Assembly: GCF_026210795.1 (NCBI RefSeq)
Contig: NC_089443.1
Span: forward strand, 4,154,001 to 4,218,000
Direction: 5' to 3'
Source of the DNA: Rhizophagus irregularis
Lineage: Eukaryota; Glomeromycota; Glomeromycetes; Glomerales; Glomeraceae
Length of the DNA: 64,000 bases
Positions 1 to 64,000 of this stretch are shown one piece after another. The notes beneath the pieces are model-generated. The model did not search any database. It was not told where the DNA came from and worked only from the letters and a program-made list of their open reading frames with translations. The position numbers and the translations under genes were made by a program. Each line of letters begins with the position of its first letter. The first letter of the stretch is position 1.

Positions 1-2894
1 TCAAGTAATAATAATACATGGGTGCCTCAACAATCTTTTATTTATCCAAATGTTAATAATGAGCAAGGATTTCTCTACTTTGCAATATTATCGAGTGGTC
101 TTAATGATGTCAATAGTAATTATAACGTGTCGCAATGGATAATGTAAATTATCATATTGATAAACATTTTAATTTTTATTTTTAATTTAATGTATAGTTT
201 AACTTATATTCCTTTCCTTTTTTTATGAAGAAATGAAGACGGAATTTTTAGCAATATTGCAGCAATGGTTTTAACTCTTCAAATGCGTCCTGCTATAGTT
301 TCAACAGTGGATGGAGGTTACATGTTTATTTATCCTAATTTTACAACCTCCCAGGATCCTTATTCTTCACAGAATGGGCTTTACGCCATGTATTGTGGAT
401 ATGGAAGTAATAAAATGCGAAAACAAGTTATTCTTTATACTTTTATAATGGAATTAAATATTATTGGCCTTAATTGTGTTATTATCTCTAACTCGGAAGT
501 TGGGCAAATTTGTTTGATAATCATAGAACCTAATTCCACCGATCCAAATCCAATCCCTTTTTTTATTCAAGTTAATTATTTTTCAGGAGGATCTGTATTT
601 GATGTCAAACATGTAGATGCCACACCGCCCACAAGTATAGGTATTAATGAACTTACCGATCCTCAATTTATAATTACGCCATTACCATTTGGAGGTTATT
701 TCTATAGTGTTGTTCAAACAACCAATATGAGTAGTGATATTTGGGGCTATGTTTTGGATGAAAATGGAAATTTTAATCGATGGAACCTTTCATATCCTAC
801 CCTGTCAGATTCTAATGCTTCCCCCCAACTTTTAACAAATAACACTCTTGTAATGCTTCAACCAATAGTAGGACAAAATTGGAGTTTAATCGCCACTGAT
901 TTGTATAAAATTCATGAAGGTAAGGTGATAGCAAAAATATTTTTATTTTATTATATTTTTTTTAACTCTTACAAATACTCTAGATAATGGTTATGATAAT
1001 ATGTTCATCAGAAATACATCTCCGACCATTCATCAAACTATCACCGCACGTGAAACTAATCCCCTTAAAATTACATATACAATTCCTATTGGTTTATCAA
1101 ACGGCACAATTACAATTTTTCAAAGTAATGGCAGTTCTAATCCTGGAATTGTACGTCAAACCATTAACGGCTTAAATAACCAAAATTATGTAACGCTTGA
1201 TAACGATACCGTTAGTATTGATATAATTGAAAGTACATTTAATAATCCTGGTTCAACGTATTATGTTATGATTGAGAATAATTTTGTTTCGAGTCTATTA
1301 TACAATGAACCTATCCCTGGTTTATCTAGTAATATTTGGTCTTTTACAACGTGTAAGTAATTTATAATCATGCTCATAAAATTGAATTATATTATATATA
1401 TAATTATTTATTTTTCAAATAGTACCAGAAGAAAAAAAAGAAAAAGTAGGAAGTAAAATTAAAATGTTTTTTGATGGCATTTATGGAAAAGTTAGATTGA
1501 CCAAAAACGGAACTTCTTACTTTGACACTCTCAATCCCAATCAAAAAAATAAATTCTTTGATAACTTAACACAAGAATTGGCCGATGCAGTCGCTGTCAC
1601 ATCAAAACGAATAACCACCAATTATAGATTTGTGATCGACACTGAAAGTTCTTCAAAACAATATCTTTTATCCATTAAGATTGATAAACCACAATCTGCA
1701 TCAGATAGGGAGACTAAATTAATCACTAAAGATTTAGATGCTATGATCCAGAATATGGACATCACTGTTCTTGAATCTGGAAGTTCTTCGAAATACTTGG
1801 ATCCACTCTATGGATATGTGACTATTCGTAACTATTCGTTTTTTAATTTTTTCAGATGAAAATTTAACCAACTTAATTAATTTTCCTTTCTTTCTTTCTT
1901 TTTTTAATAGCCAGGTGGTATGAGAATTCTGACAATATGTTCCAATTTATTTTAACAGTTATATTCTTTTTGATATTGACCATACTTTGCATCATTTCTA
2001 TATATTATGATGCAAAAAAAGTAATAAGTGGCGCAAATAGTAGCGGTAGTGTTAGGAAAGCTTTTTTTCAAATAATGAAATCGGATATATGTAAATTAAT
2101 TAAATTAATCCAATCTGTAAATTTATTTAAGGGGAAGGAGGGTAATGAGGGAAATGAGGATAAGGTAAAGTACACATTCTATATTTTAATTGAAAATCAA
2201 ATACTAACATAATGTTTATTAATTTTAGAGTAACCACTTTATAATTTATTGTTATGGATTAAATGTTTTGTCATTTGTGTTGGACATTCTTTTTGCTAAG
2301 ATAGAGGCAGGCAGCGTCAAAATTATTTTTTTTGCGAGGTAAATATCAACTTCTGAACTAAAAAATTCTTTTAAAAAAACACTAAAATAATAAAATTTTC
2401 TTTAAGTGTTTTTTTGTGATAGCTCCATATGTTATCAAGTTAGGATATGCAGTTTACATTATCCTTAGCGAACTTCAACTTCTTGACGAACCTAGAGAAA
2501 ATATCATAAAATAGTTCTTGTAATGTTGATATCACTAGCTCTAGATATATTTAATTTTCAATTTTGTGGATATAAACTTAACGTTAACGTTAAGTTATCT
2601 AAAGAATTTGAACAAAGGATTATTATTGGAGAATTTATTGGTATGATTATTAAAGATATACCCGACCTAGCTTTTAGAGTATGTAATTTTTTTGCATCAC
2701 CTTTTTTTTTAAATCAAATATTAATCAAGTTAATTTTATTTTTTTAAAAAAAAAACTATTAGATTTACTTTTTGAGTAAAGCGATTGATTTTAGTTATTT
2801 ATCCATTATTACTCCTTTAGCATCTGTTTTAAAAATCCTAAGTCCTTTTACAAACCTCCCAAAATTAATGAAAACTAGAAATGATGGTTCTTAA
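1..2894 (+). CDS. multi-exon membrane protein, 5' partial, possibly decayed
   Basis: I read consecutive exons at 1-143, 231-919, 984-1352, 1423-1827, 1911-2164, 2229-2338, about 2423-2510, about 2521-2678 and 2763-2894. Introns are 60-90 nt with GTAAAT, GTAAGG or GTAAGT starts and TAG/AAG ends, and the reading phase is kept from exon 1 to exon 6. The long N-terminal part is rich in Asn, Ser, Thr and Gly and looks extracellular. Exon 5 holds a strong membrane segment (FILTVIFFLILTILCIIS) and exons 6-9 are hydrophobic. This resembles a large family of secreted-ectodomain, multi-pass proteins recalled from Rhizophagus; its function is unknown. Phase breaks between exons 6 and 7 and between 7 and 8, and one frame stops at TAG near 2510. 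The gene may therefore be a pseudogene, or those two junctions may be misplaced. The start lies upstream of the window. Confidence 0.6.
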
Positions 2895-4315
2895 ATTTGT
2901 CATTTTCTTTATTTTCTTATTATAATACCCATCATCAAGTTTTTTTGTCTTATCAACTTATGAAATATCAAACGTTACTTATGATCTCATTGTTAATTTT
3001 TACTTTTCCTAATAGTCGTCCGTGATTTTCCTTATTGATATTTTTATGGATGATGTTTATTTAAAAGGATAGGCTTAAAAGTCTATCAATACTAGAGAAA
3101 ACGTTTTTCTTGCTCCTTTATAATAGGCAAAAATAATTATTAACAAGAATACAATAAACATTAATTTTAACATTGACGAACCTTCTTCAGTAACTCCATA
3201 TTGTTATGATAACTCATTTGTTGATTTAAGTTGAATCTAAGTCAATACAAAAAAAAAAAATTTACGCTTGGCATTTGAATTAAACATAAATTTTAAAATT
3301 TACAAACCTCATGGACAATTTTATTATTAGCGTCTTCATCATTATCATAATGGTAACGTAAGGTTTTTATCGCTACACAATGTTTTTGTAAAACGCGCTA
3401 TATACCCAACTCTTTCATAAAATTTTTCCATTGTAATAGTTTGTTTTTTGTACATGGTTGACGGTTGTACATGACAGAATGACAGATTATTTTTTTTATT
3501 CATGCAATATTATTTTTTTTTTAGAATAGCATAAAATCAAAAAATGAAAGTGGAGGGCATGACACGGGGTGATAAATATCGTAATATGATCCCGTGATTC
3601 TACTGCTAATATTATTCCTGTTTATTAAAAAATAACCTTGCTCAAATGTAAGAAGCTATCTAACTACTATTAATAAACATTTAAAGAATCATATGGATAA
3701 GATCAATCCTTCCGTTGAAAAACAAGCAGAATTTACAAAGAAATTTTAGGGGAAAATAAGGAAAAGAAATTGTAAATACTCATTTATTTACAGAATTAAT
3801 CCTTTTACAGGTACAGTTTTTCGTGAATATTTAATAACAATTTGGATCGCCCCAGACGATCATAACTGAAGGTGATAATTTCAGCAGATATTTTTCGCAA
3901 TGATATTTTAAATTTATATCATAATTATCGAGCAAATATTGCATGAGAAAATAAGCAAAATTAACGATGATACATTTGTTTTTATTTGCGTCAACAAAAT
4001 TTATGAATTAAGTAATGTTTTGAAATTGCTGAAAATGATGGAATTATGGTAATTAGTAAATCTGTTTTTGGGAAGTAAAGTATTCAAAGCATTCTCGCGC
4101 AAGAAAAACCGATCAATTAGTACTCAAAAGTTGTAAATTAGTTTGTGCTATATGTGGAAGAAATGAACCATTTCACTAATATGCATCTTGACTATACTTA
4201 AACATGCACCCTTGACTTAAGAGTTCTAAATATTATTTAAACTATATAGGCGAAAGAGTGTGATTTATTCCAAATAGGACCACTGGTTACTTATTGATCT
4301 TAGATTTTAGGAATT
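2895..4315. other. AT-rich intergenic sequence
   Basis: No open frame of useful length and no domain that I can recognise on either strand. Poly(A), poly(T) and short hairpins are present but nothing organised. Confidence 0.5.
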
Positions 4316-5012
4316 TGTTATAGGTGCGGCAAATTACGTGATGGCCATTAAGAGGTATTTTTTAAAAAATGATTTTTTATTATTTTGACTACTAGAATTT
4401 TAACTTTTCAAGATTAATGTGTTTTTTACTATATATTGATCTTAGATTTTAAGAATTTGTTGTAGGTGCGACAAATAACAGTGACTGCTTCTGAGGCAGC
4501 TGATTACGTGATGGCCATAAAGAGGTATCTCTTAAAATTATTTTTAATTGTTTTGACTACTAGAATTTTATTTTTAATGTTAATTGAATTTTTTATTATT
4601 ATATTGATCTTAGAATTTTAAGAATTTGTTGTAGGTGCGGCAAATAACAGTGACTACTTCTAAGACAGCTGATTACGTGATGGCCATCAAGAGGTATTTT
4701 TTAAAAATAATTTTAATTGTTTTGACTACTAGAATTTTATTTTTAATGTTAATTGAGTTTTTTATTATTATATTGATCTTAGAATTTCAAGAATTTGTTG
4801 TAGGTGCGGCAAATAATAGTGACTACTTCTAAGACAGCTGATTACGTGATGGCCATCAAGAGGTATTTTTTAAAAATAATTTTAATTGTTTTGACTACTA
4901 GAATTTTATTTTTAAGATTAATTGAATTTTTTGAATTTTTTACTATTATATTGAACTTAGAATTTTAAGAATTTGTTGTAGATGCGGCAAATAACAGTGC
5001 CTACTTCTAGTA
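4316..5012 (+). repeat. exon-like tandem repeat array, period about 169 bp
   Basis: Four and a half units. Each has a 59-nt body flanked by a TTGTTGTAG-type acceptor and a GAG/GTAT-type donor. Bodies lie at 4324-4354 (internally shortened), 4466-4524, 4635-4693, 4804-4862 and a truncated copy from 4982. The spacers of about 110 nt look like introns. The 59-nt bodies are open in one frame and read VRQITVTTSKTADYVMAIK with small changes between copies. Because 59 is not a multiple of 3, joining neighbouring bodies would shift frame. I cannot tell whether any body is expressed. Confidence 0.75.
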
Positions 5013-5494
5013 CCGTTAAAAAAATTATAAACAAACAATGATTTATTTTTATTGATTTAATAGTTATGAGATCATAACGGTATAAGGATACATAGTATGA
5101 ATGCTTCTTTTATTTATTCACCCAAAAGTAGTATATAGGTGAGAATATTCATAGAAGAGTTAATAAATTAGTGATGTTAGATCTATACAATTTTTATTTT
5201 CTTTCTTTTCTATGATTAACGAAAACAAACTATGAAAATTCTTTCACTTTATTCAATAAGATTTGTCAAATTCTAATTTAGTTGAAAGTTGTCAACTTGG
5301 AGTATTCTCTATTAAGATCAGTAAAAGACTTAATTGAAAGCTTATACAGATTTGGAATAATAGTTATAGTTTTAATCAAAAAAATCCTATCATGAAATTT
5401 ATTGCTCCAACTAGCCCAAAGTTTGTCATCTAAATGATACAATTTTTTTTAAAATATACCATAAAGTCCCGAATATAAGCACCCAGATTTTTAT
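5013..5494. other. AT-rich intergenic sequence
   Basis: Nothing supportable seen here. Confidence 0.4.
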
Positions 5495-5620
5495 ATTACC
5501 CGAAAGTAAGCAACCTTGACCAACACTATGATAATTTTGGCCAATACTACAATATACAAAATATACAAATATAAGCACCCCTATAACAAAAAAAGGAAAG
5601 GTTGCTTGCTTTACGGTAAT
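5495..5620. repeat. small inverted-repeat element (MITE-like)
   Basis: The left arm ATTACCCGAAAGTAAGCAAC (5495-5514) is mirrored by GTTGCTTGCTTTACGGTAAT (5601-5620) with two or three mismatches. The core of about 80 bp is AT-rich and holds repeated ATATAAGCACCC words, one of which also lies just outside the left arm. No coding capacity. A short non-autonomous element is the simplest reading; I found no clear target duplication. Confidence 0.4.
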
Positions 5621-6670
5621 CTAATCAAGACTTAATAAATTAATTACAGAATTTCATTTCTCCTATCAATTTTTTTATGATTAATAGTTGTATTATTTCT
5701 CTTATGATTTAAATAAATTCTAATTTATTTAAATTTCAATACTTTCTAGAATATTGACAATTATAATCCAGCACTGTCATAAAATACCCCAGGTCTTATA
5801 CTGGTTTATATATTGAATAATACCTCATATCGGCGGATTTGGTTACTCATTCCGATAGTGTAATTTTTGTTATTTTTTTTTGGTAAAAAGTATTATTAAG
5901 ACGCAAATAAGGTTAGGCAAATTAAAAATAAAGATAAACAAATAAAATTGTTACACGTTCTTCTAATATTATGTTAGGCTGAAATTATGTTAATTCCGGC
6001 CAGAATTAAAATCGTATTTCAATACGATTTATTTTTTATTTGTTTATTTTTTTTTAATCAATAACGCATTTTTTATTATAGTAATATGTGAGAGAACATT
6101 TACTACGCTAAAATACAAAAGATACATTGAAATTTGGTTGCAACGTGAATGTTACCCCAAATCTCTCCATACCGAAATCTTCGTATAATAAAACGAAGTA
6201 GCAACTAACGACCCATGTGAAAATTCAAATAAAAACAATAAATTAAAAATTCTAATAGGCTACAGATTCAGGAAAAGCAAGATCACTAAAAACCCAGTGA
6301 TATCTGTGAACCTCTAAACACACACTAAAGTAAACGCTATATGATAATAACTATGTAGTCTAATATAACGCTAAATCTATTCCACTTACGTTTCCTATAT
6401 TGACACCTAACCCAACTCTTTTTCTCTCTCACCCTGCACTAAAGCCATTCTTTTCTTTATATCTTTAATTTCCGATGTCTCTAAATCGTCCGTTGTCGAC
6501 TCTTATCTATCCTCTTTCTTGTTCCCTTTGGTATTATTCCATATTGATATTGAATTAAATAAAAGAAATTTTTTGAAGGTAAATACCTTCGAAGTAGTGT
6601 CCGTCGGTGTCCTGAACCTACAAAAAGTAAAAAAGACGTTCATTAAATAAAAATGAAAAAAAAATTTTCA
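5621..6670. other. AT-rich intergenic sequence with one hairpin
   Basis: No gene seen. A perfect 10-bp inverted repeat with a 2-nt loop, AAATCGTATT / AATACGATTT, lies at 6009-6030. Confidence 0.4.
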
Positions 6671-6800
6671 ACCCAAATAATACCACCATCATATTCCACT
6701 TCGAGAGAAGGCTGGAAACCTAAATAAATAAAAAAAAAGGCATTAATGTTATTTAATAACGCCATTACACAACTACACCCACCCAAATAATACCTACCGT
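6671..6800. repeat. 110-bp tandem repeat split by retrotransposon insertion
   Basis: The word ACCCAAATAATACC starts at 6671 and again at 6781, giving a 110-bp period. The second unit is interrupted at 6800 by element 1 and resumes at 19675, where the CACTTCGAGAGAAGG core of unit 1 reappears, followed by an AAATAAATA run and AAGGCRTTAATGTT. Element 1 therefore inserted into one unit of a short tandem array. Confidence 0.65.
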
Positions 6801-7449
6801 TGTCACCCACGTCTGCCACCCGTGGATAAACACATCTTTCTCATTTAACTTATTTCTCGTTACTTTGCTTAGTTTAGATTTTATTTTTCTTTTAACTTCT
6901 CGCTTTCTTTCTCATATATCCGTAGTATTTATTCTCAATACTACCACTCATTCATAATATTCTCACAATATTATGTTGCCTGTAATATTTATTCTTTCAA
7001 ATATTACCATCTTATTTCTTATAAACTGCGAGAGTTCTCCTAACTTCTTATATTTCATACAATAAAACGAGAATAACTCCTTTTACTTTTACTTTTCTGG
7101 ACTTAATAATAATATTAATTAATTCTCAAGCGTACAATGAGCATATTCAAGATAACTTTTAATAATTAATATTTATTTTATTAAATTTGAGTCAAAACTG
7201 ACTGCGGAATTCCTAACGAATCCCACCTATATTTATACATTTTTAAGAAAACTATTTCTACCACTTCTAACTTTTCTACTAATAAAAATTTAAGAACAAT
7301 AAGAAAATAAAGATATATTATCATATGACTATCTTGTGACTAAACTAAACTAAACTATAAATATTATTTTATCGGTTAATTATTTATCCTTGTTCCATTC
7401 AGTCTTTTATTCATCCGCTCACGTGATCATCCTGATTTCTCGGGTTACA
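6801..7449 (-). repeat. 3' LTR of element 1 (left in window)
   Basis: 649 bp; on the minus strand it runs TGTAACCCG..GGTGACA. It matches the LTR at 19022-19670 except for A/G changes near 6871 and 7401. Confidence 0.93.
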
Positions 7450-7464
7450 GCTATCCCCCCCAAG
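7450..7464 (-). promoter_or_regulatory. polypurine tract of element 1
   Basis: Minus-strand CTTGGGGGGATAGC-like purine run directly before the 3' LTR, the usual primer site for plus-strand DNA synthesis. Element 2 has a similar GAAGAGGGGGATAA at the same place. Confidence 0.6.
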
Positions 7465-7480
7465 AAAAATTTGAGTCCCA

Positions 7481-8668
7481 TCAAATTCTAATTATAACTT
7501 CGAAATTTGACCTGTCGATATATTCCTTCAATAATTCTCCATTTACTGGCGTTTTCTGTATCCTTCCCTCCATAGTTTTAATTTTATAAGATCCTTTAGA
7601 AATTATTTCATGTATATAATACGGTCCTTTCCATTTTTCTTCTAGTTTTCCAGACCATTGTTTTTCTTTTGCTGCATCATAATATAGCACTTTATCCCCT
7701 ATTTGAAAATTCTTTTTCATCTTGTATTTCTTATCATGATATTTCTTCTGTTTTTCTTGAGATTTCTCTATATTTTCTTTAGCTTGACTTCTAATGTTCG
7801 GTAGATCTTCCATTAAACTATTAATTCTTTGTGTTATCGTAACATTTTCATCTTCTAAATTTAATAATGTCTTCATTTCTCTTCCATATATTAGATATCC
7901 TGGTTTTAACTTGGTTGAATCATTCTTCTTTGTTCTATATGCAAATAAAACTCCCGGTATTTTTAAATCCCAATCTTTAATGTTATTCAATTTTGCTAAT
8001 GATTCGCATAATGTTTTGTTGAACCTTTCTATTAATCCATTCGTCTTCGGGTGATAAGGTGTCGAAAAATTGTGTTTTATCTGAAATTCCTTCATTAATA
8101 GTTCTACTAATTTATTATTAAATTGACTTCCCCTATCACTTAATATCTTCTTTGGACATCCATGTCTACATATTATATCTTCATAAATGAATCTTGCAAT
8201 TTCCTTAGCATCTGCTGTTTCTAGAGCTCTAGCTTCTGGCCATTTCGTAAAATAATCCATTGCCGTAACTATGTATCTATTATTTCTTTCTGTTATTGGT
8301 AACGGTCCCACAACATCTATTCCAATCTGATAAAATGGTTCTTTAACTTTTATTACATTTAATTCGTGTTTTCCAATCGGTTTTCCTCTCCTTTGACAAC
8401 TATCGCATGATTTAACATATATTTCCATATCTTGTTTCATTCCTTTCCAATAATATTTCTCTCTAATCCTTTCATATGTTGCATCTATTCCAAAATGTCC
8501 AGATAGTTCATGGTCGTGTGCAATATACATTAATCCTTCGAACTCATATTTTCTTATTACTCTCAGTTCTCTATTATCCTTTATTCTATATAACAAACCA
8601 TCTTTCATCCTATAGTGTTGTTCATTATCTACATTTTTAATTATCTCATTGTATTTATCTTCTTCCAT
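7481..8668 (-). CDS. Ty3/gypsy integrase
   Basis: 395 aa. Zinc-binding HHCC domain with H51, H58, C88 and C91 (HDHELSGHFG, then CDSCQ). The catalytic core has D118 (IGIDVVGP), D178 (LSDRGSQF) and E214 (GLIERFNKTL), with the usual D-35-E spacing. The C-terminal part (about 330-390: GDKVLYYD..GPYYIHEI) is the SH3-like DNA-binding region. It would insert the cDNA into nuclear DNA. It is the last gene of element 1 and overlaps the preceding 50-aa ORF by 14 nt in another frame, so it is probably made from the same polycistronic or full-length RNA. It shows no internal stop. About half or more of the residues match the element 2 integrase by eye. Confidence 0.92.
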   Translation of the reverse strand: MEEDKYNEIIKNVDNEQHYRMKDGLLYRIKDNRELRVIRKYEFEGLMYIAHDHELSGHFGIDATYERIREKYYWKGMKQDMEIYVKSCDSCQRRGKPIGKHELNVIKVKEPFYQIGIDVVGPLPITERNNRYIVTAMDYFTKWPEARALETADAKEIARFIYEDIICRHGCPKKILSDRGSQFNNKLVELLMKEFQIKHNFSTPYHPKTNGLIERFNKTLCESLAKLNNIKDWDLKIPGVLFAYRTKKNDSTKLKPGYLIYGREMKTLLNLEDENVTITQRINSLMEDLPNIRSQAKENIEKSQEKQKKYHDKKYKMKKNFQIGDKVLYYDAAKEKQWSGKLEEKWKGPYYIHEIISKGSYKIKTMEGRIQKTPVNGELLKEYIDRSNFEVIIRI

Positions 8669-8807
8669 TAACTAGTATTTCTTCTATTTCTTCTTCAAAA
8701 GGTAAAATAAACCTAATACTTTTATCTTCAAATAACACGCAGTGATAATTCGTATTCCTGTGTATGATGTAAATATATATTCCTATTCCAATATTTTCAG
8801 TAGTCAT
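8655..8807 (-). CDS. 50-aa ORF between kinase and integrase
   Basis: Starts at ATG 8807, two nt after the kinase stop codon, and overlaps the integrase start by 14 nt. It reads MTTENIGIGIYIYIIHRN and ends with an acidic stretch. No family recognised. Tight stop-start spacing on both sides suggests coupled translation or a remnant linker of a former polyprotein. Element 2 has an unrelated-looking 58-aa ORF at the same position. Confidence 0.45.
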   Translation of the reverse strand: MTTENIGIGIYIYIIHRNTNYHCVLFEDKSIRFILPFEEEIEEILVNGRR

Positions 8808-8809
8808 TT

Positions 8810-9245
8810 TTATTTTTCCAATAGCTTTTCAACTCGTTTATATACTTTTTTCCAACTTTTGTCATCGTTTTTAATTCTAATCCTCTTATATTTTCCTTTA
8901 TTCTCATAAATATTCTGATGTTCTTTAAACATTTTCACCATGTCCATATATTCCTCTTCGTTCAACGTTTCATATGATGTTTTATGTCCTTCATTACTTT
9001 TCTTAGTTTCTCTTCCAATATAATTATTCCAACATTCTTTATTTTCTAAGAAAATTATTACCGCATTATCTATAATGTCTTTATATTTAAATATCTCTTT
9101 CTCCATTTTATGATTCCCATATGGAGTAATATATCCTCTGTCAAAACTTTTGGTCTTTTGATAAAAGTATTCACAATATGGTGACTTATCCAGTATTATA
9201 ATGTCTTCATCTGTAAATTCAACTATTCTCCTATTGATTTCTTCT
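8810..9245 (-). pseudogene. frameshifted C-terminal part of the thymidylate-kinase-like domain
   Basis: This frame continues the kinase domain that begins at the end of the RT ORF. It shows ILDKSPYCEYFYQKTKSFDR (a DR-type substrate motif in thymidylate kinases), then the LID and C-terminal helices up to the stop at 8810. Compared with element 2, this copy lacks 8 nt between the Glu-Trp pair and the Val-Val-Glu motif, near 9240. The P-loop half therefore runs into a TAG at 9231 and the second half sits in another frame. The first ATG in this frame is at 9106. The kinase of this copy is probably inactive unless frameshifting occurs. Confidence 0.75.
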
Positions 9246-11123
9246 ACAACTTAATAACCATTCATATTCTTTTGAAGGTTCCTCAAATCTCTTATCATCA
9301 TTTCTTCTTCTTTTCAACTTATTAAATATTATTTTTAAATCATCCTTTTCTTTTAATCGTTTAATTATATTTTCCACTATGGTGGATTTCCCTACACCAT
9401 CAACCCCATCAACAATAATAATTTGTGGTTTACTCTTCCTTCCTAATTTCTTTAATAATTCTTTTTCTGTCTTTTCTTCTAAGTTCAGTAATATTGCTTC
9501 TTTATCATTAAAATATTTCATATCATCCCATTTTCCCTTAAATCTTCTAGCGTCGAACCATTCATTTCCTGATCTAACATATCTCAGCTTTTTCTCTTTA
9601 TTATGTTCCATTTTCATTATTTCTTGACTTAAGCCTCCAGGGTCCCTTTTTATAACTTTCTCTTCAAATTCTAGTCTTGATAACGCATCTGCATTCTTAT
9701 TTTCTTTACCACTTCTATGTATTACTTCAAAATCATATTGTTGTAACTCCATTACCCATCTTGCTCTTCTTCCTGTAGGTACTTTAGCATTCATTAATCC
9801 TTTTAACGCAGCATGATCCGTTATAACCATAAATTTTCTTCCTGCTAAGAACTTATGGAAATACTTGATCCCCCAGAATATCGCTAAACATTCTAATTCT
9901 GTTATTGCATAATTCTTTTCTGCTCCCACTAAACTTCTACTAGCATAGGCGATAACAAATTCTTTATTTTCTTCATTTTTCTGAGATAATACTGCTCCTA
10001 ACCCTTCTCCTGACGCGTCTGTAATCAATATAAACTCCTTTTCGAAATTAGGGTGATCTAATACTGGTTTCTCCATTAATCTTATTTTTAATTCTTCAAA
10101 TGCTTCCTGCTGTTTCTCTGTCCATTCAAATGGTACATCCTTTTTAACTAAGTGATATAAAGGCTTTGCTATTTTCGCAAAATTCTTTATAAATCTTCTA
10201 TAATATGAGCACAATCCTAAAAATGATCTCACTTGTGTAACAGTTTCTGGTATCTTTATTTCTTTAATCTTCTCCACTTTCTTTGCATCTGGTTTCAAAC
10301 CATCTCTTCCAACTATATGTCCTAAAAATTCTATATTTCGTTCACCAAACTTACATTTCTTCAATTTCACAATCAAGTTGTTTTTCTTTAATTTGTTCAA
10401 CACTTTATCGATATGTTCCACATGTTCTTCAAAATTTTTTGAATAAATCATTATATCATCTAGATATACTATTACAAATTCTCCAATATATTCTTTTAAT
10501 ATCTCATCCATTATCCTCTGAAATGTTCCTGGTGCATTCTTTAAACCAAATGGCATAACATTATATTCATATAATCCTTGTGAACATATAAATGCTGTCT
10601 TTTCTTTATCTTCTTCTACCATTTCTACTTGATGATACCCTGCCGCTAGATCCAAACTCGTAAACCATCTCGCTGTTCTATATTTTTCTAATAATTCGTC
10701 TATTCTTGGTAATGGGTATGCATCCGACTTAGTTATATTATTCAATTTCCTATAATCAATGCAAAATCTATAATTTCCTGTTTTCTTTCCTGCTAGTGTT
10801 ACTGGAGACGCCCATGGACTCCATGACTTTCTAATTTTCCCCATTTTTAATAACTGTTCAACTTCTTTCTTTATAAACTTTCCCTTTTCCTCGGTCTCTT
10901 TATACCTCTTCTGTGCTATTGGTTCTTGACCTTCTTTAATTTCTATTTTATGTCTAACAGTGTCTACCTTTCCTAATTTTTCTCCATCGTATTCAAATAT
11001 CTCTTCATAACTTTTGATTAGCTTTATTATACCATCCTTTCTTTTACCTGTTACTTCTCCCAAATTTATCTTTTTATCGAACTTTTCCCATTTAGTTTCA
11101 TTTTTATCATTTTCATTTATCAT
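9231..11123 (-). CDS. reverse transcriptase-RNase H with fused kinase P-loop
   Basis: 630 aa. RT fingers and palm: WSPWASPVTL near 105, YRFCIDYRKLN near 120, SLDLAAGYHQV near 155, and the catalytic YLDD at 220-223. The connection domain follows (FLGLCSYYRRFIKNF), then RNase H from about 365 (ITDASGEGLGAVLSQ, ITELECLAIFWGI, ITDHAALKGL, NADALSRL). After a linker of about 90 residues comes a thymidylate-kinase-type P-loop, IIIVDGVDGVGKSTIVE, at about 568-585. The ORF ends 45 residues later through an 8-nt deletion. RT and RNase H copy the element RNA into DNA in cytoplasmic particles. The kinase fusion is not part of ordinary gypsy Pol, and element 2 has the same arrangement intact. Confidence 0.92.
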   Translation of the reverse strand: MINENDKNETKWEKFDKKINLGEVTGKRKDGIIKLIKSYEEIFEYDGEKLGKVDTVRHKIEIKEGQEPIAQKRYKETEEKGKFIKKEVEQLLKMGKIRKSWSPWASPVTLAGKKTGNYRFCIDYRKLNNITKSDAYPLPRIDELLEKYRTARWFTSLDLAAGYHQVEMVEEDKEKTAFICSQGLYEYNVMPFGLKNAPGTFQRIMDEILKEYIGEFVIVYLDDIMIYSKNFEEHVEHIDKVLNKLKKNNLIVKLKKCKFGERNIEFLGHIVGRDGLKPDAKKVEKIKEIKIPETVTQVRSFLGLCSYYRRFIKNFAKIAKPLYHLVKKDVPFEWTEKQQEAFEELKIRLMEKPVLDHPNFEKEFILITDASGEGLGAVLSQKNEENKEFVIAYASRSLVGAEKNYAITELECLAIFWGIKYFHKFLAGRKFMVITDHAALKGLMNAKVPTGRRARWVMELQQYDFEVIHRSGKENKNADALSRLEFEEKVIKRDPGGLSQEIMKMEHNKEKKLRYVRSGNEWFDARRFKGKWDDMKYFNDKEAILLNLEEKTEKELLKKLGRKSKPQIIIVDGVDGVGKSTIVENIIKRLKEKDDLKIIFNKLKRRRNDDKRFEEPSKEYEWLLSCRRNQ

Positions 11124-11207
11124 TTTAAAATTTATTTATTATTTTATTTCTTATTATTATTTCAACAATTTTACATTTTGGGACAATTTTAACCCTTTTT
11201 ATATAAT

Positions 11208-11831
11208 TTAATCCTCATTTTCACTAGATATTTCACTATCATCAGACGAGCTTTCTTCACTGGAACTTTCACTATCTTCTTGAGACTCATTTTCTTTTAC
11301 TACTTCCTTTTCTTTTATTGCTTCTTTTACTGTATATAACTTCTTTCCTTCTTCTTGTTCATAATCAGATTCTCCTGATTCACTTTCATAGTCGGATTCT
11401 TCTGACTCTTCCACTTGTTTAATATACCACACTGGTATGTCTATTATTTCTTCATCATTTTCTAATTCCAATATCTTTTCTTTATAGTTGATATTTGCAT
11501 TCCATTTATCCAATAAATCGTTTCCTATAATCATTTCTTTTTGCTTTGAATCTATTACATCTAATGTTACTGGTAATACTAATTCTTTATAAACTTTTAT
11601 TTCTGTATTCACTTTTCCTAATGAAGCAATCTTTCCTCCATCTGCTAATGTACACGTAATATTACTTTTTCCTTTTATTGGTATATTTAACTCTTTTCTT
11701 AATTTCTCTGTTATTACACTTATTGCTGCTCCTGAATCTATTACAACTTCGATTTCCTTATCATTTATTATAAACTGTGTTTTCATTGCCGTTGTAACTT
11801 CTTTTTCTCCACTTATTTCAGTCTTTTTCAC
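11208..11831 (-). CDS. retropepsin-like aspartic protease
   Basis: 207 aa. The active-site motif VVIDSGAAISVI lies at about residues 30-41, with a downstream MIIGNDLLDKW at about 99-109, the hydrophobic-Gly motif that closes the retropepsin fold. The C-terminal 60 residues are almost all Glu, Ser, Asp and Lys. The gene starts 12 nt after the Gag stop and lies before RT, as usual for gypsy elements with separate gag and pro frames. It would process Gag and Pol. The acidic tail is unusual and may be a linker to Pol. Confidence 0.85.
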   Translation of the reverse strand: MKKTEISGEKEVTTAMKTQFIINDKEIEVVIDSGAAISVITEKLRKELNIPIKGKSNITCTLADGGKIASLGKVNTEIKVYKELVLPVTLDVIDSKQKEMIIGNDLLDKWNANINYKEKILELENDEEIIDIPVWYIKQVEESEESDYESESGESDYEQEEGKKLYTVKEAIKEKEVVKENESQEDSESSSEESSSDDSEISSENED

Positions 11832-11843
11832 CTCCGAGTGTAG

Positions 11844-14800
11844 TCACTCTGTTTTATCTCCTTTTCTTATCATTTTCTTTATCATTCTTCCTTGTTGTTC
11901 CACAATATTAAGTAGATTTCCATAATCTACTGGATCTTTTGGTTTAACTCCTATAATTTTATCTTCTCTTGGTCTACGTTTTCCCCCTGCTTCTTTCCAT
12001 CTATTTATTCCTTCCATTGTGTCATAATATTCTCCTCTCTTTTTACTCCATTTATATCTTTTTGGGATATTCGTATTGTCTGGTCCTATTGGTCTATTAT
12101 ACATTGGTTGCTCATCCTCCACATATTCTTCCATCGGAACTTCTCTTCTATTTCTATATTTATATTCTTCTTTCCCTCTTTCCTCAATCTCTTTGTCTAA
12201 ATTTGGCTTTCCAAAATTTTTCCATCCTTGTTTAGGATTTATTCTATTACTTCTCCTTCTTTCTTGTACTGGGTTATCTTTTTCATACAAATCACGATTG
12301 TAATTATACAATTGTGGATCATCATATTCATTATTTTCATAGTCGTAATCATCATCTGATTCTTCATTTTCGTAGTCATAATCTTCTTCATGGTCTTCTA
12401 TATCCATTAAATTAACTCTTCTCTCATTTCTTCTGATATTATTTCCTAATGGACATCTAGTCGCAAAATGACCTCTTCTATTACACCTAAAACAAGTTAT
12501 TTCATCATAATTAATCGGTGCTCCATTATTTCTTCTCTGATTCAATTGGTTTCTATTCCCATTATTATTCAACTCCCTTTCCATATTTCGTACTTGTTTT
12601 TCCAATTTGGCAATTCTCATTTTCTCTAATTTTTCCACTAAATCGTCCTCACAATCTTCCTTTAACGGTTTGTTAAACTTATTTTCTTGTTCATTTCTTT
12701 TATCACTGTTTTGTCTAATATCTTGAATATTATTATTCTGAATATTATTCTGATTCAACAAACTTTGATTCATCATACTTTGTATCATCATTTGATTTCC
12801 TGTCTCTATAATTTTAGCTCTTTCAACAGCTGCATCCAACGTCGCTGGTGCTGTTTCCATTACTCTTGATATCATAACTGGATTCAGTCCCTGAATAAAA
12901 TAGTTAATTTTATACATTTCTCCTAAATCATTAACTCCTGGTGCTACTTTTCTTATTAACTTTCTGAATCTGCTTGCATATGCTCCTACTTTCTCATTCA
13001 TTTCTTGTTTAATCGTTTGTAACTCTCTAATCCATTGATTCTTTCTAACATCGCTTGCATAATGTTCCTTCAGTATTTTAGTAAAATCATTATTCCCATG
13101 GTTATGACCATTGTCCTCCCATCTTTGTATATCTCCTTGTTTGCCTTCATACCAATCAGCTGCTTCTCCTCGCATACATGCTGCTGCTTTTCTTATTTTA
13201 TCTATTTGATTAGCTCCTTCTTGATAACCATTTGCGTTCCAAACAACCTCAAAATCTCTAATCCACTCATATGGATCTTGATCTCCTCCATAATATAATG
13301 GTAAATCTCCTACTTTCGCTGCTCTATTCACTGGTCCTGTCAAATTTCCAATTCTTGTTTCAACTTGATTAATTCTTCCAAATATCGTATTTGCTGGTGG
13401 AACTAAAGCATTCCAATCATTTCCTATATCATGTCCTAACATTATATTTCCAAATACTCTCAAATCTTCTCTGATGTGATTTCTTTCTGCCATATTCAAT
13501 AATATATTCTCTTGAAATAAATCCTGTAAATTATAATCAGATAGTTCACTTTCTGTATCAGAATTTTCAATATCAGAATCCCTAATATTCAACGAATTAT
13601 TCGAATCTGAATTTTGACTTAAGTCAAAACCTCCTGTATTTATAACATTTTCATTATTATTTTCAACTTCATTTTCATTGAGGTCTTTAGAATTTCCTTC
13701 CCAAATCTCGTATTCTTCTGGATCTAATATTTCTCCAATCTTTTCTGAATTATCTGTATCATCATTTTCTTCTTCAACTTCCTCTTCACTTTCTTCAATT
13801 TCAAATTTCTTTAAGTATTCATCTAATATTCTCTTTATTTCTTTTTCCGATTCATTTTTATATTCTTGAAATTTTCTTATAAAGTCTGCACTTAATATAT
13901 CAACATCTCTATATCCCATACTCATTAATCTTAATAATCCTCCATCGGAAACTTCAATTTCTAAAACTTTGATTAGATTTTTTAACTGTTCTAACCTTTT
14001 CTCTATTTCTGTTTCATCATCCAATTCATTCTCATCTTTTACATTTTCTGGTCCTTTTTCATAACAATTTTTACATATCTTTTCTATAAATTCTTTATTG
14101 TATTCTACCGCTTCTATTGCTTCTTTCTTTAATATTATTTTATTGCACATTGGGCATTCTATCGTATACATATAATGCCATATTCTTAACTCTTCTTCTA
14201 TTCTTTCGTCATCTAATTCTTCAATAGTTTTGTAAAAACTCATAAATTCTTTAGTCTTCATTATTTCATATTCCACTCTGAAATTTATTATTCGCCTTAT
14301 CTCTTCAGTATCAATTTCATAACCATTTTCTAACCAATAATTTCTGTATATTCTCTCTATATGTTCATCTCCTTCATTCGAACTTGATTCTCCCAAATCA
14401 TCTGAATTTTCCAGTTCTCCTACATCACTTTGTTCTTCAACAAAACCTTTTGCTTCTACAATTTTCTTTATTATCTTATCTGTTATGTCATCATCTATCC
14501 ATGGTTTCGGGTATTTATTTCCATCCCACCATTGATATGTTATACTTTTCTGAAACTTTCTGACTTTCTCTCTATTCTCTTCTTCTACTATATTTTCTTC
14601 TAAATGCAATATTTCCTTGAAATATCTCATTGTGCTATATCCTTTGTTTTTAATGGTTATTGGTTCTGTTTTTTCTAACCATTCCTCAAATTTTGCAAAT
14701 CTCATATCTAATTCATCATCTTCTATAATATATCTATATGTTAACAATTCCCTATTTCCTAATAAATTCTCTTCTGTTTGTTCATCTAATATAAGTTCAT

Positions 14801-15239
14801 TATCTTCATTCAGTATGTAATGTTCACATATTACTTTTATTACTGATATAATTCCTATTTTTCTGTAGTCCGGTTTATTTCTATACCTTATTGATCTTAC
14901 GACTACATCCAACAGTTTTTCTCCTTCTTTTCTCATTCTCTCAAATTCTTTATTTCTTTTCTTTTTACTAGATGGATAATTTTCTTCCCCATCCTTTCTT
15001 GTTAGTATTATGTATTCCATTAATTTCATATACGTATTTCTGTTATAACTCATTGCTTCTAATATTACTTTTTGAAAAATTTTCCAAAATCTTTTAAACC
15101 AATCTTCTATCTTTATTTCATCAATACTATAACATTTCAGGCATGAAGGATCTACTTGATATTCCTTCCTCGATTCATTATGTTTTTCTATTTCGTGTCT
15201 ATTTTTGATCTCTTCTAATTCATCGTATATTTCAGACAT
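11844..15239 (-). CDS. giant Gag with long N-terminal extension and CCHC knuckle
   Basis: 1131 aa, about two to three times a usual gypsy Gag. Residues 1-580 are an extension of unknown fold with Cys pairs CPMC (362) and CKNC (about 390) that could bind zinc, followed by a very acidic Glu/Asp/Asn/Ser region. The typical capsid region runs from about 583 (MAERNHIRED) through LPLYYGGDQDPYEWIRDFE and AAACMRGEAADWYEG to about 830. A Gln/Asn-rich segment and a CCHC zinc knuckle (CFRCNRRGHFATRC) at 916-929 follow, then an acidic and basic tail. The product assembles the particle and binds RNA. Element 2 keeps only the first 210 or so residues of the extension, so that part is family-wide. Confidence 0.88.
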   Translation of the reverse strand: MSEIYDELEEIKNRHEIEKHNESRKEYQVDPSCLKCYSIDEIKIEDWFKRFWKIFQKVILEAMSYNRNTYMKLMEYIILTRKDGEENYPSSKKKRNKEFERMRKEGEKLLDVVVRSIRYRNKPDYRKIGIISVIKVICEHYILNEDNELILDEQTEENLLGNRELLTYRYIIEDDELDMRFAKFEEWLEKTEPITIKNKGYSTMRYFKEILHLEENIVEEENREKVRKFQKSITYQWWDGNKYPKPWIDDDITDKIIKKIVEAKGFVEEQSDVGELENSDDLGESSSNEGDEHIERIYRNYWLENGYEIDTEEIRRIINFRVEYEIMKTKEFMSFYKTIEELDDERIEEELRIWHYMYTIECPMCNKIILKKEAIEAVEYNKEFIEKICKNCYEKGPENVKDENELDDETEIEKRLEQLKNLIKVLEIEVSDGGLLRLMSMGYRDVDILSADFIRKFQEYKNESEKEIKRILDEYLKKFEIEESEEEVEEENDDTDNSEKIGEILDPEEYEIWEGNSKDLNENEVENNNENVINTGGFDLSQNSDSNNSLNIRDSDIENSDTESELSDYNLQDLFQENILLNMAERNHIREDLRVFGNIMLGHDIGNDWNALVPPANTIFGRINQVETRIGNLTGPVNRAAKVGDLPLYYGGDQDPYEWIRDFEVVWNANGYQEGANQIDKIRKAAACMRGEAADWYEGKQGDIQRWEDNGHNHGNNDFTKILKEHYASDVRKNQWIRELQTIKQEMNEKVGAYASRFRKLIRKVAPGVNDLGEMYKINYFIQGLNPVMISRVMETAPATLDAAVERAKIIETGNQMMIQSMMNQSLLNQNNIQNNNIQDIRQNSDKRNEQENKFNKPLKEDCEDDLVEKLEKMRIAKLEKQVRNMERELNNNGNRNQLNQRRNNGAPINYDEITCFRCNRRGHFATRCPLGNNIRRNERRVNLMDIEDHEEDYDYENEESDDDYDYENNEYDDPQLYNYNRDLYEKDNPVQERRRSNRINPKQGWKNFGKPNLDKEIEERGKEEYKYRNRREVPMEEYVEDEQPMYNRPIGPDNTNIPKRYKWSKKRGEYYDTMEGINRWKEAGGKRRPREDKIIGVKPKDPVDYGNLLNIVEQQGRMIKKMIRKGDKTE

Positions 15240-15655
15240 CTTGATTTATTTTATTTACCTATTTACTTGCAAAATGATTTCATTTCATATTTCCCGTCTA
15301 TTTATATTTTTATTCATATAGTATTTATTCGTTTATCATTTCAATCTTTATTTCTTTTATATTTTCATGTTTACAACTTTCTACTACATTTCTTTATTAT
15401 ATTTTATATCACATAGTATTCTATTACTTATAACTTGATATTCTTCCAACTTCATTAATTCCTAATTAGTTTAACGTCTTTCTGGACAACTATTTGTCTC
15501 TAAATTCTTATTATTTACATTTTTCCTGTATTTCCATCTTAACCGCTTGATTTCTTCACGCTTATTATTCTTCTTATGATATTCTTTTATTCCACCCATT
15601 ATCTTCTAACGTCTTTTTGTATATTTATTTCGTCCTTTAATATTCATCTTATTCT
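15240..15655 (-). other. element 1 spacer between leader ORFs and gag
   Basis: T-rich on the plus strand, no frame I can support. Confidence 0.4.
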
Positions 15656-15910
15656 TCAATTCCTATATTCTGTCTGTTCATAAATTTTCTGATTATTCCT
15701 GTATGCGGCTATTTTACATTCTCCTATTCGCAATATATTCATATTTTTGTGTTCACATCTTTCTTCATATTCATTAAGGTATCCCATTCCTTTTCGAAAG
15801 TATTCTTTACATAACGTTTCTATTTTATTTCTTAAACTTTCTTCGCTTTCTTCCCTAACTTCAAAATAATTAATTTCTTGTAATGTTACATTCTCTATTT
15901 TTTTTTGCAA
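15656..15910 (-). CDS. 84-aa leader ORF of element 1
   Basis: Reads MQKKIENVTLQEINYFEVRE and ends QTEYRN. Mixed charge, two Cys in the middle (CKEYF, CEHKN), no family recognised. It lies in the leader between the Gag-like fragment and Gag. It may be an accessory gene or a chance frame; base composition matches neighbouring coding frames. Confidence 0.35.
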   Translation of the reverse strand: MQKKIENVTLQEINYFEVREESEESLRNKIETLCKEYFRKGMGYLNEYEERCEHKNMNILRIGECKIAAYRNNQKIYEQTEYRN

Positions 15911-16071
15911 TATTTACATTTTACTTCACCGTCTATTCTAATAAAACCTTTTTCGTTTATATTTTCAAATATCATTGTTTTCATTTCCTGTATTTTACTC
16001 AGAATTTCTCATTTATTATTATTTTATTTTGTCATTATCCATTTCCTTCTACTTTTATAATAATTGATTAC

Positions 16072-16332
16072 TTAGCTTCTATTGTCACTCGAATATCTAT
16101 CAATTATTCTAAATTTTAAATTCAACCATTTGATCTCATTTTTATCCCAATCTGTAATACACATTCCTTCATTTTCAAACCATTGTAACGCATTTCCTAA
16201 CAAATATGTCTTTGCAATCTTAAATATTCTTCTATCGTCTTTAATTCCTATCTTTGACAGATATTTTTCTACTTGATTTGTCCATTCTTTTGGATTTTCT
16301 CCTATTACACCATAAAATATTGGTATTTCCAT
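16072..16332 (-). CDS. short Gag-capsid-like ORF in the leader
   Basis: 86 aa. The pattern MEIPIFYGVIGENPKEWTNQ, then AKTYLLGNALQWFEN, matches the start of retrotransposon Gag capsid domains (F-G...P-x-E-W and A-x-x-W-F). It is upstream of, and separate from, the full Gag of this element, whose own equivalent reads LPLYYGGDQDPYEWIRDFE. It may be a captured or duplicated Gag fragment with a regulatory role, or a decayed remnant. It stops after about one third of a capsid domain. Confidence 0.5.
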   Translation of the reverse strand: MEIPIFYGVIGENPKEWTNQVEKYLSKIGIKDDRRIFKIAKTYLLGNALQWFENEGMCITDWDKNEIKWLNLKFRIIDRYSSDNRS

Positions 16333-16463
16333 TTTAATCTTTTGTATTACTTCTTAAAATATATATACTTCATATTCTTTTCACGGTACAAATTTTGCCC
16401 TTTTTATAACTTTATTTTAAACATTTCAAGGTTCTCAGACTTTAATCTCTATATTTTGACCTT

Positions 16464-17210
16464 TCATTCCTCTATTTCTTGTCCTCTTATAAGATCTTCC
16501 GCTATTTCTGTTATTTCTTTCTTAGTACAACTATCTACTGATGTAATATCACAATTACTTTCGAATACTCTTTTCTTTCCTATCTTATTAACTAATAAAC
16601 AAACTTTTTCTGCTTTTTCCATCATTCTTTTTAATCCTTTTCTTGTTCTTACTACATCTGTTTCCAACATTTCCTTATATATCTTTTCTCGTTCCTCTTT
16701 ATCTGTTCTCCTTTTTCTATTTTTCCCTTTTCGCTTATTAATTTCTTGTTCTAATCTTTCTTCAAACCTTTTTCCTAAATAATAATGTATTTCCAATAAC
16801 ATCTGATTATTCCTTCTCATTTTATGACATAATTGTAATAACGATAGTCCTCCATTCTCCTTTTCTAACATTTCTTCGTCAATATCTTCCTTCTTATGTT
16901 TTAATCTAATCATTAGAACTTGGTAATTTTCTGATCTAACTATGTCTTCATTTTCTTCACTATCATCAGTTCCGTTTTTCTCACTACTATTATCTTCTTC
17001 CTTTTCTCTAACCTTATCATTCTTGTCATCTATTTCCATTAATTCTGATCTTTCTTCATCAGCTATTCCATCATTATTTATTTCATCTACTACTATATTA
17101 TCATTATCATTCTCATCATTACTTTTGTTATTCTCATCTTTTTCTATATTAAATTCTGACTCATCATTAACATTCCTATTTCCTGAACTATTATCACTTT
17201 CTTCTATCAT
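16464..17210 (-). CDS. 248-aa acidic/basic leader ORF
   Basis: The first 95 residues are Glu, Asp, Asn and Ser-rich. The remainder is helical and rich in Lys, Arg and Glu (KRKGKNRKRRTDKEERE), with a few Cys near the C-terminus (CDITSVDSCTKKE). Coiled-coil character is likely. No known family. It is the largest of four ORFs between the 5' LTR and gag; no homologous frame is obvious in element 2, whose leader is shorter. Possibly an accessory nucleic-acid-binding protein. Confidence 0.45.
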   Translation of the reverse strand: MIEESDNSSGNRNVNDESEFNIEKDENNKSNDENDNDNIVVDEINNDGIADEERSELMEIDDKNDKVREKEEDNSSEKNGTDDSEENEDIVRSENYQVLMIRLKHKKEDIDEEMLEKENGGLSLLQLCHKMRRNNQMLLEIHYYLGKRFEERLEQEINKRKGKNRKRRTDKEEREKIYKEMLETDVVRTRKGLKRMMEKAEKVCLLVNKIGKKRVFESNCDITSVDSCTKKEITEIAEDLIRGQEIEE

Positions 17211-17223
17211 ATCTTCATCAAGT

Positions 17224-17391
17224 TCAATTTTTTTCTTCGTTAAATATTCTTTCAGTAACTATCTCGCATGTGACAATCCAATTCTTTAGTCTCATGTCAT
17301 TTTCATCATAAAATTCCACTTCAATACAATCATTTAGTTTTTCTTCAACTTTTCTCAATTCTCCTTTTGATATTTTAACTTTTAATTTCAT
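17224..17391 (-). CDS. 55-aa leader ORF
   Basis: Starts at ATG 17391 (MKLKVKISKGELRKVEEK) and stops 13 nt before the next ORF start. Alternating charged residues, no family recognised. The codon pattern looks like the downstream ORFs. Confidence 0.3.
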   Translation of the reverse strand: MKLKVKISKGELRKVEEKLNDCIEVEFYDENDMRLKNWIVTCEIVTERIFNEEKN

Positions 17392-17654
17392 GATTTATTA
17401 TTTCTTATTTATTTATTATTTTATTAGTCAGTCGTCCCTGCCCAGGGGCAACTATATATATACTCTTAATTTGATATTTTCCTATTATTCTATTGGTTAT
17501 TCATTCTTATTGTTCCATCAACCGTTCTCAGTATTTCATTAAATTCTTTATTTCTTTTATAATTCTTTATTTCTCAACTTCAATCTCCTTTTCTCTAATT
17601 ATTTCTTTCGCTCTTTAATTCCTTTCTACTTTCTTTCTTAACTTTTCTCTTACT

Positions 17655-17765
17655 GTGCCCTATACCATTCACATGATCTGTATCACTCACGTGACTTGTA
17701 TAACATTCCAATTCTTTTACTGTGCCTTGTACTACTCACATGATCTGTATTACTCACGTGACTTG
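17655..17765. repeat. direct repeat in element 1 leader
   Basis: The phrase CACATGATCTGTATCACTCA plus CGTGACTTG occurs twice, about 67 bp apart, with minor changes, inside the untranslated leader. Confidence 0.6.
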
Positions 17766-18149
17766 CCGCAGTATAATCTCATTTTATTCACTCACATTTG
17801 TAATCGAACTGAAGATCATAAGCCCAATTGTTCAAACACTTACCATTATACCAACAACATATAGTTGTTACATTTAAACCTTGGACTCATATTTAATTTT
17901 TATAACTCCATTCTTACAACATCAAATATTCAACAATACTATTTCTTTTTATTTCATACTTGATACAATTCTTTTATTATACTTCTCATAATCATTAACA
18001 TCATTCTTTCTTTTATTATAGCTGGATAGCCACGGATTTTTAAGCGATCAACTTACTAAAATTTCTGTTGACTAACGCCCCTGGTGACACAACTATTTTT
18101 ATTCTCTTACTTGACCAGCAAGTTTCTTCAAAAATAAATTAATATGAGG

Positions 18150-18350
18150 GTTTAACACCGCTTTACCCACGACGTACAATAATAATAATGGGGGTTTCTT
18201 ACAGTTTAACCCGCAACTTACAATCTAGAGGGTTTATTACAGCTTAACCCACAACTTACAATCTTAATAATGGGGGTTTCTTACAGTTTAACCCGCAACT
18301 TACAATCTAGAGGGTTTATTACAGCTTAACCCACAACTTACAATCTTATA
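18150..18350. repeat. 82-bp tandem repeat with 41-bp half units
   Basis: Two units start at about 18184 and 18266. Each contains two half units built on TTACAGYTTAACCCRCAACT. It lies in the element 1 leader near the 5' LTR and could be a structured RNA or packaging region. Confidence 0.7.
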
Positions 18351-19000
18351 GTGCTTTAAAGGTTCCCACATAACCACTAGTGTTTTTCTTGTAAGGTTCC
18401 CACACAACCTCTTGGGTTTATAGTTCACCCGCAACTTTTGCATTATTTCTTTTATTAGATTTACTTTCTTACCGTGAAATCTCAATACGGTCATATTTTC
18501 TTTTATAGTCAATTATCGTGACTAACTTAACTCCAATAATTCTTATAGAATTATCTCCTTTTACTTCCAATAACCTATACTAGGCTTATCTCTACCTTCA
18601 TATCGAAGTATGATAGTTTCTAGGTTTGTCATTAACAACTTTTTATTTCTTATTTATCAGGCTTATACATCGTCTAGTGTATTTCTTTCATTTCATGTTA
18701 GTCCTTTTTCATACTAACATACACTTCTTGTTAGTCCTTTTTCATACTAACATATACTTCTTTCAACTTCTTATAATAAACTTCATAATTTCCTGATAAA
18801 TCTCCTAATCACAAGCAATACACGCTTTGATTATCCTTCATTACTTGTACTTCTTTTATTTCTCATTGTACACTTAATAATTTTTTCTTTTTATACTCAA
18901 GTCCAGATCCTCCAGGAATACCATACAGGTACCTAACTATATGAAAATAGTCAGAATGATCATATTTCATTTCTTTTAATCTTTATTGATCATTTCCTTT

Positions 19001-19018
19001 CTCGAGAGCATTGCACCA
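19001..19018 (-). promoter_or_regulatory. primer binding site of element 1
   Basis: Minus strand TGGTGCAATGCTCTCGAG, three nt inside the 5' LTR; it begins with TGG, complementary to a tRNA CCA end. Element 2 has the near-identical TGGTGCATGCTCCGAGAA. I cannot name the tRNA. Confidence 0.6.
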
Positions 19019-19021
19019 AAT

Positions 19022-19670
19022 TGTCACCCACGTCTGCCACCCGTGGATAAACACATCTTTCTCATTTAACTTATTTCTCGTTACTTTGCTTGGTTTAGAT
19101 TTTATTTTTCTTTTAACTTCTCGCTTTCTTTCTCATATATCCGTAGTATTTATTCTCAATACTACCACTCATTCATAATATTCTCACAATATTATGTTGC
19201 CTGTAATATTTATTCTTTCAAATATTACCATCTTATTTCTTATAAACTGCGAGAGTTCTCCTAACTTCTTATATTTCATACAATAAAACGAGAATAACTC
19301 CTTTTACTTTTACTTTTCTGGACTTAATAATAATATTAATTAATTCTCAAGCGTACAATGAGCATATTCAAGATAACTTTTAATAATTAATATTTATTTT
19401 ATTAAATTTGAGTCAAAACTGACTGCGGAATTCCTAACGAATCCCACCTATATTTATACATTTTTAAGAAAACTATTTCTACCACTTCTAACTTTTCTAC
19501 TAATAAAAATTTAAGAACAATAAGAAAATAAAGATATATTATCATATGACTATCTTGTGACTAAACTAAACTAAACTATAAATATTATTTTATCGGTTAA
19601 TTATTTATCCTTGTTCCATTCGGTCTTTTATTCATCCGCTCACGTGATCATCCTGATTTCTCGGGTTACA
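19022..19670 (-). repeat. 5' LTR of element 1 (right in window)
   Basis: 649 bp, matching 6801-7449 at all but two positions seen. On the minus strand it should hold the promoter and 5' end of the element RNA. Flanked on the right by the second copy of the CCGT target duplication. Confidence 0.93.
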
Positions 19671-19674
19671 CCGT

Positions 19675-20749
19675 TATATTTCACTTCGAGAGAAGGCCAG
19701 AAACAATAAATAAATAAATAGAAAGGCGTTAATGTTGGTGATACAAATACCGCCTTCATCGCATCTCTTTCGTTGTTAAGATATGTTTAATTTTGTTAAC
19801 CCTAACTATTTTCTGAAAATTCTGCCATATTTGTCGATATTTTCTTTAATTGTCACACTATCTTTTATTCCATTTTCTTCGCCCAGTCTTTTTATTACTT
19901 GCCAACTAAACTTTTCTTTGTCTTGTCGAGGTATCAACTTAGAAGCAAACATTCTGAAAAAATACTTCCGGTTATTTCTTGTAATGGCTACGTTGATCCC
20001 GCATTTCAATACAATTTATAGTTTATCGCACTTGCGATAATATCATATGGATCATTTATAGTTTATTTTTTATTTTTCTAGGAACGACTTAGGACCTGGT
20101 TGTCCAGATGAATTTTCCACATAAGCATTGCAATACTATGAATATCAGATACAGAAATATATTCTCTATCTTTCAACAATAACTTCGAGCGCTTCATAAG
20201 GAAGATTTCCATATATAATTAATGGTTTATCAGCATATCTTTTGAATTGGAACTTTCGTAAAAAATGCATGGCGCACCAATTTATTAATGCGATTATACA
20301 ATCACATGATACAGTGGTGTATAGGGATGACGCACTTATTGCGCATGATATTTTTTCATCGCATATGCTACTTTAAACTTGGAGTTTGAAATTGCAAAAT
20401 GTGTATCTTTGCTTTATTTTTTTTTTATTTGGTATTTTATTTTTTAATTTGGGAACATCACTAACATTCTCTTTTTTTTCTTTTATTTAGGAATTCCAAC
20501 AATAAAAAGAAGTAACATGAAATAAAAAAAATCATCCAACTAGCATAAAATTATTTATCTCATTGAACCTAAAGATAACCCTTCATTATAATAACTATTT
20601 TAACCAACCACGAGAAGTACAAAACAAGCTAAGATTAAGAGACATGATCAAGGTTAAATTCCAAGAATCAAATCAAGAAACACAACCAAAAGCTTTCTAA
20701 AAAAAAGGAGGAACATTAATGACGCTCTAAGATTAAAAAAAAGATGCAA
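19675..20749. other. intergenic sequence
   Basis: Begins with the interrupted 110-bp repeat unit. The rest has no supported gene; opposite frames of about 70-85 codons at 19783-20040 show no family features. Confidence 0.4.
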
Positions 20750-21190
20750 ACTATTTGTGAAATTCATATTGAAGTCCAAGGTATTTCTAGAATAAAAAAA
20801 AAAATATTATTAATAACGTTTTCAAATAGAAAAAAGATACTGAAATAAAAAAATGCAAAAATTACCTTTCCAACAAGATCTATACCGAAGTTCAAAGTGT
20901 TTCTAAAAAAGAAAAAGAAAAATAATGTATATAAGGTTCTCAAATAAAGAAAAAAACATTAAAATGAAAAAACGCGATACCCACCTTTCCAACTTGCAAT
21001 TTTTCTAAGTCCATATCAAAGCTCTAAAGAAGAAAGAACAATAGCGTTAACAAAAAAGATACTGAAACGAAAAAACAGGACACTCACCTTTCCAACTTGC
21101 GATTTCAAGGTTCATACTGAAGTCCAAAGTATTCCTAAAAATAAAAGGAAAGAGTATTGTTAATAATAATGTTCTCAAATAAAAAAAGAC
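20750..21190 (-). repeat. exon-like tandem array on the minus strand
   Basis: About four diverged units of 110-120 bp. On the minus strand each has a T-rich tract ending in AG, a body of about 47 nt (for example starting GAATACTTTGGACTTCAGTA and ending GTTGGAAAG) and a donor such as GTGAGT, GTGGGT or GTAATT. The layout matches the arrays at 4316-5012 and 31660-32510. Confidence 0.6.
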
Positions 21191-21434
21191 ACCAAAAAAT
21201 TTACCTCTATTTGCGTATTGCGAATCTATTAAAACATTAACTGCATAAAAATTAAGTCACAAGATTTCTGCCAATAAAATTTAGTGGAGTAACCTATGCG
21301 ACAATTGTGATACATGATTTGCAATAAACATACATGTATGGGACAAAACGGAATAACTACCATACATACATCACCATACATTGATCACCATACATACATA
21401 TATCGGTCACTATACAATAAATACTAAATAATCT

Positions 21435-21741
21435 TTAAAAAATATTGAGTTTCTTTGGTTTTGGTGTAGAAGTTACAACATCATCAAATAGGTAAAAAAG
21501 AGATCTACTTTCGTATTCTAGGATCTCTTTTATAACTGACTTATGCTTACTACCCCCACCTTTAAAAGATTGTCTAAAAAAATAAGTAACTTGTTGATGA
21601 TTTTTTTTTTCTACAGGCGCGCAAGAAAATGCCTTTACACCCCATTGCTTATGAATTTCCATAAACTCGGATATGTGATACACAAGAACATGTATGTATG
21701 GAGTAATTGCACTTGGACTGTACAATCCTTTTTCAATGCGA
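21435..21741 (-). pseudogene. 3' part of a transposase-like gene split by element 2
   Basis: About 100 codons. The frame runs from the insertion point (HRIEKGLYSPSAITPYIH) through VEKKNHQQVTYFFRQSFKGGG to a stop at 21435. If one copy of the 4-bp duplication is removed, this frame continues the gene at 29042-31013 exactly. The TPYIHVLVYH and EKKNH motifs resemble the C-terminal part of transposase-like proteins that are abundant in AM fungi and some animals, possibly the KDZ group. That family call is recalled and weak. Confidence 0.65.
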
Positions 21742-22837
21742 TGTAAACGGTCGAATATCAAGCACGAAAAGATGATAAAATTCAACCACCAAATGTAATT
21801 ATTAAATATTAAGAACGAACAAATTAATCGTGGATTGGCGTAGATGGATAAATAATTAGCCGAAAAGGATAAACATTTAGGAAGAGTAATGATCTACATG
21901 ATGTAATATTTATTGAATGATTGACAAGGAACCAATAGGATAAATAGAGTCGATCAATTGCGGCTTAGCAATCTTTAACAATAAGAACGATAAGAAAGAA
22001 TAATTATAAGCCACAAAAGATAGATTATAAGCAAAACACATAAAGCGAATTAAAAGAACATATAAAATAATGTCAGAAAGATTAAAGAACACAAAATAAT
22101 GTAAAAGATAATATAAAAAGATAGTATAAAGATGGAACGTAAAAGATAATATATTAAAAAGAACATATATAAAAAGATAGCATATTAAAAGATAGCATAT
22201 TAAAAGATAGCATATTTAAAATATAGATAGTATATTAGAAAGATAGTTCAAAGATAATATGTAAAGAACATAAAAGATAGTATATAGATAAAATAGAAAG
22301 TAGCATAAAAATTGTATATATAGAGAACGGAATTCAAAGTAATTCCACAGTTCTCATCCACAGAACTCAATAAAAATATAAGTTTCATTTAATTATTTGT
22401 TAGTAAAGTTTAATATTAATTAAAGGTAATAGGTTCGCCCTAAACTTTAATTAATGTTCGCTTAATTAATTTTAATTGAATAAAATGGAAATTTAAGAAG
22501 AATTAAATATACACCGTTGAAAAGTAATAATTCGTAGCGAGAGCTATCGAAGTTTGAAATTAAAGGTAAAAGTGGATATAATTTGGGGAAAATTTGGAGA
22601 AGTTAAATTTTATTTTATATCGTTTGATGTTTTATATTACTAACGCTATTTATGTCGTGAACCAAGAATGTTGTTGTACATTGTTCGTTGATTATGTTGT
22701 TTGTTAATTATGACGTTGATTATTTGCTTGTTCGTTTAATTGTTCGTTCGTTCGATTATTCGTTCGTTCGACCATGAGAATGCCCGTTCGATGTGGCAAC
22801 TCTGTAAATTGATGACAGAGGGAATTGGGGGATCTCA
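21742..22837 (+). repeat. 5' LTR of element 2
   Basis: 1096 bp, TGTAAACGG..GATCTCA. It contains short AAAAGATAGCATATT tandem copies (about 22185-22220) and GTTCGTTC runs (about 22740-22770). It matches 27946-29041 except near 21842 and 22648. Confidence 0.93.
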
Positions 22838-24436
22838 TATGGTGCATGCTCCGAGAAAGGAAATGATCATCATCACATGATTATTGTTATAATGAATATG
22901 AAAATTTAATTTCGTTAGTAAGTCACTGATAGGTATTATTAATCAATATTTTATTTTAGAATTTATTTTTAGATTTCAGGTTTTGACGAGTTCAAAAGGA
23001 ACCAATAAATCAATAAGGATTTAATTGAGTTAAAAACTTGAAAAGGTGAAAGATTGGAGTTTGAAGTTGTGCAAGTAATCACTTAATTGATAGAAAGCAC
23101 AAGAATATTTCTTTCGGGAATAAAGTACCTGGGAAATTTCATAAGGAGATGTGGAAGCAAAAGATGAATTTTGGAATAAAGATTAATAATGGGAGAACAC
23201 CAATGTATTATTCGGGGTTCATCTGTGTGGTATGGGTTACCTCTGAGTTTGAATTCTGGATAAATGCTCAAGATTGGAAAATTTTTATTCTTCGACATTA
23301 AAGATTATAACGTATGGGTTACGTCAAATCTGGATACCCAGCTCAATAATGCGCAAATTGCTTTGGGGATGGGGAATGAGAATTGTAAAGACACCTACTA
23401 TCAAGAAATATTGAATGGATAAAATGGGACAAACCTGTAAACTATCATGCTTTTACCCAATGGGAAAAAGATAGAGATAAGCCCAGTATAGGTCCACCAA
23501 TTTGAGGAAAGATAAGTTGGTTTAGATGAGTTTTATGGATAGCTGATGACTTTTGAAACTGGATTTTGGAAGGTTAGATTCACCCGTTAAGAGACAAGTC
23601 GGCCAACGAAGGAGGAAAAAATGGATACGTTGTATTGTTACAGGTCCTAGGCTACATTTCAGATGAAGGTTCCTGGTGTAGTGTTCTAGTTCACGTTCTC
23701 ATTACAATGTTCCGTTAAAAGAAGATAAAATAGAAGGATATTTACATATTAACGAGCCGTATAATGAATATTACGTGCAGTATTTAATAATAGAGTAAAA
23801 TCCGAAAAGAAGGACATTTATTTGAAAAAGAATATTTATTTGGAAAAGAACATTTATTTGAAAAGAACGACATTTATTTGAAAAGAACGACATTTTGTGT
23901 ATCATAGATTAATTTATATAATATAGAATATATAGTAAGAAGGATTTATGTGGACAATAAGAAAGATTGAAGATTCGCAAACCTTAAAAGTTATGAAAAT
24001 TTTGGAGTTTGTGATATGTGATATGTGAAATTATGAATCTCGGCGATAAAAGATAAATTTTAGAATGTGATATGTGAAATTATGAATCACGGTGATAGGG
24101 GATAAATTTTAGAATGTGATATGTGAGATTATGGATCTTGGTGACAAAAGATAAACTTTGTGGCACAGTAACAACCTCCGCAGTCTGAGGAGATCGTGGA
24201 CTTAGAATAATTTTTGAAATTTTGAGGCGCAGTAAAAATTAATAGTAAAATATGGCGTAGCGAATACATAAAACTGAAGGATGGAATCTAAAGATTGAAA
24301 GAAGCAACCTATTTAAAGATAAAAGAATGTTTAAAAGATTGAAAATAGAAATGTTAAGGGTGAAATATATATATAGAGGGAGGAGTCCGATTGAGATTCT
24401 GGATGGATATTCATGGCAATTTAACTAAGGCATACA
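22838..24436 (+). other. element 2 leader
   Basis: The PBS lies at 22840-22857 (TGGTGCATGCTCCGAGAA). No supported gene. Short tandem repeats occur at 23820-23895 (about 20 bp, built on ACATTTATTTGAAAAGA) and at 24017-24165 (50-bp period, three units built on GATATGTGAAATTATGAATC). A stretch near 23450-23500 (AGAGATAAGCCCAGTATAGG) matches the element 1 leader near 18560-18600 on the other strand. Confidence 0.6.
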
Positions 24437-26413
24437 ATGGAATGGTATCATCAATGGGAAAGTGAATATAGAACACATAAAGAGGAACACGAAGTAGGAA
24501 CGGAAGAATTGGACGAATGTTTAAATTGTGAATTATGTTATCCGATAGTAAATGAACCAATAGTATTCAAGAAATTTTGGGACGCATTATTTAAATTTGA
24601 AGATGCAATAATAATATATAATGATGTGACGATTAAGGGAGTATTAGATTTATTAAGTATGAATAATTCGGAAAGAGAAGATACAATACATAAAGGAAAA
24701 TGTAGGGATATAATGGATAGAATAACAGAATCAATAAGATATAGAATACAGCCGAAAATAAAAGAGAAAGGATTACGAACAATTATATTAGTAATCGTAA
24801 GAGATTGTATTGAAAGAAATCTAGAGAACGAAGTATTTGATAGATTAATTGGAAATCCCGAATTAATAGAACACAAATATATTTTAGAAGATTGGGATGT
24901 TGAAAGAAGATTTGAAAAATTTTGGCAATGGTATAGGGTTGCATTAGGAGAAATTAGGGCTGTAAGAGCAGAAGTAGAAGCAATAGGAAAGTTCAAGGAA
25001 TTATTGTATGAAGAAGAAAAGATAGCAGAAAGTGAAGAAAAAGTGAAAGAATTAATACGAGGAATAAAACTAAAGAAATGTAGATTTTTGGAAAGAAATA
25101 TAGAATTTTTAGGACATATAGTAGGAAATGATGGATTAAGGCCAGACGATAAAAAGATAGAAAAGATAAAAGAAATGAAGGCACCAACAACAGTGAAAGA
25201 AGTAAGATCATTTTTGGGACTTTGTTCATATTACAGAAAATTTGTGAAGAATTTTTCAAAGATAGCAAGACCAATAAGTGATTTGAGAAAGAAGGGAATA
25301 CCTTTCATTTGGGGAAGAGAACAACAAGAAGCGTTTGAAAAATTGAAAGAAAAGTTAATACAATATCCAATATTGCGACATCCAGATTGGAAGAAAGAAT
25401 TTTTATTAATAACAGATGCATCAGGAAAAGGATTAGGTGCAGTATTAAGTCAAAAAGATGAAAAGGGAAAAGAAGTAGTAATAGCATATGCAAGTAGAAG
25501 TTTATTACCAGCAGAAGAAAATTATCCGATAACAGAATTGGAATGTTTAGGAATAGTTTGGGGAATTCAACATTTTCATAAATATTTAATCGATAGAAAA
25601 TTTAAAGTAATAACAGATCACAGTGCATTAAAAGGATTAATGAATGCAAAGATACCAAAAGGAAAAAGAGCAAGATGGGTGATGGAATTACAGCAATATA
25701 ATTTTGAAGTAATACATAGGTCGGGAAAAGAAAATACGAACGCCGACGCATTAAGTAGGTTATTAAAGATAGTAGAGGATCAACCAGAAATAGTAATAAT
25801 CGACGGAGTAGACGGATTAGGAAAGACAAGTATAGTACAAAATTTAATTAAAGAATGGGAAAAACAAGGATTAAAAGTAAGATTCAATACTTATAAAAGA
25901 AGAAGAAAAGACAAAGATGAATTTTATGAATCGAAGATGGAGACGGAATGGAAATTTAGAAAAGAAGTAGTAGAACAAATAAACAAAAGAATGTTAGAAT
26001 ATGATGAAGATACAGATATAATAATTTTAGACAAATCACCATATTGTGAATATTATTATCAGAAGACGAAAAGTTTCGACAGGAGATTAATTACTCCACA
26101 TGGAAATCATGAGATGGAAAAAGAAATATTCAGATTGAAAGAAACGATAGATAAATCAATAGTGATATTCTTAGAAAAAGATGGCGATGTATGTTGGAAA
26201 AATTATATTGGAAGAGAAACAGAGAAAATGGAAAAATCATCATACCCAACATTAAAGAAGAATGAATATTTGGACATGGTTAAGATGTTTGAAGAAAATC
26301 AGAGTGTGTACAAAGATACCAAAAGATACAGTCGAGTAAAAGTTAAAAATGACAATAGTAGTTGGAGAAAAGTATTTAAAGAGGTGGAAAAATGGAGAAA
26401 AGTACAGAATTAA
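24437..26413 (+). CDS. fused Gag-N / RNase H / thymidylate-kinase-like protein
   Basis: 658 aa. Residues 1 to about 209 match the N-terminal extension of the element 1 Gag (for example SIRYR, GNPELIEHKYILED). At about residue 210 (near 25065) the frame passes directly into the RT thumb and connection (KKCRFLERNIEFLGH), then RNase H (ITDASGKGLGAVLSQ, ITELECLGIVWGI, ITDHSALKGL, NADALSRL). From about 452 to the end there is a complete kinase-size domain: P-loop IIDGVDGLGKTSI near 455-466, ILDKSPYCEYYYQKTKSFDR near 535, and a conserved C-terminus. The RT catalytic core is missing. A nucleoside-monophosphate kinase activity is inferred from motifs, not shown. Confidence 0.88.
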   Translation: MEWYHQWESEYRTHKEEHEVGTEELDECLNCELCYPIVNEPIVFKKFWDALFKFEDAIIIYNDVTIKGVLDLLSMNNSEREDTIHKGKCRDIMDRITESIRYRIQPKIKEKGLRTIILVIVRDCIERNLENEVFDRLIGNPELIEHKYILEDWDVERRFEKFWQWYRVALGEIRAVRAEVEAIGKFKELLYEEEKIAESEEKVKELIRGIKLKKCRFLERNIEFLGHIVGNDGLRPDDKKIEKIKEMKAPTTVKEVRSFLGLCSYYRKFVKNFSKIARPISDLRKKGIPFIWGREQQEAFEKLKEKLIQYPILRHPDWKKEFLLITDASGKGLGAVLSQKDEKGKEVVIAYASRSLLPAEENYPITELECLGIVWGIQHFHKYLIDRKFKVITDHSALKGLMNAKIPKGKRARWVMELQQYNFEVIHRSGKENTNADALSRLLKIVEDQPEIVIIDGVDGLGKTSIVQNLIKEWEKQGLKVRFNTYKRRRKDKDEFYESKMETEWKFRKEVVEQINKRMLEYDEDTDIIILDKSPYCEYYYQKTKSFDRRLITPHGNHEMEKEIFRLKETIDKSIVIFLEKDGDVCWKNYIGRETEKMEKSSYPTLKKNEYLDMVKMFEENQSVYKDTKRYSRVKVKNDNSSWRKVFKEVEKWRKVQN

Positions 26414-26416
26414 AAT

Positions 26417-26593
26417 ATGGAACAAATAATAAAAACAACGGATTCAGAGATAGAAGCATTGATTGAAGCATTAAGAAATATTCAAGAAGAAATTATCAAA
26501 TTAAAGGATAAAAACAGGAAGTTAGGTAACATAAAATTGACGATTGGAACGAAAGGGAAGAATCATCAATTAAAGAAATACAGGAGGAGATAA
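26417..26593 (+). CDS. 58-aa ORF between kinase and integrase
   Basis: ATG 26417 is 3 nt after the preceding stop codon. It reads MEQIIKTTDSEIEALIEALR, likely helical, and ends with a basic KKYRRR. No family recognised. It has the same position as the 50-aa ORF of element 1, but I see no sequence match. Confidence 0.4.
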   Translation: MEQIIKTTDSEIEALIEALRNIQEEIIKLKDKNRKLGNIKLTIGTKGKNHQLKKYRRR

Positions 26594-26642
26594 TAAAAAT
26601 AGAGATAGCCATAGGTAGAACGGAAATATACAAAGAAATATT

Positions 26643-27869
26643 ATGGAAGAAAATAATTACAAAAGAATAATAGACAATATCAAAGAAGAAAATAAGTATG
26701 AATTAAAAGAGGGAATTTTATATAGAATAAAAGGACAAAACAAATTTAGAGTAATCAGGGATTATGAATACGAGGGATTGATGTACATGATGCATGATAA
26801 TGAATTATCAGGGCATTTTGGGATAGAAGCGACATTAGATAGAATAAGAGAAAATTATTGGTGGAAAAATATGAAAGAAGATGTAGAAGAATATGTAAGA
26901 ATGTGCTGGAATTGTCAAATGAGAGGAAAACCAAGAGGAAAGAACGAATTAATGCCGATAAAGGTAAATGAACCATTTGAGATGATTGGAATAGATATAG
27001 TTGGACCACTAAAAGAGACAGAAAAGGGAAATAAGTACATTGTAGTAGCAATGGATTATTTTACAAAATGGCCCGAGGCCGCACCACTAAAAGAAGCTAC
27101 AGCGAAAGAGGTAGTAGAATTTATTTGGAGGGACATAATTTGTAGACATGGGTGTCCAAAGAAAATAATTAGTGATAGAGGGACTCACTTTAACAATAGA
27201 ATGATGGAAGAATTGGTAGAAAGGTGTGGAATAAATCATAGATTAAGTACACCATATAGGCCACAAACAAATGGTTTGGTCGAAAGATTCAATAAAACTT
27301 TATGCGAAGGATTAGCCAAATTAGGAGAAGAAAATTGGGATAAACATATACCATCTGTATTATTTGCATATAGAACAAAGAAGCAATCATCAACAAAGAT
27401 TAAACCTTTTTATGCGACATACGGAAGGAGAGCAAAACTACCATTGGATAAAGACGAAAATAAAATAACATTAGCTAACAGAGTAAAAGTATTAATTGAA
27501 GAGCTACCGGTAATAAGAAGGAAAATAAAAGAAAATGTGAAAGAAGCTCAAGAAAAACAAAAACAACAACACGACAAAAGGGGAATTAGAAAACCTAAAT
27601 TTGAAATAGGAGAAAAAGTATTATTATATGAAGCATGGAGAGAGAAACAATGGTCGGGAAAATTGCAGAACAAATGGAAAGGACCATATTTAATTCACGA
27701 AGAATTTGGAAATGGAGCGTATAAACTCAAAGAATTAGACGGAAGAATACTAAAAACACCACAAAATGGAGAATGGTTAAAGAAATTTTATGATCGAAGG
27801 GGATTTACACCAAAAATAGTAATTAAAGGAAAAGAGGTATTCGATAAGACCCGAGTTCGATTCGATTAA
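26643..27869 (+). CDS. Ty3/gypsy integrase of element 2
   Basis: 408 aa. HHCC zinc domain H51, H58, C88, C91 (HDNELSGHFG, CWNCQ). Catalytic D118 (IGIDIVGP), D178 (ISDRGTHF) and E214 (GLVERFNKTL). The C-terminal segment EIGEKVLLYEAWREKQWSGK to GPYLIHEE matches element 1. Intact frame, so it could act in trans. The ATG is about 50 nt after the 58-aa ORF, and the gene ends about 75 nt before the 3' LTR. Confidence 0.92.
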   Translation: MEENNYKRIIDNIKEENKYELKEGILYRIKGQNKFRVIRDYEYEGLMYMMHDNELSGHFGIEATLDRIRENYWWKNMKEDVEEYVRMCWNCQMRGKPRGKNELMPIKVNEPFEMIGIDIVGPLKETEKGNKYIVVAMDYFTKWPEAAPLKEATAKEVVEFIWRDIICRHGCPKKIISDRGTHFNNRMMEELVERCGINHRLSTPYRPQTNGLVERFNKTLCEGLAKLGEENWDKHIPSVLFAYRTKKQSSTKIKPFYATYGRRAKLPLDKDENKITLANRVKVLIEELPVIRRKIKENVKEAQEKQKQQHDKRGIRKPKFEIGEKVLLYEAWREKQWSGKLQNKWKGPYLIHEEFGNGAYKLKELDGRILKTPQNGEWLKKFYDRRGFTPKIVIKGKEVFDKTRVRFD

Positions 27870-27930
27870 AATTATTATGGATAAGACACGAGTTCGATTC
27901 TATTAAAGTTATTTGTGAGGTCACAAATAG

Positions 27931-27945
27931 CGAAGAGGGGGATAA
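27931..27945 (+). promoter_or_regulatory. polypurine tract of element 2
   Basis: CGAAGAGGGGGATAA directly before the 3' LTR. Confidence 0.6.
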
Positions 27946-29041
27946 TGTAAACGGTCGAATATCAAGCACGAAAAGATGATAAAATTCAACCACCAAATGT
28001 AATTATTAAATATTAAGAACGAACAAATTAATCGTGGATTGGCGTAAATGGATAAATAATTAGCCGAAAAGGATAAACATTTAGGAAGAGTAATGATCTA
28101 CATGATGTAATATTTATTGAATGATTGACAAGGAACCAATAGGATAAATAGAGTCGATCAATTGCGGCTTAGCAATCTTTAACAATAAGAACGATAAGAA
28201 AGAATAATTATAAGCCACAAAAGATAGATTATAAGCAAAACACATAAAGCGAATTAAAAGAACATATAAAATAATGTCAGAAAGATTAAAGAACACAAAA
28301 TAATGTAAAAGATAATATAAAAAGATAGTATAAAGATGGAACGTAAAAGATAATATATTAAAAAGAACATATATAAAAAGATAGCATATTAAAAGATAGC
28401 ATATTAAAAGATAGCATATTTAAAATATAGATAGTATATTAGAAAGATAGTTCAAAGATAATATGTAAAGAACATAAAAGATAGTATATAGATAAAATAG
28501 AAAGTAGCATAAAAATTGTATATATAGAGAACGGAATTCAAAGTAATTCCACAGTTCTCATCCACAGAACTCAATAAAAATATAAGTTTCATTTAATTAT
28601 TTGTTAGTAAAGTTTAATATTAATTAAAGGTAATAGGTTCGCCCTAAACTTTAATTAATGTTCGCTTAATTAATTTTAATTGAATAAAATGGAAATTTAA
28701 GAAGAATTAAATATACACCGTTGAAAAGTAATAATTCGTAGCGAGAGCTATCGAAGTTTGAAATTAAAGGTAAAAGTGGATATAATTTGGGGAAAATTTG
28801 GAGAAGTTAAATTTTATTTTATATCGTTTGATGTTTTATATTACTAATGCTATTTATGTCGTGAACCAAGAATGTTGTTGTACATTGTTCGTTGATTATG
28901 TTGTTTGTTAATTATGACGTTGATTATTTGCTTGTTCGTTTAATTGTTCGTTCGTTCGATTATTCGTTCGTTCGACCATGAGAATGCCCGTTCGATGTGG
29001 CAACTCTGTAAATTGATGACAGAGGGAATTGGGGGATCTCA
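27946..29041 (+). repeat. 3' LTR of element 2
   Basis: 1096 bp, TGTAAACGG..GATCTCA, nearly identical to 21742-22837. It is followed by GCGA, the second copy of the target duplication. Confidence 0.93.
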
Positions 29042-31013
29042 GCGATTTGAATTTGGGATAACTCTATCTGGAGTTAAAAACAATTCCAGCCAGTCTTCTG
29101 CTTCAAATTGAAACTGGTGTGGGTCATAATCTTTTAGTTTAAGATTGGAGTAAATTAGGTTGAATCTATCCCACAACTCCCGAATTTTTTTGGCTCGTGA
29201 AGGTGGTAATATTTGACCTAAATTAAAATCTTTTAGAACTTTTAACTTATCATTACCCATTAATGATGTATAATTCCATGTATTAGATCCATTCTCTTTC
29301 CAAAATTGAAAACGAACTCCAATTCTGTTCATTTCTTTCACAATTTCATTACGACATACATTATCAAATTGATCAACATCTTTTAATTCTGACAAGACTA
29401 AGCTCCAAAGACGATCAAAAATTCGAAGCATAATATGAAGCTCATCTGGAATCCAATGATCTAAGGAAATCATATTAAAGAGTGGCTTTTTACTATGACC
29501 TGGATATTCATTTATTTTCTCCATTTTTTTACTAATCTTCCAATTAGTTTGATTATTAACTTGGTCATGCTTGGATATCTGACACCATGGGCAAAAATAA
29601 TTTGAATTAGCTGCATTAAATCCAAGACATATAGACAAAAACTTCCAGTCAGAGCTAAAGTACAACTCAAACTTCCAAATTATATTATTAATTTTTAAAC
29701 CATAATTTTTAAGATCATTTAGTTCTTGAATGAATGGTGACATCATAACTTCCAAAAGTTCATAGCTCTCTATCCCTGGAAAAAGAATGGTTGTATAGTG
29801 ATGATCAGGTTTGTGAATGTTTTGTTCATCATTCAAAATCCCCATAGTAATCATAACCTGTTTTATTTTCCTTCCTACGTTACGTCCATCTCCAGATATA
29901 CGTAAATGAATTATTGGATTACTTATATCCAATACTCCTTTAAAGATGAGAGCTGGTATAATATATGTTAGAATATCTTTTGCACTACGATGCCCTCCAT
30001 TTGTAATGTTTTTAATTTCATCAGTTATCCCATAATCAAAAATATTTGAATTTTCAACAAAATCTAATTCGTCTAAAGTTGGAATAATTGGAATATTAAT
30101 AAGAGTAATTTCAATTTTCTGATTCATATTTTTTGTTATTTTAAGTCGTTGTTCAGATACTATCCATTCACGTTCTAAATCAGTTCCACTGCAGCTAAAG
30201 CCCTATAACCCTCACGAGACATGTAATTTTGGTCAATTACTTGTACTATTGAAGTGAGTTTTTTTTCTTTTTCTCTATCATCCTTTGATCCATAAGCAAT
30301 TTGAAAGCCCATATGCTTAACATTATACGATATTTGCTTGAGAATTACTTGATCCTTGCCATAAATCTTAGCTCCTTCAATTTGAACCTGTTCTTTCAAC
30401 TGATCCCCAAATTTGCGTTGTCTTTTATATATCATTGATTTGCCACAATGCTCAATTGGTTTTATTTGTTTTAGTTGAATATTACTATTACTTTCCCTTT
30501 TACTCTCTCTGGCTTGCTTTAATGTTTCTAAGTGAATTCCAAAAAGATGTATTCCTGACATTAATGTCTTTTCATTGTTAGGAAAAAGTTTCTAAAAAAA
30601 ATATATTTTAATAATTAATTTAATTCTAGCAGTAAAAATTTAACACTTACTCGTATAACGGCATTTGCTGCTGCTGTTGGAAACGTGTTTGAGCAAACAT
30701 CTTCTGAAAAATTTGACCCATACATAACCCTAAAAAATGGCTTTTCTCTTATATAATTGATAGAACATTCTACTGTTTGCTTGTTATTACCTCGACCCCA
30801 GGTAGTTTCAACACAATAAGAATCTGGAATTTTATATTTATTTTTCCCTTGAGAGTAAGCTAAAATTGGAAGTTGAAGATATAGACCTTCTTTTTTAACT
30901 CTATAATGATAGCTCCGTCTGCCATCAGTATATAATATAACATTTGTTTTGGGGTATTCGGTAATTTCTTTAGGAATGTTTTCGCAAGTTTTTTTAGCTT
31001 TAATTTTCGGCAT
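29042..31013 (-). pseudogene. 5' part of a transposase-like gene interrupted by element 2
   Basis: Starts at ATG 31013 (MPKIKAKKTCENIPKEI). Exon 1 ends at 30651 with donor GTAAGT, the intron is 30592-30650, and exon 2 resumes in phase (KLFPNNEKTLMSGIHLFGIH). A one-base frame change near 30180 separates YRALAAVEL from LEREWIVSEQRLKI, so the gene was probably already damaged. The frame then runs through ALIFKGVLDIS, RISGDGRNVGRK, FCPWC and ELHIMLRIFDRLW to the LTR junction at 29042, and continues at 21741-21435. The layout (GDGR, a CPWC zinc pair, DELH) resembles transposase-like proteins common in AM fungi. The exact superfamily is uncertain. Confidence 0.65.
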
Positions 31014-31359
31014 TGTTAAAATTCTGTGTAATACAGAATGTAAAATTCAAATAAAAAATAATTTTAAGAATTTATAAGAATATTCTTTAAAAATAAAAAT
31101 GTAAATGTAATAAGATGGAAAAAAATAAATAAAAAAAAAATAAATAAAATTTTTTTTTCTTTTTTTAAAAGCAACCAGAATCATCACTATCGTGATACTC
31201 GAATTTATTTATATCCGTACTATTATTGTCGATTATACTTTATAACTATATAAATAAATCTATTTTTAGTATTATATCGTCAACTCATAATTAAGTTTTT
31301 TTTAAATAGTAAGCATATTGTTTGATATTACCTTTTTTGTTTACAAACAAACAGCCGAT
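31014..31359. other. intergenic AT-rich sequence
   Basis: Nothing supportable apart from A and T runs. Confidence 0.4.
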
Positions 31360-31640
31360 TTTGCTAAAAAAAGAAAATTTTTTTTTTTTGGTTTAAATAT
31401 TTTTTTTGGTTTAAAAATGAAAAAAACCGGAATTTTTAATATTTTTTTTTTTTTTCGTTTTAAAAAAAATTTTTTTTCTTTTTTTTTCGTTTTAAAAAAA
31501 AATTATTTTTTTCATTTTTTTTTTGTTTTAAAAAATTTTTTTTCATTTTTTTTTCGTTTTAAAAAAAACTTTAAAAATCTTTTTTTTTCGTTTCAAAATA
31601 GAAAACTTTTTTCTTTAAAAAAAAAAACTTTAAAATATAT
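31360..31640. repeat. T-rich low-complexity tract
   Basis: Long poly(T) blocks alternating with TTTTAAAA and TTTCGTTTT. It produces a Phe/Lys-only frame that is not a gene. Confidence 0.85.
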
Positions 31641-31659
31641 GTTTCCTAATCATTTAGAC

Positions 31660-32510
31660 AATCAACGACGAACTGGAACGCCAGCTTTAAACATATAACG
31701 GAAGAACGGGCATGTATATTGAGTATATACATGTATATATTTTTTATTGTTTGTTTGAGAAACATATTAACGTTTCTTCTTTCTTTTTTGTAGGAATGTT
31801 AGCTTTAACGAACTGGACTTGAGCATTTAATGGAAGGCGGAAGTGTAAGTAAATATAAGAGGGAGGTTTTGTTGTTTTGATTTGAGAAATGTATTAACGT
31901 TTCTTCTTCTTTTTTGTAGGAATACCAGCTTTAACGAGAATTTAATGGAAGGTGGAAGTGTAAGTAGGTATGAGAGGGAGGTTCTGTTTATTTGATTTGA
32001 GAGACGTATTAACGTTTCTTCTTTCTTTTTTGTAGAAATGCCGGCTTTAACGAACTGGACTTGAGAATTTAATAGAAAGCGGAAGTATAAACAGGTATAA
32101 GAGGGAGGTTTTGTTGTTTTGATTTGAGAAACGTGTTAACGTTTCTTCTTCTTTTTTGTAGGAATACCAGCTTTAACTAACTGGACTTGAGAATTTAATG
32201 GAAGGCGGAAGTGTAAGTAGGTATAAAAGGGAGGTTTTGTTGTTTTGATTTGAGAAACGTATTAACGTTTCTTCTTTCTTTTTTGTAGGAATACCAGCTT
32301 TAACGAACTGGACTTGAGAATTTAATGGAAGGCAGGAGTGAGTAAAGTAAGTGTAAGAGGGGGAGGTTTTTTATTTGATTTGAGAAACGTATTAACATTT
32401 TTTCTTTCTTTTCTTTTTTGTAGTTTTAATGAGCTTACGAGCCGGACTTTGAGACTTTAATAAAAAGCGGGAGTGCAAGTATGTATGGGTGGGAATTCTT
32501 TTGTTTCACA
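31660..32510 (+). repeat. exon-like tandem array, period about 126 bp
   Basis: Six to seven units (spacing 115-135 bp). Each shows a TTCTTTTTTGTAG acceptor-like end, a body of about 51 nt (GAATACCAGCTTTAACGAAC, then TGGACTTGAGAATTTAATGG) and a GTAAGT donor-like end, followed by AGAGGGAGG and GAGAAACGTATTAACG. All three frames of the body contain stops, so it is unlikely to be a coding exon. Bodies begin GAATAC and contain TGGACTT, as in the minus-strand array at 20750-21190. Confidence 0.75.
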
Positions 32511-33048
32511 AACGAAACCTTTTAGTATATTCAAAACCGTAGCTCGTTAATTTAGGTGATTGTACAACCAAGTCTTTTTAATATGTTTATTTTTATTTTA
32601 TACAAATCTAGTTTCTACATGCAATTCATGTAATGTATAGTACTTTTTAAAAATTAAATGCATTAGCCGGAAAAAAAATTATAAATAATTTGTTCTATTA
32701 AATTTTCTATATTTAATTATTTTAAATTTGTAACCTTCTTTCAATATTGATCAACTGAAGATGTAACACAATCTGGTGAAAGGAGATACCTAATTTATTG
32801 GCTTTCTCTATAATTGAACCTATTACTCATGCAAAAAAAGTTTTTCTTTTATTTTTACCCGGAAAAAAATATATTTCTTTACATTTCTTTTTTTTTATTT
32901 TATCTACTTAATGATCTATTATTCTTTTTTTTGTAATCCAGAAATGGATATGTAAAAATCCACCCTCACATTTATTACTCTTTACATCCTTTTCTTGTCA
33001 GGGTTTCCATTCAATAATTACTTGTCCTCGTTTATATCGTGAGTTCCT
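32511..33048. other. intergenic sequence
   Basis: No gene or organised repeat recognised. Confidence 0.4.
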
Positions 33049-33590
33049 TTATGAATAAATTTTAAATTTTCGCTTCCGATCAAGAGGATTTTCTTCTTCT
33101 GTATCTATATCATCAAGATTGGTCACCACCGAAGTTACTTCATTTCCATGATAGAATTTGGTTCCCCAATTTGTATCACCAAAGACCTGCGCTAGCTTAC
33201 TTGACGCATCTGGCCCCCAAAGATGCACTTATAAACACGAGATTTGTTAGAATAGTGATGAATATTCCCACCAAATGTAGCAAAAAACTGACTTTCAGTG
33301 CAGGCCACAGTGACAGCTTTTAATCCAATTTTGGTAAAATGACAAGGAAGTTGGCGATGAATTAAAAAAACTAGTGTTTTTTTAAATTCACTTATAAAAT
33401 TTTTTGGAAGCTTGTAAAAGCCTACGCGAGAAGAATTATATTGGCGTATAATTGCTTTATGCTGACTTAAACCTCGCTTAGATTTAAATGTCTTTTTACA
33501 TATAAAGCATTGTAAAATATCTTCGGTAAAACTTATGGGCGAAATTGGAGTAGGAGGTAATATATAAGCCATTATACCTGAAAAATTCAA
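33049..33590 (-). pseudogene. C2H2-like zinc-finger protein, frameshifted
   Basis: Starts at ATG 33590 or the internal MAYILPP. A zinc-finger start CFICKKTFKSKRGLSQHK lies at about residues 28-45; only one His is at the usual place. The body matches a Rhizophagus-type family by memory (LPKNFISEFKK, then a Gly-rich NIHHY). Near 33228 the frame changes by one base: VYKCIFGG in one frame is followed by HLWGPDASSKLAQVFGDTNW in the next. The second frame then runs to a stop at 33049 (KRKFKIYS). No role known. Confidence 0.55.
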
Positions 33591-33870
33591 TATTAACCCA
33601 AATAAATAAATATATATAAAATTTTTTGACGAGTCCTTTCTTTTTTATTGATATATATTCAAAAAAAAACCTACTTGTTAGTCTGGAAGATAAAAATTTT
33701 GGTGTTATATGAGAAATGGGTTTTTTGTAAGAGAAATGGGTTTTTACACGACTATGTTTTGTCTAATAATTTTGGTTCGCGACAAAAATTTTTTACTTCA
33801 GCTGGTCATTTAGTCAGATGACAACTTATCATCTGATTTACTAGTGTTACAGTACAATTCTGAGCATGAT

Positions 33871-35912
33871 AAAAAAAAAACTCTTTTCCTGAAATAATTA
33901 AAACATAACAATTCCGCAGTAAAAATGAAAAATTTTTTACTTTTGTTTTTTTATTATGAAAAGCGTTAGAACTACTATTAAAATAGCTGAAAATAATTTT
34001 TTGACTAAAGAACATGAACAAAAACCATTTTTATTACACACATATCACAATTATATACAATATTGTGAAAGTCTTTATGCTTCATTTTTTAAAGGACGAA
34101 ATACAGAAGTTCAATGTAATATAATACAGAATAATTTTGGCCTAAACGATGAAGATATTAACAGTTGGGAGGGAAGGGCTTTACGTTATCAAATGACTCC
34201 AGAAAGTTTTACATTTTTCCTGCATGTTGCTATGTATTCCGCTTCAGAAGGCTTCGCCGCAGTACAAGCTAAGAAGTCGGAAAATGATGAAAATTTAACT
34301 ATGCTATTACAACAACAAATTAAAAAGCGGGAGGAACTGGAAAGACAGCTGGAATTTCTACCTAGAAGTTATAAAAAGTCCAAAAAATCAAAAAAATCAA
34401 AAAAATCAAAAAAAAAGATTTCAAAAACCCAACTCGATTCCTCGAATAATTCTGACTCAGAAGAGTTAGATTATGACGCAATACCTTTTCAACCGAATTT
34501 AGAAGCTGATGATGATGATCTAATGGATGATGATCGAGATTTGAATATAAATCGGCCGATCGATAAGTCTTCTGATGTTCAAGATCGGACGATCGCAGAA
34601 TCATCTGGTACACAACCTAATGTCGATCAATCACTTTTGGATCACAATCTGAACACAGCCACACCCTTAATAGTTGATATTACACAGCCGCAACATGTAA
34701 TACAACAAGAAAATATGGACGTGGATTTGACAAAGTCTTCGAAGCAAAAAAAGAAGTCGAATAAAAATTTGGTTAAAAATGTAATAACTGGACATATACC
34801 TACCGATGATGATACATCGCGAGTCAGAGACATTTTGGTGTATGACATTCCGGTATCCTGGACTCCTGAAGATATACTGAAGGAACTAACTTTAATATGG
34901 GGAAAACTATCTCTTTACAAACGAAGCCACAAAGAAAATATCAAACGCTCTGTTTGAAGATAGAATTAAGTACCTTTCAGTTAGCCCAATTCGAAATTAA
35001 TGAAGATCCGGTATGGACTACGGATTTAGGGGGGATACCAGTACGATGGTTTCCAGCAAGGTGGACTCTCAAAGAAAGAAAACAACGTGAGAAGTTCCAA
35101 GCTACGATTCATAAGATACCAGATTCAATGACTCTAGCAGCCTTATGGACTGACCGTCGCCCACATTCTTTCCTTTCTGCGATAAAAGGATTGAAAAGTT
35201 TTAAAATTATACAAACAGCAAGAGGGGAACGTAAGTTACTTGGTTTTTTCGAAAGGTGGGTTGATATGCGCGCAGCATTAGAAAATCAGGTAATTTGGGA
35301 AAATTATAATCTGTCATGGAATCGGCACGCTCCTCCAACGCAACCAACAAGGTCACATGGTGATAAAGCCAATAAGAACCGAAATCGAACTTCAAGAAGT
35401 CAGAAGACTGAAAAAACTCAACAGAATTCAAAGAATTCCAAGAAGAAACCAAAAGAGACGACGTCCAAAAAGCCTGATGGGCAAAAGAACAAAAAGGACA
35501 AGTCCCGTAGTAAATCAAAGGATAAAGTTTTAGCAGAAATTTTAGATTTGCTGCGTAAATTAGTTTAAAGATATTTTTATTAATTTAGGTTTTAGAATTT
35601 ATTTTTCATTTATTTTTTTTTTTGCCATTTCTAGCTTGTTAGGCGGTAATTCATTTGGTAGGTGGGAGTTATTCTAGCTTATTGGGTGGATTTTCTGCTT
35701 TACGAGTGGGAGTTTAGTCTTTTTTTGTAATTTGTTCGTAAACGTGTAGCATCGTAGGTATACTTCTACGTGTTTAGTTGTATACTTAGATTTTTTGTAT
35801 GATTCGTTGCCACCGAGTTTTTTTGAACTCACTGGCCTATTATCTACAAAATTAATAAAAATCGTCCTTGTGACGTCATTAGCTCCACAAAAAAAAAAAA
35901 AAAAAAAAAAAA
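33871..35912 (+). mobile_element. ORF1-only non-LTR retroposon with poly(A) and 17-bp TSD
   Basis: The 17-mer ACAATTCTGAGCATGAT lies at 33854-33870 and again at 35913-35929, directly after a run of about 25 A (35889-35913). This is the standard product of target-primed reverse transcription. The body of about 2 kb holds one protein gene and a 3' UTR of about 320 nt, and no reverse transcriptase. It was therefore moved by a LINE enzyme in trans. Confidence 0.8.
33956..35568 (+). pseudogene. LINE-ORF1-like RNA-binding protein, one frameshift
   Basis: The first frame (33956-34957) has an N-terminal region with YHNYIQYCESLYASFFKGR, a Lys-Ser repeat and an acidic linker. It then starts a nucleic-acid-binding region, VRDILVYDIPVSWTPEDIL. 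Near 34900, in GGGGAAAAC, the reading frame shifts by one base. The second frame (to 35568) completes it: GKTISLQTKP, RWFPARWTLKERKQREKFQA, then LGFFERWVDM and a basic C-terminal tail. The order RRM-like, ARWTLKERK-like, RRM-like parallels the ORF1 of the LINE at 43103-45235 (CHYSLEQKAARRAFVAVLSG). It is inferred to be an ORF1 relative that binds RNA. Confidence 0.6.
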
Positions 35913-35982
35913 ACAATTCTGAGCATGATCTGTTCAGGAAAATCTTTATTTTAACCTATAATTTCAGGATAGACAAATCCGC

Positions 35983-36465
35983 GTCGTCGGGCTGGTAGTG
36001 TGTCTCGCTAGCGCTCACCCCACCTCGGCCTCGTGGCCTCGCAGTACCTACATCTCCCCTCCGTGGGGCAGGCTTACCCAAGATCCGTTACTATCCGTTA
36101 CTACATCTGTTACTAAAAATATACTAAAAAACAGATAAAATAAGGAAAAAGAGAGGAAAATACGATAGAATCAGAAGGGAGTAACAGATGTAACAGATGT
36201 AACAGATATTTCAGAATAATAGGAGAGGACACCCCCTCAGAAAAAAGTTTTGATTTTACCCCCCCAGATCTGTTACATTCGTTACGATCCGTTACTCTTT
36301 CAGGATTCCGTTCGTTATCTTATTGGAGGCAGTGAGATAACAAACCGAGTGAACAGGTAGGTTAATAACCCCTAGAAGGCCTGTAGATCTGTAGGAGGAT
36401 AACCGGGTAGGAGCGCGGATCTTTGGAAAAAACATATTCGGCAATTGAAGATTAGGTAACTATAA
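35983..36465 (+). repeat. left terminal inverted repeat
   Basis: Starts GTCGTCGGGCTGGTAG. It contains many copies of GTTACT/GTAACAGAT words, in both orientations, in its middle part (36085-36300). Differences from the right copy are few: one C/T near 36038, one C/T near 36297 and one extra A near 36431. Confidence 0.92.
36444..36452 (+). promoter_or_regulatory. ATTGAAGAT promoter-like motif in the TIR
   Basis: ATTGAAGAT about 43 nt upstream of the helicase ATG. The same word recurs before most left-arm genes and, through the inverted repeat, before the last gene on the right. Confidence 0.5.
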
Positions 36466-36494
36466 ATTAGATCCTGATTCGACAGAACGAAAAA

Positions 36495-38291
36495 ATGACC
36501 ACTCAAGCTCAAGTTATCCCTAAATTCGGTGAACAAAAGAAAGCCTTCAGTATCGATGAGCTTAAACGGCTTATTGTCGCTGCAAAGAGTATAAGTGACC
36601 TCGATCAAGCCAAGAGGTATCTTTGCAGTTATTTCATTCCCTGTGCAGATCCTCATGGGGTTTTCTGGTGGGACCCGAATAGTAAAAGTTTGAAACACGT
36701 TATTGACAAAAATATTGGTAAACTTATCCGTCCAATCACGAAGGCATTCTACACACAACCTGAACAAGGACCCTCTCAAAAGACCGAGTTCAACATCTAC
36801 AAGTGGTTTATGGTCGAGAATACCGATGTATGTAATGCAACCTGTGATCCCCATAAACAGCGAATCTTCAGATCCTTAACCGGCCAACTCTATCTAAATA
36901 TCTTCCCAGGATTTCTCCACGTCTTGCGTCCAATATCCACCTTTGAGTCTACAATTCACCTCGCGGTTAAATTTATCTTCTCTCACATTCAGGAAATCTG
37001 GTGTTCGGGTGATTGGAATCTCACTGAGTATATCATCAAGTGGTTAGCCGGTGTGGCAGCTGGAAGGAAGATGTACTCGATTCTCTATCTAAAATCCGGA
37101 CAGGGTTGGGGCAAAGGTATTATAACAGATTTCATTCAGCGCAGCGTCCTAGGCACTCAACTTGTTTATAAGACCAGCGATCCTCAGACGATTTTTGGAA
37201 GTTTCAATGGGCAATTACAGGGTAAGGTTCTTCTTCTTCTCGAGGAAATGCCCACAGAAAAAAGCCAGTGGAATTCTCTGTATCGCTCTTTGAAAGATAA
37301 AGTAACGAGTGATATAATGGAAATCCACGAAAAATACAAGACGCCAACACATTACAAAAACTTTATGTCAACTATCGTCCTTACTAACGAAAATGCTCTC
37401 AGAGTGGAGAATGACGATAGGCGCACAGTGTTCTTGGATGTGTCACCATCCCGCAAGGGAGACCTCAACTATTTCAAAAAACTCGGTGACGCTATGAAAT
37501 ACCCAGGCGCCAGTGAGGCGTTCTATGCTTATTTGAGAGCCATCGCGGATGCTTACCCAGACTTCAATGGAAATCCGCCACCTATGACAACATCCAAACA
37601 GGAACATATCATCTCAACTCTTCCACCGCTATTCCAATTTATAAAGGACACATACCTTGTAATGAAAAATTATATGACCGACCTGCCTGTTCAAGAATTT
37701 TATAGGGTATATACTTCATATTGCGAAACACATTGTATTTCACCCTTATCAAAGATAAACGCTTCTAGAATCCTATCAAATGAGTTGGATATAAATAGCA
37801 AATTAGTTCGTAAAGATAAGAAACCGACCCGTGTCTATAGTATATCCAGGGAGGACCTTTACAAGAAATTCCTCGGAAAAAACTGGATTCATGAAATAGA
37901 CGAGATAGACATAGAAGGAATAGATGTAGAGACTTCTAAGAAACCCGCATCTGATCCCAAAGCCTTAGAGAAGTTCTTGGCAAATATATATAGCATTCCT
38001 GCTAATAATCCACAAGACGTACAAAAGAAACTCGCTGAGAAAAAACCCGAACCCGCTGAGGAAAAACCCGCACCTGTAATTCGCAAGACTCCTCCACCGC
38101 TTCCACCCAAGCCTGACCACTTAAAAGAACGTCAACAAGAGTTAAGGGAAGAACAACCGGATCCCGATGAAGATACTAATGAGTCAGACACCGATGAACC
38201 TATAGATAACTTCTCAGACTGTTATCTATCTGACGAGGAACCTGACCAAGAAGAACCCACCCTGAATCAGATGATGACTACGACGTCTTAG
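36495..38291 (+). CDS. D5-like superfamily 3 helicase
   Basis: 598 aa. A D5-type N-terminal motif LNIFPGF lies near residue 135. Walker A GQGWGKG is at 202-209, Walker B VLLLLEEMP near 250, sensor motif VLTNEN at 295-300 and RRTVFLD near 308. The C-terminal region from about 480 is Pro, Glu and Lys-rich, then acidic. I see no primase (AEP) domain. It would unwind DNA at the element ends for replication by the neighbouring polymerase. It is transcribed from the TIR. The acidic tail seems to continue in another frame at 38246-38989 after a one-base slip near 38255, so the true product may be longer. Confidence 0.85.
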   Translation: MTTQAQVIPKFGEQKKAFSIDELKRLIVAAKSISDLDQAKRYLCSYFIPCADPHGVFWWDPNSKSLKHVIDKNIGKLIRPITKAFYTQPEQGPSQKTEFNIYKWFMVENTDVCNATCDPHKQRIFRSLTGQLYLNIFPGFLHVLRPISTFESTIHLAVKFIFSHIQEIWCSGDWNLTEYIIKWLAGVAAGRKMYSILYLKSGQGWGKGIITDFIQRSVLGTQLVYKTSDPQTIFGSFNGQLQGKVLLLLEEMPTEKSQWNSLYRSLKDKVTSDIMEIHEKYKTPTHYKNFMSTIVLTNENALRVENDDRRTVFLDVSPSRKGDLNYFKKLGDAMKYPGASEAFYAYLRAIADAYPDFNGNPPPMTTSKQEHIISTLPPLFQFIKDTYLVMKNYMTDLPVQEFYRVYTSYCETHCISPLSKINASRILSNELDINSKLVRKDKKPTRVYSISREDLYKKFLGKNWIHEIDEIDIEGIDVETSKKPASDPKALEKFLANIYSIPANNPQDVQKKLAEKKPEPAEEKPAPVIRKTPPPLPPKPDHLKERQQELREEQPDPDEDTNESDTDEPIDNFSDCYLSDEEPDQEEPTLNQMMTTTS

Positions 38292-38989
38292 ACGACTTGT
38301 TATCAGACTCGGATTCTACAACCGTGAACCCAACTTCTGAACAACAACCCGAGTCTCCCGCAGAATCTTCTGTATCTGTCACTAAGCCTGACCCAGAACC
38401 GGCTCCTGAAGAGCAATTTATCCCAGAACCCGACACAGAACCAGAAGTTGACCGGGATCCTGAACCAAAGGAAGGCACTCGAGCGCATTGGGCTTGGCAT
38501 GAAAGACACCGATGGGATCGCAAACCGTGGGTTAAAAATTCAAAGGACCAGGCCTTCGATGATCTCTACAATACAAGTAAGGAATTATGGGCCAAGTACC
38601 AAGACGCGTCAGATGACTATGACTGGGAAACACTCGCGTTTGAAATAGAGGAATGTCCCACAACGCGTATTGAGGACGAGTACCAGTATTACCTTAAGGA
38701 AGTAGTAGACCGCTTCAAGGACTGGATCGAATATAATGGATACTTACCTAAAACACCTAGCCGTAAAGAACTCGCAGATTTAATAAGAATATACAAGGAT
38801 AATCGTAATGCCAAGATTATTCCCACCCCCTCTGGGTATGAAACTATGAGGGCAGATAAGGGTAAAGCGCGAGAGATCTCCGAGGAACGTCCAAAAACTG
38901 ATATGGAACGTGAATGGGAAGCTGCCAATGGAATCATCGATGACTGGGACGAAGAGGATACTGAAGGCGCTATCAACGACATATTGTAA
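38246..38989 (+). CDS. acidic protein, possibly the frameshifted tail of the helicase
   Basis: About 230-245 aa with no good ATG start: the first in-frame start-like codon is TTG at 38297, and the frame overlaps the end of the helicase gene. The N-terminal half is Asp, Glu, Pro and Ser-rich like the end of the helicase. The C-terminal half is globular-looking (HWAWHERHRWDRKPWVKNSK, ELADLIRIYKDNRNA, a highly acidic end). No family recognised. The matching composition across the junction argues for one original protein split by an indel; a separate gene with a lost start is the alternative. Confidence 0.5.
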   Translation, partial: PRRTHPESDDDYDVLDDLLSDSDSTTVNPTSEQQPESPAESSVSVTKPDPEPAPEEQFIPEPDTEPEVDRDPEPKEGTRAHWAWHERHRWDRKPWVKNSKDQAFDDLYNTSKELWAKYQDASDDYDWETLAFEIEECPTTRIEDEYQYYLKEVVDRFKDWIEYNGYLPKTPSRKELADLIRIYKDNRNAKIIPTPSGYETMRADKGKAREISEERPKTDMEREWEAANGIIDDWDEEDTEGAINDIL

Positions 38990-39045
38990 GCGCTATTTGA
39001 GATTATTTCTTTTTTTCGTATATATATAGAAAGATATTATTTATA

Positions 39046-39055
39046 GTTGAAGACA
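39046..39055 (+). promoter_or_regulatory. GTTGAAGACA promoter-like motif
   Basis: Lies 25 nt before the polymerase ATG, preceded by TTTCTTTTTTTCG, a T-rich tract just after the upstream gene. Confidence 0.4.
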
Positions 39056-39071
39056 TATCATATACATAAAA

Positions 39072-40925
39072 ATGCAATACTCAAGAATCGCCCGCACTTT
39101 ACCAACACGACCTGACATCAAGGAACTTCAGTATTCCGGTGCCCGCTTTTCTAGAGGAGCTATCACCAGACTCGGTCAGACTCTCCAGGCACGATTTCCA
39201 GATAGAAAGTTCCAGATTCTACTTCCCTATGAAAACTGGAAACCCGGTGGATGGACATCAGGAAACCAACCAGCCAGCCTCTTCTCACTCTTGGACCACT
39301 ACGACGAAGCACAACTACCGGATGACGCAGACCCTGATTATTTTGAACGATTCATAATTTATGTGAGAGATGCCCCACCAGTTGCAGGGGGTTGCAACGG
39401 GGAGCTAAATGATTGCCTGTATGAATGCCTGAAATATATCTACGGCACATTCTCTAAAATGCCAAAGTCAATCGAAAAGCCCGAGTATATCAAAAAGGCA
39501 TTAGGTCTCAATCGTGATGCTTCCATCCCAGTTTCATGCATGGACAAGGTTGAACAACTCGCAGGAAGTCTCGCAATTAATATTGTGGGGGACATTACCC
39601 GAATCTCTAAGAGTAAGTCCGATAGATGTGCGACTCTCATCCTGTCAGAAGGCCATTACTCCCTCACGTTAAATCCCGGAAGACTCCACTCCAGTAAATT
39701 AGATAAAAAGCGTAATTTACCCATTGTATACCATGAAGATGGGACCAATAATGTAGTCACAATATACAACGGCAAAACGGTTAAGTCTTGCACAATTGGG
39801 CAGTTTCAAAAAACTAAGAATTCCAAGAGTTCTTTCATCCCCGTCGAGAAAAACCGTAAGACTGGGGTATATGAAACTCTCGAAGAAGCATATCAGAAAA
39901 TCCACGAGGAGCGGAATTCCTTTCTACAGGAGACAAAGAAGTTCGGTTTAGGAATCGACTTATCATACCATAACTGGTCTTACAAAAGAACGGCTCTCTG
40001 GTTATTCGAACGATTAAGTGTAGGGATTCCAGCCAATGATCCTCTTGACCCGATAGAAGCAGAGTGGTTAAGTGATGCAATGATGGGAGGATTAATCTGG
40101 GCAGATAACGAGTGGAAGGGCTATGGAAGACAGTACGATGCAACAAGTTTATACCCGAGTATTCAACAATCGAATGCAAACTTTCCAATCAGACGGGGTA
40201 AATTCCAGACACTTAATGACTTTGTTGACCACAGGGGTTATGCCTTGTATGGATTATTCCGTGCCAAGGTAAGTGGGAATAATATTCTCTTCCGACAGAA
40301 TAAAAGGGGAATCTATACATTCATCGACTTACAACGAGCAAAAAAACTTGGTCTCAATATACAGTTAATACAGGATGGGAAGCCAAATGCATTGATATAT
40401 GATAGAGAAGCGAGAATCCCTGGAACTGTAATATTCGGTGAGTATGTACACTTCCTCTTCAAAATTAAAAACCAGGGTGGCGTAGCTGGCCGCGTGGCAA
40501 AGCGAGTCCTCAACACATTATGGGGAGCATTATGCCAGAGGAAGCGTAATTACAAGACACTCACCGCAGATCAAACAGACCCGTTTACATTTCCAGAGGG
40601 CCATACACTCGACTCTATCATACCAGTAGGATCTGACCAGTGGCGATTCCAGTTCACAAACCCGGGTAATCCCTTCAAAGGTGAGTATCCCAGGATCGCC
40701 CCATTCTTATTAGCACGTGGTCGCAAAATCACATCTGAGGCAATTCAACCATACAAGGATAAAGTACGACGTATCCATATGGATGGATTTATTTTAGAAG
40801 AGCAGCCAGATAGCCCCGCGCTTTTCACTTGTTCAGAGAATGCAGATACGACTCTAAAGACTTTCAAGTTTGAAACCGCGGGATACTGCCATGTGAAAAA
40901 TGCGAACAAGGTTATCTGGACATGA
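39072..40925 (+). CDS. family B DNA polymerase (viral/Polinton type)
   Basis: 617 aa. Motif A is YDATSLYPS with the catalytic Asp at 356. Motif B is KRVLNTLWGAL near 477-487. Motif C is RRIHMDGFILEE with Asp 571, a D-G form in place of the common D-T-D. The N-terminal 340 residues lack a clear 3'-5' exonuclease. Instead they include GGCNGELNDCLYECL (about 113-127), an arrangement that suggests an OTU-like cysteine protease or a related module; that call is tentative. Shorter than protein-primed polymerases of animal Polintons. It would copy the element DNA together with the SF3 helicase. Confidence 0.85.
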   Translation: MQYSRIARTLPTRPDIKELQYSGARFSRGAITRLGQTLQARFPDRKFQILLPYENWKPGGWTSGNQPASLFSLLDHYDEAQLPDDADPDYFERFIIYVRDAPPVAGGCNGELNDCLYECLKYIYGTFSKMPKSIEKPEYIKKALGLNRDASIPVSCMDKVEQLAGSLAINIVGDITRISKSKSDRCATLILSEGHYSLTLNPGRLHSSKLDKKRNLPIVYHEDGTNNVVTIYNGKTVKSCTIGQFQKTKNSKSSFIPVEKNRKTGVYETLEEAYQKIHEERNSFLQETKKFGLGIDLSYHNWSYKRTALWLFERLSVGIPANDPLDPIEAEWLSDAMMGGLIWADNEWKGYGRQYDATSLYPSIQQSNANFPIRRGKFQTLNDFVDHRGYALYGLFRAKVSGNNILFRQNKRGIYTFIDLQRAKKLGLNIQLIQDGKPNALIYDREARIPGTVIFGEYVHFLFKIKNQGGVAGRVAKRVLNTLWGALCQRKRNYKTLTADQTDPFTFPEGHTLDSIIPVGSDQWRFQFTNPGNPFKGEYPRIAPFLLARGRKITSEAIQPYKDKVRRIHMDGFILEEQPDSPALFTCSENADTTLKTFKFETAGYCHVKNANKVIWT

Positions 40926-40988
40926 TTGCTAAGAACTGGTAGGTTTATTTTTTACTGACATATCGTGATGGCATAATTGAATAAACCT

Positions 40989-41513
40989 ATGGGATATGTA
41001 ATCTTACGAGATACCCAAATGCAAAACACCGACGGATTAGGTAGACAAGACGACGAAAGTTTCCACGCGTGGGCTAAGCGCATTCAGAATGCTGTGCAAT
41101 ATTATGAGACTTGTAGTAGAATAGGTTTTCATAGGCGGCTACCTTATCCAAGGTCTCGTCAAGCTGTATATGCTTATATTGTGCACATTAGGAGAATAGT
41201 ATCACGACTACCAAATAGGTGGTACTGTACCTACTGTAAATCTTTTATTGATCGCGGATGGGGAGCCGATGCTTCCATGGATCAAGCGGTACGACTACAT
41301 TTATATAGTTGCCCAAAGCATTTTAATTTCGACTATTATACTCATCATGCTGAAATGATCCAGAAAGCCTTTAGGAGATATATAGAAAGAAGGAACAATA
41401 AAGCGGCTAGGATTATCCAGAAAGTCGCTATCCCCTGGTTATATAGACCAGGCTCTCCATTGATACAAAAGGCCGAGCGACACTTCTACTGCCTCGCAGT
41501 ATCCCAAGTGTAA
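40989..41513 (+). CDS. putative Zn-binding, IQ-motif-like protein
   Basis: 174 aa from ATG 40989; an earlier TTG at 40977 is less likely. A possible zinc site CTYCKSF (about 89-95) is followed by HLYSCPKH. The C-terminal third has two IQ-like helices, IQKAFRRYIERR and ARIIQKVAIPWLYRPGS, a pattern seen in proteins of large DNA viruses and repetitive genes of AM fungi. Role unknown. Preceded by a TTTATTTTTTA tract and a weak ATTGAATAA. Confidence 0.6.
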   Translation: MGYVILRDTQMQNTDGLGRQDDESFHAWAKRIQNAVQYYETCSRIGFHRRLPYPRSRQAVYAYIVHIRRIVSRLPNRWYCTYCKSFIDRGWGADASMDQAVRLHLYSCPKHFNFDYYTHHAEMIQKAFRRYIERRNNKAARIIQKVAIPWLYRPGSPLIQKAERHFYCLAVSQV

Positions 41514-41558
41514 ACCCCGAGGTTCATATTTATTTTTTCTCATTCGAATGAACAGGTA

Positions 41559-41567
41559 ACTGAAGAT
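41559..41567 (+). promoter_or_regulatory. ACTGAAGAT promoter-like motif
   Basis: 29 nt before the ATG at 41596, behind TTTATTTTTTC. Confidence 0.4.
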
Positions 41568-41595
41568 TTATATTTTTTACAAAGTACAAAGAATC

Positions 41596-42066
41596 ATGTC
41601 AACATATACCGAATTCACAAGCATTGTTAACAGCACTGACAGCACTAGTGAGGAGGTTATTTACGAGGCATCGCGCATTCAGCCTAGTGTTATCTCTGAC
41701 GAAACTGTCCCTAAGATTATCCGCGCATTAAAAGATACTATAGTAGTCGCATTAGTATCTGGGTTTAGCAAAACCAGTTACCTCGTCCAGGACCACGTGA
41801 AGTATATCAAGCGAATCCAGACGGCAAATTCTCCTGTATCATATGTAAAGTTCGTGGCCAGAAAACTCTTCCCAGATAATGCGGCATATACTGCTAAGAT
41901 AGCAAAAATCCGCGAATCATACAAGAATAAACAAGCTCTCCTAGATAAGCTTGAGGCCCTCTTCGAATTGTATTATAATGCGACTAAGGACTCATCAACT
42001 GGTCCCCCAAAGCGAGCTATTACTAAAAACGAGGCTGAGAAAACCTTAACAGAACTTCTTGCATAA
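41596..42066 (+). CDS. hypothetical 156-aa protein of the Polinton-like element
   Basis: Mostly helical, basic in the middle (YVKFVARKLFPD, AKIAKIRESYKNKQALLDKL). No motif recognised. ATG start supported by the upstream TGAAGAT motif and the gene spacing of the element. It could be a DNA-binding or structural protein, but nothing in the sequence decides this. Confidence 0.6.
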   Translation: MSTYTEFTSIVNSTDSTSEEVIYEASRIQPSVISDETVPKIIRALKDTIVVALVSGFSKTSYLVQDHVKYIKRIQTANSPVSYVKFVARKLFPDNAAYTAKIAKIRESYKNKQALLDKLEALFELYYNATKDSSTGPPKRAITKNEAEKTLTELLA

Positions 42067-42140
42067 GCGGCTCCTGTGGTCCTACGATTCTGTATGAATT
42101 TAATCTATATTTTTTATCCATGTGTAATAGGCATACAGTA

Positions 42141-42150
42141 ATTGAAGATA
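42141..42150 (+). promoter_or_regulatory. ATTGAAGATA promoter-like motif
   Basis: About 29 nt before the F-box frame, behind TATATTTTTTATCC. Confidence 0.45.
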
Positions 42151-42178
42151 GCTATAGTATAAGTAACATAACATCATA

Positions 42179-42508
42179 TTGGACCAATTACCAGTAGAAA
42201 TAGTCGAACGCATTGTCGCAAAGATCCCGGATACTGACCTTATTGCAGTGAGTAAGGTAGATAGAGTGTGGTGGCAGGAAGTTCGTCAAGAGGCATATAA
42301 GAGGTGGAAAAATTATGCCACTACGATCGGGTATGTCCGAGCTCTTGGAAAGCCATTCGAAAAAGGGAATGTTGACTGGATAACATTTGAAGATGTAAAC
42401 GACTTCTATAAAAGATGGATAGACCGCCTCACCGAGGATCAGCTTTATATTATGGAGAAAATGCTTAGGAATGGGATGGTCGTGGGCCTCAAGAGAGGGA
42501 AACCATAG
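42179..42508 (+). CDS. small F-box protein carried by the Polinton-like element
   Basis: 109 aa. LPVEIVERIVAKIPDTDLIA (residues 4-23), then VSKVDRVWWQEVRQEAYKRW, fits the F-box consensus (LP-x-E-I, L, W), the part that binds Skp1 in SCF ubiquitin ligases. The rest (about 65 aa) shows no substrate-binding repeat. The frame starts at TTG where ATATTGGACC suggests a lost ATG, and no in-frame ATG lies near. This copy may therefore be unstarted or use TTG. It was presumably acquired from a host F-box gene; the host-like F-box gene at 60608-62083 begins similarly (LPADCLYEIL). Confidence 0.65.
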   Translation: MDQLPVEIVERIVAKIPDTDLIAVSKVDRVWWQEVRQEAYKRWKNYATTIGYVRALGKPFEKGNVDWITFEDVNDFYKRWIDRLTEDQLYIMEKMLRNGMVVGLKRGKP

Positions 42509-42994
42509 AGCATGCATTAAGTGAACATAGATGGGGAGGCGATCCTTGGGGACTGGGAGTGGTATGAATGGACTCAACAAAAGTAAGCATTTTGTACTTG
42601 ACTTTCGTAGGAATTACCCTGCAGAGTCATATTTTTTAGATCCGGCCGGCATTACCGCGTAATCCCGAATTACCGAAAAAGGAAATTTATGTTACACAAG
42701 GTTCCAAACGCATTCTTACCAAATCGATTTTTGTGGAACGGGTATCGCCCAAAAAGGAAATGATCTACGTACCGCATGAAATCACGTGACACTCTACACA
42801 TTTGTTCAGGGTATCACGTGACATGAACTCCGTTCACATTTTCTGTAATATAATCCATAGTTTTCCATGAATGCTTTTTAGGCCAATAATCCAATAACTT
42901 ATTCATCAGGTATCCTCGTGTTTTGCGACAAGGACTGATGACCATGTAACCTCATCATCAGGCATCCTCGCATTTTTTGACAAGGACTGATGAC
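42509..42994 (+). other. intergenic tract with 52-bp direct repeat, left of the LINE
   Basis: Contains CATATTTTTTAG (42630), GGCCGGCATTACCGCG and two copies of a CATCAGG..GACAAGGACTGATGAC unit at about 42904-42942 and 42955-42994. The last 18 bases are the LINE target duplication. Confidence 0.5.
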
Positions 42995-43102
42995 TGATAT
43001 AGATCTTTTACCGCCGATCTATTGACCAAAAATTTTCGGAAAGAAAATTTTATATCTTCGTACTAACAACTCTTATATTTTACCCAACTCATACCTTCTA
43101 AC

Positions 43103-45235
43103 ATGTCTAGAAACCTTGCTAGAAGAGGTGGCGGCAGTTATAATCCTAATAGTAATAAGGCTGCTCGTCAAGAAAAGAAAAATAATAAAAAACAACTCTC
43201 TGACAACTCTGGTTCTGATAGTGATAATAATTCCCAAAAACGTTCCCGTATACTTACAAAGGACTCCATGGATGAAGACTATGAAGATTTCGTTGCCGAC
43301 GCGCCGGCTGACGGTGGTTTAGTTGGTTCAACTTCGACCGCTATTCCTCAACAAAATAATTCCCGCAGTACTGCCCAAGAAAATACTCAAGCTTCTACCC
43401 CGAATAATTCTGCTGCGCCTACTGCGCCTGGCCAAGACGCGTCCTCTGGAGCTAACGCGTCTATTCATGCACCTCGAAACAAAGAAAATAACTCATCCCC
43501 TAACGCGTCCCCTAATATGGACGTGAATGATGGTACATCGCCCGATCAGGCTGTCGATCCCTCCCCTACCATTACCATTAATCGTCAAGATTTCCTGGCT
43601 GCGGCTGCGCCCAACTCCGCTCCCCAAACTCTAGAGAAACTTAAAACTAATAAGGCAATTATAGATGCCGTTAACAATTTATTTTTAGAAACGTATGAAT
43701 CGTATACCGGTCGGGCTCGTATGACTGGTTCAGGGGACGCTAAGCGTCTCATCATACATTTTCATACTGCGGAGGCTCGTGACTTGTGTGTTGAAAGCAC
43801 ACACTCCGATTTTCCGGACCTACAATTCCACCTGTACGATCCTAAACAGCTCCGGTCCGATGAAGACCTCCGTGCAATTCAAGTCACGGATATACTGTTC
43901 TTCATTACTAAACCGCAACTCCAATCCTACTTCAAGAAATTCGGCAATCTCCTTGCCCTCCATCTTTACTCAAGGAAAGGTGCTAAGATGCAACAAGCTC
44001 GCATTGTCTATGATCATGCTGATGCCATCTCCCGTTTCACAACTCAATGGGCCGTTTACTGCTTTTCCACCTGCTTACGTGTTACCCCTTGCCATTATTC
44101 TTTAGAACAAAAAGCTGCTCGTAGAGCGTTCGTGGCTGTTCTCTCTGGACTTCCTGCTAATACTAAAGATATCCATCTCGCTCCCTTGGTCAAAGAACAT
44201 GGAGCAAAAGCTATTAACATTCCCCTTTCCCTCAATTCTTACAAACCCAAACCTTGGGCTTATGTTACCTTCAACTCGCAAGAAACAATGGATGCCGCTA
44301 TGGAGCAAACTATTGGTTTCCAAGGTCGTACTCTTCGATGGGGTACATCCAACGATTCTAAAGCTCTTTGCCACCGATGTGGTAAACTCGGTTGTGCTCC
44401 TACCTCCTGTCTGCTTAACCAACGCCGTGGTCGTTCACGTACACGTGACCCTGTGGCTGCTCTTAAAGAACGTTTCAATATTGGCCAAAGGCCCGCCCAA
44501 CAAAGAACGCCGCGCAATAATTCTCGTTCTCGATCTCGGTCTAAATCTCGGGATCGTTCTGCTTCAGCTCAACGTTCTAATTCCAACTCCAATAGATCTA
44601 ATAATAATAATTCCAATATTAATGCTAAGCCCTCCTCCTCCTCTGGCTCAGCTAACTCCTCCTCAACTGCTCATGGACGTACACCTTCCAACAACCGTAA
44701 AGGCAAAGATAGATCTGTTTCTTTTTCGTCCAATGCTCGTGCTCCACTCCCGGATCCGAATTCTCCTAATGCTCTTGAGGCTGCCCTTAAGATTCTTAAT
44801 GTTTTAACGAATCTTCAACAAGATGTTGCTCGTGTGGAATCCCGCATTTCAAATCTTGAACTTAACAATCAACAGCTATCCGCTATTGAAGCCCACTTAG
44901 GCATCAATCCTCCCCCCGCTCCTGTTGTCAATTCCGAACCTGATTGGATGGAAGAAGACCCTCCTGAATCTACTGGTACCTTAATCCCACATCCTAATGC
45001 TCCCTTATCTTCTGGTGCAAAGAATTCCTCTTCCCCCAAATCTACACCCAATAATATTCCGCACTCAGCTCCTGCATCCGTCTCTAACCCTTCCCCACAA
45101 GACGAATTGAACTCGGTTATTCAAGATCAAAAAGCGATTAAAGATACTTTGCAATCGCTCACTGGTTCCATTCAAGGTTTTATCGCTTCTCTTGGTGGTT
45201 CTCCCTCCGATCGAGCTTCAGCTCCTTCGCAATAA
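43103..45235 (+). CDS. LINE ORF1 (Gag-like RNA-binding protein)
   Basis: 710 aa. N-terminal 150 residues are low complexity (Asn, Ser, Ala, Gln). A central nucleic-acid-binding part runs from about 225 to 425: VTDILFFITKPQLQSYFKKF, CHYSLEQKAARRAFVAV, and PWAYVTFNSQETMDAAM, two RRM-like units. A zinc knuckle CHRCGKLGCAPTSC at about 432-445 has the spacing C-x2-C-x4-C-x4-C, with Cys in place of the usual His. An Arg-Ser-rich region and a Pro-rich C-terminus with a short coiled coil follow. It packages the LINE RNA with ORF2. ATG 43103 lies 109 nt inside the 5' end. Confidence 0.85.
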   Translation: MSRNLARRGGGSYNPNSNKAARQEKKNNKKQLSDNSGSDSDNNSQKRSRILTKDSMDEDYEDFVADAPADGGLVGSTSTAIPQQNNSRSTAQENTQASTPNNSAAPTAPGQDASSGANASIHAPRNKENNSSPNASPNMDVNDGTSPDQAVDPSPTITINRQDFLAAAAPNSAPQTLEKLKTNKAIIDAVNNLFLETYESYTGRARMTGSGDAKRLIIHFHTAEARDLCVESTHSDFPDLQFHLYDPKQLRSDEDLRAIQVTDILFFITKPQLQSYFKKFGNLLALHLYSRKGAKMQQARIVYDHADAISRFTTQWAVYCFSTCLRVTPCHYSLEQKAARRAFVAVLSGLPANTKDIHLAPLVKEHGAKAINIPLSLNSYKPKPWAYVTFNSQETMDAAMEQTIGFQGRTLRWGTSNDSKALCHRCGKLGCAPTSCLLNQRRGRSRTRDPVAALKERFNIGQRPAQQRTPRNNSRSRSRSKSRDRSASAQRSNSNSNRSNNNNSNINAKPSSSSGSANSSSTAHGRTPSNNRKGKDRSVSFSSNARAPLPDPNSPNALEAALKILNVLTNLQQDVARVESRISNLELNNQQLSAIEAHLGINPPPAPVVNSEPDWMEEDPPESTGTLIPHPNAPLSSGAKNSSSPKSTPNNIPHSAPASVSNPSPQDELNSVIQDQKAIKDTLQSLTGSIQGFIASLGGSPSDRASAPSQ

Positions 45236-45282
45236 CTGATTTCTCAACTCTCCTCCTCGTTTATAATTATCATTGTGTTCTA

Positions 45283-48200
45283 ATGACTGACAATTTTGAT
45301 TATGATACATTTGTTCGAAACCCCCCCAACTCTGTAGATATTTATAATTTTTCAGCACATGAATCTTTATTTACTACCTTAAATGTTTTTCCTATCCCTA
45401 ATTCTTTTAATATTTCATCCTTTAATGTTAATGGTCTTCGCCATAATAGTCAAGTTAAAATTGAACAAATTTCAAACTTTTTCAACCTCAAGCATATTTC
45501 CTTTGGTGGTATCGTAGATACCCATCTATCCCCCAAACAAATTCATTTTTTATCTAAACGCCTTCCTAATTATACAGTCTTTTCCTCTGACTTAGATAAA
45601 ACTAAACAAGTCAAATCTACTGGTGGCGTCTCCCTTTTTATTGAAAAATCTCTTGCTTCTCATGTACAAGATTTTGTTTCGCATTCCTCACGTATTTTAT
45701 CTGTTGACCTTTATTTTAAAGGCAACATTAAATTGCGTATTTTTGTTATATATATCCCTCCTATTTCCGATTCTAAATTACGATCTGAAACTATTGATCT
45801 CCTTTTACAATTATTAGTGCAAACTAAACAACAAAATTTTTATCACGCCATTTGTGGCGATTTTAATATGCACTTAGATACTTATTACCCTATTTATTTT
45901 AACCGCCCTTCTGTTGCTTCTCAACGGTCTTATCGTTTGTTGCATCATCTTTTATCTCATGGTTATGAAGAAACCATTCCTGTTAATGCTTCTAATTCCC
46001 TAGGCACCTTCCACCGTGATGACCAGATTACTCGCATAGACTATGTTTGGTCCTGCCCGATGCTAAAAAGCTTTGCTCTCACTTCCTACATATTCGACGC
46101 CCATGATACCTGCTCTTCTGATCACAATCCTGTTATCACGTATTTTGATGATTCACTCTTAGTTGCGTCTATCAAGGTTGCTCGTGCTAAACAACTTCAA
46201 CGTCGAACTCGCCGCATTTTCAAATTTGATTCAGTTACTATTCAACAATGGGAATCCTTTTCCACTCACACTGACTCATTTTGCGACGTTCTTCCTTCTA
46301 CTTTTTCAACATGGCACATCAATCAACAATGTGAATACTTACATTCTCGTATCGTGAAAGCTGCTAATGCTTCTCTTCCATCTGTCACGGTCAGTAATCA
46401 ACACACATCTACGGTGCCTAAAGACTTGGAAGCTTTAACTCAACATTATCGTTTCCTCAGCCGTCTTTTGCATTCGATACGCTTATTGCGCAAATATCCT
46501 TCCACATATTTTAATAGATATGAACATGTTTGGTCCATTCATTTCATTCGACTTCAAAAAATTCTTCATCTTTATAAGAAGGTTATTCCTTCCCCCCCTA
46601 TTTTACCTACTTCTTTAACCACATGTAGGCAAGACGGTTTTAATTCTTTATTAGAATCTTTAAAGATTATTTCCAGTGCCCTTTATGGCCTCCTTCTTCT
46701 CAAAGAAAAAGATTTTCAAGATTCTTCTATTCGTGCCAAATTGGATGATAGGGACAACAATTTTGAATCTGATATTTTCTCATTCATTAATTCAGCTCTC
46801 TTAAGGACTCGTCGTCGTATCACATTGGATCGTGTCTTTATTGACCACCCTACACATCCTAAACTTTTAACGGACCTGCATGATATTGATGACGCTGTTA
46901 TCAACCACTTCCAGAATTCCGTACCTATTAAATCATCTCCTCCTGATAACATTTCAGCTCTTCCTGAAAAATGGTCTTCTGCTTATCGCCCTATGGATGA
47001 TGTGAATTCTTCTATTTATGATTCTTTGTTGGATCCTCCTACTCTTGAAGAATGGTTGTCTACGGTTTCTTCTATGCCTAACGACAAAGCTCCTGGTCCT
47101 TCTATGATTACTTATGAAATGCTTAAGCATCTGGGTTCAAATGCTTCTGCTCTGGTTTTAATCCTGGTCCAATCATGTTTCCATACTGCAGACATTCCTG
47201 ATTTATGGCGTCAAGCTATGGTTTTTCCTATCCCTAAACCTCACGAATGGAAATGTCAACTCAAGAATACAAGACCTATTACTTTACTCGAAGTTATTAG
47301 GAAATCTTTGGTCAAACTTTTTTATAATCGTCTCGCTTCCACTTTGGCTTCGAATGAAGTTCTCAAAGGAGGTAACTTCGCCGGTCTCCCTGGTGGTTCT
47401 TGTCGCGACCCTATTGTCGTCCTGGAATCTATTATCCATGATGCTCATGTCAACAAATCGCCGCTTTGGATCCTTTCACAAGATATATCGAAGGCTTTCG
47501 ACTCAGTTGATCTCAAGATGTTGCGTTTTGCTTTAGAACGCATTAAACTTCCTGCTTCTGCTACCAAGTTTATTTTATCCCTTTTTATGAAACGCTCTAA
47601 TCGCGTTTTTACTGCTCATGGAACTACACCTTCTTACCGTGTTCGTATTGGTATAGATCAAGGCGAAGTTATCTCTCCTTTACTCTGGGTTATATATATA
47701 GACCCTTTATTAACTGTTCTTAAGAATGAAATGATGGATCCTTATATACTTCATGCTCCTTCTTTATCTAATCCCTTGGCTGAGCCTAGTCCAGATGGAT
47801 TACGCATCAACAACTTGGTCTTTATGGATGATTCCACTTTAATCTCGTCATCTAAATCTGGAATGGAATCGATGCTTTCTATTACGGAAGAATTTTATCA
47901 GATCAATAATACTTCCGCTAATCACAACAAATATGTTTTAATTACTAATTCGTTGCCTCCCACTTCAGCTCCTTCGCCTTCTCCAGTCGTGTTTGACTTG
48001 CAATTATCTGGACTGAACAAAGTTCCTTCCATTTCTATTGTGCCTATTTCCATGAATAGTTCTTTCCGCTTCCTGGGCGTCTGGTTCAATGTCGCTGGAT
48101 CTCGCGATTTCGTCAGAAAGCAAGTTGCTCGAGAATGTAACTCTTTCGCTGCTACAGTTCGTCCTGCCAAATTATCTGCTAAACAAGTAGTTTATTTACA

Positions 48201-50904
48201 CAACACTGTCCTTATTCCGAAATTGGAATATCGCATGCAAGTCACACACCTCTCTGAATCTGAATGTGCTTTGACAACCAGCAGTATCCGTTCCTTGGTT
48301 AAACATAAGGCCAATTTTTCACGTGTACTCCCAGATTCTATTTTGTTTTTATCTCAAGGCTTGGGATTGATTAATTTATTTTTTCACCAATCACAAACAC
48401 ATTTAACTAATTTGTTTTTATTAGCTAATTCTTCTTCTCTTTTTATGAAAAATTTATTTTTATATAGATTACGTTTAATTCAATTTTCTTTTTTGATTCC
48501 CATTTCTCCATTGTTAGTTAAAGATTGGACTTTATGGTCTAAACTTTTCACCTTTAAACAGGATTATATCGCTTGCACTATTGCTCTCCTGACCACTACT
48601 CCTTTCAAGTTGTCACGTTCTCGATTTTCAACCTCGTCTGACCTCACCGTACCTGATGGTCACACGCCTTTATTTGAAGTGATGACTCCAACAATTTTTA
48701 TATCTTACTTCTGACGTCTAAGAAGTTTGCAACTCTATTACCTATCTCAATTCATCACGCCTCAAGGAACCCATATGATCACTTGGAATGTTTACTTATC
48801 CAATCTATCAAGTAGAAAAGGCCATCGAGTCCTCCCGCATAAATGGTTCAATGACATCCACCAATGCGTCACTGTTCCAAATTCCAATTCTCTGCTCTTG
48901 GATCAATTTTCTTCTGAAGCTATCCCTTCAAACATTGTTTTGGCTCCAGCCTTTGGTTCCTCTAGAAAATCCATGAAATGGATCGTGACTTTAGACGAAG
49001 ATGGCTCTCCTCTTTTTGGAAAACAACTTAGCAAACAACAATATTCCTGCAAGATTGTCCATTGGACCTCTGATTGTGTGATTCGACCTAATGATGTTAT
49101 CACGCTTACTCCTTGTCCTGGTTGTTCTAAACATGTACCGGTTACCCATACTAAAAGCAACCCAACAGATGTTACTCCTCTATGTATCATCCCAAAACTT
49201 TCTCCTCTTAGATCTTTACTTCTCCCAACAACGCAGGAGCGTATTAGACATGACACCACCACTATTACTTCTCCTTTTACTTGGGCGGACCTGGACGAGA
49301 TTGTAAGATCCTATTATGATCGTTTGGACATTCTGCCTAATTTTTCACAAGAAGATGTGGTTACTCTCCCTTCTCCTTCTCCTTCCCCCTCCTTGGGTTC
49401 GGCTGCCTCCTTTGCTTTTGCTGCCTCACCGTTAGCGACTCCTCCTGATAATCATTATTGTTTTTATACTGATGGTTCTTTAATTAACCTTGGCACTCCT
49501 GATGTTTCTATGGGTTGGTCTTGGGTCCAAGTCCTTGATGGCGCTGGTTTTTTCCAATCTATCGCTGCTCACGCTCATGGAATTTTTCACAATTGGCCTT
49601 CTTCTACAAGAGCTGAAATCGCCGCTATACATGCTGCTCTTACAGTCACTCCTCCGTCTTCAACGGTCACTATTCATACTGACTCTCAATCTGCCATAGA
49701 TGGTCTTCGTCTATGTGCTTCCTTTTCTTATTCCAATAGTAGGCTTTATTACAAGACCACCAATTTTGAACTCTGGGCTATTATTGAACGTCTCATTTCC
49801 TCCAAATCTTTATCTGTCACGGCTATTAAAGTGAAAGGTCACTCTGGTAATTTCTATAATGACTACGCGGACTCTCTGGCCAACTCTGCGCATACTTCTT
49901 CTTCAGCAATTCTTCTTTCTGATCTGGATCAAGTATCTCCTCACGATTTCTTATTAAAATATGATGATATTTTATGCGAATCCAACCCACGACGCCTATT
50001 TAAGCAATATTCGCAAATGCTGTGGATGCATAGATTAACGCGTTTATCGCGTTTTAACTTTACCATTGCTTTATCCTCTATCTCAGATTTCGTGATTGAT
50101 TGGGATCTTACCTGGTTCTCGCTAAATTCTGAACCTCAGCATGATGCTTCATTTACTCGTGCTCATGCTTCCTTCCATCGCACCTTCAAATTCAAACTCT
50201 TTTTGGAAGATTTGCCTACCTTGGAACATCTTAAAAGAATTCGCCCGGACTTGTATATTGACATCTTATTGTGTCGTTCGTGCCTCGACTCCAAGGAAGA
50301 TTTCATGCACTTGTTTATGTGCAAATGTAGACGAATCGCTATGGAACAAATTCTCCTCTCCTACCAACATCATTTTATCAACAAACTTCAAGAAGCTGGT
50401 GATCTCGTTAAGAAAGATCCCTCTTTAATTATTAACAAATTTAAATCTCTTCCTTGTTGGTCCTTTTCTTCTTCAAATTGGACTTCATATAGCCTTGTCC
50501 GTGGCTGCCTTCCGAAATCATTTGTCGAATTTTTGGAAGAACTTTCTATTCCACGTAACTCTGCGATGAAGGTTATCTCTGCTATCCACAATCACTTTAT
50601 CCAAAAGATTAGAAAACGAATTTGGCTACCGCGCTCCTATGATAAATCTAAATGGGAAGATGCGATGAATATTACTCATAAACTCAAACTTTCTCGGCCT
50701 TCAAATTTGCAAAAGTCTACGTACTTACCTTTCTCAACTTTACCTCCTCCGACCCTTTCCGACGCCGCACGTGACTCCGACGTTGATTATTTAAAGAACT
50801 CGATGAAATATGGTTTGCCTTGGTTTAATCACTATTCGGGTTTTATGGGTCGTCTAACGGTGCAACTTACTAACAGCTTTTGCAGGGTGGTGTGTCGATT
50901 TTAA
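45283..50904 (+). pseudogene. LINE ORF2: endonuclease-RT-RNase H with one in-frame TGA
   Basis: One frame of about 1,873 codons interrupted only by TGA at 48712-48714. APE-type endonuclease: SFNVNGLRHN, CGDFNMHLD, RIDYVW, SSDHNPV. RT: NDKAPGPSMI, SQDISKAFDSVD, GIDQGEVISPLLW, catalytic FMDDS. After the TGA the frame continues with RNase H: YTDGSLINL, STRAEIAAIHAAL, TDSQSAIDGL, KVKGHSG, DYADSLAN. A C-terminal Cys/His motif CRSCLDSKEDFMHLFMCKC ends the domain list. The order APE-RT-RNase H is that of the I/Tad1 group. The enzyme nicks target DNA and copies LINE RNA. The single nonsense codon probably kills RNase H in this copy. Confidence 0.88.
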
Positions 50905-51172
50905 TAATGGGCGCATTGTTCGTTGGTTTGTTTGCATAGTTGCTTCTTCTTAGGTTGGAACATATCTAGGCGGGGGATCAGGATAGTTTTAGTGTTATGC
51001 GATTTTTTCCTTTTCGAATTAATTTTATAGCTTTATTACTGTTTTGGAGACTATATAGTTTTATTTTTAGTTAATTTTATTTTTCTCTTTTGTACTTTGA
51101 AAATTTTATTTTATTTTTGTAAGTTCGTTAAATAAATTTAATAAAGATAAAGGCTACTATGCCATGTTTGCC
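50905..51172 (+). other. LINE 3' UTR
   Basis: No gene. It holds AATAAATTTAATAAAG and ends GGCTACTATGCCATGTTTGC just before the target duplication. Confidence 0.6.
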
Positions 51173-51210
51173 TTGACAAGGACTGATGACGATGTCACTT
51201 GGTTATTGTA

Positions 51211-51221
51211 AATTGAAGATA
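51211..51221 (+). promoter_or_regulatory. AATTGAAGATA promoter-like motif
   Basis: About 36 nt before the ATG at 51257; the best match to the shared motif. Confidence 0.5.
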
Positions 51222-51256
51222 ACAATTAGGTATGTAGACACGTACAGAAAAAAGAC

Positions 51257-51841
51257 ATGTCATACCCTTATATAACTAATCCTATAACCGGACGTCCAAT
51301 CCGTGTTGGTGGAGATACCTTTAATCGAATAGTTATGGAATCCCATGATTATATCGATGGAAGGCTTGTCCGTAGACAAACCGTACCGCCTCCACCCCAG
51401 GAACAACCTGTATATTTAAATACAGATACAGGACGCTATATTCAACACGGTACTAGAACGTATCATAGACTGGTTGAGAGTGACTACGAGGTAGTTGAGG
51501 ACTACTACCTTGTTCATTCTGAAGAGGAGGAGCTTATAGAGGAAATCATCAATGAAACACGCTATAATGAGGAAAATCTTGATGGCCAGCGGTTAACTTT
51601 CAATGATATACAACAAATCAGGGCCGCTATTCAGGCTGACCAAGATGAATATGATGATTTTATCTTACAGCAAGATACGACTAATGGGACACCTTCCTCT
51701 GGTCCTTCCGGTCGTCCACGAACTTTGGAGGACCATACCCTGAGACTTGCAGAGCTTAATATTGAGTTGTGTAGGGAATGTCTCATGCCTGTAAGCCCAA
51801 GTGACTTAACGGACAAGTTGTGCAAGAACTGCGCTTCCTAA
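51257..51841 (+). CDS. 2-cysteine-adaptor-like protein with C-terminal zinc ribbon
   Basis: 194 aa. Two tandem copies of an N-P/T-x-T-G-R-x-I-x-x-G-x-x-x-x-R-x-V pattern: YITNPITGRPIRVGGDTFNR (5-24) and VYLNTDTGRYIQHGTRTYHR (53-72). This recalls the viral 2-cysteine adaptor domain of large DNA viruses, though the flanking Cys pair is not visible. A Glu-rich middle follows. At the C-terminus CRECLMPV..LCKNC is a likely four-Cys zinc site. Probable adaptor in replication or virion assembly by analogy only. Preceded by an excellent AATTGAAGATA motif. Confidence 0.6.
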   Translation: MSYPYITNPITGRPIRVGGDTFNRIVMESHDYIDGRLVRRQTVPPPPQEQPVYLNTDTGRYIQHGTRTYHRLVESDYEVVEDYYLVHSEEEELIEEIINETRYNEENLDGQRLTFNDIQQIRAAIQADQDEYDDFILQQDTTNGTPSSGPSGRPRTLEDHTLRLAELNIELCRECLMPVSPSDLTDKLCKNCAS

Positions 51842-51930
51842 TGGTCAGTCCTCCGGTCCTCCGGTCTTCCGGTCTTTCCAACGGTTGATCCCTTAATGCC
51901 AGTTATTTTTTTTTATACAAATGACAGGTA

Positions 51931-51941
51931 TTTAAAGATAA
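51931..51941 (+). promoter_or_regulatory. TTTAAAGATAA promoter-like motif (weaker)
   Basis: Variant of the shared motif about 60 nt before ATG 52002, behind TTATTTTTTTTTATA. Confidence 0.3.
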
Positions 51942-52001
51942 CAATATATAAAAAAGATTGTGAAGGATACTAAGTGAGCGAATAATCAAAGAAAGATAGC
52001 C

Positions 52002-52553
52002 ATGTCAACATCAATCATAATAAACCAGTGTCAGAACTGTGGAGTATTCTCTGCAAAAGCGGCATATAGAGGATTATCCAGCGTGTTGTATAGACAGATT
52101 ATAAAGAAGATTGGTGACGAGAGTGAACCTTTACAAGCCTTGGGACTTGCCAGGGATAAGTTGGTCCAGATTATCCGTCGGGCAAGTAATGCGGATTTTA
52201 CGCAATTATTCACACAAAGACTAGATATGAAAATTATGGACGGAGATTCATACGAGGATACTAGGAAGTGGCTTCTTGAACAGCTTATAGCCATTGGATG
52301 TGACAGTGGGGAAATTGCCTTATATCAGTTCTTACGGAATACATACCCGGATGGTATTGACGAACCCTTTACTACATTCTATGAGAACTATGTAAATCAT
52401 GTAAGAAATCCGATGACTAAGAACTTTGCTTCTCGAGCCTTAGGAGCTATTGGATTAAAAGCTAGGATGCTACGGATTGACTTCGAAGGACGTAAAAAAA
52501 GTGCCATGATTCTTAGGGCTTCTGCGGAAGAACTTCGCGAGATGGGTTGCTAA
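52002..52553 (+). CDS. hypothetical 183-aa protein of the Polinton-like element
   Basis: Starts MSTSIIINQCQNCGVFSAKA with a CxxC pair near residue 10; the rest is helical, with no further Cys pair except a terminal MGC. No family recognised. It ends 14 nt before the convergent packaging ATPase gene. Position between the replication arm and the ATPase would fit a structural or DNA-binding role, but that is inference. Confidence 0.6.
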   Translation: MSTSIIINQCQNCGVFSAKAAYRGLSSVLYRQIIKKIGDESEPLQALGLARDKLVQIIRRASNADFTQLFTQRLDMKIMDGDSYEDTRKWLLEQLIAIGCDSGEIALYQFLRNTYPDGIDEPFTTFYENYVNHVRNPMTKNFASRALGAIGLKARMLRIDFEGRKKSAMILRASAEELREMGC

Positions 52554-52566
52554 AGCAGCCAGATTC

Positions 52567-53789
52567 TTACAAAATACTATTGATCCCTACTCGTAATGCT
52601 CGACGGTCCATATGACCCTTAGAAAAGATCTGTAAAAGGATCCCGATGCCTTCTATTAATTTTTTATTATCCAAAGGGTGACTAGACTTCAGGACTTCAT
52701 ATCGGGAGAATAACTCCTTTACGGTCTCAGGTTTTGGAATTTCAGTCTTCGTGGTCCTATCCCGTACTTTCGCTAAGAAGTTTTGGAAGTCTGATCCCAA
52801 GGTCTTACCAGATAGTCCGTAGGCTTCCTGAAAGACGTACTTAATCCAGGTATCTGCGTTCTTAGCTATAACACCAGATACGAGAAGGTGTTTTCTCTCT
52901 TTAGGCGATGGATATTCCCGAGCAAACTCGATTAGCTGGGAGGACTTTTTTGCTTCAGCTACGGCTTTCTGGCCATAGGAACTAAACTTTGATCGAACTG
53001 GGTTCAAACTTGGATTGAACTTTGATCGAACTGGGTTCAAACTCGGATCGAACGGGGATTGAACTGAGATCGAACTAGGATCGAACTGAGATTGATCGGT
53101 GATCGAACTGAGACTAATATCCCATCTAACCCGAATAGATAACGGATCGCTCTTGGATCTTCTAAGATCAAATACTATAAATTCGCGTTGTAGAGTAAGG
53201 TCATCGATTACTGGAGCTAGTGACTCCGATTCTTCTGTATACTGGCGGATGATCCTCTTAGTATCGGTCAAACTTCCGTGACCTCCATGTAGGGAAATAT
53301 AATTCACATTTTCACGAATAGCCTTGGGAATGGTAAAGAATCTTTGGGCCACATAGATACACGAGATATTTTTGTGACGCCCGTGTGTAAAAAATCCAGT
53401 GATGAGATCCTGGGTTTTTTTAGGCGCATCCATCAAATCCTCGAAGATTACCACAGTAGCCTGGGTGGAGTTGAAGTCCTTAACATTTGAATCTCACTAT
53501 GGGATACTGCGGTAAACGGAATTTCTTCTTCTTTGAAAAAATCACGTACGACTGCCCACTTCGGTTCATCGAGGTATCTGCCAACTAGAATTACCGCATC
53601 ACATAATATGTACCTTTCGCCATCCTCCTTTGCCTTCTTGTCTCCCATTAACAAATTAATAATCATAGTTGTCTTACCCGAGTCAGAACTTCCTGCTACG
53701 GCAAGACGGAAAGGCCATGATGGGGCAAACTCATTACCCTGTCTCGAGTCGGTTGTGTACTCGTCCAAATTGTATACATAAAGATCCAT
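52567..53789 (-). pseudogene. A32/FtsK-type genome packaging ATPase, frameshifted
   Basis: First frame from ATG 53789 (113 aa) has Walker A VAGSSDSGKTTMIINLL at about 31-47. Near 53485 a one-base loss shifts the frame, so the first frame ends at 53448. The second frame continues with Walker B TVVIFEDLMD, then FFTHGRHKNISCIYVAQR, a typical sensor region, and runs to 52567. Together about 400 codons. Such ATPases pump DNA into capsids in Polintons and large DNA viruses. An imperfect tandem repeat (about 52981-53110) inserts several DPSLNPVRSKF-like copies in the C-terminal third. Divergent from the Gag-like cassette, with 28 nt between the two start codons. Confidence 0.82.
52981..53110 (-). 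repeat. coding minisatellite in the ATPase gene
   Basis: Period about 33-36 bp, three to four diverging units based on GATCGAACTGGGTTCAAACT. It encodes repeats of F-N/D-P-S-L-N-P-V-R-S-K. Confidence 0.7.
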
Positions 53790-53817
53790 TTGAATTTTAT
53801 TCTAATTTAGTTTAAAT

Positions 53818-54525
53818 ATGATGTCGACACCAATTGCAATTTATACTCCTTCAGAGCCTACTGGACCGCCTCCTAGGGATTTGCGTGATATGAATAATAT
53901 ACCATTAGTTGCGGTAATTAAGGATCTAACAGATTTTTTAACTGTCAGTGATCGCATGGTTGTTAATCGAGATGTACAAAATGCAAACCATCGTCTTAAA
54001 CATGCTCTTAATTTATTAATTCATCGCTGTAGAGAAACATACGAAGAACGCGATATATTAAAAGCAGAACGTGATCGATCTCGAAAAGAACGTGATGAAT
54101 TACAAGATGAACTCGAGGTTCAAACGGGTTTGTTAGGTCTTACACAAGATGAGCTAAATAACGTACAAGATACTATTACTAGTTTAGAAGCTAATTTGGC
54201 TGAATTGGAACGTGAGTTTGGTGGTATGCGGACGACTAATCGTCGTCTTCAGCAGCAATATAATCTTATGAGAGGAGAACGTAATAGAACTATAGGTGAA
54301 CGTAATAGAGCTATAGGCGAGCGTGATGTGGCACGAAATCGGCTTGTATATGCCAATAATCGGGTTCTTTTTGGAATTCGGACATTGGGACGTCTTAGGA
54401 ATCGACTTTTCCAACAAATAGCCGCTCTGCGTATCCAAGTACAATGGTTGCAGATTAGACAATTGAACCTTCCTCCACCTCCTCTCAACCATCCACAAAA
54501 TACGATATGGCTGCTGTTGGTATAG
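53818..54525 (+). CDS. coiled-coil protein, likely N-terminal part of the Gag-like protein
   Basis: 235 aa from ATG 53818 (a second ATG follows at once). After a Pro-rich start there is a long heptad-rich coiled coil, about residues 75-215 (EERDILKAERDRSRKERDEL, TIGERNRAIGERDVARNRL), then a Pro-rich end (NLPPPPLNHP). Coiled coils in front of a capsid domain occur in other AM-fungal gag-like genes I recall. It overlaps the next frame by 19 nt. Either a separate protein or the N-terminus of Gag in another frame (indel or frameshifting). Confidence 0.6.
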   Translation: MMSTPIAIYTPSEPTGPPPRDLRDMNNIPLVAVIKDLTDFLTVSDRMVVNRDVQNANHRLKHALNLLIHRCRETYEERDILKAERDRSRKERDELQDELEVQTGLLGLTQDELNNVQDTITSLEANLAELEREFGGMRTTNRRLQQQYNLMRGERNRTIGERNRAIGERDVARNRLVYANNRVLFGIRTLGRLRNRLFQQIAALRIQVQWLQIRQLNLPPPPLNHPQNTIWLLLV

Positions 54526-56002
54526 CTGCCCCCATATTTCATGGTCGGGAAGATGAAGATCTTAATCTTTTTATTGATAACTTTTTAGGGTATATTAATA
54601 CCGTTGGTATTGATCCATTGGACGATGCCGGTGCGCCTCCTGGTCGGGTGCGAGCGATGGGGTTCTTCGTAGCTGTATGAGAGATGAAGCGGCGAGGTGG
54701 TTTGATGCAGAACTTACTGGAAAAAATTGGGAACTCTCGAATATTCGGTTAGTGGCTACTGCAAATGGTGGAGCCGGTGCTACTCGCCGAGCGTTCAGAG
54801 CTTTAGCTGTTCCTGAGGTTGCTAATGGATTACATGTTAGTACTTACTTACCCAGGTCTGATGCTGATGTATATTCAAGGGTTGCAGGTAATGCGGCGAG
54901 AACCGTTGGAGAGGCATTTTTCCCATCACGCGCTGATATCATTAGATCGAATTTTAAAGTTAAAGAGCAGTGGAGGCGTGCGGGCGGACGTCCTACTCAT
55001 CAACCCGTTAATGGGTTGGGAAATCATGGAGGTCCATTTAATGCTGCTGTCCAGAATCAACCAATAGTCTTACAGGGGATTCTCCTGGATCAAGCATTTA
55101 TGCATATGCGTACGAATTTTCCAACCGTCGTGGAAGAAAGACTTCAGATACGATTTAGTAATCTTTACCAGGAACAAGGTGAACCTGTTCGATCTTACTA
55201 TAAGCGAGTTGAGAGGGCTGGGGATATTGTAGGATATAATCGAATTATGGTTACTGACCAGTTCTATAGAGGACTTTTGCCGGAAAACGTTATTGAAGCT
55301 TCCAGAATCGGAGCGGCGCCTCTTAATATATTAATCGATAGATTGAGTGATCTTGAGCGACGAAAGGGTGAAATGTTCTATGGATTACAAAGGCGCCAGG
55401 GTATTGAAAAGGCTAAAAAAGAGGAATTGGCTGGCTATACTCATCCCGTGACTCCACACGAAGGTGCTGTAATACAAAGGTCGACAGACGTTATTACTCA
55501 AGAACGATTACATGAATTGCTCAAGGCACAAGCCGAGGAACTTACCAAGAATTTCCAGGCACAATTTAAACAATTACAAGCATCTAAGCCAGTTCGTAAA
55601 CCACCGGTCTATAGACAACAGATTAAACCTGTTCGGCCAAAGCCACGGCCACGTGTTGTTCAGAATCCTCAGGATCCTGATTGGGATGATGGTTATGTAG
55701 ATCATGATTTTGGTGATGACCCTGGTGACCCTGATGCTCCTGAGTGGACTAGTGAGGATGATCAACATGTTATTGATCTTATTATGGGATATGAGACGTC
55801 TAAAAGATTTCCAAAGAGACTTCAGAAGGCTAAAGATAGACGCGATAATCTGGAATTAGCCCGAGCAATGAGAAACCTCGATCTTAATGATGATGCTATG
55901 GATATTGATACTAATACCGCGAGTTTTGATGACTTGAAAATTGTTCCCGATGAGGAATGTGGTTTTCGGATTTGTGCGGTTCGAAGTACAAAAAAAAAGT
56001 AA
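54507..56002 (+). CDS. retroelement-type Gag capsid protein, one internal frameshift
   Basis: ATG 54507 opens MAAVGIAAPIFHGREDEDLN (F-x-G, D-L-N-x-F-I-D). At GGGG near 54660 one base seems missing, and the rest lies in the next frame (from ATG 54677: MRDEAARWFDAELTGKNWEL). The pattern F-x-G-x-x-E-D, then A-A-R-W-F, then FSNLYQEQGEPVRSYYKRVE, matches Ty3/gypsy Gag capsid domains. There is no CCHC knuckle; the C-terminal third is Pro/Arg-rich then acidic. It stops at TAA (56000-56002) just after nine A residues. No LTRs and no RT lie nearby, and spacing to the ATPase and integrase is tight, so it looks like a resident gene of the element. Confidence 0.72.
55990..55998 (+). promoter_or_regulatory. 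A9 slippery site, candidate -1 frameshift between Gag and protease
   Basis: In the Gag frame ACA AAA AAA AAG TAA; slipping back one base reads AAA AAA AAA GTA AAC and continues without stop into the protease. Such A-rich heptamers are classic -1 sites. The protease frame has a possible independent ATG at 55957. Confidence 0.55.
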
Positions 56003-56721
56003 ACTCGGATAAGGGTGTAAGTATCTCGAAACTTCTTAAATCTGTTCCAAAAAAATCAGTTAAAATGACTCCTATTAAGATTCCTGTGAAGGTTACTAGT
56101 AGTAAGCCCACACTTATAAAAGCCGTCACCAAAAATGATTCATTAAGTTTATTAAGGTCTGCAGATTTTAGGAAATTACTCCGCGAGATTCTTCGGGAAG
56201 AATTAAAGTCTGCTCGTAAAAGTACGGAGATTCCGGAAGACCTAGTTGAGGAAAAACAAGAAGAGGATATCAGGGAAGATGACCCGATGGATATTGACAT
56301 AGCTCGTTTAGAAAATACTAAAAATCTTTTAGCGCTGGATGGGAAGGTCAATGGGATAGCAATTCAGTGTTTAGCAGACACTTGTGCTAACGCGTCTTTT
56401 ATTCAGAGGAAAGCCACTGAAGAATTAGGGTTGGATATCGACAAGAGTATTACACATAACATATCCGGCGCTCCGGGTTCTGGTAGGACATTCGGCATGG
56501 TAAAAGGTGTGTCAATCAAACTAACCCCTGATTGTGTAATCACTGAGAATCTCGCGGTTTTAAGCGATTACAAGCATAGGGAGATTGGATTGAGCCGGAC
56601 GTGTCTGAAACGTTACAATTATGATGTCCATGAATCACGTGAACATATCGCCCTTACTTGTAATGAGAAGAATGTTTTTATCCCGATAGTTTCTGATGTG
56701 AATCGAGGAGACAAAAAATAG
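55990..56721 (+). CDS. retropepsin-like protease (Pro of Gag-Pro)
   Basis: About 240 codons after the slip; the -1 frame is open from 55957. Lys-rich and acidic linker, then a protease domain: CLADTCANASFIQRKATEEL carries the Asp-Thr motif, with Cys where Gly is usual, and the later HREIGLSRTCLKRYN matches the hydrophobic-I-G motif. A protease directly behind Gag in a -1 frame is the layout of retroelements. It would cut the Gag-like protein. The D-T-C in place of D-T/S-G may reduce or change activity. Ends 14 nt before the convergent integrase gene, behind a TTTATTTTTTATT tract. Confidence 0.65.
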   Translation, partial: KKKVNSDKGVSISKLLKSVPKKSVKMTPIKIPVKVTSSKPTLIKAVTKNDSLSLLRSADFRKLLREILREELKSARKSTEIPEDLVEEKQEEDIREDDPMDIDIARLENTKNLLALDGKVNGIAIQCLADTCANASFIQRKATEELGLDIDKSITHNISGAPGSGRTFGMVKGVSIKLTPDCVITENLAVLSDYKHREIGLSRTCLKRYNYDVHESREHIALTCNEKNVFIPIVSDVNRGDKK

Positions 56722-56735
56722 GGAATATTTATTTT

Positions 56736-57827
56736 TTATTCCCAAAACTTGCGGATTAAGGCAGGGACATCCTCCTCCAACCGGTCAGCGGGTTCCCAAG
56801 TGGCTTCGGTATCTGGGTATCGTTCCCACTTGACTAGATACTGGTCTTGACCCTTCCTGATGCGATGCCGGAGTATCCGCTCAGGTACAAATCTTTCGGG
56901 TTGCCCTCTTATCACGGAGTCAGGTGGGGGATGTTCATTTTCTGGAACAATCTGCAACTCTTTTCGGGTGTACGCACATCTGGATACACCTAGACGCCCG
57001 TGTGGTCCATCAAGAAGATACGTAGGAGGCTGTTCGGGTGAGAGGATCATTTTTTTGATGACACGGATATTGGGATTCCATCTTATGTCACCTGTACGAA
57101 ATTTTCCATGGAGTTTATTCCCGAGTACTGAAATAGGTTCGTCTAACTTGACTCGGACATGTGTTCCTTCAGAGAGAAGTTCTGTCTTTTTTGACACTTT
57201 GGGTGACCCTGTCGGAATGTCTGGGGGATTTCTCTGCCAGATTTCATCTATTTTATTAACTACATCACGGAAATCTTCTGACCATTCCACGGATGTCACC
57301 CCGGTCTTCAACTCCTGTGCCACCATTCGTTTTAGGAGAGGTTCCTGGATTGCTTGGATGGCTCGTTCAGCGTATGATTGCTGTTTGTGTCTTCCTGGTT
57401 CGCCGAACCTCATCATTACCCCTAGGCTGTTCAGGAAAAAATCACGTACCTGGTCGTTAGTGAATTCTGATCCGGAGTCTGTCTCCAGTCTGTGTGTTGG
57501 TGGCTTAATACGATTTCTTCTGTAGATTTTGACAAACCCGTTTAGAACCCTATTTGCAGTCTTATCCTTTAGGGGTTCTGCATCGACTTGTTTACCTGCG
57601 ACTTCCACCACTACGAGGAAATAGTGGAATCCTTTGGGGTCGACTCGCATCTCTGCAAGATCTGCCTGATGTGTTGCATTTGGTTTCCATACAACTACTC
57701 GTGGACGCTCTGATGACTTCTCCTTTAGGGGCTTTTTATATAGGTTGTAGTGCTCCTCACCTTTTAGAATTCGTGCCGGTACTCTGGAGAGATTGTAGTA
57801 TTTGTAGTAATTCTCTAAATGCGACAT
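56736..57827 (-). CDS. Polinton-type integrase with chromodomain
   Basis: 363 aa from ATG 57827; an upstream TTG at 57863 is less likely. Retroviral-type core: D56 (ATHQADLAEM), D117 (LETDSGSEF) and E154 (GRHKQQSYAERAIQ), D-36-E spacing. The GRHKQQS-AE motif is typical of Polinton and virophage integrases. No clear HHCC. The C-terminal 50 residues form a chromodomain (VPERILRHRIRKGQDQYLVK, WERYPDTEATWEP), which binds histone tails and would steer insertion. Minus strand and close to the right TIR, as in other Polintons. Intact frame, so this copy may still supply integrase. Confidence 0.88.
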   Translation of the reverse strand: MSHLENYYKYYNLSRVPARILKGEEHYNLYKKPLKEKSSERPRVVVWKPNATHQADLAEMRVDPKGFHYFLVVVEVAGKQVDAEPLKDKTANRVLNGFVKIYRRNRIKPPTHRLETDSGSEFTNDQVRDFFLNSLGVMMRFGEPGRHKQQSYAERAIQAIQEPLLKRMVAQELKTGVTSVEWSEDFRDVVNKIDEIWQRNPPDIPTGSPKVSKKTELLSEGTHVRVKLDEPISVLGNKLHGKFRTGDIRWNPNIRVIKKMILSPEQPPTYLLDGPHGRLGVSRCAYTRKELQIVPENEHPPPDSVIRGQPERFVPERILRHRIRKGQDQYLVKWERYPDTEATWEPADRLEEDVPALIRKFWE

Positions 57828-57871
57828 ATTACGACAAATTAAAGGAAAGATTTTGGACTTCAAATCTTAAG

Positions 57872-58192
57872 ATGACACGATTTTACTGCCTAAAGTGTAA
57901 GAAGGAAACCGAGACTGCTAGTGAAATACAAGATATGACCACAAATGGCCGCTATCGTTTACATGGTGACTGTGTAGTTTATGGGATGCATAAGAATACT
58001 TTTACTGGGATAGACTGGGTTATCAAAAAGAAAACCAAGGAGAAGAAAAAAGAAACTGCGGCTAAAAGACATCAGACGGCGTACAATCGGCAATGCAAAA
58101 AACTCGGGCAGAAAATCTTAGATTCTGATGACACGTGTAAGCAGTGTATTGATAAATGCCTTAAGGAGGCAAAAAAGAGGAAGACGGATTAG
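57872..58192 (+). CDS. DUF5679-like zinc-ribbon, basic protein
   Basis: 106 aa. MTRFYCLKCKKETETASEIQ followed by TTNGRYRLHGDC fits the start of the small viral DUF5679 zinc ribbon (F/Y-C-x-x-C-K ... N-G-R ... G-x-C). The fourth Cys is not at the usual place (DCVVYG). A Lys-rich stretch KKKTKEKKKETAAKR and a terminal CKQCIDKC follow. Probably a DNA-binding or virion protein. It starts 45 nt from the divergent integrase start. ATG 57872 chosen because the frame upstream of it lies inside the integrase gene on the other strand. Confidence 0.6.
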   Translation: MTRFYCLKCKKETETASEIQDMTTNGRYRLHGDCVVYGMHKNTFTGIDWVIKKKTKEKKKETAAKRHQTAYNRQCKKLGQKILDSDDTCKQCIDKCLKEAKKRKTD

Positions 58193-58201
58193 TACCGCCT
58201 T

Positions 58202-58717
58202 CTAAAAGTATTCCTCATCATCTGAGTCATCGAGAGATACCTCTCCATCATCTGATTCATCATCCGAGTCGTCAGGAGTGCGACCTTCCTTAAGCAATTG
58301 GATGTTGTACGTTATTTGAGTCCATTTCTCCCAGTCAGACTCTTGCGTTATAAAGCCGCATCTGAGGAGTGCTCTTTCTATTACTACCATCCCTGCAAAC
58401 CTGGTGTATTTTTTCTGATCGGCTTCATTGAAATTGTCAATGGCTTCTTTGTAGTAGTCTACTGCCTGTTTGTATACCTCTTCAGCTTCTTTATGCCGCT
58501 TCCACAACTCGGCTTTACAACAGTTATACCAGAGTCTGTTAATCTTGAGATGTTTTCTGAATTCTTTAACCGGAAGGTTTCTGACCATCTCTGCTACTAT
58601 GTCCGGGTCATTGAGGGGTGATGCCTGAATTTGGATCCATTTACGGATTCCATAGATGTCTACAAGATCAAGCCCGAGGTCTTCGGCAAGAGAAGTGGCG
58701 GCGTGTAAGTTTATCAT
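58202..58717 (-). CDS. hypothetical 171-aa acidic-tailed protein
   Basis: Helical body (DLVDIYGIRKWIQ, VYKQAVDYYKEAIDNFNEAD) and a C-terminus of Asp and Ser repeats. No family recognised. Its ATG at 58717 lies just inside the right TIR, so it is driven by the same TIR sequence as the helicase at the other end. Convergent with the zinc-ribbon gene, 9 nt between stop codons. Confidence 0.65.
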   Translation of the reverse strand: MINLHAATSLAEDLGLDLVDIYGIRKWIQIQASPLNDPDIVAEMVRNLPVKEFRKHLKINRLWYNCCKAELWKRHKEAEEVYKQAVDYYKEAIDNFNEADQKKYTRFAGMVVIERALLRCGFITQESDWEKWTQITYNIQLLKEGRTPDDSDDESDDGEVSLDDSDDEEYF

Positions 58718-58727
58718 TGTATGTTAC

Positions 58728-59209
58728 TTATAGTTACCTAATCTTCAATTGCCGAATATGTTTTTCCAAAGATCCGCGCTCCTACCCGGTTATCCTCCTA
58801 CAGATCTACAGGCCTTCTAGGGGTTATTAACCTACCTGTTCACTCGGTTTGTTATCTCACTGCCTCCAATAAGATAACGAACGGAATCCTGAAAGAATAA
58901 CGGATCGTAACGAATGTAACAGATCTGGGGGGGTAAAATCAAAACTTTTTTCTGAGGGGGTGTCCTCTCCTATTATTCTGAAATATCTGTTACATCTGTT
59001 ACATCTGTTACTCCCTTCTGATTCTATCGTATTTTCCTCTCTTTTTCCTTATTTTATCTGTTTTTTAGTATATTTTTAGTAACAGATGTAGTAACGGATA
59101 GTAACGGATCTTGGGTAAGCCTGCCCCACGGAGGGGAGATGTAGGTACTGCGAAGCCACGAGGCCGAGGTGGGGTGAGCGCTAGCGAGACACACTACCAG
59201 CCCGACGAC
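58728..59209 (-). repeat. right terminal inverted repeat
   Basis: Inverted copy of 35983-36465, about 99 percent identical by eye. Followed by the TCCGC target duplication at 59210-59214. Confidence 0.92.
58741..58749 (-). promoter_or_regulatory. ATTGAAGAT motif in the right TIR
   Basis: Mirror of the left copy, 24 nt upstream of ATG 58717 on the minus strand. Confidence 0.45.
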
Positions 59210-59253
59210 TCCGCCGATATGTGGGTATTGATTTGCTAGCATTAAGGGGGAAT

Positions 59254-59418
59254 ATATGGGCACTTTGCAGTAGAAAGAGATGAAACTACTAAAAAAAATA
59301 AAAAATGAATTAATATAAAATCTGAACAATTTATAGCATTTAAAATATTTTTGACATATAAAAGAAAATTTGAATTTTTTTAGTAGTTTCGTCCCTTTCT
59401 ACTGCAAAGTGCCCATAT
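59254..59418. repeat. MITE with 44-bp inverted ends
   Basis: The left end ATATGGGCACTTTGCAGTAG continues to GAAACTACTAAAAAAA; the right end is its inverse with two mismatches. 165 bp in all, AT-rich core, no coding capacity. Target duplication not clear. Confidence 0.7.
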
Positions 59419-60607
59419 TATACTGTAATTTAATGATACTATGAATAATACATACTAGATCTTATAAAATGGGACCAGTACGTTCAAAGGGGTACTTTAT
59501 GCAGTTCTAGATGGTATAAATAAATAGCTTTTAACTTTGCGATAGGCAAATTTAACGAACTTTTACGTTTCATCAAAATACAGTTCTTTCATTGATTTCT
59601 AAAATATCTAATATATATCTCGATCATGTACGTTGTACTTTAAAATTATTAATTATAAAAAATTATCATGATGTACAAAATCTTCAGTTCTGACAATTGA
59701 CCTAGTCATTTAAAAATTACATATGTAATTTCATTGTTTTGAGGATAAATTTATATCACGTGATAATATGAATTGTAATGTCGGCCGGCATTAATAAATT
59801 TGGCCTGAATTAATTCTAAATAACTCGAATGACAAATGACCCAAATGACTAGGTCATTCGAAGGTCATTCCAAAATGGCCAAATGACCTGGTCATTTGCC
59901 ACCACTGACTGTCTGTTCAAGCTCTTGTAAATTTGCGAATTAGAAATAGTAAATAACAATGAAATATAATTTCTTTCATCGGAGATTTTTTTTATGGAGT
60001 CAATGAGTCATAAAAATTTAATTTGTCTAAAGTATTCGAAAGATTTATTATTAACGAAGCAAGCATATTTTTGAATACAATATTTCGTTGTGTTAAATAT
60101 TTTCGAGCAATAATTAAATGTTTCAAATGGATTTGCAGATAATTTCTCGTTATCTTTGCAGGATTCAGACGAAATATGTAATTCTGAAAAGACTTATTTG
60201 CTCGCTAAAATCCAAATTCAAAGATGATATTTACACATTGCAATACATTGACTGAGACAAGTTTTGTTAATTAATAAACATTTGAGAGGAGAGTTAATGT
60301 CAGTTTAATAAATAAACAATCTAGAAAATTGTTAGTTAACGTATTTTTAAATAAAGCTGGAATCCTAAATTCATTAAACAAGATGACGCACGTTAATATT
60401 ATTTATGTAATTTACTGATATTTTTTAATGTCCGCAAATCGATCTTTATCGCGTTAAAAATAAAGTATGATACCAGGAAAGATTACGTTAAAAAAACAGC
60501 ATGTTTCAATTGTTTCATGTACATTTTATATATAAAAGAAATTTTTATTGAAAGAAAATAAATATACATAATATCAATATACTAATAATTTGATATGATT
60601 AACGTTT
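59419..60607. other. intergenic AT-rich sequence
   Basis: No gene. A cluster of direct and inverted copies of AATGACC/GGTCATT lies at 59812-59905, and CGGCCGGCATTA at about 59780 resembles a word at 42645. Confidence 0.45.
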
Positions 60608-62083
60608 TTAATTGTATTCTTTGTCATCAAAATCTGTAACTTTAAAATTCTTTATAACTCCTAAATTAATATATTTTTGAATTATTTCCATATTTTCATC
60701 ATTTTTATCTAAGCTATTTTCTCCATCATATGTAACAATAACCAAAGAAAATGATTTTTGTGGTGTACGATTTGTCCAATTTACGAAAAAGGATTCTAAT
60801 GTTTTTGGAAGTAATTTAAATCGTACAGTAAATAGATGATATAATATTATTTCATTAATATTTTGTGAATATTTTACGACCGTTTCTAATGCTTGCTTTT
60901 CACTCAAAAATTCATCTCCACACCAAATTTTAATACTTTCTAAATATTTACAATTATCAAAAATTATCTTTAATGTTTCCAATTCATTACTTTTGATTCC
61001 AGTGGAAAGTTTTCTAAGCATTGGACAAAACTTGGCTATAGATAAATTTAATGAATTATCACTTTTACCATCATCATCACCAATATAAAATTCTTTTAAA
61101 TATTTTCCATTATTTTCTAAGAATTTTACTAAAACTTCAACTTTTGGAAATCTATCTTGAATTTTTAAAATTTGTAATTTTTGAAAATTATTATATTGTA
61201 ATTTTCCAAAATCTCCAAAACATCCATCCCGACAAAAATATAATACAAGTTCTTGTAAATTTACAAGATTAGCGATAAATGATAATGAGGTATAATGATG
61301 ATGATTTCCATATAACTTTAATTTAATTAAAGTATTAGAAAGTTTTGACATTAAAGAAGGAATTGTATTAATTAATTCATTTTTTGTTAGACCGTAACCT
61401 AGCATAATATCAAAATATTTTATATTTTTCTGAACAGAAATTAAATCTACTAATCCATTTGAAACAATTTTTCTGGCTTCAATAGTAAATGATTCTATAT
61501 TATAACATGTTTGAGATAATTGATAAAAAAATTCTGAAGAAATATTTGAACTACAATGTAATTCTGAGAGATTTTTAAAGAAATCTTTCGCTCCAGGGTA
61601 AAAGATAAAATGTGTAGGTGGAGATTGCCATTGACAAAATGATAATATTTCTAATTTTTTTAAAGAAGATACATGCTTTATAAATAATTTAAATATTTCT
61701 TGTACTACTATTGGTAACATATGTTTAATATTATTGGAATCTTTTGATGAAATAGTTCTTTTAAGAAGTAAATTTATCTTATTATAAACTTGTTCAACTG
61801 ATAAAACTTTACAAAATGATGCATAATTGTAAGTTGGAAATTTTGAAGTTGGGGTCGAAATAATAATTCCATTCTCACATAAAATTTCTTTTGACTTGTT
61901 TGAAAGGCAAGCAATTAAAGTTCTAAAATTTAAAGTATTATAATTCCAAACATTTCTCCAAAAAATCCTCACTGAAACCTCACACCAAAATCGATTAACT
62001 AATATACATGAATTTAGAGTAAATTTATCATTTTCTAAGTATTTGAGAATCTCATACAAACAATCAGCGGGAAGTTGAGACAT
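60608..62083 (-). CDS. F-box/LRR-like protein
   Basis: 491 aa, single frame. An F-box at the N-terminus (MSQLPADCLYEILKYLENDK, then NSCILVNRFWCEVSVRIFWR) fits Skp1 binding. From about 140 to 450 come irregular leucine-rich repeats (LKKLEILSF, LSELHCSSN, LQELVLYF, KLQILKIQ, LRKLSTG, LESIKIWC). This architecture, with a long intronless gene, is one of the largest gene families in Rhizophagus. The product would be a substrate-recognition subunit of an SCF ubiquitin ligase; its substrate is unknown. The upstream region (62084-62110) has a T-rich tract on the plus strand. No breaks. Confidence 0.85.
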   Translation of the reverse strand: MSQLPADCLYEILKYLENDKFTLNSCILVNRFWCEVSVRIFWRNVWNYNTLNFRTLIACLSNKSKEILCENGIIISTPTSKFPTYNYASFCKVLSVEQVYNKINLLLKRTISSKDSNNIKHMLPIVVQEIFKLFIKHVSSLKKLEILSFCQWQSPPTHFIFYPGAKDFFKNLSELHCSSNISSEFFYQLSQTCYNIESFTIEARKIVSNGLVDLISVQKNIKYFDIMLGYGLTKNELINTIPSLMSKLSNTLIKLKLYGNHHHYTSLSFIANLVNLQELVLYFCRDGCFGDFGKLQYNNFQKLQILKIQDRFPKVEVLVKFLENNGKYLKEFYIGDDDGKSDNSLNLSIAKFCPMLRKLSTGIKSNELETLKIIFDNCKYLESIKIWCGDEFLSEKQALETVVKYSQNINEIILYHLFTVRFKLLPKTLESFFVNWTNRTPQKSFSLVIVTYDGENSLDKNDENMEIIQKYINLGVIKNFKVTDFDDKEYN

Positions 62084-63450
62084 TTTTGTTTTCTTTTTTT
62101 TAAAAGATTTAAAATTTTAAAAAGGAGACGTACAGTATGTATGATTGTGTTACAAATATAAGAAACATATGGTTTTACAAATTTTTATTAATTATAATTT
62201 TTCTTTTTTTGTATACTTAAAACGCAAATCAAAGTGATACAAGGTATATTGGTTATACCGTAGCATTCAAGATCGCCGATCGTTTTGGTATATAGATACG
62301 ATTTTTAAACCAGGTCAAATCAGGGATGTGGCTACGTTTTAATAATTTATCGAAATACTAGGACTCCGAGCAATACATAAAAAAGTATACAAAGTTTGCG
62401 TAAAGTTAACATTATTTTTTTTTGGATAATGCCACATTATGTATTTCTGGCCAGAGCTAATAGTAAATGAGTGCCGATCTCTTGTTACCTCTCGGTTCTG
62501 AAATACTATTTTGCCGAATATACCGATTGTTGCACGAATCCACCGATCCTCTATCTTTTCGGGGGCAACTTTAAAGGATAAGATTGTGTCAAAAAAAAAA
62601 ATCTGTACGCATCTTTTTCAGGGCCGGAATTATAGTAACATCAGTCAGTATTTCAGCGGGAATTATCACAAAAGGAAAGATATGATTATTTTGAAACTCA
62701 CTGACCCTTTTACATGCAGTATATTCCTGGGACCTGCAACTTCTTCATTGAACATTATGATTATTTTTAGTTATTATGTTATCACCATTAGAATGTACGC
62801 CAGATTATGCAGTGTAACAGTTGGATATGATATATTTTTGCCATTTGCTGATTTTGCTGAAATTTTATAAATATTTCATTGCCAAATTAATAATAAAATG
62901 AGACTATTTTAAAGTAAATTTACTTGAAGAAAAAAATAAAATCTTTTCATTTTTATGTATGATATTAAAATCATAAGACCGACTTTATGAAGTTTGGAGT
63001 TGAATTACGGTCATTTAATGGTTAAAAACGGTTAAAACGGTTTAGGAAAATCTGATGATCTGATATTCTTGATTAACAAAATAATCAAAATAATAAATAC
63101 CCCTTTTATTTATCGAAGTACAACAGGAGTGAATGCGTAATTATTTTTAATATCAAATGGGAACGTCTTCAGAATACATAATACATGTGGCATAAAATAA
63201 GCAACTTTTCATTTCTGGAATTACCGACTTACTAACTAAAAAAGGAAAGATTAAAGATTTACAAGTTTACGTAAATAATTTGATTTGAAAATCTTACGCA
63301 AACTTCCTTTATATGTACTTTTCGGTTGATCGCTCGTAGAAATACCACGCCTTTAATCCAGTATCGAGAGAAAGATTCTTAACAACACCGGAACTCGAAA
63401 CATTCTTCAGAAGAAGCGTTCGAGGAAAATGCAATATAACCGGACCATAA
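62084..63450. other. intergenic AT-rich sequence
   Basis: No supported gene. Near 62618 TTTTTCAGGGCCGGAATTAT looks like a splice acceptor followed by an exon-like word. Confidence 0.4.
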
Positions 63451-63765
63451 ATGGTCAGTAGGCGTCACCCATGCACCCCATGCACTTGCAAATTGCCAAG
63501 AAAAACATTTGAAGATCTTCGTCAATTCCGTATACATAATCAGATTACTATCTATAGGAAATCATTTATTTCATGTCAATTCCGTATACGGAATCAGATT
63601 TCTATCTATAGGGAATTCATTTATTTCATTATATGTACGAATATTATAAAAAAGACAAAAAAAGAGCTATTTTTAGATGTTTCACCTTTCAGTCTAGCCT
63701 TTTATGCAGGTAAAGGTCGTGTGCGTAATTATAACACCACAATGGATGTGCATAAAGACAATTAA
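63451..63765 (+). CDS. doubtful 104-aa ORF containing a 54-bp repeat
   Basis: ATG 63451, MVSRRHPCTPCTCKLPRKTF. Its middle is formed by a 54-bp direct repeat, so the frame may be accidental. No family. Confidence 0.15.
   Translation: MVSRRHPCTPCTCKLPRKTFEDLRQFRIHNQITIYRKSFISCQFRIRNQISIYREFIYFIICTNIIKKTKKELFLDVSPFSLAFYAGKGRVRNYNTTMDVHKDN
63521..63629. repeat. 54-bp direct repeat, two units
   Basis: Units start GTCAATTCCGTATAC at 63521 and 63575 and share ATCAGATT and CTATCTATAGG. Confidence 0.8.
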
Positions 63766-64000
63766 GTGAGGAGTGAATTTATTGTCACAAAAATTTGTGA
63801 CCTTGCCAAAAAAAAACTAATAAAAATGCCAAGAAATTTTCAAATTATCGACCAATTCATTTGAATCAACAATCGAATTGATCATGATTTTTTATAAATT
63901 ATTTGTTCATCTTTTTTGCGTTATTTTTTGGGCAACTTTAGTTTTATCTAAGCCAATTTTGAACCAAGAACTTATTAAATCCCGGAATTATGAGCCAAAA
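63766..64000. other. AT-rich sequence at the window end
   Basis: Nothing supportable seen. Confidence 0.35.

What the first reader, a model, noticed from the sequence alone, without database searches (positions are those of the whole stretch)
53818..56721. Polinton-like element with a retroelement Gag plus retropepsin where capsid and protease genes are expected
Seen: between the packaging ATPase and the integrase sits a coiled-coil / Gag capsid / aspartic protease cassette, with 28 nt to the ATPase start and 14 nt to the integrase end, and no LTR, PBS or RT. Known: Polintons and their viral relatives use double-jelly-roll capsids and an adenovirus-type cysteine protease; I recognise neither here. 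Inference: this lineage may have replaced its capsid module by a retroelement Gag-Pro, giving a DNA element that could package DNA in a Gag shell. Alternative: a decayed gypsy fragment inserted by chance, or an unrecognised capsid elsewhere, for example among the 156-, 171- and 183-aa unknowns.
Basis: partly seen in the sequence, partly recalled or inferred. Interest (0 to 1): 0.9.

Follow-up and report, generated by a model that had tools for sequence, protein, structure and literature searches.

The report
DNA transposon with retrovirus-type capsid genes
A virus-like DNA transposon in a mycorrhizal fungus, in which no usual virus shell gene has been found, carries a retrovirus-type shell (Gag) and protease cassette that recurs in about a hundred copies, which suggests its DNA may travel in a borrowed retroviral shell.

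Summary
The window holds a Polinton/Maverick-type element (35983-59209: TIRs, 5-bp TSD, PolB, D5-like helicase, A32 ATPase, rve integrase), split by a LINE. Between ATPase and integrase sit coiled-coil, Gag and retropepsin-like Pro ORFs. It is not a stray gypsy fragment: of 107 Gag loci found genome-wide, 105 have the element's integrase or ATPase within 12 kb, at least 27 are full-length and open, and the cassette has no LTR or RT. Gag and Pro are under purifying selection. Profile and fold comparisons put the Gag C-terminal domain with PEG10/retroviral CA. Pro overlaps Gag in the -1 frame at an A9G run before the Gag stop. The same run and order occur in a second, deeply diverged Polinton-like family with another PolB, seen in two copies. 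No separate ORF of jelly-roll MCP size was recognised in an intact 14.3-kb copy. PMC7805220 states that no MCP was yet found for this fungus's Polinton. Gag-Pro is the best candidate for the missing structural module. Particle formation and DNA packaging remain inferred.

The parts
35978..35982 (.). 5-bp target-site duplication TCCGC, left
   Evidence: flanks printed; matches 59210-59214
35983..36472 (.). left terminal inverted repeat
   Evidence: 449 nt 100% plus 50 nt 90%
36495..38989 (+). superfamily-3 / D5-like primase-helicase, frame broken here (606 + 247 aa stop-to-stop ORFs; 850 aa open in L032); roughly the last 400 aa unassigned
   Evidence: DUF5906 1.4e-17; DNA primase PHROG 2.9e-16
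39072..40925 (+). family B DNA polymerase, 617 aa; first 333 aa match nothing in Pfam
   Evidence: DNA_pol_B_2 3.6e-6; PHROG DNA polymerase 5.4e-5
40989..41513 (+). 174-aa unknown ORF, no counterpart in the L031 copy
41596..42066 (+). 156-aa unknown ORF, conserved in L031 (91%, dN/dS 0.16)
43103..50904 (+). non-LTR retrotransposon ORFs, recognised by eye (inserted later, not part of the element)
   Evidence: absent from the 14.3-kb copy
51257..51841 (+). 194-aa protein, weak 2C_adapt match below cut-off
52002..52553 (+). 183-aa protein, CxxC N-terminus, helical with winged-helix-like C-terminus in the model
52567..53789 (-). A32/FtsK-type packaging ATPase, frame broken here (407 aa open in L031)
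   Evidence: Pox_A32 3.1e-9; terminase large subunit PHROG 2.2e-8
53818..54525 (+). coiled-coil protein, overlaps the Gag start by 19 nt
   Evidence: many coiled-coil families; Mis12 just over its cut-off; fused to Gag in family 2
54507..56002 (+). Gag (CA-NTD, about 100-aa insertion, CA-CTD, charged tail without CCHC); frame break near 54650-54680 in this copy
55990..55998 (+). A9 run before G and the Gag stop: putative recoding site
55954..56721 (+). retropepsin-like Pro in the -1 frame of Gag, active-site motif D-T-C
   Evidence: (Asp_protease_2 3.7e-7)
56736..57827 (-). rve integrase with chromodomain
   Evidence: Chromo 6.7e-18, rve 1.1e-8
57713..58192 (+). 159-aa protein with DUF5679
58202..58717 (-). 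171-aa unknown ORF
58721..59209 (.). right terminal inverted repeat
59210..59214 (.). 5-bp target-site duplication TCCGC, right

Best explanation
This is a Polinton/Maverick-type self-synthesizing DNA element whose structural module is a retroelement-type CC-Gag-Pro cassette instead of a double-jelly-roll capsid and an adenovirus-type protease. Shown: the cassette is a fixed, selected part of about 100 copies and recurs in a second diverged element family, again with an A32-type ATPase and an rve integrase. Inferred: PolB copies the linear DNA from its inverted repeats; Gag, with its coiled coil, assembles a retroviral-like shell; slippage at the A9G run makes a minority Gag-Pro that delivers the protease into the particle; the ATPase helps load DNA; the integrase inserts it with a 5-bp duplication. 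The capsid-domain part of the cassette appears to have been exchanged between lineages.
For: 107 Gag loci, 105 with integrase or ATPase within 12 kb; in the first 91, spacing and orientation near-fixed. Of the 2 others, one lies about 13 kb downstream of a PolB match (by eye). At least 27 full-length open Gags (16 B; 11 A, counted by eye). Selection: within-A dN/dS Gag 0.31, Pro 0.15, CC 0.43 (8 loci chosen because open); A vs B Pro core 0.10-0.12, Pro N-extension read in the -1 frame 0.17-0.19, Gag about 0.40, ATPase first 110 codons 0.09. CA-CTD: PEG10 E 8.7e-5 by profile, the 50 Foldseek rows shown are PEG10/MOAP1/HIV/SIV CA, VIA-align rmsd 1.4-1.6 A over 65-69 residues to HIV CA-CTD. A9G at the Gag stop in 1A, 1B and family 2. 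Family 2 Gag homologous over 262 columns (E 4.9e-28) beside another A32 ATPase (37% identical) and a different PolB with exonuclease. No separate unassigned ORF above about 195 aa in an intact copy. No MCP known for this fungus's Polinton (PMC7805220).
Against: No expression, particle or packaging data. The Pro active site reads D-T-C in family 1, so its activity is uncertain; the family-2 Pro has no Pfam match and reads D-P-G or D-S-G. Family-2 Gag has no Pfam or PDB sequence match of its own; its assignment rests on the profile comparison. Only the CA-CTD fold is secure (model mean pLDDT 69, pTM 0.46; best Foldseek E 7.9e-3); whole-CA alignments are poor. Family 1 Gag has no CCHC knuckle. 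The N-terminal third of the coiled coil shows dN/dS near 1 between A and B. The A run is A8 in 8 and A11 in 1 of 26 type-A loci where it was matched; in such copies Pro stands in the +1 frame where both ORFs were read to the junction. No strong downstream structure was seen. Jelly-roll absence rests on ORF accounting and one fold model; about 330 aa of PolB and 400 aa of the helicase are unassigned and unmodelled. The genome-wide MCP and adenain Pfam searches had no positive control.
Confidence: 0.72

Rival explanations
1. The Gag-Pro cassette is a selected accessory, not the element's shell: it makes particles that interfere with rival elements, protect RNA or protein, or help nuclear import, while the DNA moves as a naked intermediate.
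For: Element-borne Gag under selection fits any useful function; the CA domains of A and B differ far more than the backbone, as an arms race could give. The Pro motif D-T-C is atypical. Capsid loss with a plasmid-like life is known in this virus phylum (PMC11071308, passages).
Against: The conserved A32 ATPase, a packaging-type enzyme, is kept with Gag in both families. Pro is kept with the overlap at the A run.
Confidence: 0.2
2. The element uses a jelly-roll capsid supplied in trans by another virus or element, or an unrecognised capsid gene of its own.
For: Virophage-like strategies exist (recalled). The 156-, 171-, 174- and 194-aa proteins, the PolB N-terminus and the helicase C-terminus were not modelled.
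Against: No separate unassigned ORF above about 195 aa in the intact copy. By eye, the family-2 ORF lists show no MCP either. No Capsid_NCLDV match in the genome, though that search has no positive control.
Confidence: 0.07
3. A decayed gypsy/LTR fragment landed by chance between ATPase and integrase.
For: The Gag resembles PEG10, a Ty3/gypsy-type Gag (type recalled), and Retrotrans_gag matches are abundant in this genome.
Against: 107 loci, 105 with an element gene nearby, open frames and purifying selection, no LTRs and no RT, same cassette in a second family.
Confidence: 0.01

Closest known systems
Polinton/Maverick self-synthesizing transposons (polintoviruses)
   Same: TIRs, family B polymerase, rve integrase, A32/FtsK packaging ATPase, about 14-kb DNA element
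   Different: no double-jelly-roll MCP and no adenain-type protease recognised; CC-Gag-Pro present instead; 5-bp target duplication (the canonical 6 bp is recalled); family 1 PolB is short, with a separate D5-like helicase
Ty3/gypsy retrotransposons and retroviruses (Gag-Pro; PEG10, MOAP1 relatives)
   Same: CA-CTD fold and sequence, Gag then Pro in the -1 frame with an A-run, chromodomain integrase nearby
   Different: no RT or LTR in the cassette; no CCHC in family 1; about 100-aa insertion between the CA domains; carried by a PolB element; D-T-C protease motif
Bidnaviridae (polinton-derived PolB with an unrelated capsid)
   Same: replacement of the jelly-roll MCP by an unrelated capsid protein (PMC11071308, passages)
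   Different: their donor capsid is parvovirus-like (recalled), not Gag; no Gag protease
Caulimoviruses and foamy viruses
   Same: DNA-containing particles with Gag-type capsids; the foamy virus Gag has an N-terminal coiled coil (all recalled)
   Different: their DNA is made by reverse transcription; no packaging ATPase (recalled)

Membership tests
Polinton/Maverick (transposon definition) | rve-type integrase | tested here: met
   rve 1.1e-8, chromo 6.7e-18
Polinton/Maverick (transposon definition) | protein-primed family B polymerase | tested here: inconclusive
   DNA_pol_B_2 3.6e-6; no exonuclease or terminal-protein domain recognised. Family 2 has PolB with exonuclease
Polinton/Maverick (transposon definition) | long terminal inverted repeats and target-site duplication | tested here: met
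   the duplication is 5 bp in the window copy and in the nested copy at C24
Polintovirus (virus definition) | A32/FtsK packaging ATPase | tested here: met
Polintovirus (virus definition) | a recognisable separate gene of double-jelly-roll MCP size | tested here: not met
   no separate unassigned ORF above about 195 aa in the 14,322-bp copy; the 183-aa protein is not a jelly roll. A jelly roll hidden in the unassigned parts of PolB or helicase was not modelled
Polintovirus (virus definition) | adenovirus-type cysteine protease | tested here: inconclusive
   no Pfam match among the element's scanned proteins; the genome search gave none but no control rang
Gag / retroviral-type CA superfamily | CA C-terminal domain | tested here: met
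Gag / retroviral-type CA superfamily | CA N-terminal domain | tested here: inconclusive
   helical in the model; whole-CA alignments are poor, rmsd 10 A or more
LTR retrotransposon / retrovirus | LTRs and reverse transcriptase | tested here: not met
   cassette and flanks of the window copy and L031; RT judged by the [YF]xDD motif only
Retropepsin | D-T/S-G active-site motif | tested here: not met
   D-T-C in family 1; D-P-G and D-S-G in the two family-2 copies; the family-1 domain itself matches Asp_protease_2

The most novel reading that the evidence does not exclude
A previously unrecognised kind of DNA virus-like element: a PolB-replicated, TIR-bounded DNA genome loaded by an A32-type motor into a retroviral-type Gag shell matured by a frameshift-delivered protease, with interchangeable capsid domains, present in at least two Polinton-like lineages of an arbuscular mycorrhizal fungus.
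Probability: 0.5. Interest if true: 0.96.

Novelty: new variant of a known kind. Interest (0 to 1): 0.88.

Why it matters
Polintons are regarded as central to the evolution of eukaryotic DNA viruses (PMC11071308, passages), and the Polinton of this fungus was a named exception without a capsid gene (PMC7805220, passages). A fixed Gag-Pro module there would mean that retroviral and jelly-roll capsids are interchangeable on a DNA element, and that an A32-type motor may work with a Gag shell. It gives concrete, testable proteins and a recoding site.

Tried and rejected
Chance gypsy insertion: rejected. 'Integrase copies without Gag' as counter-examples: 19 of 113 had none within 6 kb at first. 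Five fetched all held a broken B Gag; the second Gag search and a 12-kb limit reduced them to 6, and 2 of those 6, fetched, also held Gag. The other 4 were not inspected.

PolB copies: 59 of 71 scored matches (of 259 candidates) have a same-strand Gag within 30 kb. By eye against, 6 of the other 12 also have one. The remaining 6 have no Gag or integrase within the limits and no ATPase within 29 kb; they were not inspected, so truncation, insertion or true absence is open.

Weak Gag_p24_C matches of the 183-aa protein (8 of 17 members, best 7.4e-4): its model has a winged-helix-like end and no confident PDB match, so I do not call it a second Gag. Relatives in IMG/VR: none confirmed for Gag, ATPase, PolB or the 183-aa protein; ATPase in phage records: none. 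Rfam match around the Gag-Pro junction: none; strong RNA structure after A9G: not seen. TIRs of the family-2 copy at C8: none in the fetched stretch. MCP and adenain Pfam searches of the genome: nothing, but no control rang. PDB sequence matches for PolB and family-2 Gag: none; for the ATPase only one chance-level hit.
Full report
What is there. The window lies in a 146.7-Mb, 32-contig genome; the named close relatives of its Gag are mostly Rhizophagus irregularis proteins, one from R. diaphanus. At 35983-59209 is an element with about 490-nt terminal inverted repeats flanked by a perfect 5-bp duplication TCCGC. Inside are a D5-like helicase, a family B polymerase, small unknown proteins, an A32-type ATPase, the cassette, and a chromodomain integrase. 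A non-LTR retrotransposon (43103-50904, recognised by eye) has inserted into it. This copy is damaged: the helicase, ATPase and Gag frames are broken. A relative (L031/L032) is 14,322 bp, open in all of these genes, with the same order of shared genes; it lacks the 174-aa ORF. A nested copy at C24:2523456-2537776 has a 5-bp duplication TCGCC, and the undisturbed site is seen in three other copies.

Is the cassette part of the element? Genome-wide search with the window Gag gave 98 matches (95 of 254 candidates scored), which merge to 91 loci in two types: A (52 loci, 73% identity or more to the window) and B (39, 52-57%). 86 of 91 have the integrase downstream in opposite orientation within 4 kb, most at spacings near 740 (A) or 807-838 bp (B); 77 of 91 have the ATPase upstream in opposite orientation. 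A search with a B Gag (89 of 334 candidates scored) raised this to 107 loci (52 A, 55 B). 105 of 107 have integrase or ATPase within 12 kb, and 107 of 113 integrase matches have Gag within 12 kb. Of the 6 without, the 2 fetched do hold Gag. Of 71 scored PolB matches, 59 have a same-strand Gag within 30 kb; by eye against later calls, 6 more do. These counts are lower bounds, because only the best candidates are scored. In the same genome, 150 Retrotrans_gag matches were scored (of 306 candidates), about two thirds in open frames of 900 aa or more (by eye); by eye none coincides with a cassette Gag. In the cassette no [YF]xDD-type RT was recognised, and no same-strand repeat above 15 nt flanks it.

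Expression logic. Gag and Pro overlap with Pro in the -1 frame, at an A9G run directly before the Gag stop. The run was matched in 26 of 30 type-A loci (A9 in 17, A8 in 8, A11 in 1), in 7 of 7 B loci that cover it (A9), and in both family-2 copies (A9). Where the run is A8 and both ORFs were read to the junction, Pro stands in the +1 frame instead. Between the Gag stop and the first Met in the Pro frame of type B lie about 92 codons conserved with A in the Pro frame (dN/dS 0.17-0.19), with no Met in between. This points to recoding (ribosomal -1 shift or transcriptional slippage). A public gene model skips the overlap (P0001), which implies a drawn intron, so splicing is not excluded. The coiled-coil ORF overlaps the Gag start by 19 nt in both A and B and is fused to Gag in family 2.

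Selection and module exchange. Within A, dN/dS is 0.31 for Gag, 0.15 for Pro and 0.43 for the coiled coil (28 pairs of 8 loci picked from 30 because Gag is open). Between A and B the integrase (93% identical, dS 0.49), PolB (dS 0.75), Pro core (dS 0.37-0.44), Gag tail (dS 0.33-0.36) and the 193-aa protein (dS 0.19) are much closer than the CA domains (36-50% identical, dS 1.1-2.4, near saturation). The first 110 codons of the ATPase are also diverged at synonymous sites (dS 1.18), and the N-terminal third of the coiled coil shows dN/dS near 1 with dS about 0.4. The CA part was most likely exchanged by recombination; a metagenome Gag (P0063) with a third CA type and a B-like tail fits this.

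A second family. Two A32 matches far from the cassette were followed up, and both proved to belong to another Polinton-like family. At C8 (L045, L042) there is a 945-aa PolB with exonuclease (PF00136 1.5e-42, PF03104 1.1e-16), a coiled-coil-Gag fusion of 825 aa, Pro, an rve integrase and an A32 ATPase; a broken copy at C12 has the same genes. Its Gag has no Pfam or PDB sequence match of its own but aligns with the family 1 Gag profile over 262 columns including the insertion (probability 99.8%, E 4.9e-28, 32% identity). Its Pro has no Pfam match and is assigned by position and alignment (25-26% identical). Its ATPase is 37% and its integrase 26% identical to family 1. So CC-Gag-Pro plus ATPase is shared across two different replication modules. 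Its copy number is unknown: the genome search did not complete (7 busy replies). 48 of the 136 A32 matches lay away from the family 1 matches known; several of those later proved to be family 1, and others may be family 2.

Mechanism. The best reading is capsid replacement: a DNA element that uses Gag as shell protein, Pro as maturation protease and the retained ATPase as packaging motor. The first part (fixed, selected Gag-Pro, with no MCP or adenain recognised) is shown; shell formation and DNA packaging are inferred. Against it: no particle data, an atypical D-T-C protease motif in family 1 (D-P-G and D-S-G in family 2), and jelly-roll absence argued from ORF accounting plus one model, with about 330 aa of PolB and 400 aa of the helicase unassigned.

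Literature. PMC7805220 (Microbiome 2021, passages) says that Polintons of Glomus intraradices (R. irregularis) had no detectable MCP and that one was still not found. PMC4028283 (Biol Direct 2014, passages) reads a concerted loss of capsid genes in some MCP-less elements. PMC11071308 (passages) notes capsid replacement in bidnavirids. PMC8647823 and PMC11075540 (passages) mention Mavericks in R. irregularis; the former calls them recently expanded, with numerous weakly methylated copies. PMC4409740 (one passage) names R. irregularis only in a legend, and PMC3671162 held none of my terms. No paper describing a Gag or retropepsin in a Polinton stood out in the listings of my ten searches; that library holds open-licence PMC papers only.

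Verdict.

Noticed in passing
L042-L045 (G000 C8:1662000-1677000 and C12:3673500-3687500): A second, deeply diverged Polinton-like family with PolB plus exonuclease, coiled-coil-Gag fusion, Pro, rve integrase, a 222-aa protein that looks endonuclease-like by eye (no Pfam match) and an A32 ATPase; the C12 copy has a zinc-knuckle-like CTKCGRFGQHF in its Gag tail.
   Followed up: partly
window 56377-56385 (Pro active site): Active-site motif is D-T-C rather than D-T/S-G in every family 1 Pro that my pattern matched (up to 36 loci and 97 proteins).
   Followed up: partly
window 54050-55500 versus L031: Gag CA domains of types A and B are far more diverged, also at synonymous sites, than most flanking genes: probable capsid-module exchange.
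   Followed up: partly
window 52002-52553: 183-aa protein with weak Gag_p24_C profile matches but a winged-helix-like model.
   Followed up: partly
window 53818-54525: The coiled-coil protein scores just over the Pfam cut-off for Mis12 (27.1 against 25.7 bits), probably coiled-coil bias; the B counterpart does not.
   Followed up: no
window 51257-51841: 194-aa protein with a weak 2-cysteine adaptor (2C_adapt) match.
   Followed up: no
window 39072-40070: PolB N-terminus has a GGCNGELNDCLYECL stretch that resembles, from memory, an OTU-type active site; Pfam finds nothing.
   Followed up: partly
window 43103-50904: Non-LTR retrotransposon by eye (ORF1, endonuclease-RT, RNase H-like ORFs) inserted in the element, with a 48-nt tandem repeat just upstream (42895-42994).
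   Followed up: no
window 12879-13187 (-): Ordinary LTR-type Retrotrans_gag match in a 1133-aa open frame.
   Followed up: no
window 59254-59418: 63-nt inverted repeat (84%) just outside the right TIR.
   Followed up: no
window 6000-28000: Strong GC and AT skew, negative at about 6-20 kb and positive at about 22-28 kb, unexplained.
   Followed up: no
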